DNA from: a virus | DNA length: 40,679 nt | Strand: one strand, 5' to 3' | IMG/VR virus record: IMGVR_UViG_3300012930_000018 | Coordinates: 1 to 40,679 of that record | Shown: positions 1 to 40,679 of the stretch, in pieces | How the letters are laid out: each line of letters starts with the position of its first letter | Position numbering within the stretch: position 1 is the first letter of the stretch | Translations under genes and position numbers: made by a program | The notes under the pieces: model-generated | Told to the model about the DNA's origin: nothing | What the model saw: only the letters and a program-made list of their open reading frames with translations | Databases searched by the model: none

Positions 1-74
1 AGCGAAAATTCCTCGCCCTCATGGATAAAAGCAATCACGTCATTCCCGCCAAACTTTCGCATTTCGATTTTCAT
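1..74 (-). CDS. N-terminal fragment of unknown phage protein
   Basis: A reading frame starts at the ATG at 74-72 and runs off the left edge after 24 codons, beginning MKIEMRKFGGNDVI. Its start overlaps the terminase stop in an ATGA arrangement, so it is translationally coupled to the large terminase and belongs to the late operon. The fragment is too short to assign. The portal often follows the large terminase in podoviruses, but this N-terminus does not look like a portal start. Confidence 0.5.
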   Translation of the reverse strand, partial: MKIEMRKFGGNDVIAFIHEGEEFS

Positions 75-1342
75 CAGTACCCCGCGATCATGTCGAGTGG
101 TTCGTAATCGTGCGTCTCGATTTCCTCGGCAAACACCGGAACGGCAACCTGATCTATATAGGCGAGCGCGTCCACCAGGTCGTCATGCGCCTGCGGATTC
201 GGAAAATCCAAGAATTGCTCGATAAATTTAGTATTCCAGTCGGCTTTGCACAATGACACGCGCCCTTTTTCGAATCGGCCTTGTAGCGCCCACTGGATGC
301 GCTCCGCTTTATTGGTTTTTCCGTGGGTGACGGCCTCGACCCTCGGAAAAATGCCGTAAGTACGCATCTGTTCCTCCAAATACGGCATCACGGCGTTTTT
401 CAGCGCCCCATTTTCAATTCCGACGCACTTCGGGCGCTTCGCGCGGACCTCCATCAAGATCCGGGTCGCAGTTTCACGTACGTCCCACCGTCCGGAGTCG
501 ATATTCCCGACCCACCAACCGCCTTCGTGAACTTTCACCGAGACAATCACTGTTTCGTCGAGCTTCGCACCCGATCGGCCGCGATCAGAAAGCGATTTTT
601 CGAAGCCGGCGAGGTCGCAAGCCATGTACCAGTCGCCCTCTTCGGGCTCCAGCTCGTATTTCAGCCAGGATTCACGGAAAAGCCCGCCTTCGTATGCCTC
701 GAACGAGGCTTCCAGCTCGCGTCTTTCGATCGCGGAGGACTCGTGATAGTCCTCTTTGATCGCATCCAGCTCCGACGAGACCAAAAACGGGTTGTCTTTG
801 CTCTTGAACTGCCACGCGCGCCAGCCTGGAGCCACTTGCGCACGCTTGAAAAGCTCATAGAAGTGGTTTTTTCCCTTGGGCGTACCTATGAAGAGGGCTC
901 CGCCCTGGGCATCCATCAGCGCCGGGCGCACGATTTCTTTCCAGATGAACGGTTTCATGCTGGCGTACTCGTCCAGCACCGCGTAACCCATTGCGTCGCC
1001 ACGCAAGGCATCCGGATTGTCCGATCCGCACACGAAAATCTTCCGCTGATTCACCAGGCGACAAGTCGCGGTGTTCTCGTGATACCACTCGATCAAGCCC
1101 CCGTGCTCTGCCAGGCCCGCTATGCGGCGCAACGGGTCCCACACCAGGCGCTTTGCCTGCTCGAACGTAGGCGCGATGTAGTAGACGTTGGCCTCGCTCT
1201 TGATCTGGAGGCCGTACACGAGCATCTTGTAGATCGCCAGGCGTGTCTTACCCCATCGCCTACCGGCAGAAACCACCTTGAAGCGCGCCGGATCTTGAAA
1301 AACTTCGAGTTGCTGAGGGTGAAGGCTTACCTTAAAATCCAC
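74..1342 (-). CDS. terL: Terminase large subunit (DNA-packaging ATPase/nuclease)
   Basis: Motor of phage DNA packaging: it hydrolyses ATP to pump DNA into the prohead through the portal and cuts the concatemer. The 422-residue length is usual. Visible parts are Walker A GRRWGKT (aa 27-33), Walker B AVLDE (121-125), a coupling motif FIGTPKG (151-157), and a C-terminal RNase H-like nuclease with acidic residues near D243, E310 and the HDD..D cluster at 386-391. The start is GTG at 1342, preceded by a GGGAAAAG ribosome site. It reads leftward, and no small terminase is obvious directly upstream because a block of plus-strand genes lies there. The ATPase motifs make the call secure. Confidence 0.96.
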   Translation of the reverse strand: MDFKVSLHPQQLEVFQDPARFKVVSAGRRWGKTRLAIYKMLVYGLQIKSEANVYYIAPTFEQAKRLVWDPLRRIAGLAEHGGLIEWYHENTATCRLVNQRKIFVCGSDNPDALRGDAMGYAVLDEYASMKPFIWKEIVRPALMDAQGGALFIGTPKGKNHFYELFKRAQVAPGWRAWQFKSKDNPFLVSSELDAIKEDYHESSAIERRELEASFEAYEGGLFRESWLKYELEPEEGDWYMACDLAGFEKSLSDRGRSGAKLDETVIVSVKVHEGGWWVGNIDSGRWDVRETATRILMEVRAKRPKCVGIENGALKNAVMPYLEEQMRTYGIFPRVEAVTHGKTNKAERIQWALQGRFEKGRVSLCKADWNTKFIEQFLDFPNPQAHDDLVDALAYIDQVAVPVFAEEIETHDYEPLDMIAGY

Positions 1343-1364
1343 TTTTCCCTACCGGGGTCCTCGC

Positions 1365-1700
1365 ATGGCTACCGATGACGAGATCAAACGCCGTATTCGC
1401 AAGGCCGCGATCGCAGGCCGCATCGTGATCGCCCCGCAAGATGGCATCCAGCAGTTCGGGCCCCTCGCTCAACAATTCCTGAAGAACGTTTTCGGCTGCG
1501 AGGGCGCGCTCATCACGGATGAATCCTCGCTTTCAGACTTTTTGCCGCATCCTGTTGTCGGCCGGCTCGCGCGGATCTCAGCTCGACTCAGTATGTATAA
1601 CGCGATCCATGAACACTATGGCGTGGATGCGAGGCAATGCACCTACATACTCGACGTGCTGCGCCTGATCGAGGCGCGGCGCGCAGCAAAGGTTCACTGA
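1365..1700 (+). CDS. Hypothetical phage protein, 111 aa
   Basis: First of four tightly packed rightward genes lying between the terminase and the next leftward genes. The 111-residue product begins MATDDEIKRRIRKAA and is mixed alpha-helical with no signal peptide or cysteine motif; no family was recognised. It starts only 22 bases from the divergent terminase start, and that gap contains CCCTACCGGGGTCC, resembling the CTACCGG ribosome-site motif seen elsewhere in this genome. A start at 1365 is the natural choice. Promoters for both directions must lie in or very near this short gap or inside the opposing gene. Confidence 0.75.
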   Translation: MATDDEIKRRIRKAAIAGRIVIAPQDGIQQFGPLAQQFLKNVFGCEGALITDESSLSDFLPHPVVGRLARISARLSMYNAIHEHYGVDARQCTYILDVLRLIEARRAAKVH

Positions 1701-1701
1701 A

Positions 1702-1773
1702 ATGACCCTGCTACAGCTTTTGCCGGTCTATCTCGCGGTTGCCCTCTACATCATCTTGGTGCTGACGCAATGA
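1702..1773 (+). CDS. 23-aa membrane peptide
   Basis: A very short frame beginning MTLLQLLPVYLAVALYI, almost wholly hydrophobic and long enough for one membrane span. It sits between two real genes: it starts 1 base after the previous stop, and its own stop overlaps the next start as ATGA at 1770-1773. The tight coupling, rather than the length, is the evidence that it is translated. Function unknown; an inner-membrane peptide acting in lysogeny, exclusion or lysis is possible but not shown. Confidence 0.55.
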   Translation: MTLLQLLPVYLAVALYIILVLTQ

Positions 1774-1964
1774 GAAACACTCATCTGCGCCGCGAAAATT
1801 CCCTCGGCCTGGGGCGCTGCACGCTACGCTTTCATGTCGTGGACAAAAACGGCTGGGCGTATCTGTGCGGCTGTATGCCCGCGATCCGGCTCGGGGATCG
1901 CATCTTCATGCCTGGGCAAAGATACGGCCGCTATCGGAGAATCCCATGTGGCATGCGTTCCTAG
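1770..1964 (+). CDS. Hypothetical protein, 64 aa
   Basis: A 64-residue basic protein with two close cysteines (YLCGCMP). Its start overlaps the preceding membrane-peptide stop (ATGA), and it overlaps the start of the next gene at 1946. The sequence LRFHVVDKNGWAYLCG reads like a compact beta-rich fold, but no family was recognised. Position and coupling support translation. Confidence 0.6.
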   Translation: MRNTHLRRENSLGLGRCTLRFHVVDKNGWAYLCGCMPAIRLGDRIFMPGQRYGRYRRIPCGMRS

Positions 1965-2077
1965 ACGACCTTGCTTTCTGGATCTTTCTGCTGCTCCTGC
2001 TAGCCATCGTCCATTTCGCAGTAGACGGCGGGAGGCGAAAGGGCCACGATCGGTCGCGTAGATGGTTTGACGATTAA
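1946..2077 (+). CDS. Small single-pass membrane protein, 43 aa
   Basis: The product begins MWHAFLDDLAF, has one strongly hydrophobic span (about aa 12-27, FWIFLLLLLAIVHFAV) and a basic Arg/Lys-rich tail, predicting an inner-membrane protein with a cytoplasmic C-terminus. The start at 1946 follows CTATCGGAGA, a close match to this phage's usual ribosome site. Its TAA overlaps the stop of the convergent gene at 2074 by 3-4 bases, closing the rightward cassette. Function unknown. Confidence 0.65.
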   Translation: MWHAFLDDLAFWIFLLLLLAIVHFAVDGGRRKGHDRSRRWFDD

Positions 2078-2253
2078 TATCCTCTCGGCTTTTTCGCCCG
2101 CAGCATGCGCGCTTGCTGGCCTGTCGCGCCCGAAGCGTGGCTCATGCGGTTCGTGTATTCCTGAAAAGGCGTGGGCAGGCCCGTGGGCGTGCCGAGCTGG
2201 TCATGAAACGCTCCGCGTACTGCCAGAGCCGGGTTCATTTTCCTGCGCTTCAT
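2074..2253 (-). CDS. Small basic phage protein, 59 aa
   Basis: Starts MKRRKMNPALAVRGAF, with the ATG overlapping the stop of the upstream gene (ATGA at 2250-2253), so the two are coupled. Rich in Arg, Gln and Gly and lacking hydrophobic stretches. The position just before the terminase on the late strand, although separated from it by the opposing cassette 1365-2077, suggests a minor virion or packaging-associated role. No family was recognised with confidence. Confidence 0.65.
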   Translation of the reverse strand: MKRRKMNPALAVRGAFHDQLGTPTGLPTPFQEYTNRMSHASGATGQQARMLRAKKPRGY

Positions 2254-2636
2254 GTCGTGACCTCCGGTTCCTGTTCGATGACAAGCTTCTCTTCCTTGCC
2301 GCGCGCCATCTCGACCACGATGCGGATGCCGCTGCCGTCGATAGGTCCGCGCGTCTTTCCATCCCGGACCAAGGTTTCGACCACGAGCTTGCACGCGGCG
2401 AAATTGTCCTTGTGCTCAGGATCTCGCACGATCTCGCCAATACGAGTAATCGCAGCCGGAAAGTGCTTGGACAGACGGGTAAGAACCGGGACGGTCCATT
2501 GCTGGATTGACCCGGCCGGCCACTTGCGCGTGGTGCTCTTGACGTACCTATTGCCGGCACTCGCAACAGGCGAGGCTACCCCACTCGCTTTACTTCCCGG
2601 AGGTTGTGAGCTGGTGGGAGCTTGAAGTGTATCCAC
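2250..2636 (-). CDS. Conserved-looking phage protein, possible small-terminase candidate
   Basis: The well-structured part begins near RKWPAGSIQQW and includes HKDNFAACKLVVETLV and a beta-rich C-terminus ending in EEKLVIEQEPEVTT. The start is uncertain: there is no ATG in frame inside the gap, and the GTG at 2636 overlaps the upstream gene by 47 bases without a clear ribosome site. It lies upstream of the terminase on the same strand, where a small terminase would be expected, but I see no helix-turn-helix motif. That role is inference from position only. Confidence 0.6.
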   Translation of the reverse strand: MDTLQAPTSSQPPGSKASGVASPVASAGNRYVKSTTRKWPAGSIQQWTVPVLTRLSKHFPAAITRIGEIVRDPEHKDNFAACKLVVETLVRDGKTRGPIDGSGIRIVVEMARGKEEKLVIEQEPEVTT

Positions 2637-2787
2637 TGGTCGCGGGCGTGATCGACTTGTCCGGGTTGACCTTGTAGAGCGTCGGGGACGCACCGGTAGG
2701 GGACATGCCTTTTTGCGCCCCGCCCTGTTGGTCGCTACGCTGGGTGACGGTTTGCAACTCTTGATACGCTGCTTTTGCTTCCTTCAT
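2590..2787 (-). CDS. Small hydrophilic protein, 65 aa
   Basis: Begins MKEAKAAYQELQTVTQ after a good AAGGAA ribosome site. The N-terminal third is helical; the rest is Ser/Thr/Gly/Pro-rich and probably disordered. It is the first gene of the small leftward cluster 2787-2074 and starts in the divergent gap shared with the rightward membrane gene at 2888. No family recognised. Confidence 0.65.
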   Translation of the reverse strand: MKEAKAAYQELQTVTQRSDQQGGAQKGMSPTGASPTLYKVNPDKSITPATSGYTSSSHQLTTSGK

Positions 2788-2805
2788 GACGTTCCTTTCC
2801 AGGGG

Positions 2806-2833
2806 TTGCAAATACTGTTAGTCCCGGTATAAG
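2806..2833 (+). promoter_or_regulatory. Sigma70-type promoter candidate
   Basis: TTGCAA (2806-2811), a 16-base spacer and TATAAG (2828-2833, within TATAAGAT) make a good match to a housekeeping promoter. It would drive the membrane gene at 2888 and any RNA downstream to the terminator at 3187-3214. Confidence 0.5.
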
Positions 2834-2887
2834 ATGCCGGTCCTTTCCTACTCTTGAGGTAACTGCTAGTGAAGTGCGGGGTGAATC

Positions 2888-3088
2888 ATGTTGACCGAAT
2901 TCATGATCTTCGCGGCGTTCTACGCCGTGGCGCTCGTGGGTCACGCCCTGCACACCCGCAAGGATGCCGGCGCGGCCCATCGCTTCGCGCTCATCGCGGC
3001 CGTGCTCGCGAAGGCGCTCTCAGCCGCCCTGCACGAGTACGCGGTACACTTCCTGGTGTATTCGGGCTACGTGCTGCGCTCGCACTGA
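2888..3088 (+). CDS. Two-span membrane protein, 66 aa
   Basis: The product, beginning MLTEFMIFAAFYAVALVGHAL, has one hydrophobic segment at about aa 5-20 and a second at about 33-60, separated by a charged loop with HTRKD. It is transcribed alone from the candidate promoter at 2806-2833. The ribosome site is weak (GCGGGGTG). The size and topology would suit a holin or a superinfection-exclusion protein, but nothing specific supports either; it lies far from other lysis candidates. Confidence 0.65.
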   Translation: MLTEFMIFAAFYAVALVGHALHTRKDAGAAHRFALIAAVLAKALSAALHEYAVHFLVYSGYVLRSH

Positions 3089-3091
3089 ACA

Positions 3092-3214
3092 GGAACCGCT
3101 ACACCGCGCAGTAAGCGCTTCGGGCTCGATCCGGAATTTCCCTCCCTGGTCGAGCGCGGGCGGTTCTGCGGTTCCTTCCGGCCTTAAGGGCTACTTCGGT
3201 AGCCCTCTTTTTTT
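3092..3214 (+). ncRNA. Candidate structured RNA or 3' UTR ending in a terminator
   Basis: Nested complementary segments surround a non-coding stretch: GGAACCGC (3092-3099) with GCGGTTCC (3168-3175), CCGCGC (3104-3109) with GCGCGG (3154-3159), and CTCGA (3125-3129) with TCGAG (3150-3154). A strong terminator hairpin follows. The RNA could be a processed 3' UTR of the 2888 gene or an independent small RNA. The structure was seen by eye only. Confidence 0.35.
3187..3214 (+). terminator. Rho-independent terminator
   Basis: AGGGCTAC, a TTCG tetraloop and GTAGCCCT (3187-3206) are followed by CTTTTTTT. It ends rightward transcription from 2888 and overlaps the 3' end of the convergent secreted-protein gene at 3191. 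Confidence 0.85.
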
Positions 3215-3418
3215 CATGCAGCGCTCGTAGGCTTGGGCCTGCTTGTCCAGGACCTCGGCCGGATGCTTTACCGGCGTGCGCACGGCCTGCTCGCGACAAG
3301 CTTTCCTTACCTGAGCCTCCCAGCGTTCGATCGCCACTTTCTGAGCTGCGCTGATCTGGCCGTAAGAGATCCCGATCGAGCACAGGAGAACTAGAACGCT
3401 TGCGGCGAGGTTACGCAT
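3191..3418 (-). CDS. Small secreted protein with Sec signal peptide, 75 aa
   Basis: The N-terminus MRNLAASVLVLLCSIGISYG is a classic Sec signal (basic start, hydrophobic core, cleavage probably after SYG). A mature part of about 55 residues follows with two cysteines (KACRE and YERCMKK) that could form a disulphide. Cys13 lies inside the hydrophobic core without a proper lipobox, so a lipoprotein is less likely. The ribosome site AAGGGAAATTTC is good, and a perfect 16-base palindrome sits just upstream. It is transcribed alone against its neighbours, typical of a lysogenic-conversion or moron gene. Function unknown. Confidence 0.75.
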   Translation of the reverse strand: MRNLAASVLVLLCSIGISYGQISAAQKVAIERWEAQVRKACREQAVRTPVKHPAEVLDKQAQAYERCMKKRGLPK

Positions 3419-3437
3419 GAAATTTCCCTTTTTTCAC

Positions 3438-3453
3438 CAGGCTGTAGCCTGGT
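3438..3453. promoter_or_regulatory. Perfect 16-base palindrome, operator candidate
   Basis: CCAGGCT-GT-AGCCTGG is a 7-base perfect inverted repeat with a 2-base centre, 20 bases upstream of the secreted-protein start at 3418. Its position between promoter and start suits a dimeric repressor site, or a stem-loop in the mRNA leader. Confidence 0.35.
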
Positions 3454-3470
3454 TCTGAGCGGGCCCGGAC

Positions 3471-3494
3471 CAGGACGGAGCCTGGTTTTTCCTT
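3471..3494 (+). terminator. Weak terminator-like hairpin
   Basis: CCAGG (3471-3475) and CCTGG (3482-3486) flank a six-base loop and are followed by TTTTTCCTTTT. The stem is short, so termination would be partial. The rest of 3495-3802 holds no convincing gene except the repeats listed below. Confidence 0.3.
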
Positions 3495-3582
3495 TTGGTG
3501 GGCCTGTGATGGTGTACCGGCACATTGCGGGTGCGGAGAGCCCCTCCCCCCCTATCAAAACCCGCTAAAGCATTCCTAATTC

Positions 3583-3630
3583 CGCGTCTAAACGCGCTAC
3601 GGGAGGCGAGCGGGTCAAGTGCGGGTCAAG
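3583..3630. repeat. Hairpin plus paired GGGTCAAG repeats
   Basis: CGCGTCTAAACGCG (3583-3596) is a 5-bp stem with a CTAA loop. It is followed by two copies of GGGTCAAG at 3612-3619 and 3623-3630, 11 bases apart. The hairpin recurs, inverted, at 7306-7319 next to another GGTCAAG. GGGTCAG arrays also flank the attP core near 21.3-21.5 kb. The paired spacing suggests protein binding on one DNA face; the role is unknown. Confidence 0.5.
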
Positions 3631-3802
3631 TCTGCTGTACCTGCGCGCAATGCTCTGATCTAGCTAGGCTATTCGGTGACCGCGAGAGGGATGATAACCC
3701 TTGCGCATCTATGCCGCATTGCACAATCCGGATTTCCCGGGCAGCGTCCAGGACGCCGACAGTGTGATTAAACGCGCGGCCGTGATTGCCGATAGCTACC
3801 GG

Positions 3803-3955
3803 TCAACCCGCACGAGATCGCTTGGCCTTGGGCGGTCTACCGGTAGCCAAAGCCTGTCCGGTAGCACGCTGGCAGATTCGCGCAGCGCTGGCCTTGCTAC
3901 GTCCTTGCCTGCGCACGTCCTGGTAGCACTTGTCCACCTTTGAGCCCTTGGGCAT
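3803..3955 (-). CDS. Small phage protein of the GSKVDK...ATGQALATG type, 50 aa
   Basis: The product starts MPKGSKVDKCYQDVRRQG and contains SKASAARICQRATGQALATG before a basic tail. Short proteins of this pattern are widespread in phages and are uncharacterised. The ATG at 3955 has a GAGGAT ribosome site nine bases upstream and is preferred to the ATG at 3988. The opposite strand here is open too but looks like a shadow. Confidence 0.7.
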   Translation of the reverse strand: MPKGSKVDKCYQDVRRQGRSKASAARICQRATGQALATGRPPKAKRSRAG

Positions 3956-3981
3956 GCCGCTATCCTCATAGCAGATTACTG

Positions 3982-4009
3982 TTGACACTGGTCTTAGTTG
4001 GAGTATCCT
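3982..4009 (+). promoter_or_regulatory. Sigma70-type promoter for the 4043 operon
   Basis: TTGACA (3982-3987), a 16-base spacer and TATCCT (4004-4009). The resulting short leader ends in TCAACCCTACCGGGAGA and the start at 4043. The perfect -35 box makes this one of the best promoters in the window. Confidence 0.6.
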
Positions 4010-4042
4010 GGAGTCTGCATCTCAACCCTACCGGGAGAACAC

Positions 4043-4723
4043 ATGCAGACCTATACACACGAAGCCTATATTCACGCGGTCCGGGAAATAGCGGCCGCAC
4101 GCATTCCAGAATCGGAACGCGCGCCACTATTCGAAATCAAGCTTGTCTACGGATCAGGCAGACTCGGCACACGCGGGACCACGTACTTTGGATGCTGGAA
4201 AAACGGTCACCCGACTGACGCGCACCCGTTCGTGGAAGTCTGCGCATTCGGGGAAGAGTCTCCTGTCCAAGTCGCAGGCACCACGATTCATGAGCTTGCC
4301 CATGTTCTCGCGGGTCCATCTGCCGGACATGGTGCCGACTGGCATGCTGCTTGCGCGCGCCTTGGACTGTGCAAGGTGCAAGCCGCTGGTACGAATTACG
4401 TCCCGGAATGCTTTGACGCTGACGTGTGGCAGGCCATCCAGGCTTTGCCTGTTCCTGCCGATGGTCGGCCGACTGGATCAAGCAACCTATCAGGCGCGCC
4501 TGTAGGCTTGCCCTTGCAATTGAAACTCCGTCCTTGCGGCGCTGGTATTGGCACACGCGGAGGAAAGTCTCACGGTATCGGCTCAGGTTCACGCTTGCGC
4601 AAATTCGCTTGCGATTGCGGCGTCATCGCACGGGTAGCACGCGACGATTTCCGCGCGGTCTGTACCCTGTGCAATTCGGCCTTTCATCCTTCAGCCGCGC
4701 AATCGCGCAAGGCGGCATCATGA
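4043..4723 (+). CDS. SprT-like zinc metallopeptidase, 226 aa
   Basis: The HELAH motif at aa 83-87 with a nearby GHGADWH gives the zinc-binding HExxH site of SprT-family peptidases. The C-terminal part carries CDCG and CTLC pairs, matching the family's zinc ribbon. Cellular relatives (Spartan/SprTN) degrade DNA-protein crosslinks; in phage the substrate is unknown. The start at 4043 follows CTACCGGGAG six bases upstream, and the longer frame upstream of it has no ribosome site. It is first in a three-gene operon with ATGA overlaps. The family call is strong, the role inferred. Confidence 0.85.
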   Translation: MQTYTHEAYIHAVREIAAARIPESERAPLFEIKLVYGSGRLGTRGTTYFGCWKNGHPTDAHPFVEVCAFGEESPVQVAGTTIHELAHVLAGPSAGHGADWHAACARLGLCKVQAAGTNYVPECFDADVWQAIQALPVPADGRPTGSSNLSGAPVGLPLQLKLRPCGAGIGTRGGKSHGIGSGSRLRKFACDCGVIARVARDDFRAVCTLCNSAFHPSAAQSRKAAS

Positions 4724-5133
4724 GACACAATCGCGAGGACTACGCAAAACTGCGCCCATGCGAGGAAATCGAGCAGCACGAGTGGGCAAAGCTTGAACGG
4801 GCAAGGCGTACTATAGACCCGCGCAAACTCGCAGCGCTCACGCCTGGATGGTTAAAAGCGCATCTGCGCGCAGGGTTACCGCCAGCACGCGCAGTCTTTG
4901 ACATGCGCACTTACGTTCCCTTCGCGGGAACGCGACAAGCGGCCGATACGCGCAAGGCATCAGACTTCCCGCAATGGGACGAGGATTCTATGACCATTGC
5001 GGAGTATGTCAGGCAATGCGAAGCGGTTTGGACGTTGACGCACGTTCCCAATTACTGCGATGGTCGCCCGGAATATCGGGACCATAACGGCATACGCGAA
5101 ATGCCCGAAGTAGGCGACATGGTGACCGCATGA
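4720..5133 (+). CDS. Hypothetical phage protein, 137 aa
   Basis: Begins MRHNREDYAKLRPCEEIEQH; the start overlaps the protease stop (ATGA). The first half is charged and helical, the second contains MTIAEYVRQCEAVW and ends in GDMVTA. Two cysteines in the second half (RQCEA, NYCDG) do not form a clear zinc motif. Cotranscribed with the SprT-like gene and the next small gene. No family recognised. Confidence 0.7.
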   Translation: MRHNREDYAKLRPCEEIEQHEWAKLERARRTIDPRKLAALTPGWLKAHLRAGLPPARAVFDMRTYVPFAGTRQAADTRKASDFPQWDEDSMTIAEYVRQCEAVWTLTHVPNYCDGRPEYRDHNGIREMPEVGDMVTA

Positions 5134-5297
5134 ATACGCCCATGCCGCTAGATGACGCAAAGCTTTCCGCGTGGCTCTATCAGCAATGGGCGCGCGAACT
5201 GCGCGAGATTGAGGCTCGCAAATACGCCTACCCGCTCGATTACACGCGCGCTGCAATCCTGCGCTCTAGCATGCGCGCAGAACAAGGAGGATGCTAG
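5130..5297 (+). CDS. Small protein, 55 aa
   Basis: A short gene starting MNTPMPLDDAKLSAWLYQQW and ending in RAEQGGC, coupled to the upstream gene by an ATGA overlap at 5130-5133. It is helical with several Arg/Glu pairs, suggesting a coiled or partner-binding helix. Last gene of the 4043-5297 operon; the first compound leader follows directly. Function unknown. Confidence 0.65.
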   Translation: MNTPMPLDDAKLSAWLYQQWARELREIEARKYAYPLDYTRAAILRSSMRAEQGGC

Positions 5298-5308
5298 ATC
5301 GCAACCCT

Positions 5309-5365
5309 AAGCGCATCGGGATCGGTGCGCTTTCAGGTGCAATCTCGCACCATAACCTACCGGAG
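5309..5365 (+). promoter_or_regulatory. Compound leader element 1 (two hairpins plus ribosome site)
   Basis: Stem 1 is AAGCGCA (5309-5315) with TGCGCTT (5326-5332), followed by one more T, so it is terminator-like. Stem 2 is GGTGC (5336-5340), loop AATCTC, GCACC (5347-5351). The ribosome site CTACCGGAG (5357-5365) lies 7 bases before the ATG at 5373. The same order recurs before 5635, 6129 and 6670. Confidence 0.7.
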
Positions 5366-5372
5366 AACATCC

Positions 5373-5555
5373 ATGCATAACGTTGAAATGAAAGTCACCG
5401 GGCAAACGCTCACGCTCACCGTCGATTTGTCCAAACCGGGCAGTATGTCCCGCACGGGCAAAAGCATGGTGGTCGCATCAACGGAAGGGAACGTGACCGT
5501 TCCCGGAAAGCCTGATTTCAAGATCGGGCTCAACCTGTACACGCCACGCGCTTAA
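5373..5555 (+). CDS. Small beta-rich protein, 60 aa
   Basis: Begins MHNVEMKVTGQTLTLTVDLS, with alternating polar and hydrophobic residues typical of a small beta-barrel, and ends in KIGLNLYTPRA. The start at 5373 is fixed by the CTACCGGAG ribosome site of leader element 1; upstream codons would run through the leader hairpin. Phage proteins that start MHNVEMKV and carry LTIxVDL occur in many proteobacterial phages as uncharacterised proteins (recollection, not a search). Confidence 0.75.
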   Translation: MHNVEMKVTGQTLTLTVDLSKPGSMSRTGKSMVVASTEGNVTVPGKPDFKIGLNLYTPRA

Positions 5556-5564
5556 TGCAGCCCG

Positions 5565-5626
5565 AAGCGCGTTTATACGTGTAAGCGCGCTTTAGGGTGC
5601 AATCGGCACCGCAACCCTTACCGGGA
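5565..5626 (+). promoter_or_regulatory. Compound leader element 2
   Basis: Stem 1 AAGCGCG (5565-5571) pairs with CGCGCTT (5586-5592). Stem 2 is GGTGC (5596-5600), loop AATCG, GCACC (5606-5610). The ribosome site CTTACCGGGAG precedes the ATG at 5635. An alternative pairing AGGGT (5594-5598) with ACCCT (5614-5618) could compete with stem 2. Confidence 0.7.
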
Positions 5627-5634
5627 GACTCAAA

Positions 5635-5889
5635 ATGTCAAGGCGCTATTCAGACGCACTCGCAATACAGCAAGGCGCATGCAACCCTTCGGGCATCGCG
5701 CTATCCATCGCTGACGCATGCAAGGAAATCCGGAGCGAACCCGGACACACTGGCACCGATCAGATAACTTCCGATCCGGCCGTCAGGCTCATGGTTCACC
5801 AGCTCGCGCACCTATGCCGTGCGAACGATCACCAGGTTGCGGGAACGGCATACTGCGAGCTTACGCAACTCTGCCGGGAGCGCGCATGA
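5635..5889 (+). CDS. Hypothetical phage protein, 84 aa
   Basis: Starts MSRRYSDALAIQQGACNPSG; helical, with several cysteines and histidines (QGACNPSG, QLAHLCRAND, AYCELTQLC). The pattern of an N-terminal CNPSG and a later VHQLAHLC is shared by many small proteobacterial phage proteins of unknown function. Preceded by leader element 2 and overlapping the next gene by ATGA at 5886-5889. Confidence 0.75.
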   Translation: MSRRYSDALAIQQGACNPSGIALSIADACKEIRSEPGHTGTDQITSDPAVRLMVHQLAHLCRANDHQVAGTAYCELTQLCRERA

Positions 5890-6059
5890 ACGATAAAGAC
5901 CGCGAGGACTGGATCAACAACGATGAGGACCTATATCGCTGGATGAGGGATGAAACGCGGGTGTCCTCATTCCGTGGCGGCATGCGCGAATTCATCCGGC
6001 AGAATCGCATCGCTATCGACGCGCACATCCGGGAGAGGCTGAATCAAAAACCGAGATGA
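5886..6059 (+). CDS. Small charged protein, 57 aa
   Basis: Begins MNDKDREDWINNDEDLYRWM: a very acidic N-terminus followed by a basic helical C-terminus (MREFIRQNRIAIDAHI). Coupled to the upstream gene with a CCGGGAG ribosome site inside that gene's end. The charge split suggests a small binding or regulatory protein; no family recognised. Confidence 0.7.
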   Translation: MNDKDREDWINNDEDLYRWMRDETRVSSFRGGMREFIRQNRIAIDAHIRERLNQKPR

Positions 6060-6066
6060 TACCTAG

Positions 6067-6120
6067 CAGCGCATGCACGCGCGTGCGCTGTAGGGTGCAA
6101 TCTCGCACCTACTACCGGAG
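6067..6120 (+). promoter_or_regulatory. Compound leader element 3
   Basis: Stem 1 CAGCGCA (6067-6073) pairs with TGCGCTG (6084-6090). Stem 2 GGTGC (6094-6098), loop AATCTC, GCACC (6105-6109). Ribosome site CTACCGGAG (6112-6120), 8 bases before the ATG at 6129. Same layout and same loop as element 1. Confidence 0.7.
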
Positions 6121-6128
6121 AAAAAATC

Positions 6129-6596
6129 ATGAGTGCTTTCATCTGCGGGCCGGATCATTTCAAAGCCCTTGCAATCTTCGCAGCAGCGCGCGCGCACGGT
6201 CGGCGCAATGTGGACCCGCGTTATTGCGAGATGTTACCGGGAACCATTTCCGAAACGATGACCACGGAAGAGCTTGCGTCGGCATACGCAAACGTGCTGT
6301 ATCAGGAAAACATCCGGAGCGTGCTTGCGCGCTATCCCGGAGACGCCGAGAACCTACCCGGACCGATTTCGCGCCCGGATCGTATCGAGGTAACCGTGCG
6401 CGATGAGACTTTGCCAGCGTACCGGCTCGCGCCTGTCGCACTGTTGAAGATGTGCGATTGCTTGGAGTATCAATCCTGCGAAACGGAGAACTACCGGCAA
6501 ACGGCGGCGTTCAGTCTCCTGGATCGCATTCGAGGGGCGCTGATCCATGCGTTACCCGGATACGATGACGCACCGTGGGACTATTCAGCGGCATAG
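6129..6596 (+). CDS. Conserved phage protein of unknown function, 155 aa
   Basis: Starts MSAFICGPDHFKALAIFAAA. The central segment TTEELASAYANVLYQENIRS, followed by an LPGP sequence, is a pattern I associate with a widespread uncharacterised family in proteobacterial phages and genomic islands. The C-terminal half contains CDCLEYQSC and a helical end. Monocistronic between leader elements 3 and 4, which fix its start and suggest separate translation control. Confidence 0.75.
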   Translation: MSAFICGPDHFKALAIFAAARAHGRRNVDPRYCEMLPGTISETMTTEELASAYANVLYQENIRSVLARYPGDAENLPGPISRPDRIEVTVRDETLPAYRLAPVALLKMCDCLEYQSCETENYRQTAAFSLLDRIRGALIHALPGYDDAPWDYSAA

Positions 6597-6606
6597 ACTT
6601 CAGCCC

Positions 6607-6661
6607 GGAGCGCGTTTAATCGCGCGCTCCAGGGTGCGGTTTTCGCACCAACTTATCGGAG
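6607..6661 (+). promoter_or_regulatory. Compound leader element 4
   Basis: Stem 1 GGAGCGCG (6607-6614) pairs with CGCGCTCC (6623-6630). Stem 2 GGTGCG (6633-6638), loop GTTTT, CGCACC (6644-6649). Ribosome site CTTATCGGAG precedes the ATG at 6670. Both stems keep pairing although their bases differ from the other copies, which looks like covariation. Confidence 0.7.
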
Positions 6662-6669
6662 AACAAAAC

Positions 6670-7212
6670 ATGCATAAAGACGAAATCGCCCGTTTCAAGC
6701 TGCGCGGATTTCAATTCATCGCATACATTTCGCCCGACGAGGACGCGGATGCGCCTTGGGATTCATCGGATGGTCACGGGCCTGTTACCAAATGGGAGAA
6801 TCGCCCAAAGCGGCCGGGCGAGCTGATCCTCGCATCGGATGGGCGCGTCGATCGCTTTTATGATTTCCAAGCGGCCGTCAAGCTCGCGCGTCGCGATCGC
6901 TGGGACTCACCACCCTACAAAACAGGAAAGCCGGGCGAACGTGCGGCGCGCGCGGCGCGCGCAGACTTCGAATTCTTGCGCGGCTGGTGCAATGACCAAT
7001 GGAGTTATGTGGGCGTGATCGTGGAGCGCGTCACAGAAACGGGCACAGTGCGTGACCGTACAAGCCTATGGGGAATCGAATCCAACGCAACAGACTACCT
7101 GCAAGAAACTGCGCGGGATCTCGCCCAAGAACTTGTCTCAAGCGCGCACACCGCGCAACGTCAGCGCGAAGTCAAACAAGCTTTTATCGGTTGCTCTTGC
7201 CCGGAAGTATGA
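6670..7212 (+). CDS. Conserved phage protein of unknown function, 180 aa
   Basis: Begins MHKDEIARFKLRGFQFIAYI. It contains APWDSSDGHGPVTKWENR, YYDF-like RFYDFQAAVKLARRDRWD, RAWCN-like LRGWCNDQW and LWGIESNATDYLQE. This ordered motif set is familiar from an uncharacterised family found in phages and mobile elements of many bacteria. No enzyme motif is evident. The start at 6670 follows leader element 4 and replaces a longer frame whose first 41 codons run through the preceding gene and leader. Last gene of the rightward cluster, ending at a strong hairpin. Confidence 0.8.
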   Translation: MHKDEIARFKLRGFQFIAYISPDEDADAPWDSSDGHGPVTKWENRPKRPGELILASDGRVDRFYDFQAAVKLARRDRWDSPPYKTGKPGERAARAARADFEFLRGWCNDQWSYVGVIVERVTETGTVRDRTSLWGIESNATDYLQETARDLAQELVSSAHTAQRQREVKQAFIGCSCPEV

Positions 7213-7257
7213 AAAGCAAAAGGGCGAGCTAGATCACCCAAGATTTTAGCTCGCCCT
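7213..7257 (-). terminator. Strong terminator, mainly leftward
   Basis: AGGGCGAGCTA (7221-7231) pairs over 11 bases with TAGCTCGCCCT (7247-7257). Read on the minus strand it is followed by TTTTGCTTTT, so it ends the leftward gene at 7322. On the plus strand no T run follows, but the stem may still slow rightward transcription from 6670. Confidence 0.75.
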
Positions 7258-7303
7258 CGCTCGCAAGGGGCCCGTCGCATCGTGCCGATCCCGCCCATGA
7301 TCC

Positions 7304-7321
7304 CCCGCGTTTAGACGCGGG
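7304..7321. repeat. Inverted copy of the CGCGTCTAAACGCG hairpin
   Basis: CCCGCGT-TTAG-ACGCGGG at 7304-7321 contains the reverse complement of the hairpin at 3583-3596 and runs into GGGTCAAG (7319-7326), the same word found beside the other copy. It touches the stop codon of the 7322 gene. Confidence 0.5.
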
Positions 7322-7849
7322 TCAAGCTTTTTCCTCCCGTAGCTGCATCCGGATCGTGCGCGCAGCCGCGCCGTCCCGCTCCGTCAGGATCAACAACAGC
7401 TCGCGCAAGCGTGGCTCCCATGCCTGGTAGGTCGCTGGCTCAACCTGGAGCGCGTCAAGCCTCTCGGCATCGGAATAGCGGCGCATCCCGCTACCGGCGC
7501 ACACCGGACAGATAAGCCTGAGCTTATTGGACACAACCTCGCGCGCGCCCTGACACATGCCGCATTGTGGCGCGTACCACTCCCGCATGGCCTGCTGACA
7601 GGCACGGACCAGGGTAGGGTGTTCCTCGTGGAACTTACCTATGCGAAGCCGCCTCCGGGCTTTGCGTAGCATCTCCTGGAGGACCGGACCCGCGTAGCGC
7701 GCCTGCCCGGCATAGCGCCAGTGATACAGCGCGCGCCCAAGCTTCCCAGCGCGCGCCAGCGCCCCTATGCGGTCAATCGCGCTCTCATGCGCCTGCGTCT
7801 CCAGGTGCGTCGAAAGCAGCGCCGCACCGACCGCCTCGCGTATCCCCAT
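7322..7849 (-). CDS. CxxC zinc-finger protein, candidate late regulator
   Basis: The 175-residue protein has a basic helical N-terminal half (LRKARRRLRIGKF) and a pair of zinc knuckles, CGMCQGA and CPVCAGSG, about aa 97-123, of the DnaJ cysteine-rich type. A helical C-terminus follows. Some phage antitermination Q proteins carry similar CxxCxGxG zinc knuckles, and a single-gene operon with its own operators would suit such a regulator, but I see no direct proof. It starts at the ATG at 7849 and is preceded by three CTAT-type operator sites. It could instead be an ordinary zinc-binding DNA protein. Confidence 0.65.
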   Translation of the reverse strand: MGIREAVGAALLSTHLETQAHESAIDRIGALARAGKLGRALYHWRYAGQARYAGPVLQEMLRKARRRLRIGKFHEEHPTLVRACQQAMREWYAPQCGMCQGAREVVSNKLRLICPVCAGSGMRRYSDAERLDALQVEPATYQAWEPRLRELLLILTERDGAAARTIRMQLREEKA

Positions 7850-7895
7850 GATGGGGAAACAGGGTATAGGAAATTCTCTTGCCCGCGCCCGGAAA

Positions 7896-7949
7896 ACTAT
7901 CTATAGCCTAATAATTACTATAGATAGGGGAATTTTCACTATAGCTTGA
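7896..7949. promoter_or_regulatory. Operator cluster, CTAT-NN-ATAG family
   Basis: CTATCTATAG (7897-7906) and CTATAGATAG (7918-7927) are exact inverted repeats whose starts are 21 bases apart. A third partial site CTATAGCTTG (7940-7949) lies 22 bases further. The cluster lies 47-100 bases upstream of the leftward gene that starts at 7849. Part of a family shared with 11798, 13349 and 16009. Confidence 0.6.
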
Positions 7950-7972
7950 TCGAAACGATTTACCCCTATCCC

Positions 7973-8476
7973 CTAATGCCGATTCGCAATCCGCAAAAAT
8001 TCATCTTCGTGGTGCTCCAAGTAGAATTTCTGCGCAAGGAGCTGATCGTCGAGCGGTAAGCCGATTTGCCGATCATGGCCGCAGAGCCGGTGCCGCACCG
8101 ATCCGTCCGGATTCAGGACCTCGATGTTGCCGACGAGATCCCCGCGTTTAATCCGGTAGCGCACCCCGGACTTGCCATCGACCAGGAACCACCGGTGCGC
8201 GGCAAGATCGGCACGCTGGCGCTCGTCCAGATAATGCAACAACAGCGCGCTTGCGCGATCGCCCGAAGCCTTGCGTTTTTCCTCGAACTCGCGAAGCTCC
8301 TGCCTCCTAGCCTCGATCTCATCAGCCGTCCAAGCGGCCCAAATGCAGTTCGTGCTTGACGTAGTGGCGGCATCAATCCAAGAATTCCAAACGCCCAGGG
8401 TGCTCGTCACGGCAGTAGTCACGGCAGCAGATTGACCCGCCCCCGCCCAGGTGCTCGCCGTGTAGTAAAACGGCAC
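7973..8476 (-). CDS. Phage protein with FLRIANRH tail, 167 aa; paralogue of 10741-11157
   Basis: The N-terminal part, starting MPFYYTASTWAGAGQSAAVT, is Ala/Thr-rich, then a charged helix (ADEIEARRQELREFEEKRK) and a beta-rich half (GVRYRIKRGDLVGNIEVL). The end LAQKFYLEHHEDEFLRIANR matches the paralogue's LIQKLYIETNEFEFLKIA. Starts one base after the upstream stop. The C-terminal pattern suggests a shared fold; function unknown. Last gene of the 11676-7973 operon. Confidence 0.75.
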   Translation of the reverse strand: MPFYYTASTWAGAGQSAAVTTAVTSTLGVWNSWIDAATTSSTNCIWAAWTADEIEARRQELREFEEKRKASGDRASALLLHYLDERQRADLAAHRWFLVDGKSGVRYRIKRGDLVGNIEVLNPDGSVRHRLCGHDRQIGLPLDDQLLAQKFYLEHHEDEFLRIANRH

Positions 8477-8477
8477 C

Positions 8478-8705
8478 CTAACCGCCCTGGAGCGGCGGCA
8501 CCAGAATCATTTTCTCCGCCTCGGGGTCGAAGGACTTCATCGGCTCGCCTTCGCCGCCATCGCGTTTAACGCGGAAAGCCTTATAACCCTTGCGAGTCAG
8601 CACATCAAACTGTCCACGCGCCGCCTCGACCTCAGCGGAATTTTCACTGTCCCAGGTGGTGCGAGTATGGCCGGTAGAGTCAAGCGTTTCCATTTCGCCG
8701 TTCAT
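8478..8705 (-). CDS. Small protein, 75 aa; paralogue of 11147-11371
   Basis: Contains LDSTGHTRTTWDS, FDVLTRKGYKAFRV and SFDPEAEKMILVPPLQGG, which align piece by piece with the 74-residue product at 11147-11371 (FDRLVRLGYRAAR, KFDPDAETLTMVPRIHAG). Beta-alpha-beta pattern, cytoplasmic. The ATG at 8705 has a strong GGAGGA site and overlaps the upstream membrane gene. Paired with 7973 exactly as its paralogue is paired with 10741. Confidence 0.8.
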   Translation of the reverse strand: MNGEMETLDSTGHTRTTWDSENSAEVEAARGQFDVLTRKGYKAFRVKRDGGEGEPMKSFDPEAEKMILVPPLQGG

Positions 8706-8952
8706 GATTCCTCCGCAAAAAATTACGATGATGATGCCATGCGTCCCAATAAACCCGTGTTGTGTCGAGCCACATCAAAAACGACCAGCCCCAAAAAACA
8801 TAGATAACGAAATGAAAAAAAGTCCCGCCAAATAATGAATCTATAGCAGCAATAAAAATAACCACGAGAAATGCAAGGCACAAGAAAAACATTCGCCGGC
8901 AGCGGCGCAGCTCCGCCAACACTATAAGCAGCGGCAGCTCGTCCTCCTTCAT
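8680..8952 (-). CDS. Two-span membrane protein, 90 aa
   Basis: After a short charged N-terminus (MKEDELPLLIVLAELRRCRR) come hydrophobic spans at about aa 21-38 (MFFLCLAFLVVIFIAAI) and 44-62 (FFHFVIYVFWGWSFLMW). The tail is rich in His, Arg and Asn and lies in the cytoplasm. Overlaps both neighbours by a few codons, so it is a genuine operon member. Function unknown. Confidence 0.7.
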   Translation of the reverse strand: MKEDELPLLIVLAELRRCRRMFFLCLAFLVVIFIAAIDSLFGGTFFHFVIYVFWGWSFLMWLDTTRVYWDAWHHHRNFLRRNHERRNGNA

Positions 8953-9554
8953 TTGCGGGGTTTCCCGCGCAGGGTGTTGTTCTCAAACCTACTGAGGAAT
9001 TTCTGAGACGGATGCGACTGGATCAGATCCCGGATTCGCATGGCAATTTCGGCCCCGCGTGTGCCCTCGATTTCGACAATCAACGCAGCCTGCTCCAGGC
9101 GAAGCCGGCGCTGCTGCTTCGTCTTTTCAATCTCAAGCCGCAAGCTCGCGGTAGGATCGTATAGCCTTATCCAGTTCCTCAATTGATTTTCGGAAACATC
9201 AAACTCCTGCGCGACCTCGGCATAACTGCGCTCCCCGATCATCGCGACCGCTCGGTGTTTGGTCTCTTCGGTAAAGCTACGTTTTACGCCGGCTCTCCGC
9301 GCCGGAATCACCGAAAGCGGTATATCGGCGCGAGAACCGCCCATATCGACACCCGGAAAAGGGTCATCGATGGAGGGAATGAGTCGCGCGGGGACCGCCG
9401 ACTTCGGAATATTGAGTCGAGTCATGGTCTGCCGAATTTTCTTGGGCATGAAGTCGCTGGTCGGAACCCCGAATTTTTTTGCGAGGGAGCGGCGCTTCGC
9501 CATATTCGCGTCACGGACGCGCCTTCCAGCCGCACGAATCGCTTCGTTTATCAT
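8949..9554 (-). CDS. Helix-turn-helix protein with transposase-type HTH, 201 aa
   Basis: The segment RSFTEETKHRAVAMIGE, then SYAEVAQEFDVSENQLRNWI (about aa 90-130), is the HTH seen in IS3-type OrfA proteins and in some phage small terminases. A basic N-terminus (RRSLAKKFGVPTSDFM) may add a second DNA contact, and a coiled coil (LRLEIEKTKQQRRLRLEQ) follows the HTH. No catalytic transposase domain is present, so it is a DNA-binding protein, not an insertion sequence. A transcriptional regulator or small-terminase-like role is possible. Confidence 0.75.
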   Translation of the reverse strand: MINEAIRAAGRRVRDANMAKRRSLAKKFGVPTSDFMPKKIRQTMTRLNIPKSAVPARLIPSIDDPFPGVDMGGSRADIPLSVIPARRAGVKRSFTEETKHRAVAMIGERSYAEVAQEFDVSENQLRNWIRLYDPTASLRLEIEKTKQQRRLRLEQAALIVEIEGTRGAEIAMRIRDLIQSHPSQKFLSRFENNTLRGKPRK

Positions 9555-9557
9555 AGT

Positions 9558-9869
9558 TTAGGCCCCCATGAATCTGATCGAATCAACGCGGCGCGTGTAT
9601 TGCCCGAGCAAACGTCCGGTGCGCGCGTCGTAGACTTCGATCGAATCGCCAATCGACGACCAGCGCGCCTCGATCAACGCCCCCATGTGCGCGCGTTTGG
9701 GATCAGCATAATTGCGCCAGCGGAGATTTCTGCGGTTGACGGCATCCCAAAGCCGGAACGGCCGCGCAGCCTCGCCACGTTCGCGCGAGTCCCAATGATA
9801 TTTCTCTTCGTACTGCGACTCATCACGCTGCGCGTGCAGCGCGCTGATCTTTGCCGTTGCTGCTGACAT
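9558..9869 (-). CDS. Small phage protein with C-terminal beta domain, 103 aa
   Basis: Starts at the ATG at 9869, 8 bases after an AGGAGG site; the TTG two codons upstream is too close to it. The N-terminus is helical and charged, and the C-terminus IEVYDARTGRLLGQYTRR is a typical small beta-hairpin domain also seen in other uncharacterised phage proteins. Cytoplasmic, no membrane segment. Sits between the HTH gene and the 287-residue gene in one leftward operon. Confidence 0.7.
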   Translation of the reverse strand: MSAATAKISALHAQRDESQYEEKYHWDSRERGEAARPFRLWDAVNRRNLRWRNYADPKRAHMGALIEARWSSIGDSIEVYDARTGRLLGQYTRRVDSIRFMGA

Positions 9870-9884
9870 GCCCAAGCCCTCCTT

Positions 9885-10748
9885 TTAGTGTGCCTGAATA
9901 CTTTCCGAACGTACCCCGGAATAGGGCGTTTGCGGAAACGATTGCATCAACGCCCGCGTCAGGTCGGTGATGCCGCCGTTGATGCGTCGCAATCTGTCCG
10001 TAGGCACCAGGCTTTCGTCAGAATGTCGGACGAATTTGACCATCGAAAACACCTTCACGCATCCTTGTGAAACCTGCTGGATGTGTTTGGACGGCGTTCC
10101 TTTGCTCAAAAAACGAAAGTCAAGGTTCGGAAAACTACGCGCGATGGTCTGCTGCTGCGCTGGCAACAATCCCAGCACCAGGACCTTCGGCGTTTGCAAA
10201 CGCTCGGGCAGATCGCCAAAATTATGCAGCCCCGCATCCTTGCCGTTGTCGCCCGATACGCGCGGGATATAGGTGCTAGGCGTGCCCAAGTGGTGACGCA
10301 GATCGTAAAGCGCGTCGCGCACGTTCCTCCCGATCTTGTCGCCCACGACCTCGCCAAAAGTCTGCCCGAACGTCTCCGCAAAAGTTCGTACCATCTCCTG
10401 CGCAACATAGGTAAGCGCTTCTGCAAATTTCGGGCTCATGCCAAGTCGGGAGGGAATCGGGGGAGGATCTTGCAACGGCACGGATTCGGCTGGCGCTTCG
10501 GGTGGCGGCGGAGTCTCTTTGAATTTTTCTCGCAGAGCCTTGCCCAGCTCGGCGGTCAATGCGCCGTTTATTGGTCTACGCCGCGACGGCGTAAGAATTT
10601 GATTCTGCGCCCTCGTGACCAGTTCGGGCATGCCCCGGAGCCTTAACAGACGAAAATCAATGTCGGCCTCTCCTGATCGGATCATCTCCGCCATTTTGTT
10701 CAAAACAGAAACGCGCTCATCAATAGTCCAGCAAATTATGTTAGCCAT
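9885..10748 (-). CDS. Regulator-like protein, 287 aa, with possible DUF2325-like C-terminus
   Basis: The start at 10748 (MANIICWTIDERVSVL) has GGAGAG five bases upstream. The N-terminal part contains LLRLRGMPELVTRAQ and a proline-rich linker (about aa 79-101). A helical region resembles an oligomerisation segment (VVGDKIGRNVRDAL). The C-terminal part, KVLVLGLLPAQQQTIARSFP followed later by VKVFSMVKFVRHSDESLV, reads as a Rossmann-like fold similar to DUF2325. This similarity is by eye. It overlaps the paralogue gene 10741 by 8 bases. Possible sensor or regulator. Confidence 0.65.
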   Translation of the reverse strand: MANIICWTIDERVSVLNKMAEMIRSGEADIDFRLLRLRGMPELVTRAQNQILTPSRRRPINGALTAELGKALREKFKETPPPPEAPAESVPLQDPPPIPSRLGMSPKFAEALTYVAQEMVRTFAETFGQTFGEVVGDKIGRNVRDALYDLRHHLGTPSTYIPRVSGDNGKDAGLHNFGDLPERLQTPKVLVLGLLPAQQQTIARSFPNLDFRFLSKGTPSKHIQQVSQGCVKVFSMVKFVRHSDESLVPTDRLRRINGGITDLTRALMQSFPQTPYSGVRSESIQAH

Positions 10749-11157
10749 GAAACTCTCCGGGAAAATGAGGGGGAACCAAACCGCGACCACTTGCACAAGC
10801 AATCTTCAAAAACTCGAATTCGTTGGTTTCGATGTAGAGCTTCTGGATCAGCATGTGATCGGCCATCGGCACGTTGGCATCGGACCCCGTGCAAAAAGCC
10901 TGCGCAACATGCTGTTCATAAGGCATGTAGCTGTGCTCGATGTGATAAACGTTGTTCGACCAACGCGGCACGATTGTATAAACGCGCTTGGTGAAGTTGC
11001 CGCGAGCCCGGAAAGTGCGGGTGCGTAAGTAATCCGCAAGCTGCTCAGGAGAGAGATGCGCGCGGAGGGTGTTCTCCGCGCGCACTAAGGGATCGTTCAT
11101 TCCATACACCCACTGACTCGGGTGCGTGAAGTAAAAAAATGCAGCGCTATCCGGCAT
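10741..11157 (-). CDS. Phage protein, 138 aa; paralogue of 7973-8476
   Basis: Starts MPDSAAFFYFTHPSQW, overlapping the upstream stop by 11 bases. It holds LSPEQLADYLRTRTFRARGN and the shared tail VPMADHMLIQKLYIETNEFE, then FLKIA, which aligns with the C-terminus of the protein at 7973. The N-terminal halves differ, so the two copies share mainly the C-terminal domain. No enzyme motif is visible. Confidence 0.75.
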   Translation of the reverse strand: MPDSAAFFYFTHPSQWVYGMNDPLVRAENTLRAHLSPEQLADYLRTRTFRARGNFTKRVYTIVPRWSNNVYHIEHSYMPYEQHVAQAFCTGSDANVPMADHMLIQKLYIETNEFEFLKIACASGRGLVPPHFPGEFHG

Positions 11158-11371
11158 GGATGCGCGGGACCATCGTGAGGGTTTCCGCATCCGGATCAAA
11201 CTTGCCGATCATGACGCCGGTCTCGGGGCTATCCATTCTGGCAGCACGGTATCCCAAGCGCACGAGCCGGTCAAATTCGGCCATAGCGTGCTCGATCGAG
11301 GCCGCATCGCCTGTATTCCAGAAGGTGCGCTCGTCGCCGTGATTATTCAGGACAATCATTACGTGCCTCAT
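11147..11371 (-). CDS. Small protein, 74 aa; paralogue of 8478-8705
   Basis: Begins MRHVMIVLNNHGDERTFWN and contains EFDRLVRLGYRAAR and GKFDPDAETLTMVPRIHAG, matching the product of 8478-8705 across its length. The ATG overlaps the stop of the NrdR-like gene (ATGA). It is followed by the second partner gene as in the other module, so the pair was duplicated together. Confidence 0.8.
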   Translation of the reverse strand: MRHVMIVLNNHGDERTFWNTGDAASIEHAMAEFDRLVRLGYRAARMDSPETGVMIGKFDPDAETLTMVPRIHAG

Positions 11372-11676
11372 TTTTTTCCTTTCTCGGTAGGGGTGGTGGT
11401 GGGTGGGTTCCGGTCCGAAGGAGCAACCGGGGCTGTCAAAAGGTCGGTACGCACGGGTTCAAGCAGCTCGCGCAGGCCCTGGAGGATGACGGCATATTTT
11501 TCAAGGTGCTGATAGTCCTCCGCAAGGATTTCGAAGGACTGGAAGGACCGCTTGCACTTGATGCAATGGCGGCGGCGCGCGACGCACCAGAAATTCCCCT
11601 CCGTGAAACGGCTGTCAGAAGTCCGCAAACCATCACTCCCGCAGAAGGGACACCGCACGACACCCCCATAACGCAC
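11368..11676 (-). CDS. NrdR-type zinc-ribbon protein, 102 aa
   Basis: The N-terminus RCPFCGSDGLRTSDSR with a second pair HCIKCKRSFQSFE matches the zinc ribbon that opens bacterial NrdR, the repressor of ribonucleotide reductase genes. The following ATP-cone of NrdR is missing: the product is 102 residues, with helical and Pro/Thr-rich sequence instead. The start is GTG at 11676, 7 bases after AAGGAGG. A DNA-binding role is likely; control of nucleotide supply is only a guess. First gene of the 11676-7973 operon. Confidence 0.8.
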   Translation of the reverse strand: MRYGGVVRCPFCGSDGLRTSDSRFTEGNFWCVARRRHCIKCKRSFQSFEILAEDYQHLEKYAVILQGLRELLEPVRTDLLTAPVAPSDRNPPTTTPTEKGKK

Positions 11677-11795
11677 GCTCCTACCTCCTTCGTCTTATTC
11701 ACGACGAGAAGCGGAAAGCCCCAAGCCCGCGTGCTTAAAATACCCAATTTTCAAGGTTCTAACAAGCGCGCCTACCAAATTACTTGCAGATCGCG

Positions 11796-11827
11796 CACTA
11801 TGCATAGTATTTTCGTACTATCCATAG
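11796..11827. promoter_or_regulatory. Operator pair, CTAT-NN-ATAG family
   Basis: CTATGCATAG (11798-11807) and CTATCCATAG (11818-11827) start 20 bases apart, with ATTTTCG between them. They lie 122-152 bases upstream of the GTG at 11676. The stretch from 11796 to 11820 is nearly the same as 16007-16032. Confidence 0.6.
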
Positions 11828-11853
11828 ATTATTGAGCCCGGTATTAGTGCGTC

Positions 11854-12726
11854 TCACAAAACCTTGGTCGGAAATTCCTCGTTCTCCTGGACGCGCAGCG
11901 TGCGCACCGTTTCACCCGCTCGCCGCTTGTTCCACGCCTTGATGGTGAGCCCGATGTAATACCAGCGCGACATTTTCACGGAGCTTCGCGCCTTGAATTC
12001 CTGCAAACGCTCGCGCAGATGCAACACCGGATCAGTCGAAGAGAGCCCCGCGCCCTCGCCCAGGTTGTCAAAAAAAGTCTGCGCCTGGACGAGATCCTTC
12101 TCCCGAAACAGGAATAGGCATCCGGCAATCACCCCGACTGCGAGAAACTTTTTCGCCTTTGAATTTTGCGCGTAGCGAACGCAAGTGAGAATGTCATCGC
12201 GCAAGGGTTCCGCGAAAGACAGGAGGTCCTCCTTACTCACGACTCCGCTGGTTGTGGGTTTGGATTTGAGCATCTGTCCGATGCGCGTCTTGGCAAAACG
12301 GGAGCGCGAACCTGTGATACCGCTCCATCCCATCTTGCAATTCTTGATGGCGTAGATAACCATCGCGGCGGCGCTCGCCTGATTCGCGGAAACGAATCCG
12401 GCGATTCCGAAAATGTCGCTGTGTGTGCGGTTCTTGCCAACATCCACAGTGGCAAAAGCGTTCTCGTCCTCAATGCCGCGCGCAATATAGGTGCGGAAAG
12501 GCTTACCCGCCAGGATGCAAGCGTTCAAACGGTTTTGCCCATCGAAAAGCCGCCCGGCCTTGTCGATCTTGATGGTTTCCCCGTTCAGGCTCCACCGGCC
12601 CTCATCCATCGCAATCGCATACTCCAGCACCTTGCTTTGCGAGACCGCCCGGTTTTTCACCATCGTCGCGAGCATCTGTTGTGCGTCTCGCGGCGTGACG
12701 TTCTCGATCAAGAGCATATGCGGCAT
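11854..12726 (-). CDS. ParB/Srx-fold phage protein, 290 aa
   Basis: The first third contains VTPRDAQQML, YAIAMDEGRWSLNGETIKID and GRLFDGQNRLNACILAGKPF, the ParB-like nuclease/Srx fold found in many phage and plasmid proteins, with the DGQHRL-type loop present as DGQNRL. It then continues with a mainly helical region. The usual DNA-binding HTH of true ParB is not obvious. Possible roles are DNA binding, CTP binding or gene control. It starts 3 bases after the upstream stop and ends the 13313-11854 operon. Confidence 0.8.
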   Translation of the reverse strand: MPHMLLIENVTPRDAQQMLATMVKNRAVSQSKVLEYAIAMDEGRWSLNGETIKIDKAGRLFDGQNRLNACILAGKPFRTYIARGIEDENAFATVDVGKNRTHSDIFGIAGFVSANQASAAAMVIYAIKNCKMGWSGITGSRSRFAKTRIGQMLKSKPTTSGVVSKEDLLSFAEPLRDDILTCVRYAQNSKAKKFLAVGVIAGCLFLFREKDLVQAQTFFDNLGEGAGLSSTDPVLHLRERLQEFKARSSVKMSRWYYIGLTIKAWNKRRAGETVRTLRVQENEEFPTKVL

Positions 12727-12729
12727 GAA

Positions 12730-13155
12730 CTAGGCATCCATTTCTTCGAGCACTCCGCGCGCCTGACGCGCCCATTGCTTCGGAGTGCTCGCGCCGGATC
12801 GACAAAAAAGTTCAACCGCGTGGCTCTCGTGCAGGCCAAAAAATCGCATCGCGACTTCGACATTGCCAAGACGGCCTCGACCGTTCAGCCGCACATCACC
12901 ATCCAGGGTCATAGTGAGCCCGGCCTTATGCAAGCTCGGGCAGACCGTAGCCCAACCGAGGGCGCAGGCAGTCGTGCCGCAAAGCGTCAGATCGCGCCGC
13001 GTGAGAACTTTGTCCACCTTCAATTGCGGATGATGGTGCGGCCTGCTGTGCTGAAACCACCAGTCCATTTGAAAGTGCTTGTTCGCGCTCGCTGGAAGCT
13101 TCTGCATGAACCGGATCAGCGTGGTGAAGTGTCTCCTAGCGGTTTTGTTTTTCAT
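12730..13155 (-). CDS. Hypothetical phage protein with CGTTACALGWA motif, 141 aa
   Basis: Begins MKNKTARRHFTTLIRFMQKL with GGAGG five bases upstream; its ATG overlaps the membrane-peptide stop. The central CGTTACALGWATVCPSLHKA motif and the later RFFGLHESHAVELF pattern are a signature I associate with a common uncharacterised phage family. Cytoplasmic, no membrane segment. Role unknown. Confidence 0.7.
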   Translation of the reverse strand: MKNKTARRHFTTLIRFMQKLPASANKHFQMDWWFQHSRPHHHPQLKVDKVLTRRDLTLCGTTACALGWATVCPSLHKAGLTMTLDGDVRLNGRGRLGNVEVAMRFFGLHESHAVELFCRSGASTPKQWARQARGVLEEMDA

Positions 13156-13313
13156 CCCAACCTCCACATATCAAGAATGAGCCTGACGGCATAAAAGCCA
13201 AGTAGGAAAACAATGAGCGCCCCGCCGATGACCATGACGGCAGCTCCGAGCACCGCACAGGCGTAGGTGAGGACCGAAGCGAGCATTTCCATATCCGGAG
13301 ATTGAAACACCAT
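13152..13313 (-). CDS. Single-span membrane protein, 53 aa
   Basis: A short gene beginning MVFQSPDMEMLASVLTYACA with a strong hydrophobic region (about aa 11-48) that may form two close spans. It ends RLILDMWRLG and overlaps the next gene by ATGA. It is the first gene of a leftward operon whose upstream region holds the operator pair at 13349-13389. The ribosome site is weak, so the start may be the ATG at 13292 or 13286. Function unknown. Confidence 0.6.
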   Translation of the reverse strand: MVFQSPDMEMLASVLTYACAVLGAAVMVIGGALIVFLLGFYAVRLILDMWRLG

Positions 13314-13348
13314 GCGCACCGAGTTTGAAACTGCTAGTGAGAATCGAG

Positions 13349-13389
13349 CTATGGATTGGCCGGAAACGGGGAATTTTAGCTATGGATAG
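13349..13389. promoter_or_regulatory. Operator pair, CTAT-NN-ATAG family
   Basis: CTATGGATTG (13349-13358) and CTATGGATAG (13380-13389) start 31 bases apart, about three helical turns. GGGGAATTTT lies just before the second, as it lies just after a site at 7918. They are 36-76 bases upstream of the leftward start at 13313 and could also affect the rightward gene at 13523. Confidence 0.55.
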
Positions 13390-13522
13390 GCCGAAACTCT
13401 TGACAAGCTATGAGTCCGGCCCGAAAATGACGATGGCCCCGAGGACGAATCCAAGGGGCCACGGCTCGGGCTTGGGCACCCCCTACCGGGAAGGTGTTCG
13501 AGCGAAAGGAGTATAACAGGAA

Positions 13523-13825
13523 ATGAGACTAGAACAGTTTGAAAACTTGGTGCGCGAGCGCCGTTTCGGCCAGCATAAAACAGGCCAGGGAAGCGGACGC
13601 ACGTTGAAAGCACTGCGTTTTTATTTGGTCAACAAAAACACCGTGCGGGAAGCTTGCCGCAAGGCGGGCGGGTTGTCGGACGCGGCGCTCTATAACGCCC
13701 TCAAGGAACTTGGGCAGCTTCCGCGTCAGCGTCAGAAGGTGAAGCGCGAGCATTGCCCTCAGTGCGGCCAGCCGCTCCCGAACAATAAACGCGCACAGTC
13801 CGCGATACCCACGATCGGCTCTTAG
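13523..13825 (+). CDS. Small HTH and zinc protein, 100 aa, candidate regulator
   Basis: The middle part RTLKALRFYLVNKNTVREAC and the following SDAALYNALKELG resemble the TrfB/KorA-type helix-turn-helix; a CPQCGQPL zinc pair ends the protein. It is transcribed rightward and alone between leftward operons, from a gap with an operator pair, so it is a good candidate for the regulator of that family. The start follows AACAGGAA. The 3' end overlaps the opposing nuclease-like gene by 125 bases. Confidence 0.7.
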   Translation: MRLEQFENLVRERRFGQHKTGQGSGRTLKALRFYLVNKNTVREACRKAGGLSDAALYNALKELGQLPRQRQKVKREHCPQCGQPLPNNKRAQSAIPTIGS

Positions 13826-14096
13826 CGGGCTTTCGCCAGCCCACCACGAGCATCCACCAGCCGGCGTCGATCAGCTCGGGCAAGGCGGATGCCGCTTCCA
13901 TCTTCGTTACGCGAGCTGCCAGGCTCGCGGCCGCGCACGCTTGCACCCCAAGAGTGCGGCCCTTGCCCACGGCCACTATATCTATACAGCCGAAAAGATC
14001 CTGCCGGATCTTGGCGAACGAATTCCACTTCTCCACAACCCCAGCTTTGTAACCACGAGCACGAAGTAGCGCAAGGGTGCGCTGCGTAGGACTCAA
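13701..14096 (-). CDS. Small PD-(D/E)XK-type nuclease-like protein, 131 aa
   Basis: Begins MSPTQRTLALLRARGYKAG. The sequence VVEKWNSFAKIRQDLFGCID followed by IVAVGKGRTLGVQAC has the spaced acidic residue (D in FGCID) and a beta strand ending in GVQ, the layout of compact phage VRR/Holliday-resolvase-like nucleases; WMLVVGWRK closes the fold. The last 40 residues are Arg/Ala-rich and antisense to the 13523 gene, so the real domain ends near 13825. The exact stop is uncertain only in the sense of whether that tail matters. Processing of DNA branches is the likely role. Confidence 0.7.
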   Translation of the reverse strand: MSPTQRTLALLRARGYKAGVVEKWNSFAKIRQDLFGCIDIVAVGKGRTLGVQACAAASLAARVTKMEAASALPELIDAGWWMLVVGWRKPAKSRSWVSRTVRVYCSGAAGRTEGNARASPSDADAEAAQVP

Positions 14097-14109
14097 AAGA
14101 ATGCCGTGC

Positions 14110-14316
14110 TCACGCCAAGCCCTTCGCCGCGTCGATCGCCTGCTGGAGCTTTAATTTCGCGGCGTCGTCAGCCGCGCGCAAGCCGTCAAGCTCCGCAGGC
14201 GAAATATCGCGACCTTCAGCTCGGGCGCGCGAAATGAGCGCGCCGATCTGGTTCGCATGGTTAAGCGCCGCGAGCATCAGCTCAAGCGCAATGTCTATAG
14301 TGGCGGTGACGGTCAT
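14110..14316 (-). CDS. Small helical protein, 68 aa
   Basis: Begins MTVTATIDIALELMLAALNH and is nearly all helix, with ISPAELDGLRAADDAAKLKL near the end. It overlaps the lipoprotein stop at 14313-14316. Short helical proteins of this type often sit next to holin and spanin genes in proteobacterial prophages, which is the only clue to function. Confidence 0.7.
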   Translation of the reverse strand: MTVTATIDIALELMLAALNHANQIGALISRARAEGRDISPAELDGLRAADDAAKLKLQQAIDAAKGLA

Positions 14317-14660
14317 TGAGTCGATCTCCTAGTAGCGAGGTATGCCTGCAAGGCGGTCAGAATCGTGATGGTTGCGGTGAGCTTCGTATCCGCCATGACG
14401 GGATCTTTCAGGAAGCTCAGGCCCACCACGTCCAGAGCTGCGCGCGCGTTGTCGGCTTGGCTCTGAACGTTTTGCGCATCGTCGGCCGAGATCCGTTTCG
14501 CGTTTAACAGCGAAAGCGTCTCCTGCCGAATCGCTGTCACGGTCGAATAGCCGGCCGCAAGCCTCTCGTTAAAAGTGCTCGGCGTGGGAAGCCCGAGCAA
14601 GGCGCACCCCTGGAGCAAGATCAAAAGCAAAAAGCTACTGCGCTTTGCATGCAACCTCAT
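14313..14660 (-). CDS. Phage lipoprotein, 115 aa
   Basis: The N-terminus is a lipoprotein signal, SSFLLLILLQGC, with a lipobox LQGC (Cys19). The mature part is helical and contains the pattern ERLAAGYSTVTAIRQETLSL, then ISADDAQNVQSQADNARAAL. It is coupled to the holin-like gene upstream and the 68-aa gene downstream. It could take part in cell-envelope disruption like an outer-membrane spanin, although it is longer than typical Rz1 proteins. A small accessory lipoprotein expressed in lysogeny is the alternative. Confidence 0.8.
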   Translation of the reverse strand: MRLHAKRSSFLLLILLQGCALLGLPTPSTFNERLAAGYSTVTAIRQETLSLLNAKRISADDAQNVQSQADNARAALDVVGLSFLKDPVMADTKLTATITILTALQAYLATRRSTQ

Positions 14661-14878
14661 GGAGTTCCTTTCGTATTAACAGCGGCGCGTTCCTCCGCCG
14701 TCCATTCCTTGCGCGGCAATGGGCTCGGCAACAGCAATGCGCCGAGCGTCGTTCCGATGTTGATTAGGACGGCGACCGCGATTGCCCACCAGTCGTGAGT
14801 CGTCGTGGCGATTCCGCCGCCCGCCACGAGGGCGGAGGCAAAAACGGTGAGCGCGATTCTCGGATAACCGTTCATCAT
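14657..14878 (-). CDS. Holin-like two-span membrane protein, 73 aa
   Basis: Starts MMNGYPRIALTVFASALVAG; hydrophobic spans at about aa 8-25 and 30-51 are split by a short HDWW loop. A charged, proline-containing tail (PLPRKEWTAEERAAV) follows, a common holin plan. The start overlaps the upstream stop, and the next gene is a lipoprotein. Holins form membrane lesions that release endolysin; no endolysin is seen nearby, so the role is inferred from topology. Confidence 0.65.
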   Translation of the reverse strand: MMNGYPRIALTVFASALVAGGGIATTTHDWWAIAVAVLINIGTTLGALLLPSPLPRKEWTAEERAAVNTKGTP

Positions 14879-15327
14879 CCAAGGACGCTCCGCGCAAGTT
14901 TCGAGCGCTCGCCCGTCGCTTCAGCTTCAGCATTCCAGGTATGGGTCTCAAGGCGTGTGAAAAGGCCCGGATACTCAAGCTTTGCCATCTCGATCGCCTC
15001 AAGCTCCGATCCGGCCCAAAACTTGCCGACCGAAACGCGCTGCGCGCTTTTCTGGTCCGTGAGTCTTACGAAAAACTGCCGGTCGCTGTCCCGGCGCTTA
15101 CGCTGTTTCACCATGCCGATTCTCCCGAGGTTGGCGAGGATCTGAAAAGCATCGACCTTCAGCCTGTCAATGTTGAGTGCCGCGTCATCGGCCCTGCAAA
15201 CCGGGCAGCGCGACAAGAATTCTTTCTCTCCGATCGAAAGCACACCGGCCGTGTAGGGCCCATGCTCAGGACACTGCACGTCACGCGAAAGTCCCGCGCG
15301 AATTCTTTTCGGATAATGCTTTCTCAT
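14875..15327 (-). CDS. Zinc-knuckle phage protein, 150 aa
   Basis: The chosen start MRKHYPKRIRAGLSRDVQCP overlaps the upstream stop (ATGA at 15324-15327). It has CPEHGPY and CPVC pairs about 26 residues apart near the N-terminus, a zinc-binding form also seen at the N-terminus of phage DnaC-like proteins, but no ATPase follows. The middle is helical (LKVDAFQILANLGRIGMVKQ), and the C-terminal half is a beta-rich domain. No known function. Confidence 0.7.
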   Translation of the reverse strand: MRKHYPKRIRAGLSRDVQCPEHGPYTAGVLSIGEKEFLSRCPVCRADDAALNIDRLKVDAFQILANLGRIGMVKQRKRRDSDRQFFVRLTDQKSAQRVSVGKFWAGSELEAIEMAKLEYPGLFTRLETHTWNAEAEATGERSKLARSVLG

Positions 15328-15584
15328 GTTGCCGAGACCTTTTGCCTTTTCCAGAACACGCCCATTTTTTCCCTGACCCAAGCGCGTTTCTCAAAAACCG
15401 TTTTCAAGTTCTGCGCGTCGCAGAAAAGCTCCGCATCGCGCTCTGCTTCAAAGTCGTAATGCATGCGACACAGGTTGGCCCAGCCCGTAGGTGCGGCCAT
15501 TCGCACGATCGCCGGGAGCATGCAAGCGTCGTAAGCGCATGCGGTGGGCACCTTCGGGATCGCCGGTCTATTTCTTCCCGCCAT
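15324..15584 (-). CDS. Small zinc-binding-like protein, 86 aa
   Basis: Contains CAYDACMLPAIVRM and then WANLCRMHYD, giving a likely CxxxxC...C..H metal site, followed by an acidic helix (FEAERDAELFC) and WVREKMGVFWKRQ. It overlaps both neighbours, so it is a coupled member of the 15813-13701 operon. Small proteins with a similar C-terminal W..E.MG pattern occur in other phages next to replication genes; role unknown. Confidence 0.65.
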   Translation of the reverse strand: MAGRNRPAIPKVPTACAYDACMLPAIVRMAAPTGWANLCRMHYDFEAERDAELFCDAQNLKTVFEKRAWVREKMGVFWKRQKVSAT

Positions 15585-15813
15585 ACTTTTCTTGCTCCCG
15601 CGCGAACCAGCTCACAATAAAACGCTTCACCCCGCGTCCGGTTTTTCTCCGACTCGGATTTCCGAGGCACCAGCCCCGGATCTCCCGCAGAGTCTGAAGC
15701 GTGTCCACGGCTGAGTAGATCGAATCAAGCTCCGCGTAGAACTCTGGCGTGATCTCGAACTCGCGCCCGCCTTGCAGCGGAATCCGGATCACTACACGCT
15801 CGGCCGAGTCCAC
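15568..15813 (-). CDS. Small phage protein resembling the C-terminus of replication-associated proteins, 81 aa
   Basis: Starts at the GTG at 15813 after CTGGAG; the longer frame upstream reads through a G-rich non-coding leader and is rejected. The product is VVIRIPLQGGREFEITPEFY, then REIRGWCLGNPSRRKTGRG followed by VKRFIVSWF. The GWC..NP.RRKTxRGxxRFI.SWF pattern is the basic tail I associate with phage replication or helicase-loader proteins, here without the larger domain. It is the first gene of the leftward operon. Confidence 0.6.
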   Translation of the reverse strand: MDSAERVVIRIPLQGGREFEITPEFYAELDSIYSAVDTLQTLREIRGWCLGNPSRRKTGRGVKRFIVSWFAREQEKYGGKK

Positions 15814-15990
15814 CTGTCTCCAGCCCCCGGAAAAAAAGCCAAAAAACCACAAGCCCCCCGACCCCCCAAGAATTTTTGGGAGATCGCTGCTCCATATTGG
15901 ATTCGGGCGTTTCCGCGCGGCCCTCAAAGCAGAAGCCGAAAAAAGGAAAAAAAGCAGGGTAAGCCTGCCACGCCGACAAAAAATCGGACA
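15814..15990 (-). other. G-rich, A/T-tract leader of the leftward operon
   Basis: No gene seen here on either strand that I would defend. On the minus strand it has two G6 runs (15862-15867 and 15854-15859), G5 at 15824-15828, long T tracts between, and a CCCAAGAA/TTTTTGGG palindrome (15865-15880). It separates the operator at 16009 from the start at 15813. A leader RNA, a G-quadruplex or a replication origin are possible. Confidence 0.4.
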
Positions 15991-16033
15991 GCCATAGTAC
16001 CGAGGGCACTATGCATAGTGATTTTCGAACTAG
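15991..16033. promoter_or_regulatory. Operator region, CTAT-NN-ATAG family, in divergent control gap
   Basis: A full site CTATGCATAG is at 16009-16018. A CCATAG half site (15992-15997) and the ATTTTCGAACTA downstream (16021-16032) copy the arrangement near 11798. It lies between the leftward start at 15813 and the rightward start at 16142, so it could control both major early units, like an early control region. The rest of 16034-16141 shows no further gene. Confidence 0.55.
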
Positions 16034-16141
16034 CGCTTTTCAACTCGCGCGTGCAGGAATAATTTCTCGACATTCCTGGACGCAAAGCAGAAGAACTCGC
16101 GGCGATTTGTGATGACGCAGAATTCCTCGCGGTGAGTCCAG

Positions 16142-16633
16142 GTGAACGACAAGAACTGTTTTCTCGGGGGGATTCCCGAAAACGATCCGGATGACTATGG
16201 AGACGCTTTCCCTATGCCTAGAACTCACGAAATGATCGAATCCCGCTACCTCAAAAAAGAGGATGTGGGCCGGGGTGTGCTCGCGACGGTCTCGCACTTC
16301 GATCAAGCCAACGTCGCGCTGGACGGGCAGCCGGAAAAAAATCGCTGGCTGATGTTTTTCAAGGAACTCGACAAACCGCTCGTGCTCAATTCAACCAATA
16401 TCCAGCTCTGCGAGCTGGCTTTTGGTTCGGACAACACTGACGATTGGGTTGGCAAAAAGATCGTGCTCTATAACGATCCTCACGTTTCCATGAGCGGCAA
16501 ACTCGTGGGCGGAATCCGCGTGCGTGCTCCGAAGGTGCCGGCACGCGCGCCGCGCCAAGAGCCGCTGCCGCCGCCGCGCGTCGAGGAAGAACCGCATCCT
16601 TTTTCCGACATGGAAGATGACATTCCTTTTTAG
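16142..16633 (+). CDS. Phage protein with SSB-like acidic C-terminus, 163 aa
   Basis: Contains YLKKEDVGRGVLATVSHF, WLMFFKELDKPLVLNSTNIQ, GSDNTDDWVGKKIVLYND and GGIRVRAPK, a mainly beta-strand pattern. A Pro/Arg linker follows, then the tail DMEDDIPF at the very end. That acidic, Pro-Phe-ending tip is the hallmark of single-stranded DNA-binding proteins, which recruit repair proteins through it. First gene of the rightward early operon, before a nuclease and a NinB-like gene. The GTG start is uncertain; ATG at 16214 is the alternative. Confidence 0.75.
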   Translation: MNDKNCFLGGIPENDPDDYGDAFPMPRTHEMIESRYLKKEDVGRGVLATVSHFDQANVALDGQPEKNRWLMFFKELDKPLVLNSTNIQLCELAFGSDNTDDWVGKKIVLYNDPHVSMSGKLVGGIRVRAPKVPARAPRQEPLPPPRVEEEPHPFSDMEDDIPF

Positions 16634-16645
16634 GGGAGACCGAAA

Positions 16646-16858
16646 ATGAAACTGTATGAATACGCCGTGATTTACAACCCGCTGCCGACCAAAGATCAGG
16701 ACGAACGCGGCGAAACGCCCAAATCCGAGCTGATCGTCGATGTGCGGCGCGCACTTTCCAACAGCGACAAGGAAATCATGATGCTTGCGGCCCGCGAAAT
16801 CCCGGAGAAATACACCGATAAGCTCGATCGCCTGGAGATCGCCGTCCGCCCTTTTTAG
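16646..16858 (+). CDS. Small phage protein, 70 aa
   Basis: Begins MKLYEYAVIYNPLPTKDQDE after AGGGGAGA, and contains SELIVDVRRALSNSDKEIMM, then LAAREIPEKYTDKLDRLEI, the pattern of a conserved small phage protein of unknown function that commonly lies beside recombination genes. Compact alpha/beta. Cotranscribed with the SSB-like gene. Confidence 0.75.
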   Translation: MKLYEYAVIYNPLPTKDQDERGETPKSELIVDVRRALSNSDKEIMMLAAREIPEKYTDKLDRLEIAVRPF

Positions 16859-16899
16859 CTCCTACCGCGCCGCAGACAAACGCGAGTAGGAGCGACGAA

Positions 16900-17079
16900 G
16901 TGAAGCCAAAAGCGCTCCGCAAATTCGACCAGATGGCGCGAACTCATCCGGATCAAGGCTGGATGAATACATCAGGTGCTGTCGGAAACACTGCGCTTTT
17001 TGCCGCGCTCGGTTCGAAGAGTCCCGCGACATACACCACCGCTAGCACGGTGAGCGGCACAACCGGCCTGGTGGGTTAG
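16900..17079 (+). CDS. Small protein, 59 aa
   Basis: Starts at GTG 16900 after AGGAG. The sequence has a basic helical start (KPKALRKFDQMARTH) and a Gly/Ala/Ser/Thr-rich end (GAVGNTALFAALGSKSPATY). The stop is one base before the nuclease start, so the genes are coupled. No family recognised; the low-complexity C-terminal half is unusual among its neighbours. Confidence 0.55.
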   Translation: MKPKALRKFDQMARTHPDQGWMNTSGAVGNTALFAALGSKSPATYTTASTVSGTTGLVG

Positions 17080-17080
17080 G

Positions 17081-17734
17081 ATGCCGACACCAAAGGCGGG
17101 CTATCACTTGAAGGACGGTCGCCGTGTCCCAGGCACGACGACCGTTATCAACCGCTTCAAGGATTCGGGCGGGCTCATCTACTGGGCCTGGAACGAGGGC
17201 AAGGAAGGCCGCGACTACCGGGAGACCTCGGGCAAAGCGGCGGATGCGGGAACCCTCGCTCATGCAATGGTTGATGCGCATATCAAGGGGAACCCCCCTC
17301 CGGATCTTGCGAAGGTCCCGGCCGAGATCGCGATAAAGGCGTCAACCGCTTTCGGCGCATACCTTGATTGGGCCGCGCAGTCCAAGCTCGAAATCTTGGA
17401 GACCGAAATCGAACTGATCTCCGAAAGCTATGAATTCGGCGGGACGCCCGATGCTATCGGCTATCTCACAGGCCGGCTCTCCGTGATCGACTGGAAATCC
17501 TCCAATGCGGTCTACGCCGATCATCTGATTCAGATGGCGGCATACAGGCAGCTCTGGCAGGAAAACCGGCCGCACTATCCGATAACGGGCGGCTTTCATC
17601 TTTGCCGGTTCGCGAAAGAACACGGTGATTTTGCGCACCACTATTTTCCGAACCTCGATGAAGCTTGGGAGCAATTTATTTTGTTCAGGCGGGCCTACGA
17701 GATCGACAAGGGCCTGAAAAAACGTGCAGCCTGA
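17081..17734 (+). CDS. RecB-type PD-(D/E)XK nuclease, 217 aa
   Basis: The active-site layout is visible: GTLAH (about aa 57-61), GTPDAIGY with Asp124, VIDWKSS with Asp137 and Lys139, and the QMAAYRQLW motif (Gln151, Tyr155) that marks RecB/Cas4-like nucleases. Such phage enzymes work as 5'-3' exonucleases or end-processing nucleases in recombination and replication. It lies between SSB-like and NinB-like genes, which supports a recombination module. The cysteines of the Cas4 iron-sulphur cluster are absent, so it is not Cas4. Confidence 0.85.
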   Translation: MPTPKAGYHLKDGRRVPGTTTVINRFKDSGGLIYWAWNEGKEGRDYRETSGKAADAGTLAHAMVDAHIKGNPPPDLAKVPAEIAIKASTAFGAYLDWAAQSKLEILETEIELISESYEFGGTPDAIGYLTGRLSVIDWKSSNAVYADHLIQMAAYRQLWQENRPHYPITGGFHLCRFAKEHGDFAHHYFPNLDEAWEQFILFRRAYEIDKGLKKRAA

Positions 17735-18137
17735 AGCACGTATTTTTGTCGTGAGGAATGATCGGCATCGCACTTATGCCGTGCAATTCTTGGGCACATT
17801 GGAGCCGCCTTTTGAGATTTCTGTCGCGCGCGTTCAGCCGCAACGCACGCTGCAACAGAATGCCCGGCTTTGGCTATTGCATACCGAGGCTGGCAGAGTT
17901 ACAGGTTACAGCCCGGAAGAAATGCATGAGTTCGCGCTTTGTCGGCATTTCGGCCATCGCGAAATCTCGCTAGGTGAATTCGGTTCAGAAAGAATCGTCA
18001 GGACCATTCCGCTCAAGCGCTCCAGCACTCGCAACATCCAGGAATTTACCGAGTTCATGGAATCGACCGAAGCGTGGTACGGAACCACCTTCGGAGTATG
18101 GCTGCAAGAGGACAGGCCGTTAAGCGGCTCCGGTTAA
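17724..18137 (+). CDS. NinB-like recombination protein, 137 aa
   Basis: The middle contains PQRTLQQNARLWLLHTEAGR, then YSPEEMHEFALCRHFGHREI and later EFMESTEAWYGTTFGVWLQE. The QN..LW pattern and the downstream helical segment match the NinB family, which stimulates recombination by binding single-stranded DNA in lambdoid phages. The start is GTG at 17724, overlapping the nuclease gene end by 11 bases. Its place between nuclease and regulator genes fits. Confidence 0.75.
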   Translation: MQPEARIFVVRNDRHRTYAVQFLGTLEPPFEISVARVQPQRTLQQNARLWLLHTEAGRVTGYSPEEMHEFALCRHFGHREISLGEFGSERIVRTIPLKRSSTRNIQEFTEFMESTEAWYGTTFGVWLQEDRPLSGSG

Positions 18138-18163
18138 AACTTTTTTTCCAGGAAAGGAAAAGC

Positions 18164-18397
18164 ATGAGCTGGCACGTTTCATTTTTTTCGCGTACAAAAT
18201 CCGCCGCGATTGAACGGATTCAAGAAGAACAGGCAAAAAATTCCCATTTCCCGCTCGCAATAGCGACGGCGATCATAGCGGCGATAAACTGGCTCCCCCA
18301 ATCGCTGCGAGTGATATCGGTGACGACAACCGGCAGCGCTTATGACAATGGCGGCTCGGCCTCAATGTCCGTCCAGCTCGTCGATCTGTTGGAGTAG
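18164..18397 (+). CDS. Small protein with a hydrophobic segment, 77 aa
   Basis: Starts MSWHVSFFSRTKSAAIERIQ after AGGAAAGGAAAAG, which is preferred over the longer frame that reads the end of the upstream gene. A possible membrane-associated stretch (LAIATAIIAAINWLP) sits near the middle; the C-terminal half is polar with many Ser/Gly and ends SVQLVDLLE. Phage-specific and unrecognised. Confidence 0.6.
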   Translation: MSWHVSFFSRTKSAAIERIQEEQAKNSHFPLAIATAIIAAINWLPQSLRVISVTTTGSAYDNGGSASMSVQLVDLLE

Positions 18398-18400
18398 ACC

Positions 18401-18802
18401 ATGCGAGCCAAAGCCGATCTAACCCAGGCGGTCTCGGATCTGGTCGAGGGACTTGGCGAGCCGTTTGCCTCAAGTGATGTGGTGCGCGCGCTGCCGGAAT
18501 TCAAACCCGCAGCCGTGCGCGGATACCTGCATTGGCTCGTGGCAAGCGGCAGGCTCGTTGCACACCGCGAGGCCGGCGTTCCCTACCTCATCTACTGCTC
18601 GCCGCGCGAAATGGAAGCCCAGGGGGAGCATTTTGTTTGCACCCTCGCTTTGATCGAGGCCATGCGGCGCATGGGCGCTCACCATTGCGACCCGAGGCCC
18701 GTTCCGGACCGCAGCGGAGCCGACCTGGCTTGGGTCCGGTCCGTGATCGAGCGTTGCAAGACTCGGCAGACTGTTGACAAGCTCATAGTTAAGCGCGTCT
18801 AA
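18401..18802 (+). CDS. Winged-helix-like protein, 133 aa
   Basis: The first half, with FASSDVVRALPEFKPAAVRG followed by YLHWLVASGRLVAHREAGVP, reads as a winged helix with two helices and a wing. The second half is helical and ends RQTVDKLIVKRV. The start follows the upstream stop by 3 bases, and its stop overlaps the next gene start as TAATG. Possible regulator or accessory factor of the integration module; family not certain. Confidence 0.7.
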   Translation: MRAKADLTQAVSDLVEGLGEPFASSDVVRALPEFKPAAVRGYLHWLVASGRLVAHREAGVPYLIYCSPREMEAQGEHFVCTLALIEAMRRMGAHHCDPRPVPDRSGADLAWVRSVIERCKTRQTVDKLIVKRV

Positions 18803-19044
18803 TGACCGCTGCGGCAATCCAATGGGTCAAGCTCCCCCATTACTGCCAGCTCACCGGTGAAACCGAGTATGCCGTCTACAACAGGCGCTCGCGCGGTGAG
18901 TGGCTTGACGGGGTGCATTGCCAGATGAGAAACCGCCGTTTGTGGGTCAACCTACCGGAGGCGCAAAAATGGGTCGAGTCTGGCAAAGCATCACTCTCCC
19001 CGAAGGGGTCGAGATCAAGCAAAACGGGGGTGCGCCTGCGGTAG
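18802..19044 (+). CDS. xis: Excisionase-like protein, 80 aa
   Basis: The sequence WVKLPHYCQLTGETEYAVYN, RRSRGEWLDGVHCQMRNRRL and WVNLPEAQKWVE has the winged-helix pattern of phage excisionases: an entry strand, an LTG turn, a recognition helix, and a final W.NL.EA.KW segment. It lies directly before the integrase, and its coding end overlaps that gene by 76 bases. Excisionases bend attachment-site DNA and direct the integrase to cut the prophage out. Confidence 0.8.
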   Translation: MTAAAIQWVKLPHYCQLTGETEYAVYNRRSRGEWLDGVHCQMRNRRLWVNLPEAQKWVESGKASLSPKGSRSSKTGVRLR

Positions 19045-20171
19045 GCATCCGCTTCCGTTACCGTGGCGTGCGCTGTCGGGAGCTGTCCCTATCTATACAG
19101 GACCCGAAACAGGCCAAACGTTACATCGCAACCGCAGCAGACAAGCTCGCCACGATCCGGCTGGAAATCGAGCTGGGGACGTTCCGCTACGGTAATCACT
19201 TCCCGGATTCCCCGCGCTGCCGGATTTTCGGGGAAGGGGAAAGCAAGACCAGGACTCTGAAACAGTCCCTGCGCGAATGGCTCGATGCGGCCGAAGAAAA
19301 GTACGAGGCCGGCGACTATCAGACCTATCGCCGGATGGTCGAGCATATCCTGATCCCGCGCGTCGGCAGCAAGCTCGTGGTCAGCTTCAGCCCGCTCGAT
19401 GCGGCAACGCTCGTTACGGCTCTTGCGAAAGAGGGCAGGGTGGGCAAGACAGTGCGTAACATCATCCTGCCGCTTCGCAAGGCGTTTGACCGCGAGCTGA
19501 TGGCCCGCACGATCGAGGCGAATCCGGTACGGCAGATCGCTATTAACGAACACCTTCCGGTTGCCTCCCGCAGGCACCGCACGCCGCTCCCGCAGCCGTT
19601 TAATCAGGCGGAACGCGAAGCCATTCTCGCCGTTGCAGATGCGCAGACCGCGAATCAGTGCCGCGCCTGGTGGGGAACCGGAATGAGCGAGGGCGAAATC
19701 TGCGGGCTCCAGTGGTCGGACTTGAGCTTTGCAACAGATGAAATCTTGCTCACGCATGTCATGGAATCGACCGGGACCCTCCGCGACCGCATGAAAACCA
19801 ACAACCGTCACCGGAAAATCAGGATGAGCCCGGAAGTGAAAGCCGCTTTCACCGCGCAAAAAAAGTTCACCTTCATCGAGGGCGGCTACGTGTTTGTCAA
19901 TCCGGTCACTGGCAAGCAGTGGGCAAGCCCCAGGGCGTCGGAACGCCAGTGGCGCACCCTGTTGAAACGTGCGGGCGTCGCCCATCGCGGCCCGAATCAG
20001 TGCCGTCACACTTATGCTGCCATCCGGATCACGCGCGGGGATAACCTTTTCGAGATCGCTGAGGCGCTGGGCCATCGCGGTATCGAGATGCTGAACAAAC
20101 ACTACGGCAGTATCATCCGCGAACGCGAGGAAGCGGCTGGACAGCGCCGGGGTACGCTGGCGGTTAAATGA
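18969..20171 (+). CDS. int: Tyrosine recombinase integrase with altered Arg I box, 400 aa
   Basis: Site-specific recombinase for insertion at the tRNA-Ser target. The ATG at 18969 follows the CTACCGGAGG ribosome site inside the excisionase gene. N-terminal arm-binding and core-binding parts come first. The catalytic domain shows CRHTYAA (Arg346, with His347 in the HTY), LGHRG and the nucleophile Tyr379 in KHYGSI. At the first catalytic arginine (usual TGLRxxE) the sequence is TGMSEGE: residue 240 is Ser, codon AGC at 19686-19688, one change from CGC. The box II His position reads Asn, as in some relatives. Otherwise intact. Confidence 0.92.
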   Translation: MGRVWQSITLPEGVEIKQNGGAPAVGIRFRYRGVRCRELSLSIQDPKQAKRYIATAADKLATIRLEIELGTFRYGNHFPDSPRCRIFGEGESKTRTLKQSLREWLDAAEEKYEAGDYQTYRRMVEHILIPRVGSKLVVSFSPLDAATLVTALAKEGRVGKTVRNIILPLRKAFDRELMARTIEANPVRQIAINEHLPVASRRHRTPLPQPFNQAEREAILAVADAQTANQCRAWWGTGMSEGEICGLQWSDLSFATDEILLTHVMESTGTLRDRMKTNNRHRKIRMSPEVKAAFTAQKKFTFIEGGYVFVNPVTGKQWASPRASERQWRTLLKRAGVAHRGPNQCRHTYAAIRITRGDNLFEIAEALGHRGIEMLNKHYGSIIREREEAAGQRRGTLAVK

Positions 20172-20389
20172 CTGCAACCTTGCGCGCGCCTAATGATGCT
20201 TGGCGGCAAAGACTTTTTCAGATCGAAGGAGTCTTGCGCGGCAAGCCTTTCACGGCTGGTATAACGGTCGGTCCGGCGTACGTCGAACAAACTGCTCCGA
20301 TCTTGCGAAAGCTTTTCCGTGGGAAATCTCTTAACTGGACAATTGGATATTGCGACGGGATTGGTTGGAAAATCCGGGAGGTTAAATGA
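20168..20389 (+). CDS. Small phage protein, 73 aa
   Basis: Starts MTATLRAPNDAWRQRLFQIE, overlapping the integrase stop by 4 bases. It has a central strand-rich part (FTAGITVGPAYVEQTAPILR) and ends in WTIGYCDGIGWKIREVK. It is the first of four coupled genes between the integrase and the tRNA. Unrecognised; its position suggests a role linked to integration or lysogeny, but none is shown. Confidence 0.65.
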   Translation: MTATLRAPNDAWRQRLFQIEGVLRGKPFTAGITVGPAYVEQTAPILRKLFRGKSLNWTIGYCDGIGWKIREVK

Positions 20390-20661
20390 ACGCGAAGGTG
20401 CCGGAACTGAAATGGAGGCAACACAGCGGATTTCTGGAATGCCTAGACCTGCCGGAATGGCATCACACCCCTGGCGAATCCTATCGCTGGTCGATCACGA
20501 TCGAGCCGCGTCCGGCTTACTGCGATCGGGGCCGGTTTATCGTGCGCACTGATGCGCCGCTCGATATCCAGGAGGGCTTTCCGCGCTACTACTTCGACCT
20601 TGAGGTTGCCAAGATCGAGATCGCGAAATGGGTCGCTGGCCGGAAGGAGCTGCGCGCGTGA
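20386..20661 (+). CDS. Small acidic-basic protein, 91 aa
   Basis: Begins MNAKVPELKWRQHSGFLECL and ends in VAKIEIAKWVAGRKELRA; it is coupled to both neighbours by ATGA and GTGA overlaps. Rich in Trp and Tyr, mixed beta and alpha. No motif identifying a function. Confidence 0.65.
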   Translation: MNAKVPELKWRQHSGFLECLDLPEWHHTPGESYRWSITIEPRPAYCDRGRFIVRTDAPLDIQEGFPRYYFDLEVAKIEIAKWVAGRKELRA

Positions 20662-20918
20662 AATCCGTTTTTGACGATGGCAAGGATTCGATCGCCTTCG
20701 GCTGGACTGATGACCAGGCCGAAGGCGCGATCCCGAACGGGACGCGGGTAATCAAGGTGGACGGCGAGAGTGAGGGAGGGACAAAGCTCGGAACACGCGG
20801 CAGGATCTTGGGAAGCGTGAATCACCCCGAGCTTGGATACGCCTATTTCGTGGAATGGGACACGATGAAGATGCTGCCGGTTTTCGTGGTGGGCTGGAAG
20901 ATCGCGGTAGAACAATGA
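20658..20918 (+). CDS. Small protein, 86 aa, SH3-like fold possible
   Basis: Starts at the GTG at 20658 (KSVFDDGKDSIAFGWTD) which overlaps the upstream stop. The rest, GTRVIKVDGESEGGTKLGTR followed by GRILGSVNHPELGYAYFVEW, is strand-loop-strand with Gly-rich turns like a small SH3-type barrel. Phage-specific; no function assigned. Confidence 0.65.
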   Translation: MKSVFDDGKDSIAFGWTDDQAEGAIPNGTRVIKVDGESEGGTKLGTRGRILGSVNHPELGYAYFVEWDTMKMLPVFVVGWKIAVEQ

Positions 20919-21214
20919 CGGTCATTCGCTTCGTCGCGATTGCGGGTCCGTTCGTGGACCCGAACATTCCCGAAAAAGCGTGGCTCGCTTCATTCGAGGA
21001 CACACCCTGCGGACGCGGACGCGCGAGATGGACGGCCGACCCGAAAAAGGCACTTATATTTCCATCTTTTCTCGAAGCATTCGATTTCTGGAGACAACGC
21101 AGCACGACCGTTCCGATCCGTGATGACGGCAAGCCTAACCGGCCGCTCACGGCATACACCGTGGAGTTCGAAAAGACGGAAGGTTGGCAGAGTGGGAATG
21201 CAGCGGGTTGCTAA
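20915..21214 (+). CDS. Small protein, 99 aa, ending inside a tRNA
   Basis: Begins MTVIRFVAIAGPFVDPNIPE with an ATGA overlap to the upstream gene. The last dozen residues (KTEGWQSGNAAGC) are read from the first 37 bases of the tRNA-Ser gene. The gene's C-terminus is thus made from tRNA sequence, as expected if the tRNA was acquired or moved next to the gene. The upstream 85 residues look like normal protein. Function unknown. Confidence 0.65.
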   Translation: MTVIRFVAIAGPFVDPNIPEKAWLASFEDTPCGRGRARWTADPKKALIFPSFLEAFDFWRQRSTTVPIRDDGKPNRPLTAYTVEFEKTEGWQSGNAAGC

Positions 21215-21270
21215 CCCGCCGAGTCGCGGGAAACCGCGATGCACAGGTTCGATCCCTGTACCTTCCGCCA
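21178..21270 (+). tRNA. tRNA-Ser, anticodon GCU
   Basis: A complete class II tRNA: acceptor GGAAGGT (21178-21184) pairs with ACCTTCC (21260-21266). The anticodon stem GCGGG/CCCGC encloses the loop TTGCTAA with anticodon GCT at 21210-21212. A long variable arm CGCGG/CCGCG precedes a T arm ACAGG-TTCGATC-CCTGT. The discriminator G and the CCA (21268-21270) are encoded. It lies beside attP, so it may be phage-borne or captured from the host. Confidence 0.93.
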
Positions 21271-21311
21271 AACACCAAACTCGCCACGAGTCACCTGCAA
21301 ACGTCCCAGCC

Positions 21312-21329
21312 GGGTCAGGCTCGGGTCAG
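21312..21329 (+). repeat. Left attP arm repeats (2 x GGGTCAG)
   Basis: GGGTCAG at 21312-21318 and 21323-21329 start 11 bases apart, on the left of the core. Their phase and likeness to the right-hand array suggest integrase or accessory-protein arm sites. Confidence 0.55.
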
Positions 21330-21345
21330 TAAAAGCCCCAACCCC

Positions 21346-21393
21346 GCGCCAGTCCTGGCGCTCACGAGGGTTCGAATCCCTCTCTCTCCGCCA
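21346..21393 (+). other. attP: attP core: tRNA-Ser 3' end
   Basis: Only the 3' part of a second tRNA-Ser is present: the variable-arm-like hairpin GCGCCA-GTCC-TGGCGC (21346-21361), a T arm GAGGG-TTCGAAT-CCCTC, acceptor 3' strand TCTCTCC (21383-21389), discriminator G and CCA. No matching 5' GGAGAGA half is upstream, so it is not a working tRNA. A truncated tRNA 3' end beside an integrase is the classic form of a phage attachment site, restoring the host gene on integration. Confidence 0.75.
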
Positions 21394-21475
21394 AAGCAAC
21401 AATCTGTGCTTGTTGAAGTTTCAGGGACTTACGCTTATCTGACGTTCTCTGGAGCCGCCTGGAATGGCCCAAAAC

Positions 21476-21513
21476 GGGTCACGAATGGGTCAGGCGGGTC
21501 AGATTTGGGTCAG
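21476..21513 (+). repeat. Right attP arm repeats (4 x GGGTCA)
   Basis: GGGTCA copies begin at 21476, 21487, 21496 and 21507, so spacings are 11, 9 and 11 bases, close to one helical turn each. The array lies 83 bases right of the core and just before the gene at 21531. With the left pair this brackets the core, as arm-type sites do in attP regions of lambda-type integrases. Confidence 0.6.
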
Positions 21514-21530
21514 ATTTTGGAGGGTCGAAA

Positions 21531-22061
21531 ATGCCTCGGGATAGTGTCTTTGCAGCAGCAGCGAAACAGGCTGAAAAGTTGATCGACCGCAAACTGCGCG
21601 AGCGCCGCAGGGTCCTCGCGATGCTCGCCGCGATCGACTCGGAGCTGGACAAGCTACGCGGGGTGATTGATCTCGCGAAGAATGGCGTCAGTCCCTTTGG
21701 CCCGGCCCGCAAATACAAACCGAAGGAGAGGGCGGCGAAGTCGCTGCCGGCTGATGCTGCGGCCGTGAGCCCTTTCGATCCCCTGAAGCATCAGGTTCAC
21801 ATTCCGAGTCCGCTTTACAAGGCCATCGAAAAAACGCTCGAAACCGCCTCGGGGCCGATGCGATTGGAGGATATCAAGACAGCGATTAAACGCACGAGTG
21901 GCGGCAATTACACGAGCCGCAGCATTACGCTCCAGCTTGCACGCGGGAAAGACCTCCGCCGCTTCCGCTGTGAGGGCAGGGGTCCCAAAGCGTCCTGGCT
22001 CATCATCAAGCAGGCCGGGCGCATCATCACTATGGAGGAATCCCATGAAGCTCAGGCTTGA
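21531..22061 (+). CDS. Coiled-coil and winged-helix DNA-binding-like protein, 176 aa
   Basis: The N-terminal half is a basic coiled coil (MPRDSVFAAAAKQAEKLIDR and on to about aa 50), followed by a Lys/Pro linker and a C-terminal part with IEKTLETASGPMRLEDIKTA, then the pattern of a winged helix ending in SWLIIKQAG. It starts 18 bases after the attP arm array, so it may bind there or be regulated from it. A role in integration or gene control is likely but not proven. Confidence 0.7.
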   Translation: MPRDSVFAAAAKQAEKLIDRKLRERRRVLAMLAAIDSELDKLRGVIDLAKNGVSPFGPARKYKPKERAAKSLPADAAAVSPFDPLKHQVHIPSPLYKAIEKTLETASGPMRLEDIKTAIKRTSGGNYTSRSITLQLARGKDLRRFRCEGRGPKASWLIIKQAGRIITMEESHEAQA

Positions 22062-22134
22062 CCCAGCAACCATCGCGCTCATAATTATCGTAGTGGTCTA
22101 TTTGAGCGACAAAAATATTGTTTGGAAACTCTAG
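22045..22134 (+). CDS. 29-aa single-span membrane peptide
   Basis: A short gene starting MKLRLDPATIALIIIVVVYL, with SDKNIVWKL following the single hydrophobic span. The ribosome site GGAGGAATCCC is strong and the start lies inside the end of the upstream gene. Its stop overlaps the last late gene from the other strand by 4 bases. The strong site and membrane pattern make it likely real; function unknown. Confidence 0.6.
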   Translation: MKLRLDPATIALIIIVVVYLSDKNIVWKL

Positions 22135-22394
22135 CGGCGTTTTTCCAGTGCGCTGAGTCGGCGCTCATGCTCTGTAAGCTGTATGCCGCGTTCGGCGGCA
22201 AGCTTGGAAATAATCTTCAGCTCGGCTCGCACTTCCGTCACTATTTCTTTTGTCGCGACAAGTTCGGCTCGGGTAGCGTGAAGCTCCACGTTCATCGTCT
22301 GGACCGTGCCATACATCGTCGTTAGAGAGGTTACGGTCGCAATGAAAAGCGTTCGCAATAGCTCCGGTCCGAAGCGTTTGAACGTTTCGGTCAT
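22131..22394 (-). CDS. Membrane-anchored coiled-coil protein, 87 aa, possible lysis protein
   Basis: The chosen start MTETFKRFGPELLRTLFIAT gives one N-terminal membrane span (about aa 10-30) followed by a long amphipathic helix (VELHATRAELVATKEIVTEV and on to the end). This matches the plan of inner-membrane spanins (Rz-type), or of small haemolysin-like holins in reverse order. It follows the tail fibre in the late operon, a common place for lysis genes. No cysteine or lipoprotein partner adjoins. Confidence 0.6.
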   Translation of the reverse strand: MTETFKRFGPELLRTLFIATVTSLTTMYGTVQTMNVELHATRAELVATKEIVTEVRAELKIISKLAAERGIQLTEHERRLSALEKRR

Positions 22395-22399
22395 CGTTC

Positions 22400-23437
22400 T
22401 TAAGCTATCCTTGTCGCCTGCATGAAAGAGCCTTTTTTGAACACGAGCGGAGACCCCGATGAAGCATTCTGCGCCCACTGAAGAGTGACGCTTCCCGCAT
22501 TTGCACCATTCAAGACCCAGGCCCAACCCCTCAAGATTGCCGATCCGGTTCCAGCGGGTGTTACTGCGAATGCTGGGGTGCCGGAACTGCCCGCATTGCC
22601 CGTACCACCGAATACCGTATCAGTGTCCGCCTTTCCGAAAAAATTCAGGTCCATAGTAGCTCCGCTCGGAACAGTGATAGCAACCTTGACGCCGGTAGTG
22701 CCGAGCGAGCCTCCAGCAGCATTAACACGTATTTCGTAAGTCATTACCCATTCCTCGTTCGCCGCGATCGAGAACAGCAGATGGTCATCGTCCTGAAGCG
22801 TGATCGAAGAGGTTACAGTTTCGTCGGCCGTTTTGCGCTTAACGAGCATACCGAAATTTGCAACTCCCGTTCCCCACACCAAGCTAGAGCGGCCTGTCAC
22901 CGCACCGCTGTCGGCTATCAGCAAATTATCGGCGCTATCGGCACTATTCCTATGCGAGAACGAAGTTGCCCCGGGAATGAGTTTCGAGGTCGCCGCTGTA
23001 ATCGTTACAGCGCCGCTTGTGGTAACTGAGGTCAGCGTGCCAACCGAGGTTATATTCGGCTGCGCTGCGGTCGAAAGCGTGATTGCCTGATTGCTGCTCC
23101 AGGTCGGGGCCCCGGCAACTGTCGCGCCAGTCAAAGTTAGAGTCTGTCCTGAAGCTACGGTTTCCCCACCGTTTGCCGTAACAAGTCCGCTTGCGGCAAC
23201 GGTCGTGAAAGCGCCCGTGGTCGGCGTCGTGGCTCCGATCGTGCTGTTGTTGATCGTTGCCCCGGTGATCGTACCAGCCGTGATCGCAGCGCCCGCGTTA
23301 TCTGTCTTGGTCGCGATGGCGGTCGCGATGTTGTCGAATTCCGTGTTGATATCGGTGCCTTTGACAACCTTCAAAGGGTCGCCGGTTATCAGAGCGTCCT
23401 TGACGGCGAAATTGGTTGTCTTGCTGTAATTGCTCAT
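22400..23437 (-). CDS. Tail fibre / receptor-binding protein, 345 aa
   Basis: The N-terminus MSNYSKTTNFAVKDALITGD followed by LKVVKGTDINTEFDNIA is the typical virion-anchoring start of podovirus tail fibres. The middle consists of beta-repeat-like sequences (TITGATINNSTIGATTPTTG; LTSVTTSGAVTITAATS), and the C-terminal domain from about aa 200 is a compact beta-sandwich that would bind the receptor. The start overlaps the ejection-protein stop. It sits at the end of the late operon, where fibres usually lie. Confidence 0.8.
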   Translation of the reverse strand: MSNYSKTTNFAVKDALITGDPLKVVKGTDINTEFDNIATAIATKTDNAGAAITAGTITGATINNSTIGATTPTTGAFTTVAASGLVTANGGETVASGQTLTLTGATVAGAPTWSSNQAITLSTAAQPNITSVGTLTSVTTSGAVTITAATSKLIPGATSFSHRNSADSADNLLIADSGAVTGRSSLVWGTGVANFGMLVKRKTADETVTSSITLQDDDHLLFSIAANEEWVMTYEIRVNAAGGSLGTTGVKVAITVPSGATMDLNFFGKADTDTVFGGTGNAGSSGTPAFAVTPAGTGSAILRGWAWVLNGANAGSVTLQWAQNASSGSPLVFKKGSFMQATRIA

Positions 23438-25572
23438 CCACGGACTCCTTGCATGCTCGGTGCGGCCAGTCTTTTCTGCACGTCATTCCTCCATGCCTCC
23501 AAGTTGCGGCGCTGTTCCGGGTCTGGCATGTCCGCGATAATCGGTGTCAACCGTCGCAGGTACTGAGCTGCGTTCTCGGCAGGGATCTTCGTGGACTTTG
23601 CGAGCCAGTCCACCGTTTTCGGATTAACAAGAGTGTTCGCCAGAGCGCGCGAGCCGCCAACGATGAGAGCACCTTCCGCAGTCCTGCGCGCAGCGCCCAA
23701 AACGTCGCCCTCCAGCAGCTTCTCGAATACCGAACCGGCAAGAAACGCCCCGCCTGTGATCCCGAGCGTCGCGGTCGAGGTCCCGCTCGGATTCTGGTAG
23801 ATTCTGCCGCCTGCGAGAACTTTTTCTGATGCGCTTGCGATCGTGTCCAGGTTCTTTTTGAGATCGCCTACGCCTCCAAAAAGAGCATCAGCGGCGCTCA
23901 GAGCGTTGGAACCAACAGGCTTATCGGAGAGCTTTTTGTATTCGGTAACGAATTTCTGAAGCGAGAATTCTCCGAGCTTGGTGTCCTGCCCCATCTGCGC
24001 GAGCTTTGCAGATGCAACAGACTTCCAGGTTTGCGGATCGACGCTCCTACGCACCGCGAGAATTTGTTCGCGGCCTACGTTCGCTTGATTTAGCGTGTCA
24101 AGATAAGCTTGGGTTTTATTCGGGTTTTCCGCGATATGTTCGAGAAAATTATCAACACGGCCTCGAAACGCTTTCCAATAATTATCGCGTCGAGCGAGAA
24201 CCGCCTCAGCGGCGGTGCCTTTTGCGGCCGTCTCAATGTCCTTGGAGATGGCTGAGTAAAGCGCCGTATATTGCGCATCGGGCTTTTTGCCGAGCAGAGC
24301 CGACTTGGTGATATTCGTGCCGATATCGGTGCGCACGTCGATCAGGGTTTGCATGGAAACCCCTTCGAAGGGCTTGCCGGGAATCGTCTTTGTGAATGGT
24401 GTGCCTGTGGGGCCAAGCACCCCGCTTGAAACCTGTTGGGCCGGCGTGCCCTCTATATCGACACGCAACCGGTCGTACCAGCTTTTGATGTTAGGGTCCT
24501 TGAGCCCGGCTGAAAATTCCGGCAAGTCCGGCGCGACCCTGGAAAGCTTTCCGAGTGCGCCGACAGTGTTATCCAGCGCAAACTTTTGATCGGGTCGGAA
24601 CATGCCCTTAAAGGCATTATCCAAGGCGACAAATTTCGCACTCGTTTGCTCGACGAAGTTGGTCAATCCTCGCTGGATCGCAGCGCCTACGGCTGGCTTT
24701 TCCCGAACAACGGAGAGATCGCGCGACATTTGCGCGATGTCCTGTCCGATCGAATCGACCTGTTGTTGCGCCCGACGCACAACAGGCAATCCGGAAAACG
24801 GCGTGCGTGCGAGGATGTTCTCCGTGCCTTGCGCAGCAACGTTCCCGGTAGCCTGACCTACGGTAGGCTCAATGCCCGCCGCGCGAAGCTGGCCCGTATT
24901 GGCCGCGATTTCGGCCGGCGTTGCGCCGCCTCGCATCGCTGCTTTGGTTGCGAGTGAGGACCCCACGGAAACGCCGGCTGGCACGAGCGACCCCGCTGCT
25001 TCTGCAACCTGCTGGAGGGATTTGTTATCGGTGAGGGATTTCGCCACTTCGCCTGCTGCAACAGAGGTAGTTCCGGCAAGTGTGGCGTTACTGAGTTGAC
25101 TGGCATATTGACCCGTAGACTTTACGCGCCCAAACGGCAATGCAACGCTTCCGGCGAATTCTCCGACCCTATGGACAAGCCCGCCTATGTAGTCGTCCAA
25201 GCTGATCGAGGGATTCATCCCGATCGCACGCATGCCACGCTGCGCAAAGTTGGGATCTGGATATTGCGGTGCCTGCGGCCAAGAGGCCGGCTTTCCCTGT
25301 TGGTTCCACCATTCGGCCCCGAGATTAGCAACACGCTGGGGTGCGTTCAAAACCTGGTCGATCGACGTTGCCATTCCGCTATTGATCCCCGCTGCGAATT
25401 GTCCCGCGCGGTTGGGATCTTCAGCTTGCGGCATCGAAGGACCGGCTTGCTGTCCTGGGATCTGATCGACAAGCGAACGATCGACTCTGAATCCAGGCGG
25501 TAGCTCCGCGCCTGAAGGGGTCTGTCGATCAAGGGTAAATCCAGGCGGGAGTTCTACTGCGCTGCCCGCCAC
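23434..25572 (-). CDS. Internal virion / DNA-ejection protein, 712 aa
   Basis: It opens with two repeats ELPPGFTLDR and ELPPGFRVDR (aa 7-16 and 23-32), a signature of long podovirus virion proteins. Helical and Ala/Gln/Gly-rich stretches follow, with TNF-like hydrophobic segments (SLVPAGVSVGSSLATKAAMR) and a hydrophobic segment near TLGITGGAFLAG. Such proteins are stored in the head and injected to build a channel through the envelope. Third of three long proteins after the tail hub, matching the usual order. Confidence 0.75.
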   Translation of the reverse strand: MAGSAVELPPGFTLDRQTPSGAELPPGFRVDRSLVDQIPGQQAGPSMPQAEDPNRAGQFAAGINSGMATSIDQVLNAPQRVANLGAEWWNQQGKPASWPQAPQYPDPNFAQRGMRAIGMNPSISLDDYIGGLVHRVGEFAGSVALPFGRVKSTGQYASQLSNATLAGTTSVAAGEVAKSLTDNKSLQQVAEAAGSLVPAGVSVGSSLATKAAMRGGATPAEIAANTGQLRAAGIEPTVGQATGNVAAQGTENILARTPFSGLPVVRRAQQQVDSIGQDIAQMSRDLSVVREKPAVGAAIQRGLTNFVEQTSAKFVALDNAFKGMFRPDQKFALDNTVGALGKLSRVAPDLPEFSAGLKDPNIKSWYDRLRVDIEGTPAQQVSSGVLGPTGTPFTKTIPGKPFEGVSMQTLIDVRTDIGTNITKSALLGKKPDAQYTALYSAISKDIETAAKGTAAEAVLARRDNYWKAFRGRVDNFLEHIAENPNKTQAYLDTLNQANVGREQILAVRRSVDPQTWKSVASAKLAQMGQDTKLGEFSLQKFVTEYKKLSDKPVGSNALSAADALFGGVGDLKKNLDTIASASEKVLAGGRIYQNPSGTSTATLGITGGAFLAGSVFEKLLEGDVLGAARRTAEGALIVGGSRALANTLVNPKTVDWLAKSTKIPAENAAQYLRRLTPIIADMPDPEQRRNLEAWRNDVQKRLAAPSMQGVRG

Positions 25573-27143
25573 TGCCCGCTCCTAAAAATGATCTTCTCGT
25601 TTCGAGGACCCGTAGCGGTGTCGCCCTCTTGATATTGGGGAACCGCCGTCGAAATTGCCGGCGTCCTGCCTACATTCTGAATGCTGCCACGGATCGAATT
25701 GATCTGATCGTTTGTAGCAAAAACCGTGTTGTTTGCATCCCTCTTCATCTGTTTGCCGACCTCTTCCAACGCCGCTACGTTCACGCCCTTGGAAATAAGC
25801 TCGTTTCCGGTTTTCATCGCCTCCACGGGCAACATCGCATTTGAAGTCGGGCCGCTCATCAGGCGCGCGTATTCCGCGCGAACCGAATTAAGAGCGGAGG
25901 CATAGGCATTGGCGTCCGGGTCGTTGAATTCCTTGCGCCCGGCAATAACAGCTCGATTGATGAACTGAACCTTTCCTGGACTCAATTTTTTGGCATAGTC
26001 GATCGCCACAGCAAAATCCCGTTCCAGCTTGTCGCCTGAGCGTGCAACGGTTGCGCCCCATTTGGTGAGCGCATCCACCGCTTTCATCTTTACGCGATTG
26101 TCCTGCGGCAGCATTGCCGCCTCGATGGGCGATAGGCCCAATTCAGTAGCGATCCTGGATCGCTCATCATTGACTTGTTTTCGTTGCAGTTGGGTCGCAT
26201 TGCCATAGCCGCGAGGATCTGTGCCAAAAAGCAATTTTTCCCAGGCGGCAATCTTGAGAGCGCCCGGTTCAAAAGCGAACTGCTCTTGTTTTTCCTTCGC
26301 CGTTGCTTTCGCTACCGCGATTGCAGTCGAGCGTTCGCTCAAATTCTTGTAGAGCGATTCGGCATTCGTATAATCGAGCTTGCCGGTAGTGAGATTTTCC
26401 TGAGCCTGCCTCGCGGTTCTCGCAATCTGCGGATCGGGATCGTTAAAGAGCGCGGAGAAGAGACCGTTTTGAGGGTCCTTCGCAAGCTTGAGGTTCTTGT
26501 CGAATTCGCTTTTCTTTTCGATGCGTTCGGCATGTGTGATGAACTCGGGCCGATTTGCGAGCAACCCGTAGGCGCGAAGCTTTTGCGGGTCCTCCATCGG
26601 ATTGAGTGGAGCTGCCGGCGCGGCTGTAGGCGCAGGCAACCCCTGATCGGCCGCTTGCTGCGTTTCCTGAACGTCCGGCTGGATACCCGGCTGGCGCATT
26701 TGCCCTGGTTGTCCTGCCCCGAGAAAGATTCCGAGCGCTGCGTTTTCACGCGCCGTTTGCGCTTTGTCTTTCTCGGCTGCGGCTTCCTCGCGAGTGCTTT
26801 TCGCGCGCTCACCGCGCAGCTTTTCGGCGTACTCGGTGACGCTCAAAGCGTCATTGGTGAGACTGCGAGCCTTAAGCGCTTTTGTAAGGGCTTCGAAATA
26901 TTTGGGCGTGCCGATCTCCGTATCGCCTTGCCCGACTTCGCGCAACGCATCCTGTACGAGCGTGGAACGAATCATTGCTGGATTCGGGCCCGAGAGTAGG
27001 CCACCGATGGCCTGCCCCGCGCGCATGCCAAGGTAGCCCCCGGCACCCTCAGGCCCGAGCGCACCGAATCCCCTAGCCTGCTGCTCCTGGAACGCCTGTT
27101 GCGCCTGCTGCACTTCGTCGGGAGTGGAGAAAAGCCCTGGCAT
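25554..27143 (-). CDS. Internal virion / ejection protein, 529 aa
   Basis: Starts MPGLFSTPDEVQQAQQAFQE, nearly all helical, with Gln-rich and Ala-rich coiled coils and a Gly-rich early segment GALGPEGAGGYLGMRAG that may span membrane. No enzyme motif is seen. By position between the Gly-rich protein and the 712-residue protein it fits the inner-core or ejection group of podoviruses. Its end overlaps the next gene by 19 bases. Function by analogy. Confidence 0.7.
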   Translation of the reverse strand: MPGLFSTPDEVQQAQQAFQEQQARGFGALGPEGAGGYLGMRAGQAIGGLLSGPNPAMIRSTLVQDALREVGQGDTEIGTPKYFEALTKALKARSLTNDALSVTEYAEKLRGERAKSTREEAAAEKDKAQTARENAALGIFLGAGQPGQMRQPGIQPDVQETQQAADQGLPAPTAAPAAPLNPMEDPQKLRAYGLLANRPEFITHAERIEKKSEFDKNLKLAKDPQNGLFSALFNDPDPQIARTARQAQENLTTGKLDYTNAESLYKNLSERSTAIAVAKATAKEKQEQFAFEPGALKIAAWEKLLFGTDPRGYGNATQLQRKQVNDERSRIATELGLSPIEAAMLPQDNRVKMKAVDALTKWGATVARSGDKLERDFAVAIDYAKKLSPGKVQFINRAVIAGRKEFNDPDANAYASALNSVRAEYARLMSGPTSNAMLPVEAMKTGNELISKGVNVAALEEVGKQMKRDANNTVFATNDQINSIRGSIQNVGRTPAISTAVPQYQEGDTATGPRNEKIIFRSGQWRAAQ

Positions 27144-27146
27144 GAT

Positions 27147-28922
27147 CTACCCGTAGAGATTCGACCAATCAACGCCGGAATCAAAGTCTGTCGGAAAGCC
27201 CGCGTCGATGGGAGAGCCATATTGATCAACACCACTGAGCGGATCCTCGTTGTAACCGAGCGGGTTTCCGCCGCCGCTTCCGAACACTCCTGGGAATTGC
27301 TGTCTCAACCATCCCGGAATGCCAGAATTCGCCCCGCCCATGAGCCCGCTCCCCAAGCCACTCAAGAGCCCGCCTTTGGTCATCCCCTGCGCGAGGATCG
27401 GTCCTTGCGCAAGGCGCGCGCCGCCAAGGGCGGCATTCGAACTCAGGCCCCCGAGATAGCCGCTCAGTTGCTGCTGCCCAAGCTGGCTCTGATCCAAGCC
27501 CAGCCCCGCGCCGCCCCAGCCCAGGGCCCGTTGCTGCATCTGATTCGCCATGTCCTGCGACATGCCGTAGGAGGAAATCTGGCGCTGGCGCGAGGCGTCG
27601 GCTTGCGCTTTCAGAAGCGAGGAATAGAGAGGATTCGCCGGACCATTGCCGGTATCCGCACCCACCCCCAAGCCCAATTGGCCCATGCCCTGCAACTGCG
27701 CAACCGCGTTTGCACGCTGTTCGGCTTCGCCCGGAGCCGCCTGCGCCTGGAGCTGGGCATACATCTGGTTGGACATTTGGTTCGGATCGAAGCTTCCGGC
27801 CGCTCCCGCGCCTGCCGCCGCGTTCCCCAGGTACTGATCGCGCAGGCCCTGGTATTGTGGCGACAGCGTAGACGTGAGGCCACCGGGACCCATAGTGGTG
27901 CTACCGGTGCCCGAGAAGATGTTGTACGGCTGGAATTGCCCGGCGGCCTGCGCGTTCCTCTGAGCTTCCTCGTAGGCTTTCAGTTGCTCATTGGCACCTG
28001 CGAGTTCCAAGCCGCCACCGAGGAGCCCGCCGAGTCCGGCGCTGCCGCCATCAGATGCTCTGGGTATGGCACCACTGCCCGGTGTAGGACTCGTATTCGC
28101 ATAATGCGGTGCCTGAGGGGCACCAAGCGCAGCATTCATCCCTTCCGTAACCGGCAGTCCACCGGCCGCAGCATCAATAATCCCGCCAGCCGCTTTATCA
28201 AGCCAACCCGAACTTGGACGATTTCTGTCTATATTGGCGTTGAATTGCTGCGGGCTCATCAAGCCCAGACTCATTGCCGTGCTATAACCCCCACGAGAGT
28301 CATCCTCATTGCCAACCGAGTAATAAGGGTTTCTCGCATTGGGATCAGCAGCGGCTTGCTGTTTCATCCAGGCATCGTATGAAGGAACATTCCCGCTTAC
28401 CTGCGTTCCGAGCCCATAGTTGTAGTAGCTAAGGGGAACCAAATCTTGAGGGGAATAGTTATATTGTGGGCCGCTTCCGCTATAGTCACGATAATTCTGC
28501 GTAAGCGCAGGCTGGGCCGCACCCCCGCTCATTAATCCGCCCGTGGGCGTCGAACCGCCGTAACCGCCACTTTCTATGAAATTCCTGGAGCCGCCCGCCA
28601 CATAATTGCCGCCCGGAGCCCCGCTCATCGGAATTCTGGTGGGATATCCGGATTGACCGCCCATGAAGCCGCCAGTCGGCATCGAACCCATACCCGCGCC
28701 TTCGTTGAAACCAGGGGTTCCGCCTGCATAGAAACGGGGCCTCGACCCCATCATGCCGCCGCCTTCGCTAAAACCGCCAGGAGTTCCGCCCGCATACATT
28801 TTCGAATCGGGGACAGGGCCAGCAGTAGACATTCCACCACCACCCCAGCCGCCATAGCCGCCGCCGTAGGAACCTGGACCGGGAGGTTGCAATCTCATTT
28901 GATTCGGGTCGATGTAATCCAT
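27147..28922 (-). CDS. Gly-rich virion protein, 591 aa
   Basis: The first 90 residues are extremely Gly-rich with the repeated block YAGGTPG (aa 43-49 and 65-71), each followed by a matching F-x-EG-x-GM segment, so the pair arose by local duplication. After a Pro/Tyr-rich stretch the protein becomes helical and Gln/Ala-rich (LQAQAAPGEAEQRANAVAQL), then ends Gly/Asn/Tyr-rich. It is the first of the three ejection-type proteins. The Gly-rich N-terminus might be flexible or adhesive. Confidence 0.65.
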   Translation of the reverse strand: MDYIDPNQMRLQPPGPGSYGGGYGGWGGGGMSTAGPVPDSKMYAGGTPGGFSEGGGMMGSRPRFYAGGTPGFNEGAGMGSMPTGGFMGGQSGYPTRIPMSGAPGGNYVAGGSRNFIESGGYGGSTPTGGLMSGGAAQPALTQNYRDYSGSGPQYNYSPQDLVPLSYYNYGLGTQVSGNVPSYDAWMKQQAAADPNARNPYYSVGNEDDSRGGYSTAMSLGLMSPQQFNANIDRNRPSSGWLDKAAGGIIDAAAGGLPVTEGMNAALGAPQAPHYANTSPTPGSGAIPRASDGGSAGLGGLLGGGLELAGANEQLKAYEEAQRNAQAAGQFQPYNIFSGTGSTTMGPGGLTSTLSPQYQGLRDQYLGNAAAGAGAAGSFDPNQMSNQMYAQLQAQAAPGEAEQRANAVAQLQGMGQLGLGVGADTGNGPANPLYSSLLKAQADASRQRQISSYGMSQDMANQMQQRALGWGGAGLGLDQSQLGQQQLSGYLGGLSSNAALGGARLAQGPILAQGMTKGGLLSGLGSGLMGGANSGIPGWLRQQFPGVFGSGGGNPLGYNEDPLSGVDQYGSPIDAGFPTDFDSGVDWSNLYG

Positions 28923-30425
28923 CTAAATCATCCTTCCGGGTTTCGCGTATGCGTCGATCTTGTGAAGCGCGAGTTGACTTCCCGAGATCGACGCGAGAAG
29001 TCCAATCGAAATAAGCTTTCCAGTAGAAGCGCCGGGAATCGAGATCTGATCGACGCCGACACCGCTTGAGTATTCAGCGATGTTGTATTCAGCGATGTTG
29101 TATTCAGCAGTCGCGTGCGGGGCCACCGTGACCGCAGCCGAGTAAGTGGTGCTCGCAAAATCCCAAAACCACTTTGCAGTAAAACTCTGGCCGTTCGCGC
29201 CGACCACCGTAAAGATCAGCTTTTTTAGAATGTCCTGACGCTCGGGCTCGCCAAACCCGAGCCAGGGCCCAATGAAATCGAAATCGTAGGAAGCGCCGTT
29301 ATCCTGATAACCCGAATATTTGCTAATGATCCCGCCGTGACCGAAATAGAGCGTGCGATCGCGTGAGGAAAGCATTGCCTTCGGATTGATCGCATTCCAA
29401 AACGTGACAGGATTCGAGCCATCTTCGAGCGTGCGGCGCACGTTGAAGCAAAAAGCAACCCCATTTGTCGGGAAATTGATGAGGTAGAAACCTTCGGCCT
29501 CGTGATAAACCGAGCGCGTCAGGTCCAAATTGTCCTGAGCCGCGTAAGACAGAAGCCCATCGCGGACATTCCTCGAAATGTCCTGCATCGGCATCGTGGT
29601 GGTCTGGATCGTGCGTTGCAGACTGCGAATCCCGGTATCGGAAAGAAAGTAGATATCCGTTCCGATGTTCTGCACCGAATCGCGCGCAATGCAGCCCACG
29701 CCCTTGATGACCTCAAGCAAGGTCATCGTGCTCGGCACGCTCGCGCCCTGATAGATCAGGATCGACTTGCGGCCGAAAATAATCAGGTATCCCTGGAAAG
29801 CGGCAAGCGCAACAACGCCATCCATGCCGTTTTGCCACACCGTATTCAGGTTCAGGGTTCCGGAAGTGCCCCCGGTCCAGTTCTGCCCGATCAGCGTGTC
29901 CGAAAAATACAGCGTGACCTTATCGGTGCTTGTATCCGCAACCCACAAGCGCCCAAAAGCGCCCAGCACGCAATTCCCCTGCGGCGGGGTGCCCGTGCCG
30001 CCGAGGGACAGAATCGTAACCATCGTGGCCCCGTCCCAGCGCAAGGGGGCATGCGCGCGCTGGAAAAACCACATGAAGTTGTTGAAGTTGACCGCCTGCC
30101 AGTTATTCGCCGTAATCGCAGTCGAGTAGACGCTGGTGAGCGTGGTTGAGCCCGAGTAGATGTTGTTGTTGGCGCAAGACAGAAACCCGGTGGTGCTCGT
30201 GTTCGAGACGTACTCGAATATCTGTTGGATGTTGGGCGTGCCCCCAAGGGGCGAGCTGGTGACGGCTATGTAGCCTTTGCGGCTCGACGTGCGCCCGGCT
30301 GCATCCTGAACGGTGTTCAAGTTGTTCAGGCAAAAACGCGGGTCGAGCGCGTCTATTGAGGTTTGAGTATTGAGGCCGTAAGTGCCAGGAGCGATGATCG
30401 AAAAAGCCCGCTCCGTCGCCGCCAC
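28923..30425 (-). CDS. Tail hub / DNA-stabilisation protein (P22 gp10-like), 500 aa
   Basis: The GTG at 30425 overlaps the adaptor stop (TAGTG) and has GGAGGT six bases upstream, which fixes the start. The product, VAATERAFSIIAPGTYGLNT and onward, is a beta-propeller-like protein with repeats of hydrophobic strands, typical of the hub that closes the portal channel in podoviruses (P22 gp10, T7 gp12-like tail tubes). It lies directly after the adaptor. A short in-frame tandem repeat (EYNIA) lies near its C-terminus. Confidence 0.75.
   Translation of the reverse strand: MAATERAFSIIAPGTYGLNTQTSIDALDPRFCLNNLNTVQDAAGRTSSRKGYIAVTSSPLGGTPNIQQIFEYVSNTSTTGFLSCANNNIYSGSTTLTSVYSTAITANNWQAVNFNNFMWFFQRAHAPLRWDGATMVTILSLGGTGTPPQGNCVLGAFGRLWVADTSTDKVTLYFSDTLIGQNWTGGTSGTLNLNTVWQNGMDGVVALAAFQGYLIIFGRKSILIYQGASVPSTMTLLEVIKGVGCIARDSVQNIGTDIYFLSDTGIRSLQRTIQTTTMPMQDISRNVRDGLLSYAAQDNLDLTRSVYHEAEGFYLINFPTNGVAFCFNVRRTLEDGSNPVTFWNAINPKAMLSSRDRTLYFGHGGIISKYSGYQDNGASYDFDFIGPWLGFGEPERQDILKKLIFTVVGANGQSFTAKWFWDFASTTYSAAVTVAPHATAEYNIAEYNIAEYSSGVGVDQISIPGASTGKLISIGLLASISGSQLALHKIDAYAKPGRMI
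29071..29109 (-). repeat. 15-base in-frame tandem repeat
   Basis: TATTCAGCGATGTTG occurs twice at 29071-29085 and 29086-29100 with a partial third to 29109. It codes EYNIAEYNIAEYS in the hub protein, a slippage-prone stretch. Confidence 0.85.
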
Positions 30426-31093
30426 TAGCAGACCTCCCAAATAATCTCGTCCTCGACGTGCTGCGCGTCCATCGCGATGTAGTCGCCCAGGCAGGAGCGA
30501 TACATCTGCCATTGTTCGGCTGTTCCCGTGCCGCCATCTTCACCACGCTCCGCAATCGCGCGCGCCCAGGCTCCCAGCTCAACCGGGAGCGAGGCTATAT
30601 CGAAGGTATCGGAATAAGCAGCAAGATCCACCTGGGGAATGACCAGCCCGAGCTTGAGGGAATACACTCCATCGGGAGTCGGGTACAGCTCTAGGCCCGG
30701 ATCGCCGGACGAATTGATGCCAATCAAGCGATACCAGTTCGGGATTTGGTTGTTGACGGTGTAGGTCTGAACGGCTTCCTCGAACTGCCCTTGTGGCCAA
30801 GGAATGATCCAGGTGCGATTGGTCGCATTCCAAATGATCTTGCGCCGGTCGTAAAACCGATAGCGCTGGCCGGCACCCGTAACCGTATAAAGCGAGGTCG
30901 CCGCCATGGTTGCAACAGTTTTGGTCTGGCGCAGCGCCGTCCAGTCCCAGGCATCCTCGACCTCCTGCTTCGCCTCATTCACGAATTTCAGGATGAGTTG
31001 CGGATAGGTATTGGAAAAGGTCGAAGAGTTGACCTGAGACTCGCGTAGGCGCGCGAGTACGGCGTTCACAATGTTGAGCGCCGTGGTGCTCAC
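30425..31093 (-). CDS. Head-tail adaptor / tail tube protein, 222 aa
   Basis: Starts MSTTALNIVNAVLARLRESQ and contains YPQLILKFVNEAKQEVEDAW, the first two helices of the podovirus adaptor (gp4/gp11-like) that docks below the portal. The later part holds beta strands and WIIPWPQGQFEEAVQTY. Length near that of T7 gp11. It lies just before the hub gene, as in related phages. Confidence 0.8.
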   Translation of the reverse strand: MSTTALNIVNAVLARLRESQVNSSTFSNTYPQLILKFVNEAKQEVEDAWDWTALRQTKTVATMAATSLYTVTGAGQRYRFYDRRKIIWNATNRTWIIPWPQGQFEEAVQTYTVNNQIPNWYRLIGINSSGDPGLELYPTPDGVYSLKLGLVIPQVDLAAYSDTFDIASLPVELGAWARAIAERGEDGGTGTAEQWQMYRSCLGDYIAMDAQHVEDEIIWEVC

Positions 31094-31297
31094 CTAGTTC
31101 CCCTGGAAAACGGCTTTCGGCCTGCCCCGGATCTTGATGAACTTGGGTTCCACGAGAATATGGGTCGTCTCGGAAACCTCCATCCAATCGTTCGAAGCCC
31201 GACGAATGTCCGGTACGTCCCACTCTTCGAATTCGAGCGTGGGCCCCGGCTTTTCCTTTGAGAACGGATGACCGATGAAAGAAAATTTGAATTTCAT
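31094..31297 (-). CDS. Small virion-operon protein, 67 aa
   Basis: Begins MKFKFSFIGHPFSKEKPGPT and is beta-rich with a basic C-terminal end (KIRGRPKAVFQGN). It sits between the decoration-like and adaptor genes with no gap to either. No family recognised; a minor head-completion part is likely by position. Confidence 0.65.
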   Translation of the reverse strand: MKFKFSFIGHPFSKEKPGPTLEFEEWDVPDIRRASNDWMEVSETTHILVEPKFIKIRGRPKAVFQGN

Positions 31298-31298
31298 T

Positions 31299-31700
31299 TC
31301 ATGCGGTCCGGGTGAACACGTAGGCTGTTCCGCTTGAGAAGATCAGTGTGAATCGACCGATCCCCGTGACTCCAGCCGCAACAGTCAATTGACCGAAAGA
31401 CGCAGCGGTGGTATTCGCGGCATCGCTCTTTATGCCGTTGACTGCTACCGCAATCGTGACGGTGTTTGCCCCGGCCGTATTGTCGATGTAGAGGTCATGC
31501 ACGAGCCCTTGCGTTGCGCCAAGCTGCGCACCGAGCAACGTGCCCGTAGGCAGCGTGATCGTGACAGCCGCAGCCGATGTGGAAGTGATATAGCCGGTCG
31601 CGACTTGCGCCGCCGTTGCCGTTGCTGTTGCGTTAATAGCAACCGGCGTGTGGCTCACAAGGAGCGCGTCAATCGGGAGTCCTGGGCTTTGTCGAGACAT
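31299..31700 (-). CDS. Head decoration-like beta protein, 133 aa
   Basis: An Ala/Thr/Gly-rich beta-sheet protein, beginning MSRQSPGLPIDALLVSHTPV, with strands such as AAVTITLPTGTLLGAQLGAT and TLIFSSGTAYVFTRTA. Its place directly after the major capsid gene and its small size suit a capsid decoration or stabilising protein. The leader terminator 31720-31749 lies between, so it would be made in smaller amounts than the capsid. Confidence 0.65.
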   Translation of the reverse strand: MSRQSPGLPIDALLVSHTPVAINATATATAAQVATGYITSTSAAAVTITLPTGTLLGAQLGATQGLVHDLYIDNTAGANTVTIAVAVNGIKSDAANTTAASFGQLTVAAGVTGIGRFTLIFSSGTAYVFTRTA

Positions 31701-31718
31701 TGGAACTTTCCTTTTTCA

Positions 31719-31749
31719 AAAAAATGGGCCGGGATTGCCCCGGCCCATC
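31719..31749 (-). terminator. Terminator after the capsid gene
   Basis: Read leftward, ATGGGCCGGG pairs with CCCGGCCCAT (31725-31734 with 31740-31749) and is followed by TTTTTTT. A strong, likely leaky stop right after the capsid gene, as in T7 after its capsid gene, would raise capsid mRNA relative to downstream genes. Confidence 0.8.
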
Positions 31750-31759
31750 ATGCGGAGGG

Positions 31760-32674
31760 TTATGCCGGTACTGCGAGCGGGATCGCCCCGTTGTCCCGCA
31801 ATTCCGCAACCCCGTACAAGCAGTCGGCGGTAAAGAGGTCAGACAGGTATTCCTGCTTGTATTGGCTTTGGGTGCGGACTTCCTCTTGCATCGCAAGAGC
31901 CGTCCACGCCTTGTGCCCCATCAGCGCGATCCGAGCTGCGCCGGTTGCCGTGTCGGCGTTGGAAGTGACAAAAACGGGAATGCCGTAAATGTCGCCCAGC
32001 TTGCCGTTGCGGATGGTGTTGCCGGTAGCCGCCTCTCCGACGAATGCCTGTTCCGTAAAGCGGCTGATACCCATGAGGGTATTGCGGCTCGACGGGGGCA
32101 CGAGGAAAAACCGATCCATCATCGGATAATCCGCGTCGTCAAAGCGCTGAATCGTGCGCCGGATAGCGGCGTCGGTCAGGGCCGTTTGATTGGGCGTGCC
32201 CGAAGTGTAGGCGGTCGTTCCGTCGCCACCGATGAAGGCACCGCCATAGGCAGCGGTTCCCGCTCCGCCATTGGCGGAACGTCCGAGCTGAACGAGGTCG
32301 GTATCGACTTGCTTCGCAAGAGCGTAGCCCGCATCATCCGTATGCGCTTGGCGCAGCGAATCAAGGGCCTGCTTCTCGACGATATCCTCAATGAGGATCG
32401 AATACTCGAACCACTTGTTGATGGTGATCGAGGTCGTGCCGTGCGTCGGGGCGACCAGCGTCACTTGCGAGCCCTGCGCCTTGGCGGACGCCGAGCTGCG
32501 GGTAAAGTTCGGCACGTTGATGACGGAACCGCGCTTACCCGTCATATTGAAACGTGTCACCAGGTTCGCCAGAACAAGGTTTGCCTTGAACGTGGCGATA
32601 ACCTCATCCGACCAAAGCTGCGGGATGTAATTTGCCGCAGTCGTGGTGGTGGTGTTATTGGTTCCAAGAGGCAT
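31760..32674 (-). CDS. Major capsid protein, 304 aa
   Basis: Contains YIPQLWSDEVIATFKANLVL, GKRGSVINVPNF, TSITINKWFEYSILIEDI, YGIPVFVTSNADTATGAARI and ALMGHKAWTALAMQEEV, the usual order of N-arm, E-loop, P-domain and A-domain of HK97-fold podovirus major capsid proteins. It follows the scaffold gene and is followed by a strong terminator. It forms the icosahedral head shell. The size and order are usual. Confidence 0.88.
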   Translation of the reverse strand: MPLGTNNTTTTTAANYIPQLWSDEVIATFKANLVLANLVTRFNMTGKRGSVINVPNFTRSSASAKAQGSQVTLVAPTHGTTSITINKWFEYSILIEDIVEKQALDSLRQAHTDDAGYALAKQVDTDLVQLGRSANGGAGTAAYGGAFIGGDGTTAYTSGTPNQTALTDAAIRRTIQRFDDADYPMMDRFFLVPPSSRNTLMGISRFTEQAFVGEAATGNTIRNGKLGDIYGIPVFVTSNADTATGAARIALMGHKAWTALAMQEEVRTQSQYKQEYLSDLFTADCLYGVAELRDNGAIPLAVPA

Positions 32675-32685
32675 TGCTTACTCCT

Positions 32686-33399
32686 TTACTTGACTCGCCC
32701 CTGCGCATACAGCTCGCTAACGTTCAGCGAGTTGTATTTCTCGGGGTCTGAGGTTTTCAACCGCATCAGATCCATTCGTGAATAGATTTTCTTGCCGGAT
32801 ACGCCCGCATTGCCCGTATCGACCTTGGCGGTCTTGAGGGCTTCGTCGTTCTTCTGCTGCGTTTGCTGCTCGGCTTTGGCAGTCTTGGCGATGGTCTGCC
32901 GTTCCTTCCAGGTGGTGAGCAAAAAATCCGCAGCTTCGAAGTCGTACCCGCCGTCCGCTTGCGCATACAAGTGTTGCGCCTTCGGAGACTCGCCAATCCA
33001 CTTCAGGAACTCATCGCTTTTGGCGACTTCCTGGTAGTCGGGATGCTTGGCTCTCAAAGTCGCAACCATCGTTTGCTTTTTCAGCGTTTCGGCGTTTTGA
33101 GCGAGCGCCTGAATAGCGGGGTTCGACAAAATCTTTTGGTCGATCGCTTTGTCGGGGTCGGCAAAAAAATCCGCCTTCTCTTCCTTCGGACCAACCTGGG
33201 TCAACAGCACCCTGTCGATCAGCTTTCTCTGTTCGCCCAGCTCATGCCCTTGACGGGTCAGTGCGCGCTCAAGCTTTAGCTTTTCGGCATTCGCCTTTTC
33301 CAAAGCCTCTTGCAGCACTTTCGGGTCCGGTTGTTGTTGCTGGGTGTCGTCCTGTGTTTCCTGATCGTCTTGCTGGGTCGCAGCAACGTCATCAGCCAT
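32686..33399 (-). CDS. Scaffold protein, 237 aa
   Basis: Acidic Gln-rich N-terminus (DDVAATQQDDQETQDDTQQQ), then a long coiled coil (about aa 30-70), a helical middle, and basic C-terminal NSLNVSELYAQGRVK. This is the layout of podovirus scaffolds, which guide capsid assembly and leave the head. It lies 11 bases upstream of the capsid gene. The C-terminus would bind the coat protein. Confidence 0.85.
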   Translation of the reverse strand: MADDVAATQQDDQETQDDTQQQQPDPKVLQEALEKANAEKLKLERALTRQGHELGEQRKLIDRVLLTQVGPKEEKADFFADPDKAIDQKILSNPAIQALAQNAETLKKQTMVATLRAKHPDYQEVAKSDEFLKWIGESPKAQHLYAQADGGYDFEAADFLLTTWKERQTIAKTAKAEQQTQQKNDEALKTAKVDTGNAGVSGKKIYSRMDLMRLKTSDPEKYNSLNVSELYAQGRVK

Positions 33400-33628
33400 C
33401 TTTAGATTCCTTTTTCAGTTGATCCGAATGAGCGCGCGCCCACCTGTCTCCCAAGGTCGGGAAAGCGTCGGCGTTGATGCCCATGCGTAGATCGAAATGC
33501 GGAGCGGAAACTTTGTAGACCGCCTGCGCTCCGCACGCGCAAGGGACCGTCGCGGTTCGCGGCTCGCGCAGGCAAAGGATCTCCCGCACGATGCCGCAAA
33601 CCGCGCATTTGTATTCAAAAATCGGCAT
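33392..33628 (-). CDS. FmdB-type zinc-ribbon protein, 78 aa
   Basis: The N-terminus MPIFEYKCAVCGIVREI and a later CACGAQAVYKVSAPHF make the zinc ribbon of the FmdB family, small bacterial regulatory proteins. It overlaps the scaffold start and the upstream gene stop (TAATG). A phage copy in the structural operon is unusual; it might bind a nucleic acid or a partner protein. The C-terminus is polar. Confidence 0.75.
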   Translation of the reverse strand: MPIFEYKCAVCGIVREILCLREPRTATVPCACGAQAVYKVSAPHFDLRMGINADAFPTLGDRWARAHSDQLKKESKDG

Positions 33629-34023
33629 TAACGGCCGGTGACTTTCAGCTCGAACTCGTCCAGGCCAGATGCGAGCTGCATGAATTCATCGAATCCATGT
33701 TTGCTGTCCGCGATCGCCGTCACGCCATCCATGCGCGCGAAACTCTCGGCTATGCAAACGCAGGCCATCGAATCAACCTCTTTATTGCCCTTATGAAAAA
33801 GCACACGGTCGTGGCCTGGGACAAGGACCTCGAAAGTCTCGTATCCCCCGTGATGGTAGAAATCGCGATGGCAACGATAGGTGCCCGCTCCAATTACGGT
33901 CTGAAGATTCGGAAAGGTCCGCTCGACGGAAACCGCGAATGGTTTTCTGTCCCAAAGCAGCACGCTGAAACAGCCCTCTTCGATCTTCGCAACAGTCTTT
34001 AGCTCCATTTCGTCAAAACCCAT
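33628..34023 (-). CDS. DUF5675-like protein, 131 aa
   Basis: The sequence LWDRKPFAVSVERTFPN, then TVIGAGTYRCHRDFYHHGGY, ETFEVLVPGHDRVLFHKGNK and DSMACVCIAESFAR has the strand order and His/Gly-rich turn typical of DUF5675, an uncharacterised phage family. It starts at a divergent gap opposite the plus-strand gene at 34181. The family assignment is from pattern recall and is uncertain. It might bind a cell-wall or phage partner. Confidence 0.65.
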   Translation of the reverse strand: MGFDEMELKTVAKIEEGCFSVLLWDRKPFAVSVERTFPNLQTVIGAGTYRCHRDFYHHGGYETFEVLVPGHDRVLFHKGNKEVDSMACVCIAESFARMDGVTAIADSKHGFDEFMQLASGLDEFELKVTGR

Positions 34024-34119
34024 GTCAAGCTTTTTCTTTCGCGAGAAAAATCAATGGCACGATTTCATTAAGTGCTTGATCGTTCGTTGCGAAACGCAAA
34101 ATCGAAAAAGTCGATTTGC

Positions 34120-34174
34120 TAAAATAGATATACCGCGCTGAAGAATCGCGGAACTTTTCAACCCTACCGGGAGA
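34120..34174 (+). promoter_or_regulatory. Promoter and leader of the plus-strand inserted gene
   Basis: A TAAAAT box at 34120-34125 could be a -10; no convincing -35. It is followed by a CCGCG/CGCGG hairpin (34133-34137 with 34147-34151) and TCAACCCTACCGGGAGA (34158-34174), which is identical over 17 bases to 4022-4038. The ribosome site lies 7 bases before the ATG at 34181. A shorter leader than elements 1-4, without the GGTGC stem. Confidence 0.5.
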
Positions 34175-34180
34175 TTGAAA

Positions 34181-34543
34181 ATGGAACAGAACGAACACAA
34201 AGTCACGGCGTCTCTGCCGTCCGACCCGTTCGACAAATTGCTGTCGCGGCTGATCGGACTACCGAATGGAGCGCACGCGCAGCCTACTGTCGTACAGGCT
34301 ATGGACTTCTACGGCCACACCACGTCATTCATGATCCAGACCGTGCGGACCGATGAGGGGGTGACGGCGTTCGTCACTCAGGTCAACGCACAAGGATCGG
34401 TGCGCACCATCCTGCCGCAGAATGTCCTCGCAGTGATCGACCGGCAGCGAGCGGCCATCACGACCAAGCTACGGCGCAGACACGGCAAACGCATCGCAGA
34501 GGAACGCATGGCAGCGGGCATCAAGCCCGGCTTCATGAAATAA
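34181..34543 (+). CDS. Conserved phage protein inserted against the late operon, 120 aa
   Basis: The product begins MEQNEHKVTASLPSDPFDKL and ends in RRRHGKRIAEERMAAGIKPG. The middle contains MDFYGHTTSFMIQTVRTDEG and FVTQVNAQG, a familiar uncharacterised family in proteobacterial phages. It is the only rightward gene among the virion genes, with its own leader, so it behaves as a moron. A GGCCG/CGGCC hairpin followed by TTTCTTTTTC at 34564-34595, inside the next gene, could stop it. Confidence 0.75.
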   Translation: MEQNEHKVTASLPSDPFDKLLSRLIGLPNGAHAQPTVVQAMDFYGHTTSFMIQTVRTDEGVTAFVTQVNAQGSVRTILPQNVLAVIDRQRAAITTKLRRRHGKRIAEERMAAGIKPGFMK

Positions 34544-34551
34544 GTCAGTAA

Positions 34552-34824
34552 CTAGGCGGTGCCGGCCGGCGTTTCGGCGTCGGCCGTTTCTTTTTCTTCA
34601 TCCTGAAGCTCCTGATATCCACGCCGTACCTGATCGGGCCATCCAAGCGCCCATTCGATCAGGGATAGCTCGCCCTGCTTGAAGCGCAGCTCGTCAGCAT
34701 CCAGGCCCTTGATGCGATCGGTTGCCGCGCGCATCTCCTGGAGCTGCGCGGCGAAATGTTTCCAGCCTTCGGAGACAAACATATCGAGCTGGGACTCGTA
34801 ATACTTTTGTTCATCAGGGCTCAT
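34552..34824 (-). CDS. Small helical virion-operon protein, 90 aa
   Basis: Starts MSPDEQKYYESQLDMFVSEG at the ATG at 34824; the TTG two codons upstream is less likely. Highly helical, with ALGWPDQVRRGYQELQDEEK near the end. The pattern GWKHF.AQLQEM is known from small podovirus proteins that lie near head genes. The start overlaps the end of the 406-residue gene. Confidence 0.7.
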   Translation of the reverse strand: MSPDEQKYYESQLDMFVSEGWKHFAAQLQEMRAATDRIKGLDADELRFKQGELSLIEWALGWPDQVRRGYQELQDEEKETADAETPAGTA

Positions 34825-36034
34825 CGGCAATCGCCAGAATCATTAGAACCGCCATCAAGTCATCGTCCTCAAGCTCGACCAGCCGCCCCTCTATTGCGGC
34901 GCGCGCCGCTGCCACCGTCTCGAAATGGACGTTGTATGCGTGAGTGATGGCGTCCAGCGCCGAGAGGGTTGCCAGCTCGCGCGTGAGTTCGGGCTTGCCG
35001 GGTTGCTCGGCTTCATGGATCGTCTCGCGAACGGATTCGAGGAAAACGGCTTCATCTGCGTCCTCCCCGAGGATCGTTTCGACATAAGGTTTCGAGATAA
35101 CCCAGCGGCGACCCGCCTTGCCGTGGAGAATTCCACCGCCCCCGCCGCCGCTTGGCGGGATGATGGCGCTCGGGCTGAACGTGCTCGGAGTCCAAAGCGT
35201 CGAAGTGTTGCCGCTCGGATCGAACTGCGGCGGCACCGTAGCGATGGGTGTAACGCTCGCACCCAGGATAACCGGCGCGGCCAAGAGCGCGGGCTGGATC
35301 TGCGGCGCAAGTTGACTTGGATCTGTTTGCGAAGCGCCAGCTATAAACGGCGGGACGCTCGGGCGCTGTCCGGTAACGACTGAGCGCCAGACAATACTGG
35401 TCGGCCGATACTCGTTCTGTGGCGGAATCGAAAAGAATTCCGCCGTGGGATTCGCGACGATCGGTGCGGCAACCAGCGCTTGCTGGATCTGTGCCGCAAG
35501 TTGGGTCGGATCTGTTTGCGACGCCGAAACGAATTTTCCGAGAACGCCCGGAATAGCAGGGGGCGTAAAAGCGGATTTCCAAACGAGTGCCGATCCTTGC
35601 CGAGGATCGTCCTGTCGCGTAAAAATCGTTGGCGGTACGGGGCCCTGATTTGCTTGTGTTCCGCCTACAGCCCAGCCGCTAATCGACAGGTCAACCGATT
35701 CTGGAGAGGCCCAAATCGAGCGCAGCGGCACCGCAACAGAAAGCGCCGGCGGAGTCCTCGCGGAACCCCAAATATTGCTTTTCGCGCCTTCGGCTTGGTA
35801 AATCGCCTGGGCATGAGTTCCAAAACTATACTCGGCTGCATTTGCTTGCCCTTGCGGTGTTACAGCCGAAGCGACAACGAACGCAAAGCCAGCGATCAGT
35901 CCATAGTCCGCTAGCTGTGGCGCGTTGCTATTGAAAACAAAACTCCCCAGCGGCCCGATATTTGGTCCGGCAGTGATCTGAGGCGAAACCGGACGCCAGT
36001 ACGGCCTGGGACCGGGCCCCTGCTGAAACGGCAT
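34814..36034 (-). CDS. Repeat-containing virion-operon protein, 406 aa
   Basis: The N-terminal two thirds is a Pro/Ala/Gln-rich stretch with repeats such as QTDPTQLAAQIQQALVAAP and QTDPSQLAPQIQPALLAAP. A Gly6 linker leads to a helical C-terminal domain (ILGEDADEAVFLESVRETIH). The N-terminal repeats include ADYGLIAGFAFVVASAV, which could be membrane-inserting. Such long proline-rich proteins are found in several podovirus head or tail regions with unknown job. It overlaps both neighbours. Confidence 0.65.
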   Translation of the reverse strand: MPFQQGPGPRPYWRPVSPQITAGPNIGPLGSFVFNSNAPQLADYGLIAGFAFVVASAVTPQGQANAAEYSFGTHAQAIYQAEGAKSNIWGSARTPPALSVAVPLRSIWASPESVDLSISGWAVGGTQANQGPVPPTIFTRQDDPRQGSALVWKSAFTPPAIPGVLGKFVSASQTDPTQLAAQIQQALVAAPIVANPTAEFFSIPPQNEYRPTSIVWRSVVTGQRPSVPPFIAGASQTDPSQLAPQIQPALLAAPVILGASVTPIATVPPQFDPSGNTSTLWTPSTFSPSAIIPPSGGGGGGILHGKAGRRWVISKPYVETILGEDADEAVFLESVRETIHEAEQPGKPELTRELATLSALDAITHAYNVHFETVAAARAAIEGRLVELEDDDLMAVLMILAIADEP

Positions 36035-36639
36035 CAGGGTGCCGTGTTACCCCAAGAAACTACACGGTACTGATCCAGGCGAAAACCGTTACCCGCATTG
36101 CTCACGCTTTGCGCAACGAAAAAATCCAGCGTGTTGTCAACTGTCGAATCGAATCCCGTGCCCACGGCGGGCGCTGTATTCGGCATGATGATCGTATTGC
36201 TCAATGTGGCGGAGTCGGCCGCAGCCGTACCGCCCTGCTGGATCATTTGCCCGGTCAACACCGCCTGTCCGATCAAGGCGGAAAGGGTTCCATTGCCCAC
36301 GGTGCGGCACTGAAGCGAGATACGGCCCCATAGTGGAATATTCGTATGCGCTGTCGTAGTGAGCGTAATCGCGCCCGTGGTGAAAGCGATTACGGCTCCG
36401 ACCATGACTTGAATGGTGAAGGTATCCGGACCCGTCACGCGATTCGAAATTGCCGCTTGAAAATCAATTTGCAGAAATGAACCGCGCTGAAAAAATCCAG
36501 CGGGTAGCTTGACGAATCCGGCCGAGGCTTCTGTTGCGGTTGCGCTCGTCAACATCGACTTCGCGGTGGTATAGGTGTTGTATTGCGTACCGGCGACAGG
36601 AATCGTCGCGATCAATTGGCCCCAAGATATAGATGGCAT
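36034..36639 (-). CDS. Beta-rich virion protein, 201 aa
   Basis: A Thr/Ala/Gly-rich strand-forming sequence with LQIDFQAAISNRVTGPDTFT and TTGAITLTTTAHTNIPLWGR, beginning MPSISWGQLIATIPVAGTQY and ending in DQYRVVSWGNTAP. No signal peptide, so a virion surface or head-decoration protein is likely. It overlaps the next gene by a base, and its partners at 36649 and 36948 are similar in composition. Confidence 0.65.
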   Translation of the reverse strand: MPSISWGQLIATIPVAGTQYNTYTTAKSMLTSATATEASAGFVKLPAGFFQRGSFLQIDFQAAISNRVTGPDTFTIQVMVGAVIAFTTGAITLTTTAHTNIPLWGRISLQCRTVGNGTLSALIGQAVLTGQMIQQGGTAAADSATLSNTIIMPNTAPAVGTGFDSTVDNTLDFFVAQSVSNAGNGFRLDQYRVVSWGNTAP

Positions 36640-36648
36640 TTCGTAGCC

Positions 36649-36942
36649 TCACATCGGGTAATAGACGACGGTGGGCGCGACGATATGCGTGACGCGCAAC
36701 CAATCTCCGGGATTCAAATGGAATTGCCCTCCGAGCAGGCCCACGGCATCGAAAAGCGTGCCGTCGCGCGAGAATTCAATTGTCGTGACAGTGCCGCCAG
36801 AGACGAGCACGAAAACTCGCGTGTTCGTGGAGTTCTGAATCGAACAGGGCGATGAGCCGACTGAAATCGTCGCGCGCGGACCAATCGAATACAGGTTGAT
36901 CGTTTGCGTTTCGACTGGCGAAGGCTGAACCGTCGATGCCAT
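36649..36942 (-). CDS. Small beta-rich virion protein, 97 aa
   Basis: Starts MASTVQPSPVETQTINLYSI, 5 bases after the upstream stop, with GGAAGAG as ribosome site; an ATG at 36960 would overlap the upstream gene without a better site. Strand pattern throughout (VFVLVSGGTVTTIEFSRDG; WLRVTHIVAPTVVYY). Virion decoration or tail component by composition and position. Confidence 0.65.
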   Translation of the reverse strand: MASTVQPSPVETQTINLYSIGPRATISVGSSPCSIQNSTNTRVFVLVSGGTVTTIEFSRDGTLFDAVGLLGGQFHLNPGDWLRVTHIVAPTVVYYPM

Positions 36943-36947
36943 CCGGA

Positions 36948-37418
36948 TCACTCTTCCCATGTAATCGTGTAGGAGCTGAGATTCGCGTCAGTTCCCGTTA
37001 CGTTCCCGCAACCGATCTGGCTATATGTCGTGCCCAACGCGCCACCAGTCGTCCGCCACTCACCGCCGATGGGCAGAACGATGACCCCGCCGCCGCCCTG
37101 CACATTCCAATTGATCTTGAAAAGATTGTTGTCAGCGGTGCCGGTCGCAACCGTGCCGTAGGTGTTGCAAGTCGCGATCGGCGTCACCCCCGGATTCGTG
37201 CTGGCGATGAGCAATGCCGTGGGAGTCGCGGGCGTGTTCGTGACCCTCGCCCAGCGCGTGACATAGCCGACAAGCGAGGTTCCATCCCCTCCCCAGGAAA
37301 TCATCTTCACTGCGGCAAGCTGGCCCGCAGTAAGCACGGTAAGAACAAACGAATTAAGAGTCGTTGTGCTCGCGGTCGGGGTGAAGGTCGAGGGTGTTCC
37401 GGAAGTGAATTGCGCCAT
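36948..37418 (-). CDS. Beta-rich virion protein, 156 aa
   Basis: Begins MAQFTSGTPSTFTPTASTTT and has alternating hydrophobic strands with Gly/Thr/Asn turns (TADNNLFKINWNVQGGGGVI). It ends SSYTITWEE. Probably one of a set of surface-exposed virion proteins with 36034 and 36649. A hairpin terminator lies 22 bases upstream of its start. Confidence 0.65.
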   Translation of the reverse strand: MAQFTSGTPSTFTPTASTTTLNSFVLTVLTAGQLAAVKMISWGGDGTSLVGYVTRWARVTNTPATPTALLIASTNPGVTPIATCNTYGTVATGTADNNLFKINWNVQGGGGVIVLPIGGEWRTTGGALGTTYSQIGCGNVTGTDANLSSYTITWEE

Positions 37419-37439
37419 GCTCTACTCCTTAAAATGAAA

Positions 37440-37464
37440 ACGGCCCCGAAGGGCCGTCTTTTTT
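37440..37464. terminator. Bidirectional hairpin between virion genes
   Basis: ACGGCCC-CGAA-GGGCCGT (37440-37457) has CTTTTTTC on the plus side and TTTTCATTTT on the minus side. On the minus strand it would partly stop late transcription before 37418; on the plus strand it could stop antisense transcription. Confidence 0.6.
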
Positions 37465-37483
37465 CTTTCGACAAAAACGATTT

Positions 37484-37762
37484 TCAAACGAACTTCTGGA
37501 ACCTCATCTGCTGCTCCGCGAACTTTTCGAGCTTTTTCACGAACAGCTCACAGCCGCGAACGGCGGCTCGCGCACCACAATTGGCACAAATCGGCTTCAT
37601 GCATTTCCCGCACCATGCCCCATCTTTCTTCCACTGCTGCATAAAGATAACGGCTTGACAGTGGCTACAGGTCTGGATATCGGCTTCCTCGCGCTTTGCA
37701 TTTTTATTGTTGAGGAAATATCCAGCGCCCTTCGTGTAGGGCGTGCCGATTAGGACGCCCAT
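37484..37762 (-). CDS. Zinc-ribbon virion-operon protein, 92 aa
   Basis: Begins MGVLIGTPYTKGAGYFLNNK and contains CSHCQAVI, CGKCMKPICANCGARA and a later Cys, a multi-pair zinc site. The sequence TKGAGYFLNN and the DIQTCSHC segment are features of a conserved but uncharacterised phage family. It lies next to the hypothetical 63-residue gene with which it overlaps. Confidence 0.7.
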   Translation of the reverse strand: MGVLIGTPYTKGAGYFLNNKNAKREEADIQTCSHCQAVIFMQQWKKDGAWCGKCMKPICANCGARAAVRGCELFVKKLEKFAEQQMRFQKFV

Positions 37763-37941
37763 CTTGCCTCTTCACGCGGATCATAGAGCTTTACCGCAAG
37801 TCCTTTTACCAGAGCATCGTGTTCAGCAATCAGCTCGCGCACGCGCTCAGGATCATTGCGGTGCTGATGGATAAGACTTGAAAGCGCAAGCAATTTCGCC
37901 CTGGTTTCCCGGTCAACATCGAGCGTCTGCGTCTGGATCAT
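37750..37941 (-). CDS. Small helical protein, 63 aa
   Basis: Starts MIQTQTLDVDRETRAKLLAL, coupled to the upstream stop by ATGA and to the next gene by a 13-base overlap. Helical, acidic and basic clusters alternate. Minor role in the virion operon assumed from position only. Confidence 0.65.
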   Translation of the reverse strand: MIQTQTLDVDRETRAKLLALSSLIHQHRNDPERVRELIAEHDALVKGLAVKLYDPREEARWAS

Positions 37942-38645
37942 GGCATTACATAGAGATTGCGCCCGAGCTGCGTTACGGCCGCAGCCGGCGGCGGTGCCGG
38001 GGCAAAAGCGAGCATATGCGCATGGATATTGTCTGTTCCGCCCGTGGTTGTGAAAGTTGCGGCGATTGATCCTTGTGTCGCCTGTGTCCTGTCCTCAGTG
38101 CGAAAAGCATCGCCAGCGGCAAAAGTCGCCGTATCCGTACTCGCGTAATTCGTTCCGACCGATGGAATCGTAGCGGCCGTATCGTCGTAAGCGACTCCGA
38201 CCACTTGGCATCCGTCAACAGTAGTAGTCTGCGCGCCGCTTGTGACCGCATCAGCGCCCGTTCCGAATGTGGCGGAAAACTGCGCGGCAAACTTGTTGAG
38301 AGCTGAAGCGGTAATGATTCCGCTGCGCTCTTCGCCACGAATCCGGCGAAAAGTTTGGCCGACGCTGAAAGTTGCCGTGATGACGGGTGACGCTACAGCG
38401 GCGACATTCTCCTTATAGAACGTGGCGCAATTAATCGAATTTCCATCGGGGCCGGTCGTTTGCTGGATCGTATAGGTATTGGTCCCGTCCGAAACGCCGG
38501 TAAGGTTCGCTGCGAGTCCGATCCAGCTAACGTGACCCCATACCGCGTTCCCGGCAGTAAAACTCGCCCCAAAAGTCTGTGTCGCAACCGTGGTAGCAGA
38601 TCCATCATTCGTGTCGGCCGAGATCCGGCTTTGAACTTTCGCCAT
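37938..38645 (-). CDS. Beta-rich virion protein, 235 aa
   Basis: Contains TFGASFTAGNAVWGHVSWIG, TTGPDGNSINCATFYKENVA and VITATFSVGQTFRRIRGEER, then ends with FAPAPPPAAAVTQL. The repeated Gly/Ala/Thr strands and Pro-rich end suit a surface or fibre-like virion part; no signal peptide. TGATG overlaps the upstream stop. Unrecognised family. Confidence 0.65.
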   Translation of the reverse strand: MAKVQSRISADTNDGSATTVATQTFGASFTAGNAVWGHVSWIGLAANLTGVSDGTNTYTIQQTTGPDGNSINCATFYKENVAAVASPVITATFSVGQTFRRIRGEERSGIITASALNKFAAQFSATFGTGADAVTSGAQTTTVDGCQVVGVAYDDTAATIPSVGTNYASTDTATFAAGDAFRTEDRTQATQGSIAATFTTTGGTDNIHAHMLAFAPAPPPAAAVTQLGRNLYVMP

Positions 38646-39376
38646 CAGGCGTTTCCGCAGTCGAAGCGGTTATTGCAATATTTGGTCATGTCCAAGCCCG
38701 TGCCCGCCGCAGCGAAAAATCCGATACCGGGGAAACCGGTCAAAATCTTTCCGGCGGTCGTATCGGTGTATTGAACCTGCTGCACGCCACCAAGAAAGAC
38801 CGTAAGCACCGGGCTGCCAGAGGTCGAATCGAACACAGTTCTGATGATGTCGCCGTCAGCCGCGACAAAAGGCGTGCCGGACAAGAGAGTGAAAACCGTA
38901 GTGTCGAAGTCTCCCAGAGCACCGTTCCAACGGACGGGCTGGACGCTGGTGTTGAAACCGAAATCCATTTCGTAGCCTTTGGCCGAATTCGCTGTGATAG
39001 TAAATCCGGTCAGAGTCTCGACCTCGTGCGTGCTCGGTGGGGTGTATCCCCCCACCTTGACTATGCGGATTTCCGAGTAGTGCTTCGTCGTCGAAAATCC
39101 CTGACCCTGAACTGTAGCAAGGCAATCATCGAATCCTGCGGAGGCACCTACCCCGTAAGCAATACCGGGAGATCCGCCATTCGAGCGGACGTTCTGCCAG
39201 TCCAAACCATTTGTCCCGCCGAGCGTGAATACGCCGCCCAGCGAAATCGGATTTTCAGTAAGCGGCCAAGTTGTAGGAAAGATAGGACCGCTTACGACAG
39301 CTCTAGTAATAGCCCTCGGGGTGGGCTGAAAACCGATCAACAGCCCGTCCCCACCCAGCTTGTCGTGCCCCAGCAC
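38645..39376 (-). CDS. Lectin-like virion protein, 243 aa
   Basis: The beta-rich sequence FTLGGTNGLDWQNVRSNGGS, then IRIVKVGGYTPPSTHEVETL and GDIIRTVFDSTSGSPVLTVF, resembles concanavalin/jelly-roll domains used for sugar binding. Start uncertain: GTG 39376 overlaps the upstream gene by 40 bases, while TTG 39340 overlaps the stop as TTGA and could be coupled. The ending DMTKYCNNRFDCGNA carries two cysteines. Possibly a receptor or capsule-binding part. Confidence 0.65.
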   Translation of the reverse strand: MLGHDKLGGDGLLIGFQPTPRAITRAVVSGPIFPTTWPLTENPISLGGVFTLGGTNGLDWQNVRSNGGSPGIAYGVGASAGFDDCLATVQGQGFSTTKHYSEIRIVKVGGYTPPSTHEVETLTGFTITANSAKGYEMDFGFNTSVQPVRWNGALGDFDTTVFTLLSGTPFVAADGDIIRTVFDSTSGSPVLTVFLGGVQQVQYTDTTAGKILTGFPGIGFFAAAGTGLDMTKYCNNRFDCGNA

Positions 39377-40053
39377 TCATAACCGTGACTCGGACTGACC
39401 GCCCGGATATTCGGCGGATTGCCGCTCACACAGATGCTCGCGAGATCCGAGTAAGCATTCGCGCTCATCCAAACCCCGTTTCTGAACACCTTGCCTGCGC
39501 CAACAGTCCAAACCGCACCCAAAAGGGTCAATTGCGCAAGCGGTGGCGCGCAGTCACCGAGCTGACTATCACCGCTTGGCACGGGCGCTGGGGGCGGCGG
39601 TGGGGGAGGCGCAGCAGCAACAACCGTAGCAATCAATTTCGGCGTAAGACTCATCGAAGTATAAGCAAGGGTGGTCACTGCGCCGGAAGGAACCGGAAAG
39701 GACTGTGACAGCGTGAATGTGACCGACCAACCGCCTACAAGATCTGTAACGCCTTGCGTCGTGCCGACCTGCGTAAATCCGGCTTTTACTTTCGCAACCA
39801 CCACATCGCCCGCCTGGGGCGGGAAGCTGACTGATACCGTACTCGTGGAAAGCAGCGTGTCGCTCGCGACGCGATTGAGTTCTACATCGTTCGCATCGAG
39901 CAAAGCGACAAAATTCGAGAACTTGAGCCTTGTGTCCCAGGGAGTCCAGGTCGAATAAACATTCGCGAAGCTATAGGTCTGAGCTTGCGCGGCGGGGGCC
40001 ACGAGCGCTAGAGCCCCTATAAGCGTCAAAACAGTCCTCGCAAATAACGTCAT
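39337..40053 (-). CDS. Secreted or surface protein with signal peptide, 238 aa
   Basis: Sec signal peptide MTLFARTVLTLIGALALVAP with the cleavage site probably after AQAQ. Then a beta-rich domain, a proline linker (aa 149-158, AAPPPPPPPAP) and a C-terminal part with four cysteines (DCAPP, SICVSG, YECWG, GTGC), which would make disulphides in the periplasm or outside. An exported protein inside the virion operon is unusual. The ribosome site GAGGTAAAGCCC is good. Confidence 0.75.
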   Translation of the reverse strand: MTLFARTVLTLIGALALVAPAAQAQTYSFANVYSTWTPWDTRLKFSNFVALLDANDVELNRVASDTLLSTSTVSVSFPPQAGDVVVAKVKAGFTQVGTTQGVTDLVGGWSVTFTLSQSFPVPSGAVTTLAYTSMSLTPKLIATVVAAAPPPPPPPAPVPSGDSQLGDCAPPLAQLTLLGAVWTVGAGKVFRNGVWMSANAYSDLASICVSGNPPNIRAVSPSHGYECWGTTSWVGTGC

Positions 40054-40192
40054 TGGGCTTTACCTCTTTTTCGATGATCCGAACCGGGGCGTACAGATCG
40101 CGCCCGCAATGACTGCAAGGCCCCAAGGGCCTGCCCTTGCGACGCCATCCAAATCCCGGAGGTTCAGGAGGCCCGGACCGGGCTGATCTCAC
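39971..40192 (-). CDS. Small zinc-knuckle protein, 73 aa
   Basis: Contains CSHCGRDLYAPVRIIEKEVK and CEDCFDAY, giving a zinc ribbon, followed by a basic, Ser-rich tail. The GTG at 40192 overlaps the portal end by 29 bases and has no strong ribosome site; a TTG inside is an alternative. The 3' end overlaps the next gene by 83 bases, so the exact ends are uncertain. Confidence 0.5.
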   Translation of the reverse strand: MRSARSGPPEPPGFGWRRKGRPLGPCSHCGRDLYAPVRIIEKEVKPNDVICEDCFDAYRGSSARGPRRASSDL

Positions 40193-40679
40193 CTACGTAT
40201 TTCTTTCCATTCGGTCCCGTGATCGTCACAATCTTTTTCTGAGTCGGGAACTGAACGACAACCTCGGTAGGCTTTGCGGGCGCTGCGGGTTTGGGTTCGG
40301 GCTTATTTGCGGCAACCGCAAGCTTGACTGCATCCCCGCGCGTGTCGCTTTGGGAGCGAGCCGCGATATCGGCGCGATCGGTCTGCGCTTTGGTCTTGAT
40401 ATCAAGCTCGCGCACCGCATGGGTCGCGATGATTTCTTTCTCGCGGATATCCAGCTCCCGGTTGCGAATCCCAAGCTCGGCTTTCTTCAGCATCCGATCC
40501 TCCTGCGCGTTGTCCTGCTCGGCCTTGATGCGCTCGCGCTGGACCTGATTCGCGTCGGACTGAACCTGAACCTGCGCCTGCGCCGCCTGCTCTTCGGGGG
40601 TCGGACCTTTCTTTTGCGCGTCCTGTTGCATCTGCTCAAGCCCTTTCAAAATCTCATCGCGCTGTTGGAAAGACGAGTG
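40164..40679 (-). CDS. Portal protein, C-terminal fragment
   Basis: The frame enters from the right edge and ends at 40164. The visible 171 residues are a Gln/Glu-rich long helix (QMQQDAQKKGPTPEEQAAQA and on), the C-terminal barrel-helix that is typical of podovirus portals, with a Pro/Ala linker and KKIVTITGPNGKKYVGEI at the end. Portals form the 12-subunit ring through which DNA enters. The fragment shape fits and it lies upstream of the virion genes, but the core domain is out of view, so the name is inferred. Confidence 0.6.
   Translation of the reverse strand, partial: HSSFQQRDEILKGLEQMQQDAQKKGPTPEEQAAQAQVQVQSDANQVQRERIKAEQDNAQEDRMLKKAELGIRNRELDIREKEIIATHAVRELDIKTKAQTDRADIAARSQSDTRGDAVKLAVAANKPEPKPAAPAKPTEVVVQFPTQKKIVTITGPNGKKYVGEISPVRAS

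What the first reader, a model, noticed from the sequence alone, without database searches (positions are those of the whole stretch)
5309..6672. Four copies of a compound leader: stem, GGTGC/GCACC stem, then CTACCGGAG ribosome site
Upstream of 5373, 5635, 6129 and 6670 the same parts occur in the same order: a GCGC-rich stem of 7-8 bp, a 5-6 bp stem GGTGC-loop-GCACC, and a CTACCGGAG-like ribosome site 7-9 bases before the ATG. Stem bases change while pairing is kept (GGAGCGCG with CGCGCTCC in copy 4; GGTGCG with CGCACC). This points to a selected RNA structure that acts on translation or on processing and termination between genes. A protein or ribosomal effector could bind the small stem. 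The genes it precedes are unrelated, so the leader is the conserved unit.
Basis: partly seen in the sequence, partly recalled or inferred. Interest (0 to 1): 0.75.

Follow-up and report, generated by a model that had tools for sequence, protein, structure and literature searches.

The report
Two-state RNA leader between phage genes
Many unrelated bacterial viruses, tailed and filamentous, carry the same small folded RNA in the gaps between their genes; it can form two mutually exclusive shapes, which suggests an undescribed RNA switch or processing site that controls the gene after it.

Summary
The four leaders are real, at the stated places, and go well beyond this phage. The same unit (stem 1 of free sequence, 1-5 nt, stem 2 GGTGC/GCACC, ribosome site, ATG) was found in about 34 leader lineages of metagenomic viral contigs, including three inovirus-type contigs where it precedes a major coat protein gene. 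The same pattern with one base less between the stems found none. No Rfam family matches. Stem 1 covaries.

A conserved 5' box (about CARC) and the bases before it pair with GGTGC and loop 2, making one long hairpin (state B) that excludes stem 2 (state A). Loop 2 and its upstream partner change together across lineages (0 of 1000 permutations as good; replicated in a set found afterwards), and the GCACC partner needed for state A is practically always kept. Stem 1 begins about 10 nt after the upstream stop codon; stem 2 ends about 22 nt before the ATG.

Best reading: a phage-specific intergenic bistable RNA, switched by whatever removes the 5' strand, most likely a ribosome terminating on the upstream gene. 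An RNase III-type processing site and a protein operator are live rivals. The element is well supported; its action is inferred. Closest known: SAS/ESAS repeats of Cluster K mycobacteriophages.

The parts
5295..5297 (+). stop codon of the upstream ORF 5130-5297; stem 1 of copy 1 starts 11 nt further on
   Evidence: ORF list; upstream stop 4-16 nt before stem 1 in 57 of 73 elements against 5.8% of random positions
5296..5306 (+). copy 1: 5' extension (AGAT) and box (GCAACC) that pair with loop 2 and GGTGC in state B
   Evidence: fold; box and extension tested against shuffled and swapped sequences
5309..5332 (+). copy 1: stem 1 (AAGCGCATCG/CGGTGCGCTT)
5336..5351 (+). copy 1: stem 2 GGTGC-AATCTC-GCACC (state A)
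5362..5375 (+). copy 1: Shine-Dalgarno GGAG and ATG (5373) of a 60-aa gene
5556..5562 (+). copy 2: 5' extension and box (TGCAGCC), directly after stop TAA 5553-5555
5564..5593 (+). copy 2: stem 1
5596..5610 (+). copy 2: stem 2 GGTGC-AATCG-GCACC
5624..5637 (+). copy 2: Shine-Dalgarno and ATG (5635) of an 84-aa gene
6053..6064 (+). copy 3: 5' extension (GAGAT, overlapping stop TGA 6057-6059) and box (TACCT); GAGAT is complementary to loop bases ATCTC 6100-6104
6066..6091 (+). copy 3: stem 1
6094..6109 (+). copy 3: stem 2 GGTGC-AATCTC-GCACC
6116..6131 (+). copy 3: Shine-Dalgarno region and ATG (6129) of a 155-aa gene
6595..6605 (+). copy 4: 5' extension and box (CAGCC), at and after stop TAG 6594-6596
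6607..6630 (+). copy 4: stem 1 GGAGCGCGT/GCGCGCTCC
6633..6649 (+). copy 4: stem 2 (GGTGCG/CGCACC)
6658..6672 (+). copy 4: Shine-Dalgarno and ATG (6670) of a 180-aa gene (phrog_11104, unknown function)
3982..4009 (+). promoter-like TTGACA-16-TATCCT upstream of the first gene of the block (4043); that gene has a similar ribosome site (4024-4038) but no stems
   Evidence: (consensus match only; 2 found against 1.5 expected)

Best explanation
An intergenic cis-acting RNA element of phages with two mutually exclusive folds. Order: stop codon of the upstream gene, 5' extension a and box (CARC), stem 1, spacer, strand b (GGTGC), loop a', strand b' (GCACC), linker, Shine-Dalgarno, ATG. State B is one long hairpin (a:a', box:b, stem 1). 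State A keeps stem 1 but frees a and box and pairs b with b'. Supported here by comparative computation: the parts, their order, both pairings, and the anchoring to stop and start. Inferred: state B forms first during transcription, because b' comes last, and is the default. A ribosome terminating on the upstream gene would cover about the 10 nt that hold a and box, so b would pair with b' and state A would form. The switch would thus pass the translation state of one cistron to the mRNA of the next, by changing its standby region or its susceptibility to nucleases, not by hiding the Shine-Dalgarno, which is predicted equally open in both states. Phages would use it as a general junction module in front of genes needed in quantity.
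For: Same architecture before SD+ATG in unrelated phages; the spacing-3 control scan gives no genuine site. Covariation of stem-1 pairs that were not part of the search pattern. G.U 18 versus A.C 4 among non-Watson-Crick cells of stem 1, which fits folding of the mRNA strand. Stem 1 present although not asked for: L284 and L287 and the sites. State B: box with downstream strand better than shuffled boxes (0 of 200) and than boxes of other phages (0 of 500); A-B energy +3.0 kcal/mol against -1.7 shuffled and -1.0 swapped, 0 of 100 runs each; replicated in 13 leader families found afterwards, +4.0 against -1.0, 0 of 200; 5' extension with loop 2 over 34 lineages, 0 of 1000 permutations; loop 2 paired in most lineages with different sequences. 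State A: GCAC/GCGC partner in 59 of 67 stem1+GTGC starts, and of the 8 without only one looks like a real element, whose GCATC still pairs with a G.U. Stop 4-16 nt before stem 1 in 57 of 73 against 5.8% at random, and several exceptions end a shorter ORF just there. Stem 2 to ATG 12-36 nt, sd 5.
Against: No experiment and no transcript data. Ribosome gating rests on distance alone; compact phage genomes would also put the stop right before the element. At least seven elements have no upstream stop nearby or a distant one (e.g. L160 8219, L162 3245, L287 3849). Predicted SD and AUG accessibility are the same in A and B, so the effect on expression has no shown route. In a longer sequence context the ensemble energies of A and B differ by only 0.5 kcal/mol on average. 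Free-energy models at 37 C may not fit the hosts. Most searches fixed GGTGC and GCACC, so their invariance is partly by selection (checked only within carrier contigs).
Confidence: 0.42

Rival explanations
1. RNA processing and stability element. State B is the substrate of a double-strand-specific nuclease (RNase III type), as in the T7 early mRNA. A cut on the 3' side next to stem 1 leaves stem 1 as 3' end hairpin of the upstream message and frees GGTGC to fold stem 2 as 5' protective hairpin of the downstream message.
For: Lies at gene junctions, stem 1 close to the stop and stem 2 anchored to the start. State B is a long hairpin with regular internal mismatches. Stem-1 loops include UNCG and GNRA tetraloops. 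Needs only universal host enzymes, in line with no shared phage protein and with use by filamentous and tailed phages.
Against: A structural hairpin would not need an invariant GGTGC/GCACC. No cleavage data. Elements without an upstream gene nearby exist.
Confidence: 0.27
2. Operator for a trans-acting protein or RNA. A factor reads the conserved GGTGC/GCACC stem or the CARC/GGTG mismatch motif and represses or activates a group of genes together.
For: Repeated in one strand before different genes of one phage: 4 in the window and arrays in three other contigs. Stem 1 sequence is free while the GGTGC/GCACC core is kept. Loop 2 is rather constant within the array phages.
Against: No protein family common to all carriers by blastp, so the factor would have to be a host one or too diverged to see. 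Loop 2 varies between lineages, and its within-phage constancy is explained by pairing with the 5' extension.
Confidence: 0.18
3. Antitermination RNA that acts on RNA polymerase, like HK022 put.
For: Two adjacent hairpins in blocks of small non-structural genes; put RNA is about 70 nt with two stem-loops and works without phage proteins (PMC9378689).
Against: put sites are two per genome and lie downstream of the early promoters; here there are up to about 12 per contig, each next to a start codon.
Confidence: 0.07
4. Recent duplication of one leader without function, or chance hairpins in GC-rich DNA.
For: Copies within one phage are alike.
Against: Stem 1 differs between copies with pairing kept; same architecture in unrelated phages; spacing control and reversed-sequence control (55 of 98 double hairpins precede SD+start, 2 of 26 in reversed sequence).
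Confidence: 0.02

Closest known systems
Start-Associated Sequences and Extended SAS (SAS/ESAS) of Cluster K mycobacteriophages (Pope et al. 2011, PMC3203893)
   Same: Repeated units in one orientation before start codons of unrelated non-structural phage genes, with an inverted repeat just upstream of the ribosome site and a phage-specific consensus; function unknown.
   Different: SAS is a 13-bp linear motif (GGGATAGGAGCCC) and ESAS one imperfect 17-bp inverted repeat of conserved sequence in one phage cluster. Here there is a free-sequence stem, a GGTGC/GCACC stem and a competing long hairpin, spread over unrelated tailed and filamentous phages.
RNase III processing sites of the T7 early mRNA (own knowledge)
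   Same: Irregular hairpins at gene junctions of phage polycistronic mRNA.
   Different: No second conserved fold with an invariant GGTGC/GCACC core is known to me for T7 sites; cleavage here is untested.
HK022 put RNA (PMC9378689)
   Same: About 70 nt, two stem-loops, in phage early transcripts, no phage protein needed.
   Different: One put per early promoter and not at start codons; here many copies at gene junctions, and a conserved alternative fold.
Translation-gated attenuators and leader switches (trp, erm type; own knowledge)
   Same: Mutually exclusive hairpins chosen by where a ribosome sits.
   Different: Those read a leader peptide and hide a ribosome site or make a terminator; here the upstream gene itself ends beside the element and neither state hides the SD.

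Membership tests
Any Rfam 15 family | covariance-model match | tested here: not met
   no element matched at gathering score or at E up to 10
SAS/ESAS of Cluster K phages | 13-bp SAS GGGATAGGAGCCC, 3-7 bp before the start | tested here: not met
   absent from the leaders as read; the ribosome sites differ between phages
SAS/ESAS of Cluster K phages | one-orientation repeats at start codons of several unrelated genes | tested here: met
SAS/ESAS of Cluster K phages | 17-bp imperfect inverted repeat of conserved sequence | tested here: not met
   stem 1 sequence is free between copies and phages
HK022 put RNA | one site downstream of each early promoter | tested here: not met
   4 to about 12 copies per contig, each at a gene start
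HK022 put RNA | binding to the RNA polymerase beta' zinc-binding domain, antitermination | not testable with these tools
   needs transcription assays
RNase III processing site | double-stranded hairpin of about 20 bp with internal mismatches | tested here: inconclusive
   state B predicted so in most elements, but in longer context A and B are close in energy
RNase III processing site | cleavage in vivo | not testable with these tools
   no transcript data
Intrinsic terminator | GC hairpin followed by a U-tract | tested here: not met
   no terminator-like call at any of the four leaders on the + strand
Bistable RNA switch (kind) | two mutually exclusive pairings, both conserved | tested here: met
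   state B; state A:
Bistable RNA switch (kind) | change of state alters gene expression | not testable with these tools
   needs mutants and reporters

The most novel reading that the evidence does not exclude
A widespread, undescribed class of phage RNA switch that sits at gene junctions of unrelated tailed and filamentous phages and is set by the ribosome finishing the upstream gene, so that each cistron's mRNA is licensed or matured by translation of the one before it.
Probability: 0.3. Interest if true: 0.9.

Novelty: new variant of a known kind. Interest (0 to 1): 0.78.

Why it matters
How phages tune single genes inside long polycistronic messages is poorly known beyond a few models. 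This element is common, gene-independent, easy to find, and present in both dsDNA tailed phages and inoviruses, where it precedes the major coat protein gene in three contigs. It gives a defined, testable RNA of about 60-70 nt, with predicted point mutants for each state, and a likely new RNA family. It may also be a portable expression or insulation part.

Tried and rejected
Rfam at gathering and at E up to 10 (nothing relevant). blastn of the window and of carrier contigs against 50,697 phage records (no useful match). A first stem pattern with the spacer one base short: 28 hits, none genuine, kept as control. GenBank inoviruses Cf1c, SMA9, Pf3: no element found. Homologues of the L174 inovirus ssDNA-binding protein, including a 74% identical one (L275), lack the leader, so it is not tied to that gene. 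Covariance search of 201 Sphingomonadales and 300 Burkholderiales genomes: only the seed genome rang; the first look there scores only 20-30 candidates per genome, so this is weak. One genome-contig scan, 66 hits, one clear element with SD+ATG (L174); that pattern was narrow (AGCGC stem, GGGTGC). A shared phage protein as reader: none common to all. A pseudoknot (a:a' together with b:b') was considered; it leaves the conserved box unexplained and has almost no linker. SD hiding as the mode of action: not supported. An RNase P-like reading of GCACC: no consistent acceptor-like end.

Full report
OBSERVATION. The window is a 40,679-base IMG/VR virus record. Between 5130 and 6672 four gene starts have the compound leader as described. 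The pattern of stem 2 plus ribosome site occurs at these four places only. In this block the leader is found only where there is an intergenic gap; the promoter-proximal gene 4043 and genes 4720, 5130 and 5886, which overlap the end of the gene before them, lack it.

SPREAD. A viral-contig scan for both stems with a 4-base spacer gave 76 contigs, of which about two dozen lineages sit directly before a Shine-Dalgarno and ATG. The same scan with a 3-base spacer gave 28 hits, none of that kind. In a structure-only scan of carrier records 55 of 98 double hairpins precede SD+start, against 2 of 26 in reversed sequence. Three further contigs carry arrays: G020 about 12 copies, G014 about 6-8, G002 about 7, each array on one strand. 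In carrier records, choosing starts by stem 2 and SD without asking for stem 1, 46 of 65 candidate sites have a stem 1 of at least 7 bp against 1.5 when the upstream sequence is shuffled; the rest look like chance sites. A scan with stem 2 plus GTCAACC and a last scan with a stem-2 sequence and AAGG left stem 1 free; the genuine hits have stem 1 with quite other sequences. Three carriers look like inoviruses: L174 (coat protein Phage_Coat_B, ssDNA-binding protein, Zot), L299 (coat, Zot, replication protein) and L302 (coat). Other downstream genes: DUF932, ArdC-like, beta-clamp-like, AAA ATPase, PEP-CTERM exported proteins, many unknown. Carriers share few proteins. In bacterial genome contigs a narrower pattern gave 66 hits with one clear element, the L174 prophage.

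RNA-LEVEL EVIDENCE. The two stem-1 pairs outside the search pattern take several Watson-Crick types, with 20 double-sided changes against 7.9 in shuffles. With a register chosen on Watson-Crick pairs only, non-canonical cells are 18 G.U to 4 A.C, as expected if the mRNA strand folds; in the second set 7 to 0. Some stem-1 loops are UNCG or GNRA tetraloops. No Rfam family fits.

THE SECOND FOLD. Folding ten leaders showed that in several GGTGC pairs with an upstream box rather than with GCACC. The box (about CARC) was never used in any search. Its pairing with spacer+GGTGC+loop 2 is better than for shuffled boxes (0 of 200) and for boxes taken from other phages (0 of 500). A first energy comparison of the two states used a faulty constraint and is discarded; the corrected one has B better than A in 47 of 50 or, with a longer upstream piece, 41 of 50, mean +3.0 kcal/mol, against 13 of 50 and -1.7 for shuffled and 17 of 50 and -1.0 for swapped upstream sequence; 20 of 21 phages agree. 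The 13 leader families found after the hypothesis was made give +4.0 against -1.0, 0 of 200 shuffles, 11 of 13 families. Over 34 lineages the 5' extension fits its own loop 2 better than any of 1000 permutations among lineages; examples are GAGAT/ATCTC in the window, GGCU/AGCC in G002, AACAG/CTGTT in L332. Yet the GCACC partner of state A is kept: of starts with stem 1 and GTGC, 59 have it, and of the 8 without only one looks genuine, with a GCATC that still pairs through a G.U. Hence both folds appear to be under selection. Caveat: with the whole leader to +18 the ensemble energies are nearly equal, mean difference 0.5 kcal/mol in favour of A, while the unconstrained probability of the GGTGC/GCACC pairing averages 0.19; the models cannot say which state dominates in the cell.

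PLACE. Stem 2 ends 12-36 nt before the ATG (mean 22, sd 5). Stem 1 starts 4-16 nt (mode 10) after the stop of an upstream ORF of at least 45 codons in 57 of 73 elements, against 5.8% of random positions; L314, L316 and L327 have shorter ORFs ending there. At least seven elements have no such stop close by.

MECHANISM. What is shown is computational: parts, order, two exclusive pairings, anchoring. The 10 nt between stop and stem 1 hold a and box; a terminating ribosome would cover about that much (general knowledge), so it could choose state A. This is the reading I commit to, at about 0.4, because it uses all conserved parts. The processing reading (0.27) also uses them all and explains independence from gene and host, but not the sequence invariance. 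Compact genomes alone could give the stop distance. SD accessibility is equal in both states.

COMPARISON. The closest known kind is SAS/ESAS of Cluster K mycobacteriophages, also repeated, start-associated and of unknown function; the defining SAS sequence and the conserved 17-bp repeats are not met. put RNA shares size and two stem-loops but not number or place. Literature searches aimed at phage leader motifs, structured phage RNAs, processing and coupling found no description of this element; the library lacks most subscription papers, so absence is not proof.

Noticed in passing
L250:8942-9634, L258 (- strand, near 7600), L074:1157-1930: Phage contigs with primase, helicase or DNA polymerase genes encode PEP-CTERM exported proteins, each preceded by the leader; the first two are alike.
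   Followed up: partly
window 4021-4043: The promoter-proximal gene (226 aa, with a zincin-like HELAH motif, phrog_6361) has a ribosome site like that of the leaders (CAACCCTACCGGGAGA) but no stems.
   Followed up: partly
window 8949-9554 (-): 201-aa protein with a transposase-type helix-turn-helix (HTH_Tnp_1) in the phage.
   Followed up: no
L023: At least eight GGTGCGC..GCGCACC inverted repeats spread over a 12.5-kb contig, apparently another repeat family.
   Followed up: no
L275 3001-3279 and upstream: Inovirus with a 74% identical ssDNA-binding protein but without the leader: the element is gained or lost independently of the gene.
   Followed up: yes
window 21178-21267: A tRNA gene in the phage record.
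   Followed up: no

Follow-up and report, generated by a model that had tools for sequence, protein, structure and literature searches.

Short palindromes recur in front of leftward operons of this phage, which raises the question of what they are and which protein reads them. The window, i.e. the whole stretch of DNA that was analysed, is a complete IMG/VR record of 40,679 nt (IMGVR_UViG_3300012930_000018). It carries a tRNA-Ser at 21178-21270, which may serve as a lead to the host.

Number and placement of the palindromes

The palindrome CTATNNATAG occurs in six exact copies (starting at 7897, 7918, 11798, 11818, 13380 and 16009) where 0.11 are expected in 40,679 nt, and none of 100 dinucleotide shuffles contained six or more. 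A search of all 4+4 palindromes with gaps of 0 to 12 gave it the lowest p-value (log10 p of -7.2), the best value for the same class in 40 order-2 shuffles being -4.84. The palindromes noticed in a preliminary description of the locus are real, and no further exact copy is present elsewhere in the whole record. Six of the eight sites listed there are exact; the site at 13349 has one mismatch, and the one given as 7940 properly starts at 7939 and has two mismatches, with the outer C and G retained.

All eight sites are intergenic in our gene map, in which intergenic DNA accounts for 1,172 of the 10,413 bp between 7322 and 17734. That region has five intergenic gaps of more than 40 bp, and the sites are spread over four of them (Table 1). 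That sites precede all four leftward operons, as stated earlier, is true of this region only; the structural and terminase genes, also leftward (74-1342 and 22400-40649), have none. Start-to-start spacings are 21, 21, 20 and 31 bp, in line with the 20-22 or 31 bases described before. Because just two of them, 21 (7897-7918) and 20 (11798-11818), lie between two exact sites, helix phasing alone is weak evidence. The distance from site to start codon varies from 35 to 195 nt. The clusters 13349/13380 and 16009 sit in divergent gaps, and could also serve the rightward genes.

Table 1. Coordinates of the predicted operators, operons and candidate regulators in the window
Feature	Position	Strand	Evidence or remark
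Leftward operon A: Q-like antitermination protein	7322..7849	-	phrog_127 E 2e-6; tblastn E 4e-6
NrdR-box-like operator (predicted) CTATCTATAG, before Q-like gene	7897..7906	.	exact; E. coli NrdR-box matrix rank 1
Predicted operator CTATAGATAG, 21 bp from 7897 site	7918..7927	.	exact; matrix rank 2
Weaker predicted operator CTATAGCTTG, 21 bp from 7918 site	7939..7948	.	two mismatches; matrix rank 13
Leftward operon B, remaining genes after ribbon gene	7973..11371	-	includes 8949 protein
HTH_Tnp_1 protein within operon B	8949..9554	-	profile match
NrdR-type zinc-ribbon protein of 102 aa, encoded by first gene of operon B	11368..11676	-	PF22811 35.6 bits, cut-off 27.2
Ribosome-binding site AAGGAGG before GTG 11676	11684..11690	-	sequence
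Predicted operator CTATGCATAG, before zinc-ribbon gene	11798..11807	.	exact; matrix rank 3
Predicted operator CTATCCATAG, 20 bp from 11798 site	11818..11827	.	exact; matrix rank 6
Leftward operon C	11854..13313	-	three genes
Operon C gene, phrog_5931	11854..12726	-	ParB-like nuclease annotation in some relatives
Operon C gene	12730..13167	-	
Operon C small hydrophobic protein	13154..13313	-	
Predicted operator CTATGGATTG, in divergent gap between operon C (leftward) and 13523 (rightward)	13349..13358	.	one mismatch; matrix rank about 103-104
Predicted operator CTATGGATAG, 31 bp from 13349 site	13380..13389	.	exact; matrix rank 73
Possible sigma-70-like promoter of 13523, TTGACA-17-GAAAAT	13400..13428	+	weak
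HTH-like orphan protein, rival candidate regulator	13523..13825	+	PapB E 0.074; helical model of low confidence
Leftward operon D	13701..15813	-	
Predicted operator CTATGCATAG, in divergent gap between operon D (leftward) and recombination/integration genes (rightward)	16009..16018	.	exact; matrix rank 4

Similarity to the NrdR box and its zinc ribbon

In the literature, the bacterial repressor NrdR, a sensor of nucleotides, is linked to the control of ribonucleotide reductase genes and of topA. The consensus of its box is acaCwAtATaTwGtg, with two copies separated by whole helix turns; in S. coelicolor the conserved G-C pairs lie at positions 9/18 and 40/49, that is, with a 10-bp span and 31 bp apart (PMC9110341). 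The phage sites share the core CwAtNNaTwG with its C and G ten bases apart, and the six exact copies of CTATNNATAG fit CwAtATaTwG apart from the centre. The E. coli boxes, two of six of which have the core CTATATATAG, form three pairs that are all 31 bp apart, and one phage pair, 13349/13380, has exactly this spacing. When scored with a matrix built solely from the six E. coli boxes, the phage sites rank 1, 2, 3, 4, 6, 13, 73 and about 103-104 among 40,664 positions. None of 300 column-permuted palindromic matrices placed more than two sites among the four best positions. By these measures of sequence, the palindromes are NrdR-box-like. They differ from NrdR boxes at the centre, where AT is found in 0/8 phage sites versus 5/6 E. 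coli boxes, and mostly in spacing. NrdR boxes are paired at 31 bp or about 41 bp; in the phage, 13349 and 13380 are 31 bp apart and 7897 and 7939 are 42 bp apart, and the remaining sites are single or 20-21 bp apart. Published tests cover spacers of 12-27 bp between boxes, a two-turn spacing being outside this range, and NrdR accepts 14-17 or 24-27 bp between its 16-bp boxes. A profile search of the record with PF02867, a ribonucleotide reductase family, gave no match.

Downstream of sites 11798 and 11818 lies a gene missing from the initial list of candidate regulators, 11368-11676, whose product carries an N-terminal PF22811 zinc ribbon with two CxxC motifs and matches NrdR chains of the PDB with E values of 1.3e-4 to 2.4e-3. 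The ATP-cone (PF03477) has no match in this 102-aa protein, whereas a full-length NrdR control matches; a helix stands where NrdR has the cone. The score against the NCBIfam equivalog TIGR00244 is 28.9 bits, covering the ribbon part only, below the cut-off of 124.65. In the alignment, D15 and R17 of NrdR, which appear to confer sequence specificity (PMC9110341), are retained as D21 and R23. Also retained are R27-R29 and E42, as R34-R36 and E49; the ribbon-dimer interface of E. coli NrdR is formed by R27, R29 and E42. The backbone-contact motif RRRR reads ARRR, and the phage ribbon differs from NrdR by the replacement of R26 by Ala and R37 by Ser. The structure model of the protein is poor (pLDDT 61), and a Foldseek search with it returned nothing significant. 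Because PF22811 exceeds its cut-off in this record and in 0/50 plus 0/50 other viral records, a chance co-occurrence of ribbon and boxes is unlikely.

Candidate regulators of the leftward operons

The preliminary description put forward a regulon in which a dimeric protein acts on dispersed operators, and this idea is well supported. The early proteins scanned gave no HTH match of the CI/Cro kind above cut-off. The regulators proposed there, the products of 13523 and 8949, are probably the wrong ones: since the palindrome corresponds to an NrdR box, the ribbon protein is the better candidate. On balance, we favour the view that the NrdR-box-like palindromes are bound by dimers of the ribbon protein, which would regulate the leftward operons, most likely by repression. 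Each palindrome would accommodate one dimer, with two or three dimers next to one another at distances of two to three helical turns. The controlled operons would include that of the Q-like antiterminator and the ribbon's own, and we infer an autoregulatory role resembling that of Cro or CI. Lacking the nucleotide-sensing ATP-cone, the protein is predicted to bind DNA independently of dATP and ATP.

Alternatively, host NrdR might be the main binder, which would tie the lytic operons to a dNTP sensor and release them as dATP falls, the phage ribbon competing with it or being unrelated. The sites do score as NrdR boxes, the 31-bp and 42-bp pairs (13349/13380 and 7897/7939) fit accepted NrdR spacings, and infection of pneumococcus by phage SpSL1 has been published to raise transcripts preceded by NrdR sites. 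This explanation is nevertheless unlikely, given that the pair 11798/11818 (20 bp) and the single site 16009 misfit the geometry of an NrdR tetramer, that all eight sites lack the AT centre and that the phage has a ribbon of its own. We also judge it rather unlikely that the nucleotide-blind phage ribbon and the dATP-sensing host NrdR compete for the boxes, so that entry into the Q-dependent late programme would be set by the dNTP pool, and that the cone-less ribbons of other phages form a family of NrdR-type phage regulators.

Less probable still is binding of the palindromes by the orphan protein 13523 or by 8949, with another role for the ribbon. Operon C and the gene 13523 diverge from an intergenic gap that holds two sites, a usual layout for an autoregulated repressor, and the structure model of the 13523 protein is helical, at low confidence. 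However, no DNA-binding family could be assigned to it with confidence, the HTH of 8949 is of the transposase type, and the occurrence of an NrdR-box motif together with an NrdR ribbon in one genome would be left unexplained. No relatives of 13523 were found in the viral contigs or phages searched. That the palindromes serve an unusual sigma factor, or a phage-modified polymerase, as parts of promoters is very improbable: they stand just before leftward operons and several contain TATAGT or CATAGT on the minus strand, but their twofold symmetry, the 20/21/31-bp spacing, the lack of a common offset to the start codon and the absence of a partner hexamer at a fixed distance speak against it, and sigma-70-like promoter matches in the stretch scanned are no commoner than in shuffles (7 versus 6.2 expected). 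Chance, or a codon or composition effect, is practically negligible; tandem CTATNNATAG pairs do exist in AT-rich viral contigs, many of them probably coding repeats, but the copies counted here are all intergenic and no shuffle comes close. LexA, ribbon-helix-helix and KorA/TrfB operators were considered as well, with no supporting family match.

Other phages and known regulatory systems

Close relatives of the phage (G001, G002 and G019; MCP 89% and 79%, TerL 87%) lack both the palindromes and the 11854 protein, and PF22811 matches in none of the three. This joint absence is consistent with the exchange of a module, and does not prove linkage. Two further loci, L166 and L167, share only an exonuclease gene with this phage in the stretches compared. 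Tandem CTATNNATAG pairs occur in IMG/VR at 75 loci, 60 at 21-bp and 15 at 20-bp spacing, mostly in AT-rich genomes, with no kin of this phage among them; repeats within genes with a period of seven codons could account for the excess at 21 bp. Of the 75 loci, 50 were tested for the ribbon and all lack it; the scan is not counted as support.

NrdR-type ribbons followed by a short tail and lacking an ATP-cone are found in Synechococcus phages S-CRES1, Ssp-JY39 and Yong-M2-251 and at ten IMG/VR loci, with 26-36% identity to the 11368-11676 protein. The palindrome CTATNNATAG is present once, in one of 12 records of such phages, and the matrix revealed no NrdR-box array in the six scanned with it. 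In two of the ribbon phages (L181 and L183) the high scores examined fall within or at the end of open frames; in G063 the two best scores are 14.3 and 12.9 versus a shuffle maximum of 13.9, and pairs at 20-21 or 31 bp are not enriched. No other ribbon phage examined has such an array and no relative combining the two parts was found, so the pairing of boxes and ribbon rests on one genome.

As in NrdR systems, the boxes precede operons that include the proposed regulator's own, although here the targets are phage operons. In phages of the lambda type, Cro, CI and similar dimeric proteins act on dispersed intergenic palindromes and control the lytic operons and their own gene. The arrangement described here is comparable, and the phage encodes an integrase and a Q-like protein (the tblastn match being to a protein of MW202713 annotated as antitermination protein), but the proposed regulator has another DNA-binding fold. 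The temperate phages GIL01 and CTXphi use host LexA. A host stress sensor would likewise gate the lytic genes if host NrdR binds, with the differences that NrdR responds to dNTPs rather than DNA damage and that this phage adds its own ribbon. Phage genes annotated as NrdR exist in the literature, in which, with few subscription papers covered, no phage regulon of this kind was found.

With this analysis, a nameless motif becomes a protein-DNA pair that can be tested directly. If the favoured reading is true, it suggests a function for a group of phage zinc ribbons that carry no annotation or only a hypothetical one, and the protein would be a naturally occurring NrdR without its sensor, in which the role of the ATP-cone could be studied. 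An NrdR-type module would then have been recruited as a phage regulator; a repressor of metabolism may have been taken over by the phage for the control of its own genes.

The palindrome array and its genomic setting

Six exact copies of CTATNNATAG, the CTAT-NN-ATAG palindrome, are present in the 40,679-base window, where 0.11 would be expected; none of 100 shuffles reached six, and the palindrome is thus not comparably frequent in shuffled sequence. Beyond these six, no copy occurs anywhere in the record, of which the window is the entirety. Among all 4+4 palindromes with gaps of 0-12, CTATNNATAG has the lowest p-value, which is also lower than the best value that any palindrome attains across 40 order-2 shuffles. 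The preliminary description claimed eight palindromes; six are exact, but the one at 13349 carries one mismatch and the one at 7939, originally placed at 7940, carries two.

All eight sites (7897, 7918, 7939, 11798, 11818, 13349, 13380 and 16009) are intergenic in the gene map of this analysis, and intergenic sequence constitutes 11.3% of the region 7322-17734. This region has five gaps of more than 40 bp; four of them hold sites, and the site-free fifth, 16859-17080, lies amid rightward genes. The 13349/13380 cluster and the 16009 site occupy divergent gaps, and three of the eight sites are located upstream of the Q-like gene, the last of the early-region leftward genes. The earlier claim that sites precede all four leftward operons is therefore limited to the early region, as the leftward genes for structural proteins and terminase lack such sites. 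The site array is certainly real.

Principal features of the window
Feature	Position	Strand	Remarks
Terminase large subunit	74-1342
Q-like antiterminator	7322-7849		phrog_127, E 2e-6; resembles a protein that carries the annotation antitermination protein
NrdR-type zinc ribbon	11368-11676	minus	PF22811, 35.6 bits (cut-off 27.2)
Small hydrophobic protein, then protein with lipobox-like start	14313-14878	minus	possibly a lysis cassette, judging from sequence
Exonuclease	17081-17734
Integrase	18918-20171
tRNA-Ser (anticodon gct)	21178-21270	plus	follows the integrase gene at a distance of about 1 kb; a lead to the attachment site or host
Major head protein	31760-32674

A further motif, ATCCGGAT, is dispersed in the window with 10 copies against 0.94 expected (1010, 3726, 7347, 11189, 15782, 16185, 16946, 20022, 28646 and 36941), an excess that may reflect either codon use or a selected site.

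Similarity of the sites to the NrdR box

The NrdR box has been described with the consensus acaCwAtATaTwGtg, usually in two copies separated by integral helix turns (PMC4009431). CTATNNATAG corresponds to the core of this box, with a C and a G ten bases apart and TAT/ATA between them. The account of the Streptomyces coelicolor NrdR-DNA structure reports conserved G-C pairs at positions 9 and 18, and 40 and 49 (PMC9110341). In the E. coli probes given in PMC12176259, CTATATATAG is present in two of six boxes and the spacing is 31 bp in all three box pairs. A 16-column matrix built solely from these six boxes ranks the phage sites 1, 2, 3, 4, 6, 13, 73 and 103-104 among 40,664 positions in the window, where the top score exceeds the best of 20 shuffles. 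Column-permuted matrices that retain palindromy placed at least three sites in the top four in none of 300 cases. The weak point of the identification is the centre of the sites, since the consensus AT is found in five of six E. coli boxes and in none of the eight phage sites. Taken together, there is a strong case that the phage sites are NrdR-box-like.

A zinc-ribbon protein without an ATP-cone

The ribbon protein accounts for the record's single PF22811 match. Its gene immediately follows sites 11798 and 11818 and has the ribosome-binding site AAGGAGG. In a phmmer comparison with the PDB, the protein matches five different NrdR sequences, with E from 1.3e-4 to 2.4e-3. Alignment with full-length NrdRs reveals that both CxxC motifs are retained and that NrdR residues D15 and R17, which appear responsible for sequence specificity according to PMC9110341, correspond to D21 and R23. 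R27-R29 and E42 are found as R34-R36 and E49 (R27, R29 and E42 make the ribbon-pair interface in E. coli), and R26 and R37 are replaced by Ala and Ser, respectively. No ATP-cone match was obtained, whereas a full-length NrdR control gives one. Its place is taken by a predicted helix, residues 52-81, in a model that is poor overall and has pLDDT values of 84-85 for blocks 61-80. By eye, the hydrophobic residues L58, Y61, L65, L68, L72, V75 and L79 are spaced by 3-4 along this helix, which suggests a coiled coil.

Ribbons without an ATP-cone form a group: the domain is absent from six of seven ribbon proteins scanned, the seventh being the full-length control, and at all ten IMG/VR ribbon loci the open frames are too short for an ATP-cone behind the ribbon. 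In Yong-M2-251 the ribbon gene is located downstream of an annotated DnaB-like helicase, with the gene order of Ssp-JY39. S-CRES1 contains a ribbon gene without its own annotated CDS (L174:8010-8213; S-CRES1 24616-24819), a few kb from an annotated ribonucleoside-triphosphate reductase. Virus genes annotated as NrdR have been published (PMC8790148, PMC5894146), and no report of a phage NrdR regulon was found in the literature searched (see also PMC4409342, PMC2892513, PMC10294663).

Proposed regulation of the leftward operons

The ribbon protein is probably the regulator that binds the array. On the simplest reading, each single box would be bound by a ribbon-protein dimer, and adjacent dimers would lie on one helix face, two or three turns apart. 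As the protein has no ATP-cone, dATP and ATP should be unnecessary, and binding is predicted to be independent of both.

Host NrdR may also bind the phage sites. According to PMC12051234, it accepts 14-17 or 24-27 bp between boxes of 16 bp, spacings that are compatible with 13349/13380 (31 bp) and 7897/7939 (42 bp), but not with 11798/11818 (20 bp) or the lone 16009. In pneumococci infected with phage SpSL1, transcripts with NrdR sites are reported to increase (PMC6755750); at least one infection may therefore alter the occupancy of host NrdR. The record has no match to the PF02867 reductase and, as far as tested, the phage boxes therefore do not serve the usual NrdR target.

Chance co-occurrence of ribbon and boxes is unlikely because the base rate of PF22811 is low: no protein exceeded the cut-off in 50 records, mostly related through the major head protein (50 of about 85 loci; two sub-threshold fragments), or in 50 of 75 viral contigs with two palindrome copies at 20- or 21-bp spacing. 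Among the records examined, the window is the one example of the pairing; the 12 other ribbon records searched (a set without loci L179 and L182) contain a single copy of CTATNNATAG between them, and the matrix detected no box array in six.

Separately, a 108-kb viral contig of 33% GC (L069, G023:65054-65824) contains an iteron-like cluster of CTATCTATAG-type sites, with nine CTATNNATAG copies within the 5.5 kb examined and no PF22811 protein. The close relative G001 carries an 18-bp repeat, CCGATGTGCTTGCATCGT, at 21-bp spacing (L162:38-76 and L163:19343-19381, one sequence present at the two ends of the contig), which may represent operators of this relative. Because the first 60 bases of its 41,522-base contig recur from position 39306, a redundant end is probable, which would put the genome itself at about 39.3 kb.

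Acting through the array, the ribbon protein would repress the leftward operons, including its own and the Q-like gene. It could serve as a lysogenic repressor or as a Cro-like brake, and the location of its gene in a leftward operon suggests the brake.

Follow-up and report, generated by a model that had tools for sequence, protein, structure and literature searches.

A phage attachment site formed by a tRNA-Ser 3' end and the possible relocation of a catalytic arginine in its tyrosine integrase

Results

Genes and features around the attachment site

We analysed a single virus record, IMGVR_UViG_3300012930_000018, over its full length of 40,679 bases (the window), which carries no terminal repeats. 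A gene for a 400-residue tyrosine recombinase integrase occupies 18969-20171 on the plus strand, with Pfam matches to Arm-DNA-bind_2 (7e-14) and Phage_integrase (2e-13). It overlaps the plus-strand gene of an excisionase, or recombination directionality factor (xis; 18802-19044), which matched PHROG excisionase families with a best E-value of 1.9e-6. Ahead of this pair, at 16142-18137, are recombination-type early genes coding for a PDDEXK exonuclease and a NinB/Orf-like protein. Further to the right lie a complete phage-borne tRNA-Ser gene with anticodon GCT (21178-21270, plus strand; ARAGORN, Rfam RF00005 at 55.5 bits), which the preliminary description of this DNA had missed, and, directly beyond it, the attachment site at 21312-21512. 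The preliminary description had placed the integrase and xis genes 1-2 kb from the attP. Both genes were confirmed by Pfam and PHROGs, and the distance held for the integrase (1.1-1.2 kb) but not for xis (2.3 kb). Several ORFs and the tRNA gene stand between int and the attP, a looser arrangement than that of phiCTX, in which the core adjoins int; phages LLS and phiES15 also have intervening genes. Elsewhere in the window, a phage ORF at 8949-9554 (minus strand) encodes a transposase-type helix-turn-helix (HTH_Tnp_1, E = 2e-10), with no catalytic domain of a transposase found alongside.

The DNA had been read as the free form of a phage, and the gene order agrees with that reading. Integrase, exonuclease and NinB-like genes lie left of the attP; on its other side, matches to the structural genes of a relative, G001, begin at 39.3 kb and run down to 23.3 kb, a short way right of the attP. 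Because phage genes flank it on both sides, the attP is internal to phage sequence, as expected of a nearly complete, non-integrated genome. The gene for TerL (74-1342, minus strand) and the C-terminal part of the portal gene (from 40679 down) are found at opposite contig ends. In G001 the portal gene directly follows TerL; the ends of the window split that order, and by comparison with G001 about 578 portal residues are absent between them. Phage genes on both sides together with this TerL-portal order, as in a circularly permuted genome, support the reading of the window as a nearly complete temperate phage genome in its non-integrated form. G001 (41.5 kb) has 89% identity to the window in the major capsid protein and 67% in TerL, with the same structural order. 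A search of G001 gave no match to the window integrase or to a tRNA, and the early/lysogeny half seems to have been exchanged between the two phages. We dropped the label of lytic relative for G001, since the lack of a match to this integrase is not the lack of an integrase. No nearest phage was found at the DNA level, where the search matched tRNA-Ser only.

The attP core is the 3' end of a tRNA-Ser gene

The core (21365-21393, plus strand) reads C-GAGGG-TTCGAAT-CCCTC-TCTCTCC-G-CCA, which in order represents the T-arm, the 3' strand of the acceptor stem, the discriminator and the CCA of a tRNA-Ser. These 29 nt match tRNA-Ser genes exactly from the T-arm to the CCA, and the 5' half of the tRNA is absent, just as had been noticed from the letters alone. 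The T-stem (21366-21370 and 21378-21382) encloses a 7-nt T-loop (21371-21377), the likely crossover region. A tRNA 3' end without its 5' half, repeats on both sides, and integrase and excisionase genes nearby lead us to conclude that 21312-21512 is, with little doubt, the attP of an arm-binding tyrosine integrase that uses a tRNA gene, a real site and one ordinary in kind.

A core of 48 bases had been proposed for this site. Such a core would include the variable arm, and the matching host tRNA-Ser would merely be unsequenced. A perfect hairpin at 21346-21361 (GCGCCA-GTCC-TGGCGC) does resemble a class II variable arm; however, the four unpaired bases between this hairpin and the T-stem are unusual for a tRNA-Ser. 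The exact 48-mer was found in none of 84,980 genomes, and long-core probes of 36 and 48 bases matched nothing in the viral or genome collections. A 70-base query matched 368 of 398 Pseudomonadota genomes sampled, and among the matches listed the alignments start at query base 35, which is position 21365, or at most 5 bases earlier with a mismatch. In genomes where CA precedes the core, exact identity reaches upstream no further than CTCA, in rumen Clostridia; the corresponding 31-mer occurred in 70 genome stretches, mostly tRNA-Ser(CGA) genes of rumen Clostridia, and none extended past CTCA. The 29-mer, in contrast, was present in 97 viral contig stretches as well as in prophages and tRNA-Ser genes. 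The viral stretches inspected share no more than 2 bases directly upstream of the core, and the relatives described below use exactly the 29-nt core. Taken together, these comparisons point to a core of 29 nt, or at most a few more, and make the 48-nt core very unlikely.

The site had also been said to predict its host target, a tRNA-Ser with acceptor strand GGAGAGA. A tRNA-Ser of some kind stands; the acceptor strand and the specific gene do not. Among the tRNA genes examined, the 29-mer ends tRNA-Ser genes with anticodons GGA, GCT, CGA and TGA, whose 5' acceptor strand is mostly GGAGAGA or GGAGAGG. Found with four anticodons and mainly two acceptor strands, the 29-mer predicts neither the host nor the acceptor strand. 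Likewise, the 31-mer stretches never extend past CTCA, so no host can be called from a longer tRNA identity. The search of bacterial genomes that had been suggested as a check, which included the 84,980 genomes and the 398 Pseudomonadota genomes, turned up neither a matching prophage or attB in a host genome nor an attL or attR junction of this phage. We conclude that the core would predict "some tRNA-Ser" only, not which one or in which host. The phage's own tRNA-Ser(GCT), which shortly precedes the left arm sites, is an unlikely target because its T-arm end and the core are not the same (70% identity over the shared 27 nt).

Several further observations concern tRNA-Ser ends. At seven loci of ruminant-gut Clostridia we found copies of the tRNA-Ser(CGA) 3' end with unrelated upstream sequence, which are likely attachment-site remnants of integrated elements. 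On a Paraglaciecola chathamensis chromosome (locus L315, 150-6534), an element of about 6.3 kb lies between two copies of the same tRNA-Ser(GGA) core as the window's and has a tyrosine-recombinase ORF inside. In the window itself, an inverted repeat a few bases past the CCA (21399-21417, CAACAA-TCTGTGC-TTGTTG) has a 7-bp spacer and resembles a core-type site; we rejected it as a second core, as a repeat of such length is expected by chance. A minus-strand match to the Rfam family Plastid-psbl-rps4 was also set aside; it scored under the gathering threshold and is the antisense of a tRNA-Ser end.

GGGTCA repeats flanking the core

Six copies of GGGTCA lie on the plus strand around the core, two on the left (21312-21317 and 21323-21328) and four on the right (21476-21481, 21487-21492, 21496-21501 and 21507-21512). 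Counted from the centre of the T-loop in the tRNA sense, their offsets are -59 and -48, and +105, +116, +125 and +136. Their spacings are 11 bp on the left and 11, 9 and 11 bp on the right, which bears out the arrangement of two and four copies 9-11 bp apart in the preliminary description. With six copies in 201 bp, GGGTCA is the densest same-strand cluster of any hexamer in the 40.7-kb window, the next unrelated hexamer having five. Dinucleotide shuffling, repeated 60 times, gave densest hexamer clusters of 3-5 copies in 201 bp and never 6.

We compared this layout with those of phiCTX of Pseudomonas aeruginosa (D13409) and of an uncultured IMG/VR phage, seen as a lysogen, that has the identical 29-nt core (loci L095, L120 and L146). 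The annotated 30-bp core of phiCTX, like that of the window, runs from the T-arm to the 3' end of a tRNA-Ser, and its integrase is related to the window's at 30% identity, although phiCTX belongs to another type of phage, the Peduoviridae. Hexamers with GGG, paired at 11 bp and in the same orientation, lie on both sides of the phiCTX core as in the window; unlike the window, phiCTX has the motif TGGGAA and two copies per side, at -93, -82, +80 and +91. In the IMG/VR phage the sites are AGGACA at -113 and AGGGCA at -102, +94 and +105, and the paired AGGGCA sites of L095, L146 and a further phage, L099, are comparable to the GGGTCA sites of the window. Sixteen additional loci of the clade around L099, whose tRNA-Ser cores have the T-stem TAGGG, carry AGGGCA at +94, repeated 11 bp on. 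Thus, between the window, phiCTX and the L095/L120/L146 phage the letters of the motif differ, whereas the strand, the 11-bp pairing and the two-sidedness agree.

Intergenic direct repeats could also serve a regulator, as operators or as sites for Xis or a repressor, and the four right-hand copies abut an ORF (21531-22061). Nevertheless, the copies flank the core on both sides, and motifs that change their letters between phages yet keep orientation, 11-bp spacing and two-sidedness are the pattern expected of sites that co-evolve with an integrase arm domain. A regulatory role in place of integrase binding is therefore quite improbable. These comparisons support the view, already put forward for these arrays, that the GGGTCA repeats are candidate integrase arm-type sites.

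A relative integrated at the identical core

One relative is represented in both of its forms. The contig IMGVR_UViG_3300020458_000005 starts with a complete tRNA-Ser(GGA) that ends in the 29-mer, an attL (L146); a second 29-mer follows phage sequence near the other end, an attR (L120). The matching attP is found in 3300006790_000041 (L095), the left flank of which is like that to the left of attR and the right flank like that to the right of attL. From these junctions, we conclude that the contig is a relative integrated at a core identical to the window's. Its integrase gene adjoins the core, and the product has 30% identity to the window integrase and 40% to that of phiCTX. The window integrase itself had no close relative among the viral contigs or the 398 Pseudomonadota genomes; the best match was about 35% identical overall and 33% in the Pseudomonadota genomes.

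The integrase has serine in place of the first catalytic arginine

The window integrase combines an IntBPP-1-type arm domain (PF12167) with a Phage_integrase catalytic domain, the combination that places it in the IntBPP-1 subgroup. An AlphaFold2 model gave a confident fold (mean pLDDT 87.7), with Tn1549 Int as the best PDB match (E = 8e-13). The reading frame is intact, as are Lys276, Arg346 (Arg II), His369 (the second His) and Tyr379. The first His of HxxR is missing, with Asn343 in its place, and is likewise missing in phiCTX and in the L099 clade. Integrases with PF12167 form the IntBPP-1 subgroup, for which only a weak first His of the RKHRH set was noted (PMC8138268); the window integrase is like that subgroup in its arm domain and its unconserved first His.

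Few catalytic residues of tyrosine recombinases are as conserved as the box I arginine (Arg I), and most of these enzymes are inactive without it. At this position the window integrase has Ser240 (codon AGC, 19686-19688, plus strand). In an alignment of ten relatives serine was present in the window alone, and Arg I was found in 89 of 89 relatives of this integrase. Moreover, AGC is one base from the arginine codon CGC, and the sequence comes from a metagenomic assembly. The attP could thus be genuine and the integrase dead, Ser240 having arisen by a mutation that abolishes activity or by faulty assembly, with another recombinase at work or lysogeny lost.

The same serine is, however, fixed in a sister clade of phiCTX. 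In the L099 clade, which includes the isolate Pseudomonas phage KT1, serine occupies the Arg I position at 80 of 80 loci (61-100% identity to L099). Because it is fixed in all members and in KT1 as well, serine in this clade is not a sequencing slip. The clade has only 30% identity to the window integrase, and many of its members, unlike the window, use a tRNA-Ser with the T-stem TAGGG. Nonetheless the L095, L099 and L146 phages have the window's 29-nt core, serine at Arg I and arginine four residues past the catalytic lysine (Lys+4), and one Ser-clade member is the relative found integrated at that core, with its matching free attP.

In the window, the Lys+4 residue is Arg280 (codon 19806-19808, plus strand), a candidate relocated catalytic arginine. 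Apart from it, no arginine of the catalytic domain is shared by the window and the L099 clade yet absent from relatives that keep Arg I; in that clade arginine was present in more than 90% of members by alignment column and in all non-redundant members. Among 62 non-redundant sequences, 21 paired serine with arginine at Lys+4 and 41 paired Arg I with another residue at that position (Gly, Ser, Lys, Val, Glu or Leu), without exception. phiCTX keeps Arg I and has serine at Lys+4. A set of integrases from bacterial genomes, partly overlapping with the first, gave 50 sequences with Arg I and Gly or Ser and two with serine and arginine, again without exception where both positions were readable; one more was gapped at Lys+4 and one was a fragment. 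One of the latter serine-arginine pairs has lost the neighbouring arginine at Lys+2 and kept the one at Lys+4. We also considered Arg274 (Lys-2) as the substitute and dropped it, as this residue is Val or Ile in the Ser clade.

In a tree built with the two trait columns left out, the window integrase grouped away from the Ser clade and two changes were needed. A single Ser clade that includes the window was rejected by the AU test (p-AU = 0.021), a result to be read with caution as the window is a long branch. A separate origin of the window's serine/arginine state, which would then have arisen twice, is moderately supported by this tree. Two independent co-occurrences of the Ser240 and Arg280 states are suggestive, not proof. 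The paired Arg280 and the existence of the Ser clade also argue against an assembly error at Ser240. With every non-redundant serine accompanied by arginine at Lys+4, with one serine-type relative integrated at the same core and with the frame and the other four residues intact, we regard a dead integrase as unlikely. In the model, pLDDT is very low for the hairpin that holds Lys276 and Arg280 (below 50 at 275-279), so its position cannot be read from the prediction; box I and Lys+4 positions that face one pocket would fit the pattern of a small residue, Gly or Ser, at Lys+4 in nearly all enzymes that keep Arg I and of an arginine wherever box I has serine.

Discussion

The integrase of CTnDOT (IntDOT) lacks the box I arginine, and its function is taken by an arginine further downstream (PMC8138268). 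The window integrase is like IntDOT in missing Arg I; IntDOT belongs to another tyrosine recombinase subgroup, that of Bacteroidetes elements. Because IntDOT also does without Arg I, serine at box I weakens the claim of a canonical active site and not that of the fold. For the IntBPP-1 subgroup, unlike the window integrase, the main text of the same survey notes no loss of the first arginine (PMC8138268). We found no earlier description of such a case in the literature searched, most subscription journals lying outside its scope.

We propose that integrases of the IntBPP-1/phiCTX group have probably shifted the catalytic Arg I out of box I and into the Lys+4 hairpin, at least twice. This would likely be an active-site exchange in which both positions changed together, outside the IntDOT subgroup, present in the window phage and in a large clade that targets tRNA-Ser. 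In this model, the core-binding and catalytic domains would bind both T-stem arms of the 29-nt core while the N-terminal arm domain binds the GGGTCA direct repeats, with Xis setting the direction. Exchange between this core and the 3' end of a host tRNA-Ser, probably with crossover within the 7-nt T-loop, would rebuild an intact tRNA gene at attL, and Arg280, in the hairpin just past Lys276, would supply the lost catalytic arginine. The model builds on what was observed directly: the identity of the core, the arm-site layout common with relatives, the domains, the serine/arginine covariation and an integrated relative with the same core.

The site itself is one more example of a phage that targets tRNA-Ser, with a core that does not name its host, and the active site of the integrase is the more important part. 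Across about 100 non-redundant sequences the serine/arginine swap holds throughout, and the group contains both a sequenced isolate and a prophage found with its attL and attR. The window integrase and the Ser clade look like further inventions of an IntDOT-like solution. Whether a catalytic arginine can come from elsewhere in the pocket is a question that a few point mutants could test, and such a relocation would keep annotators from calling these integrases inactive.
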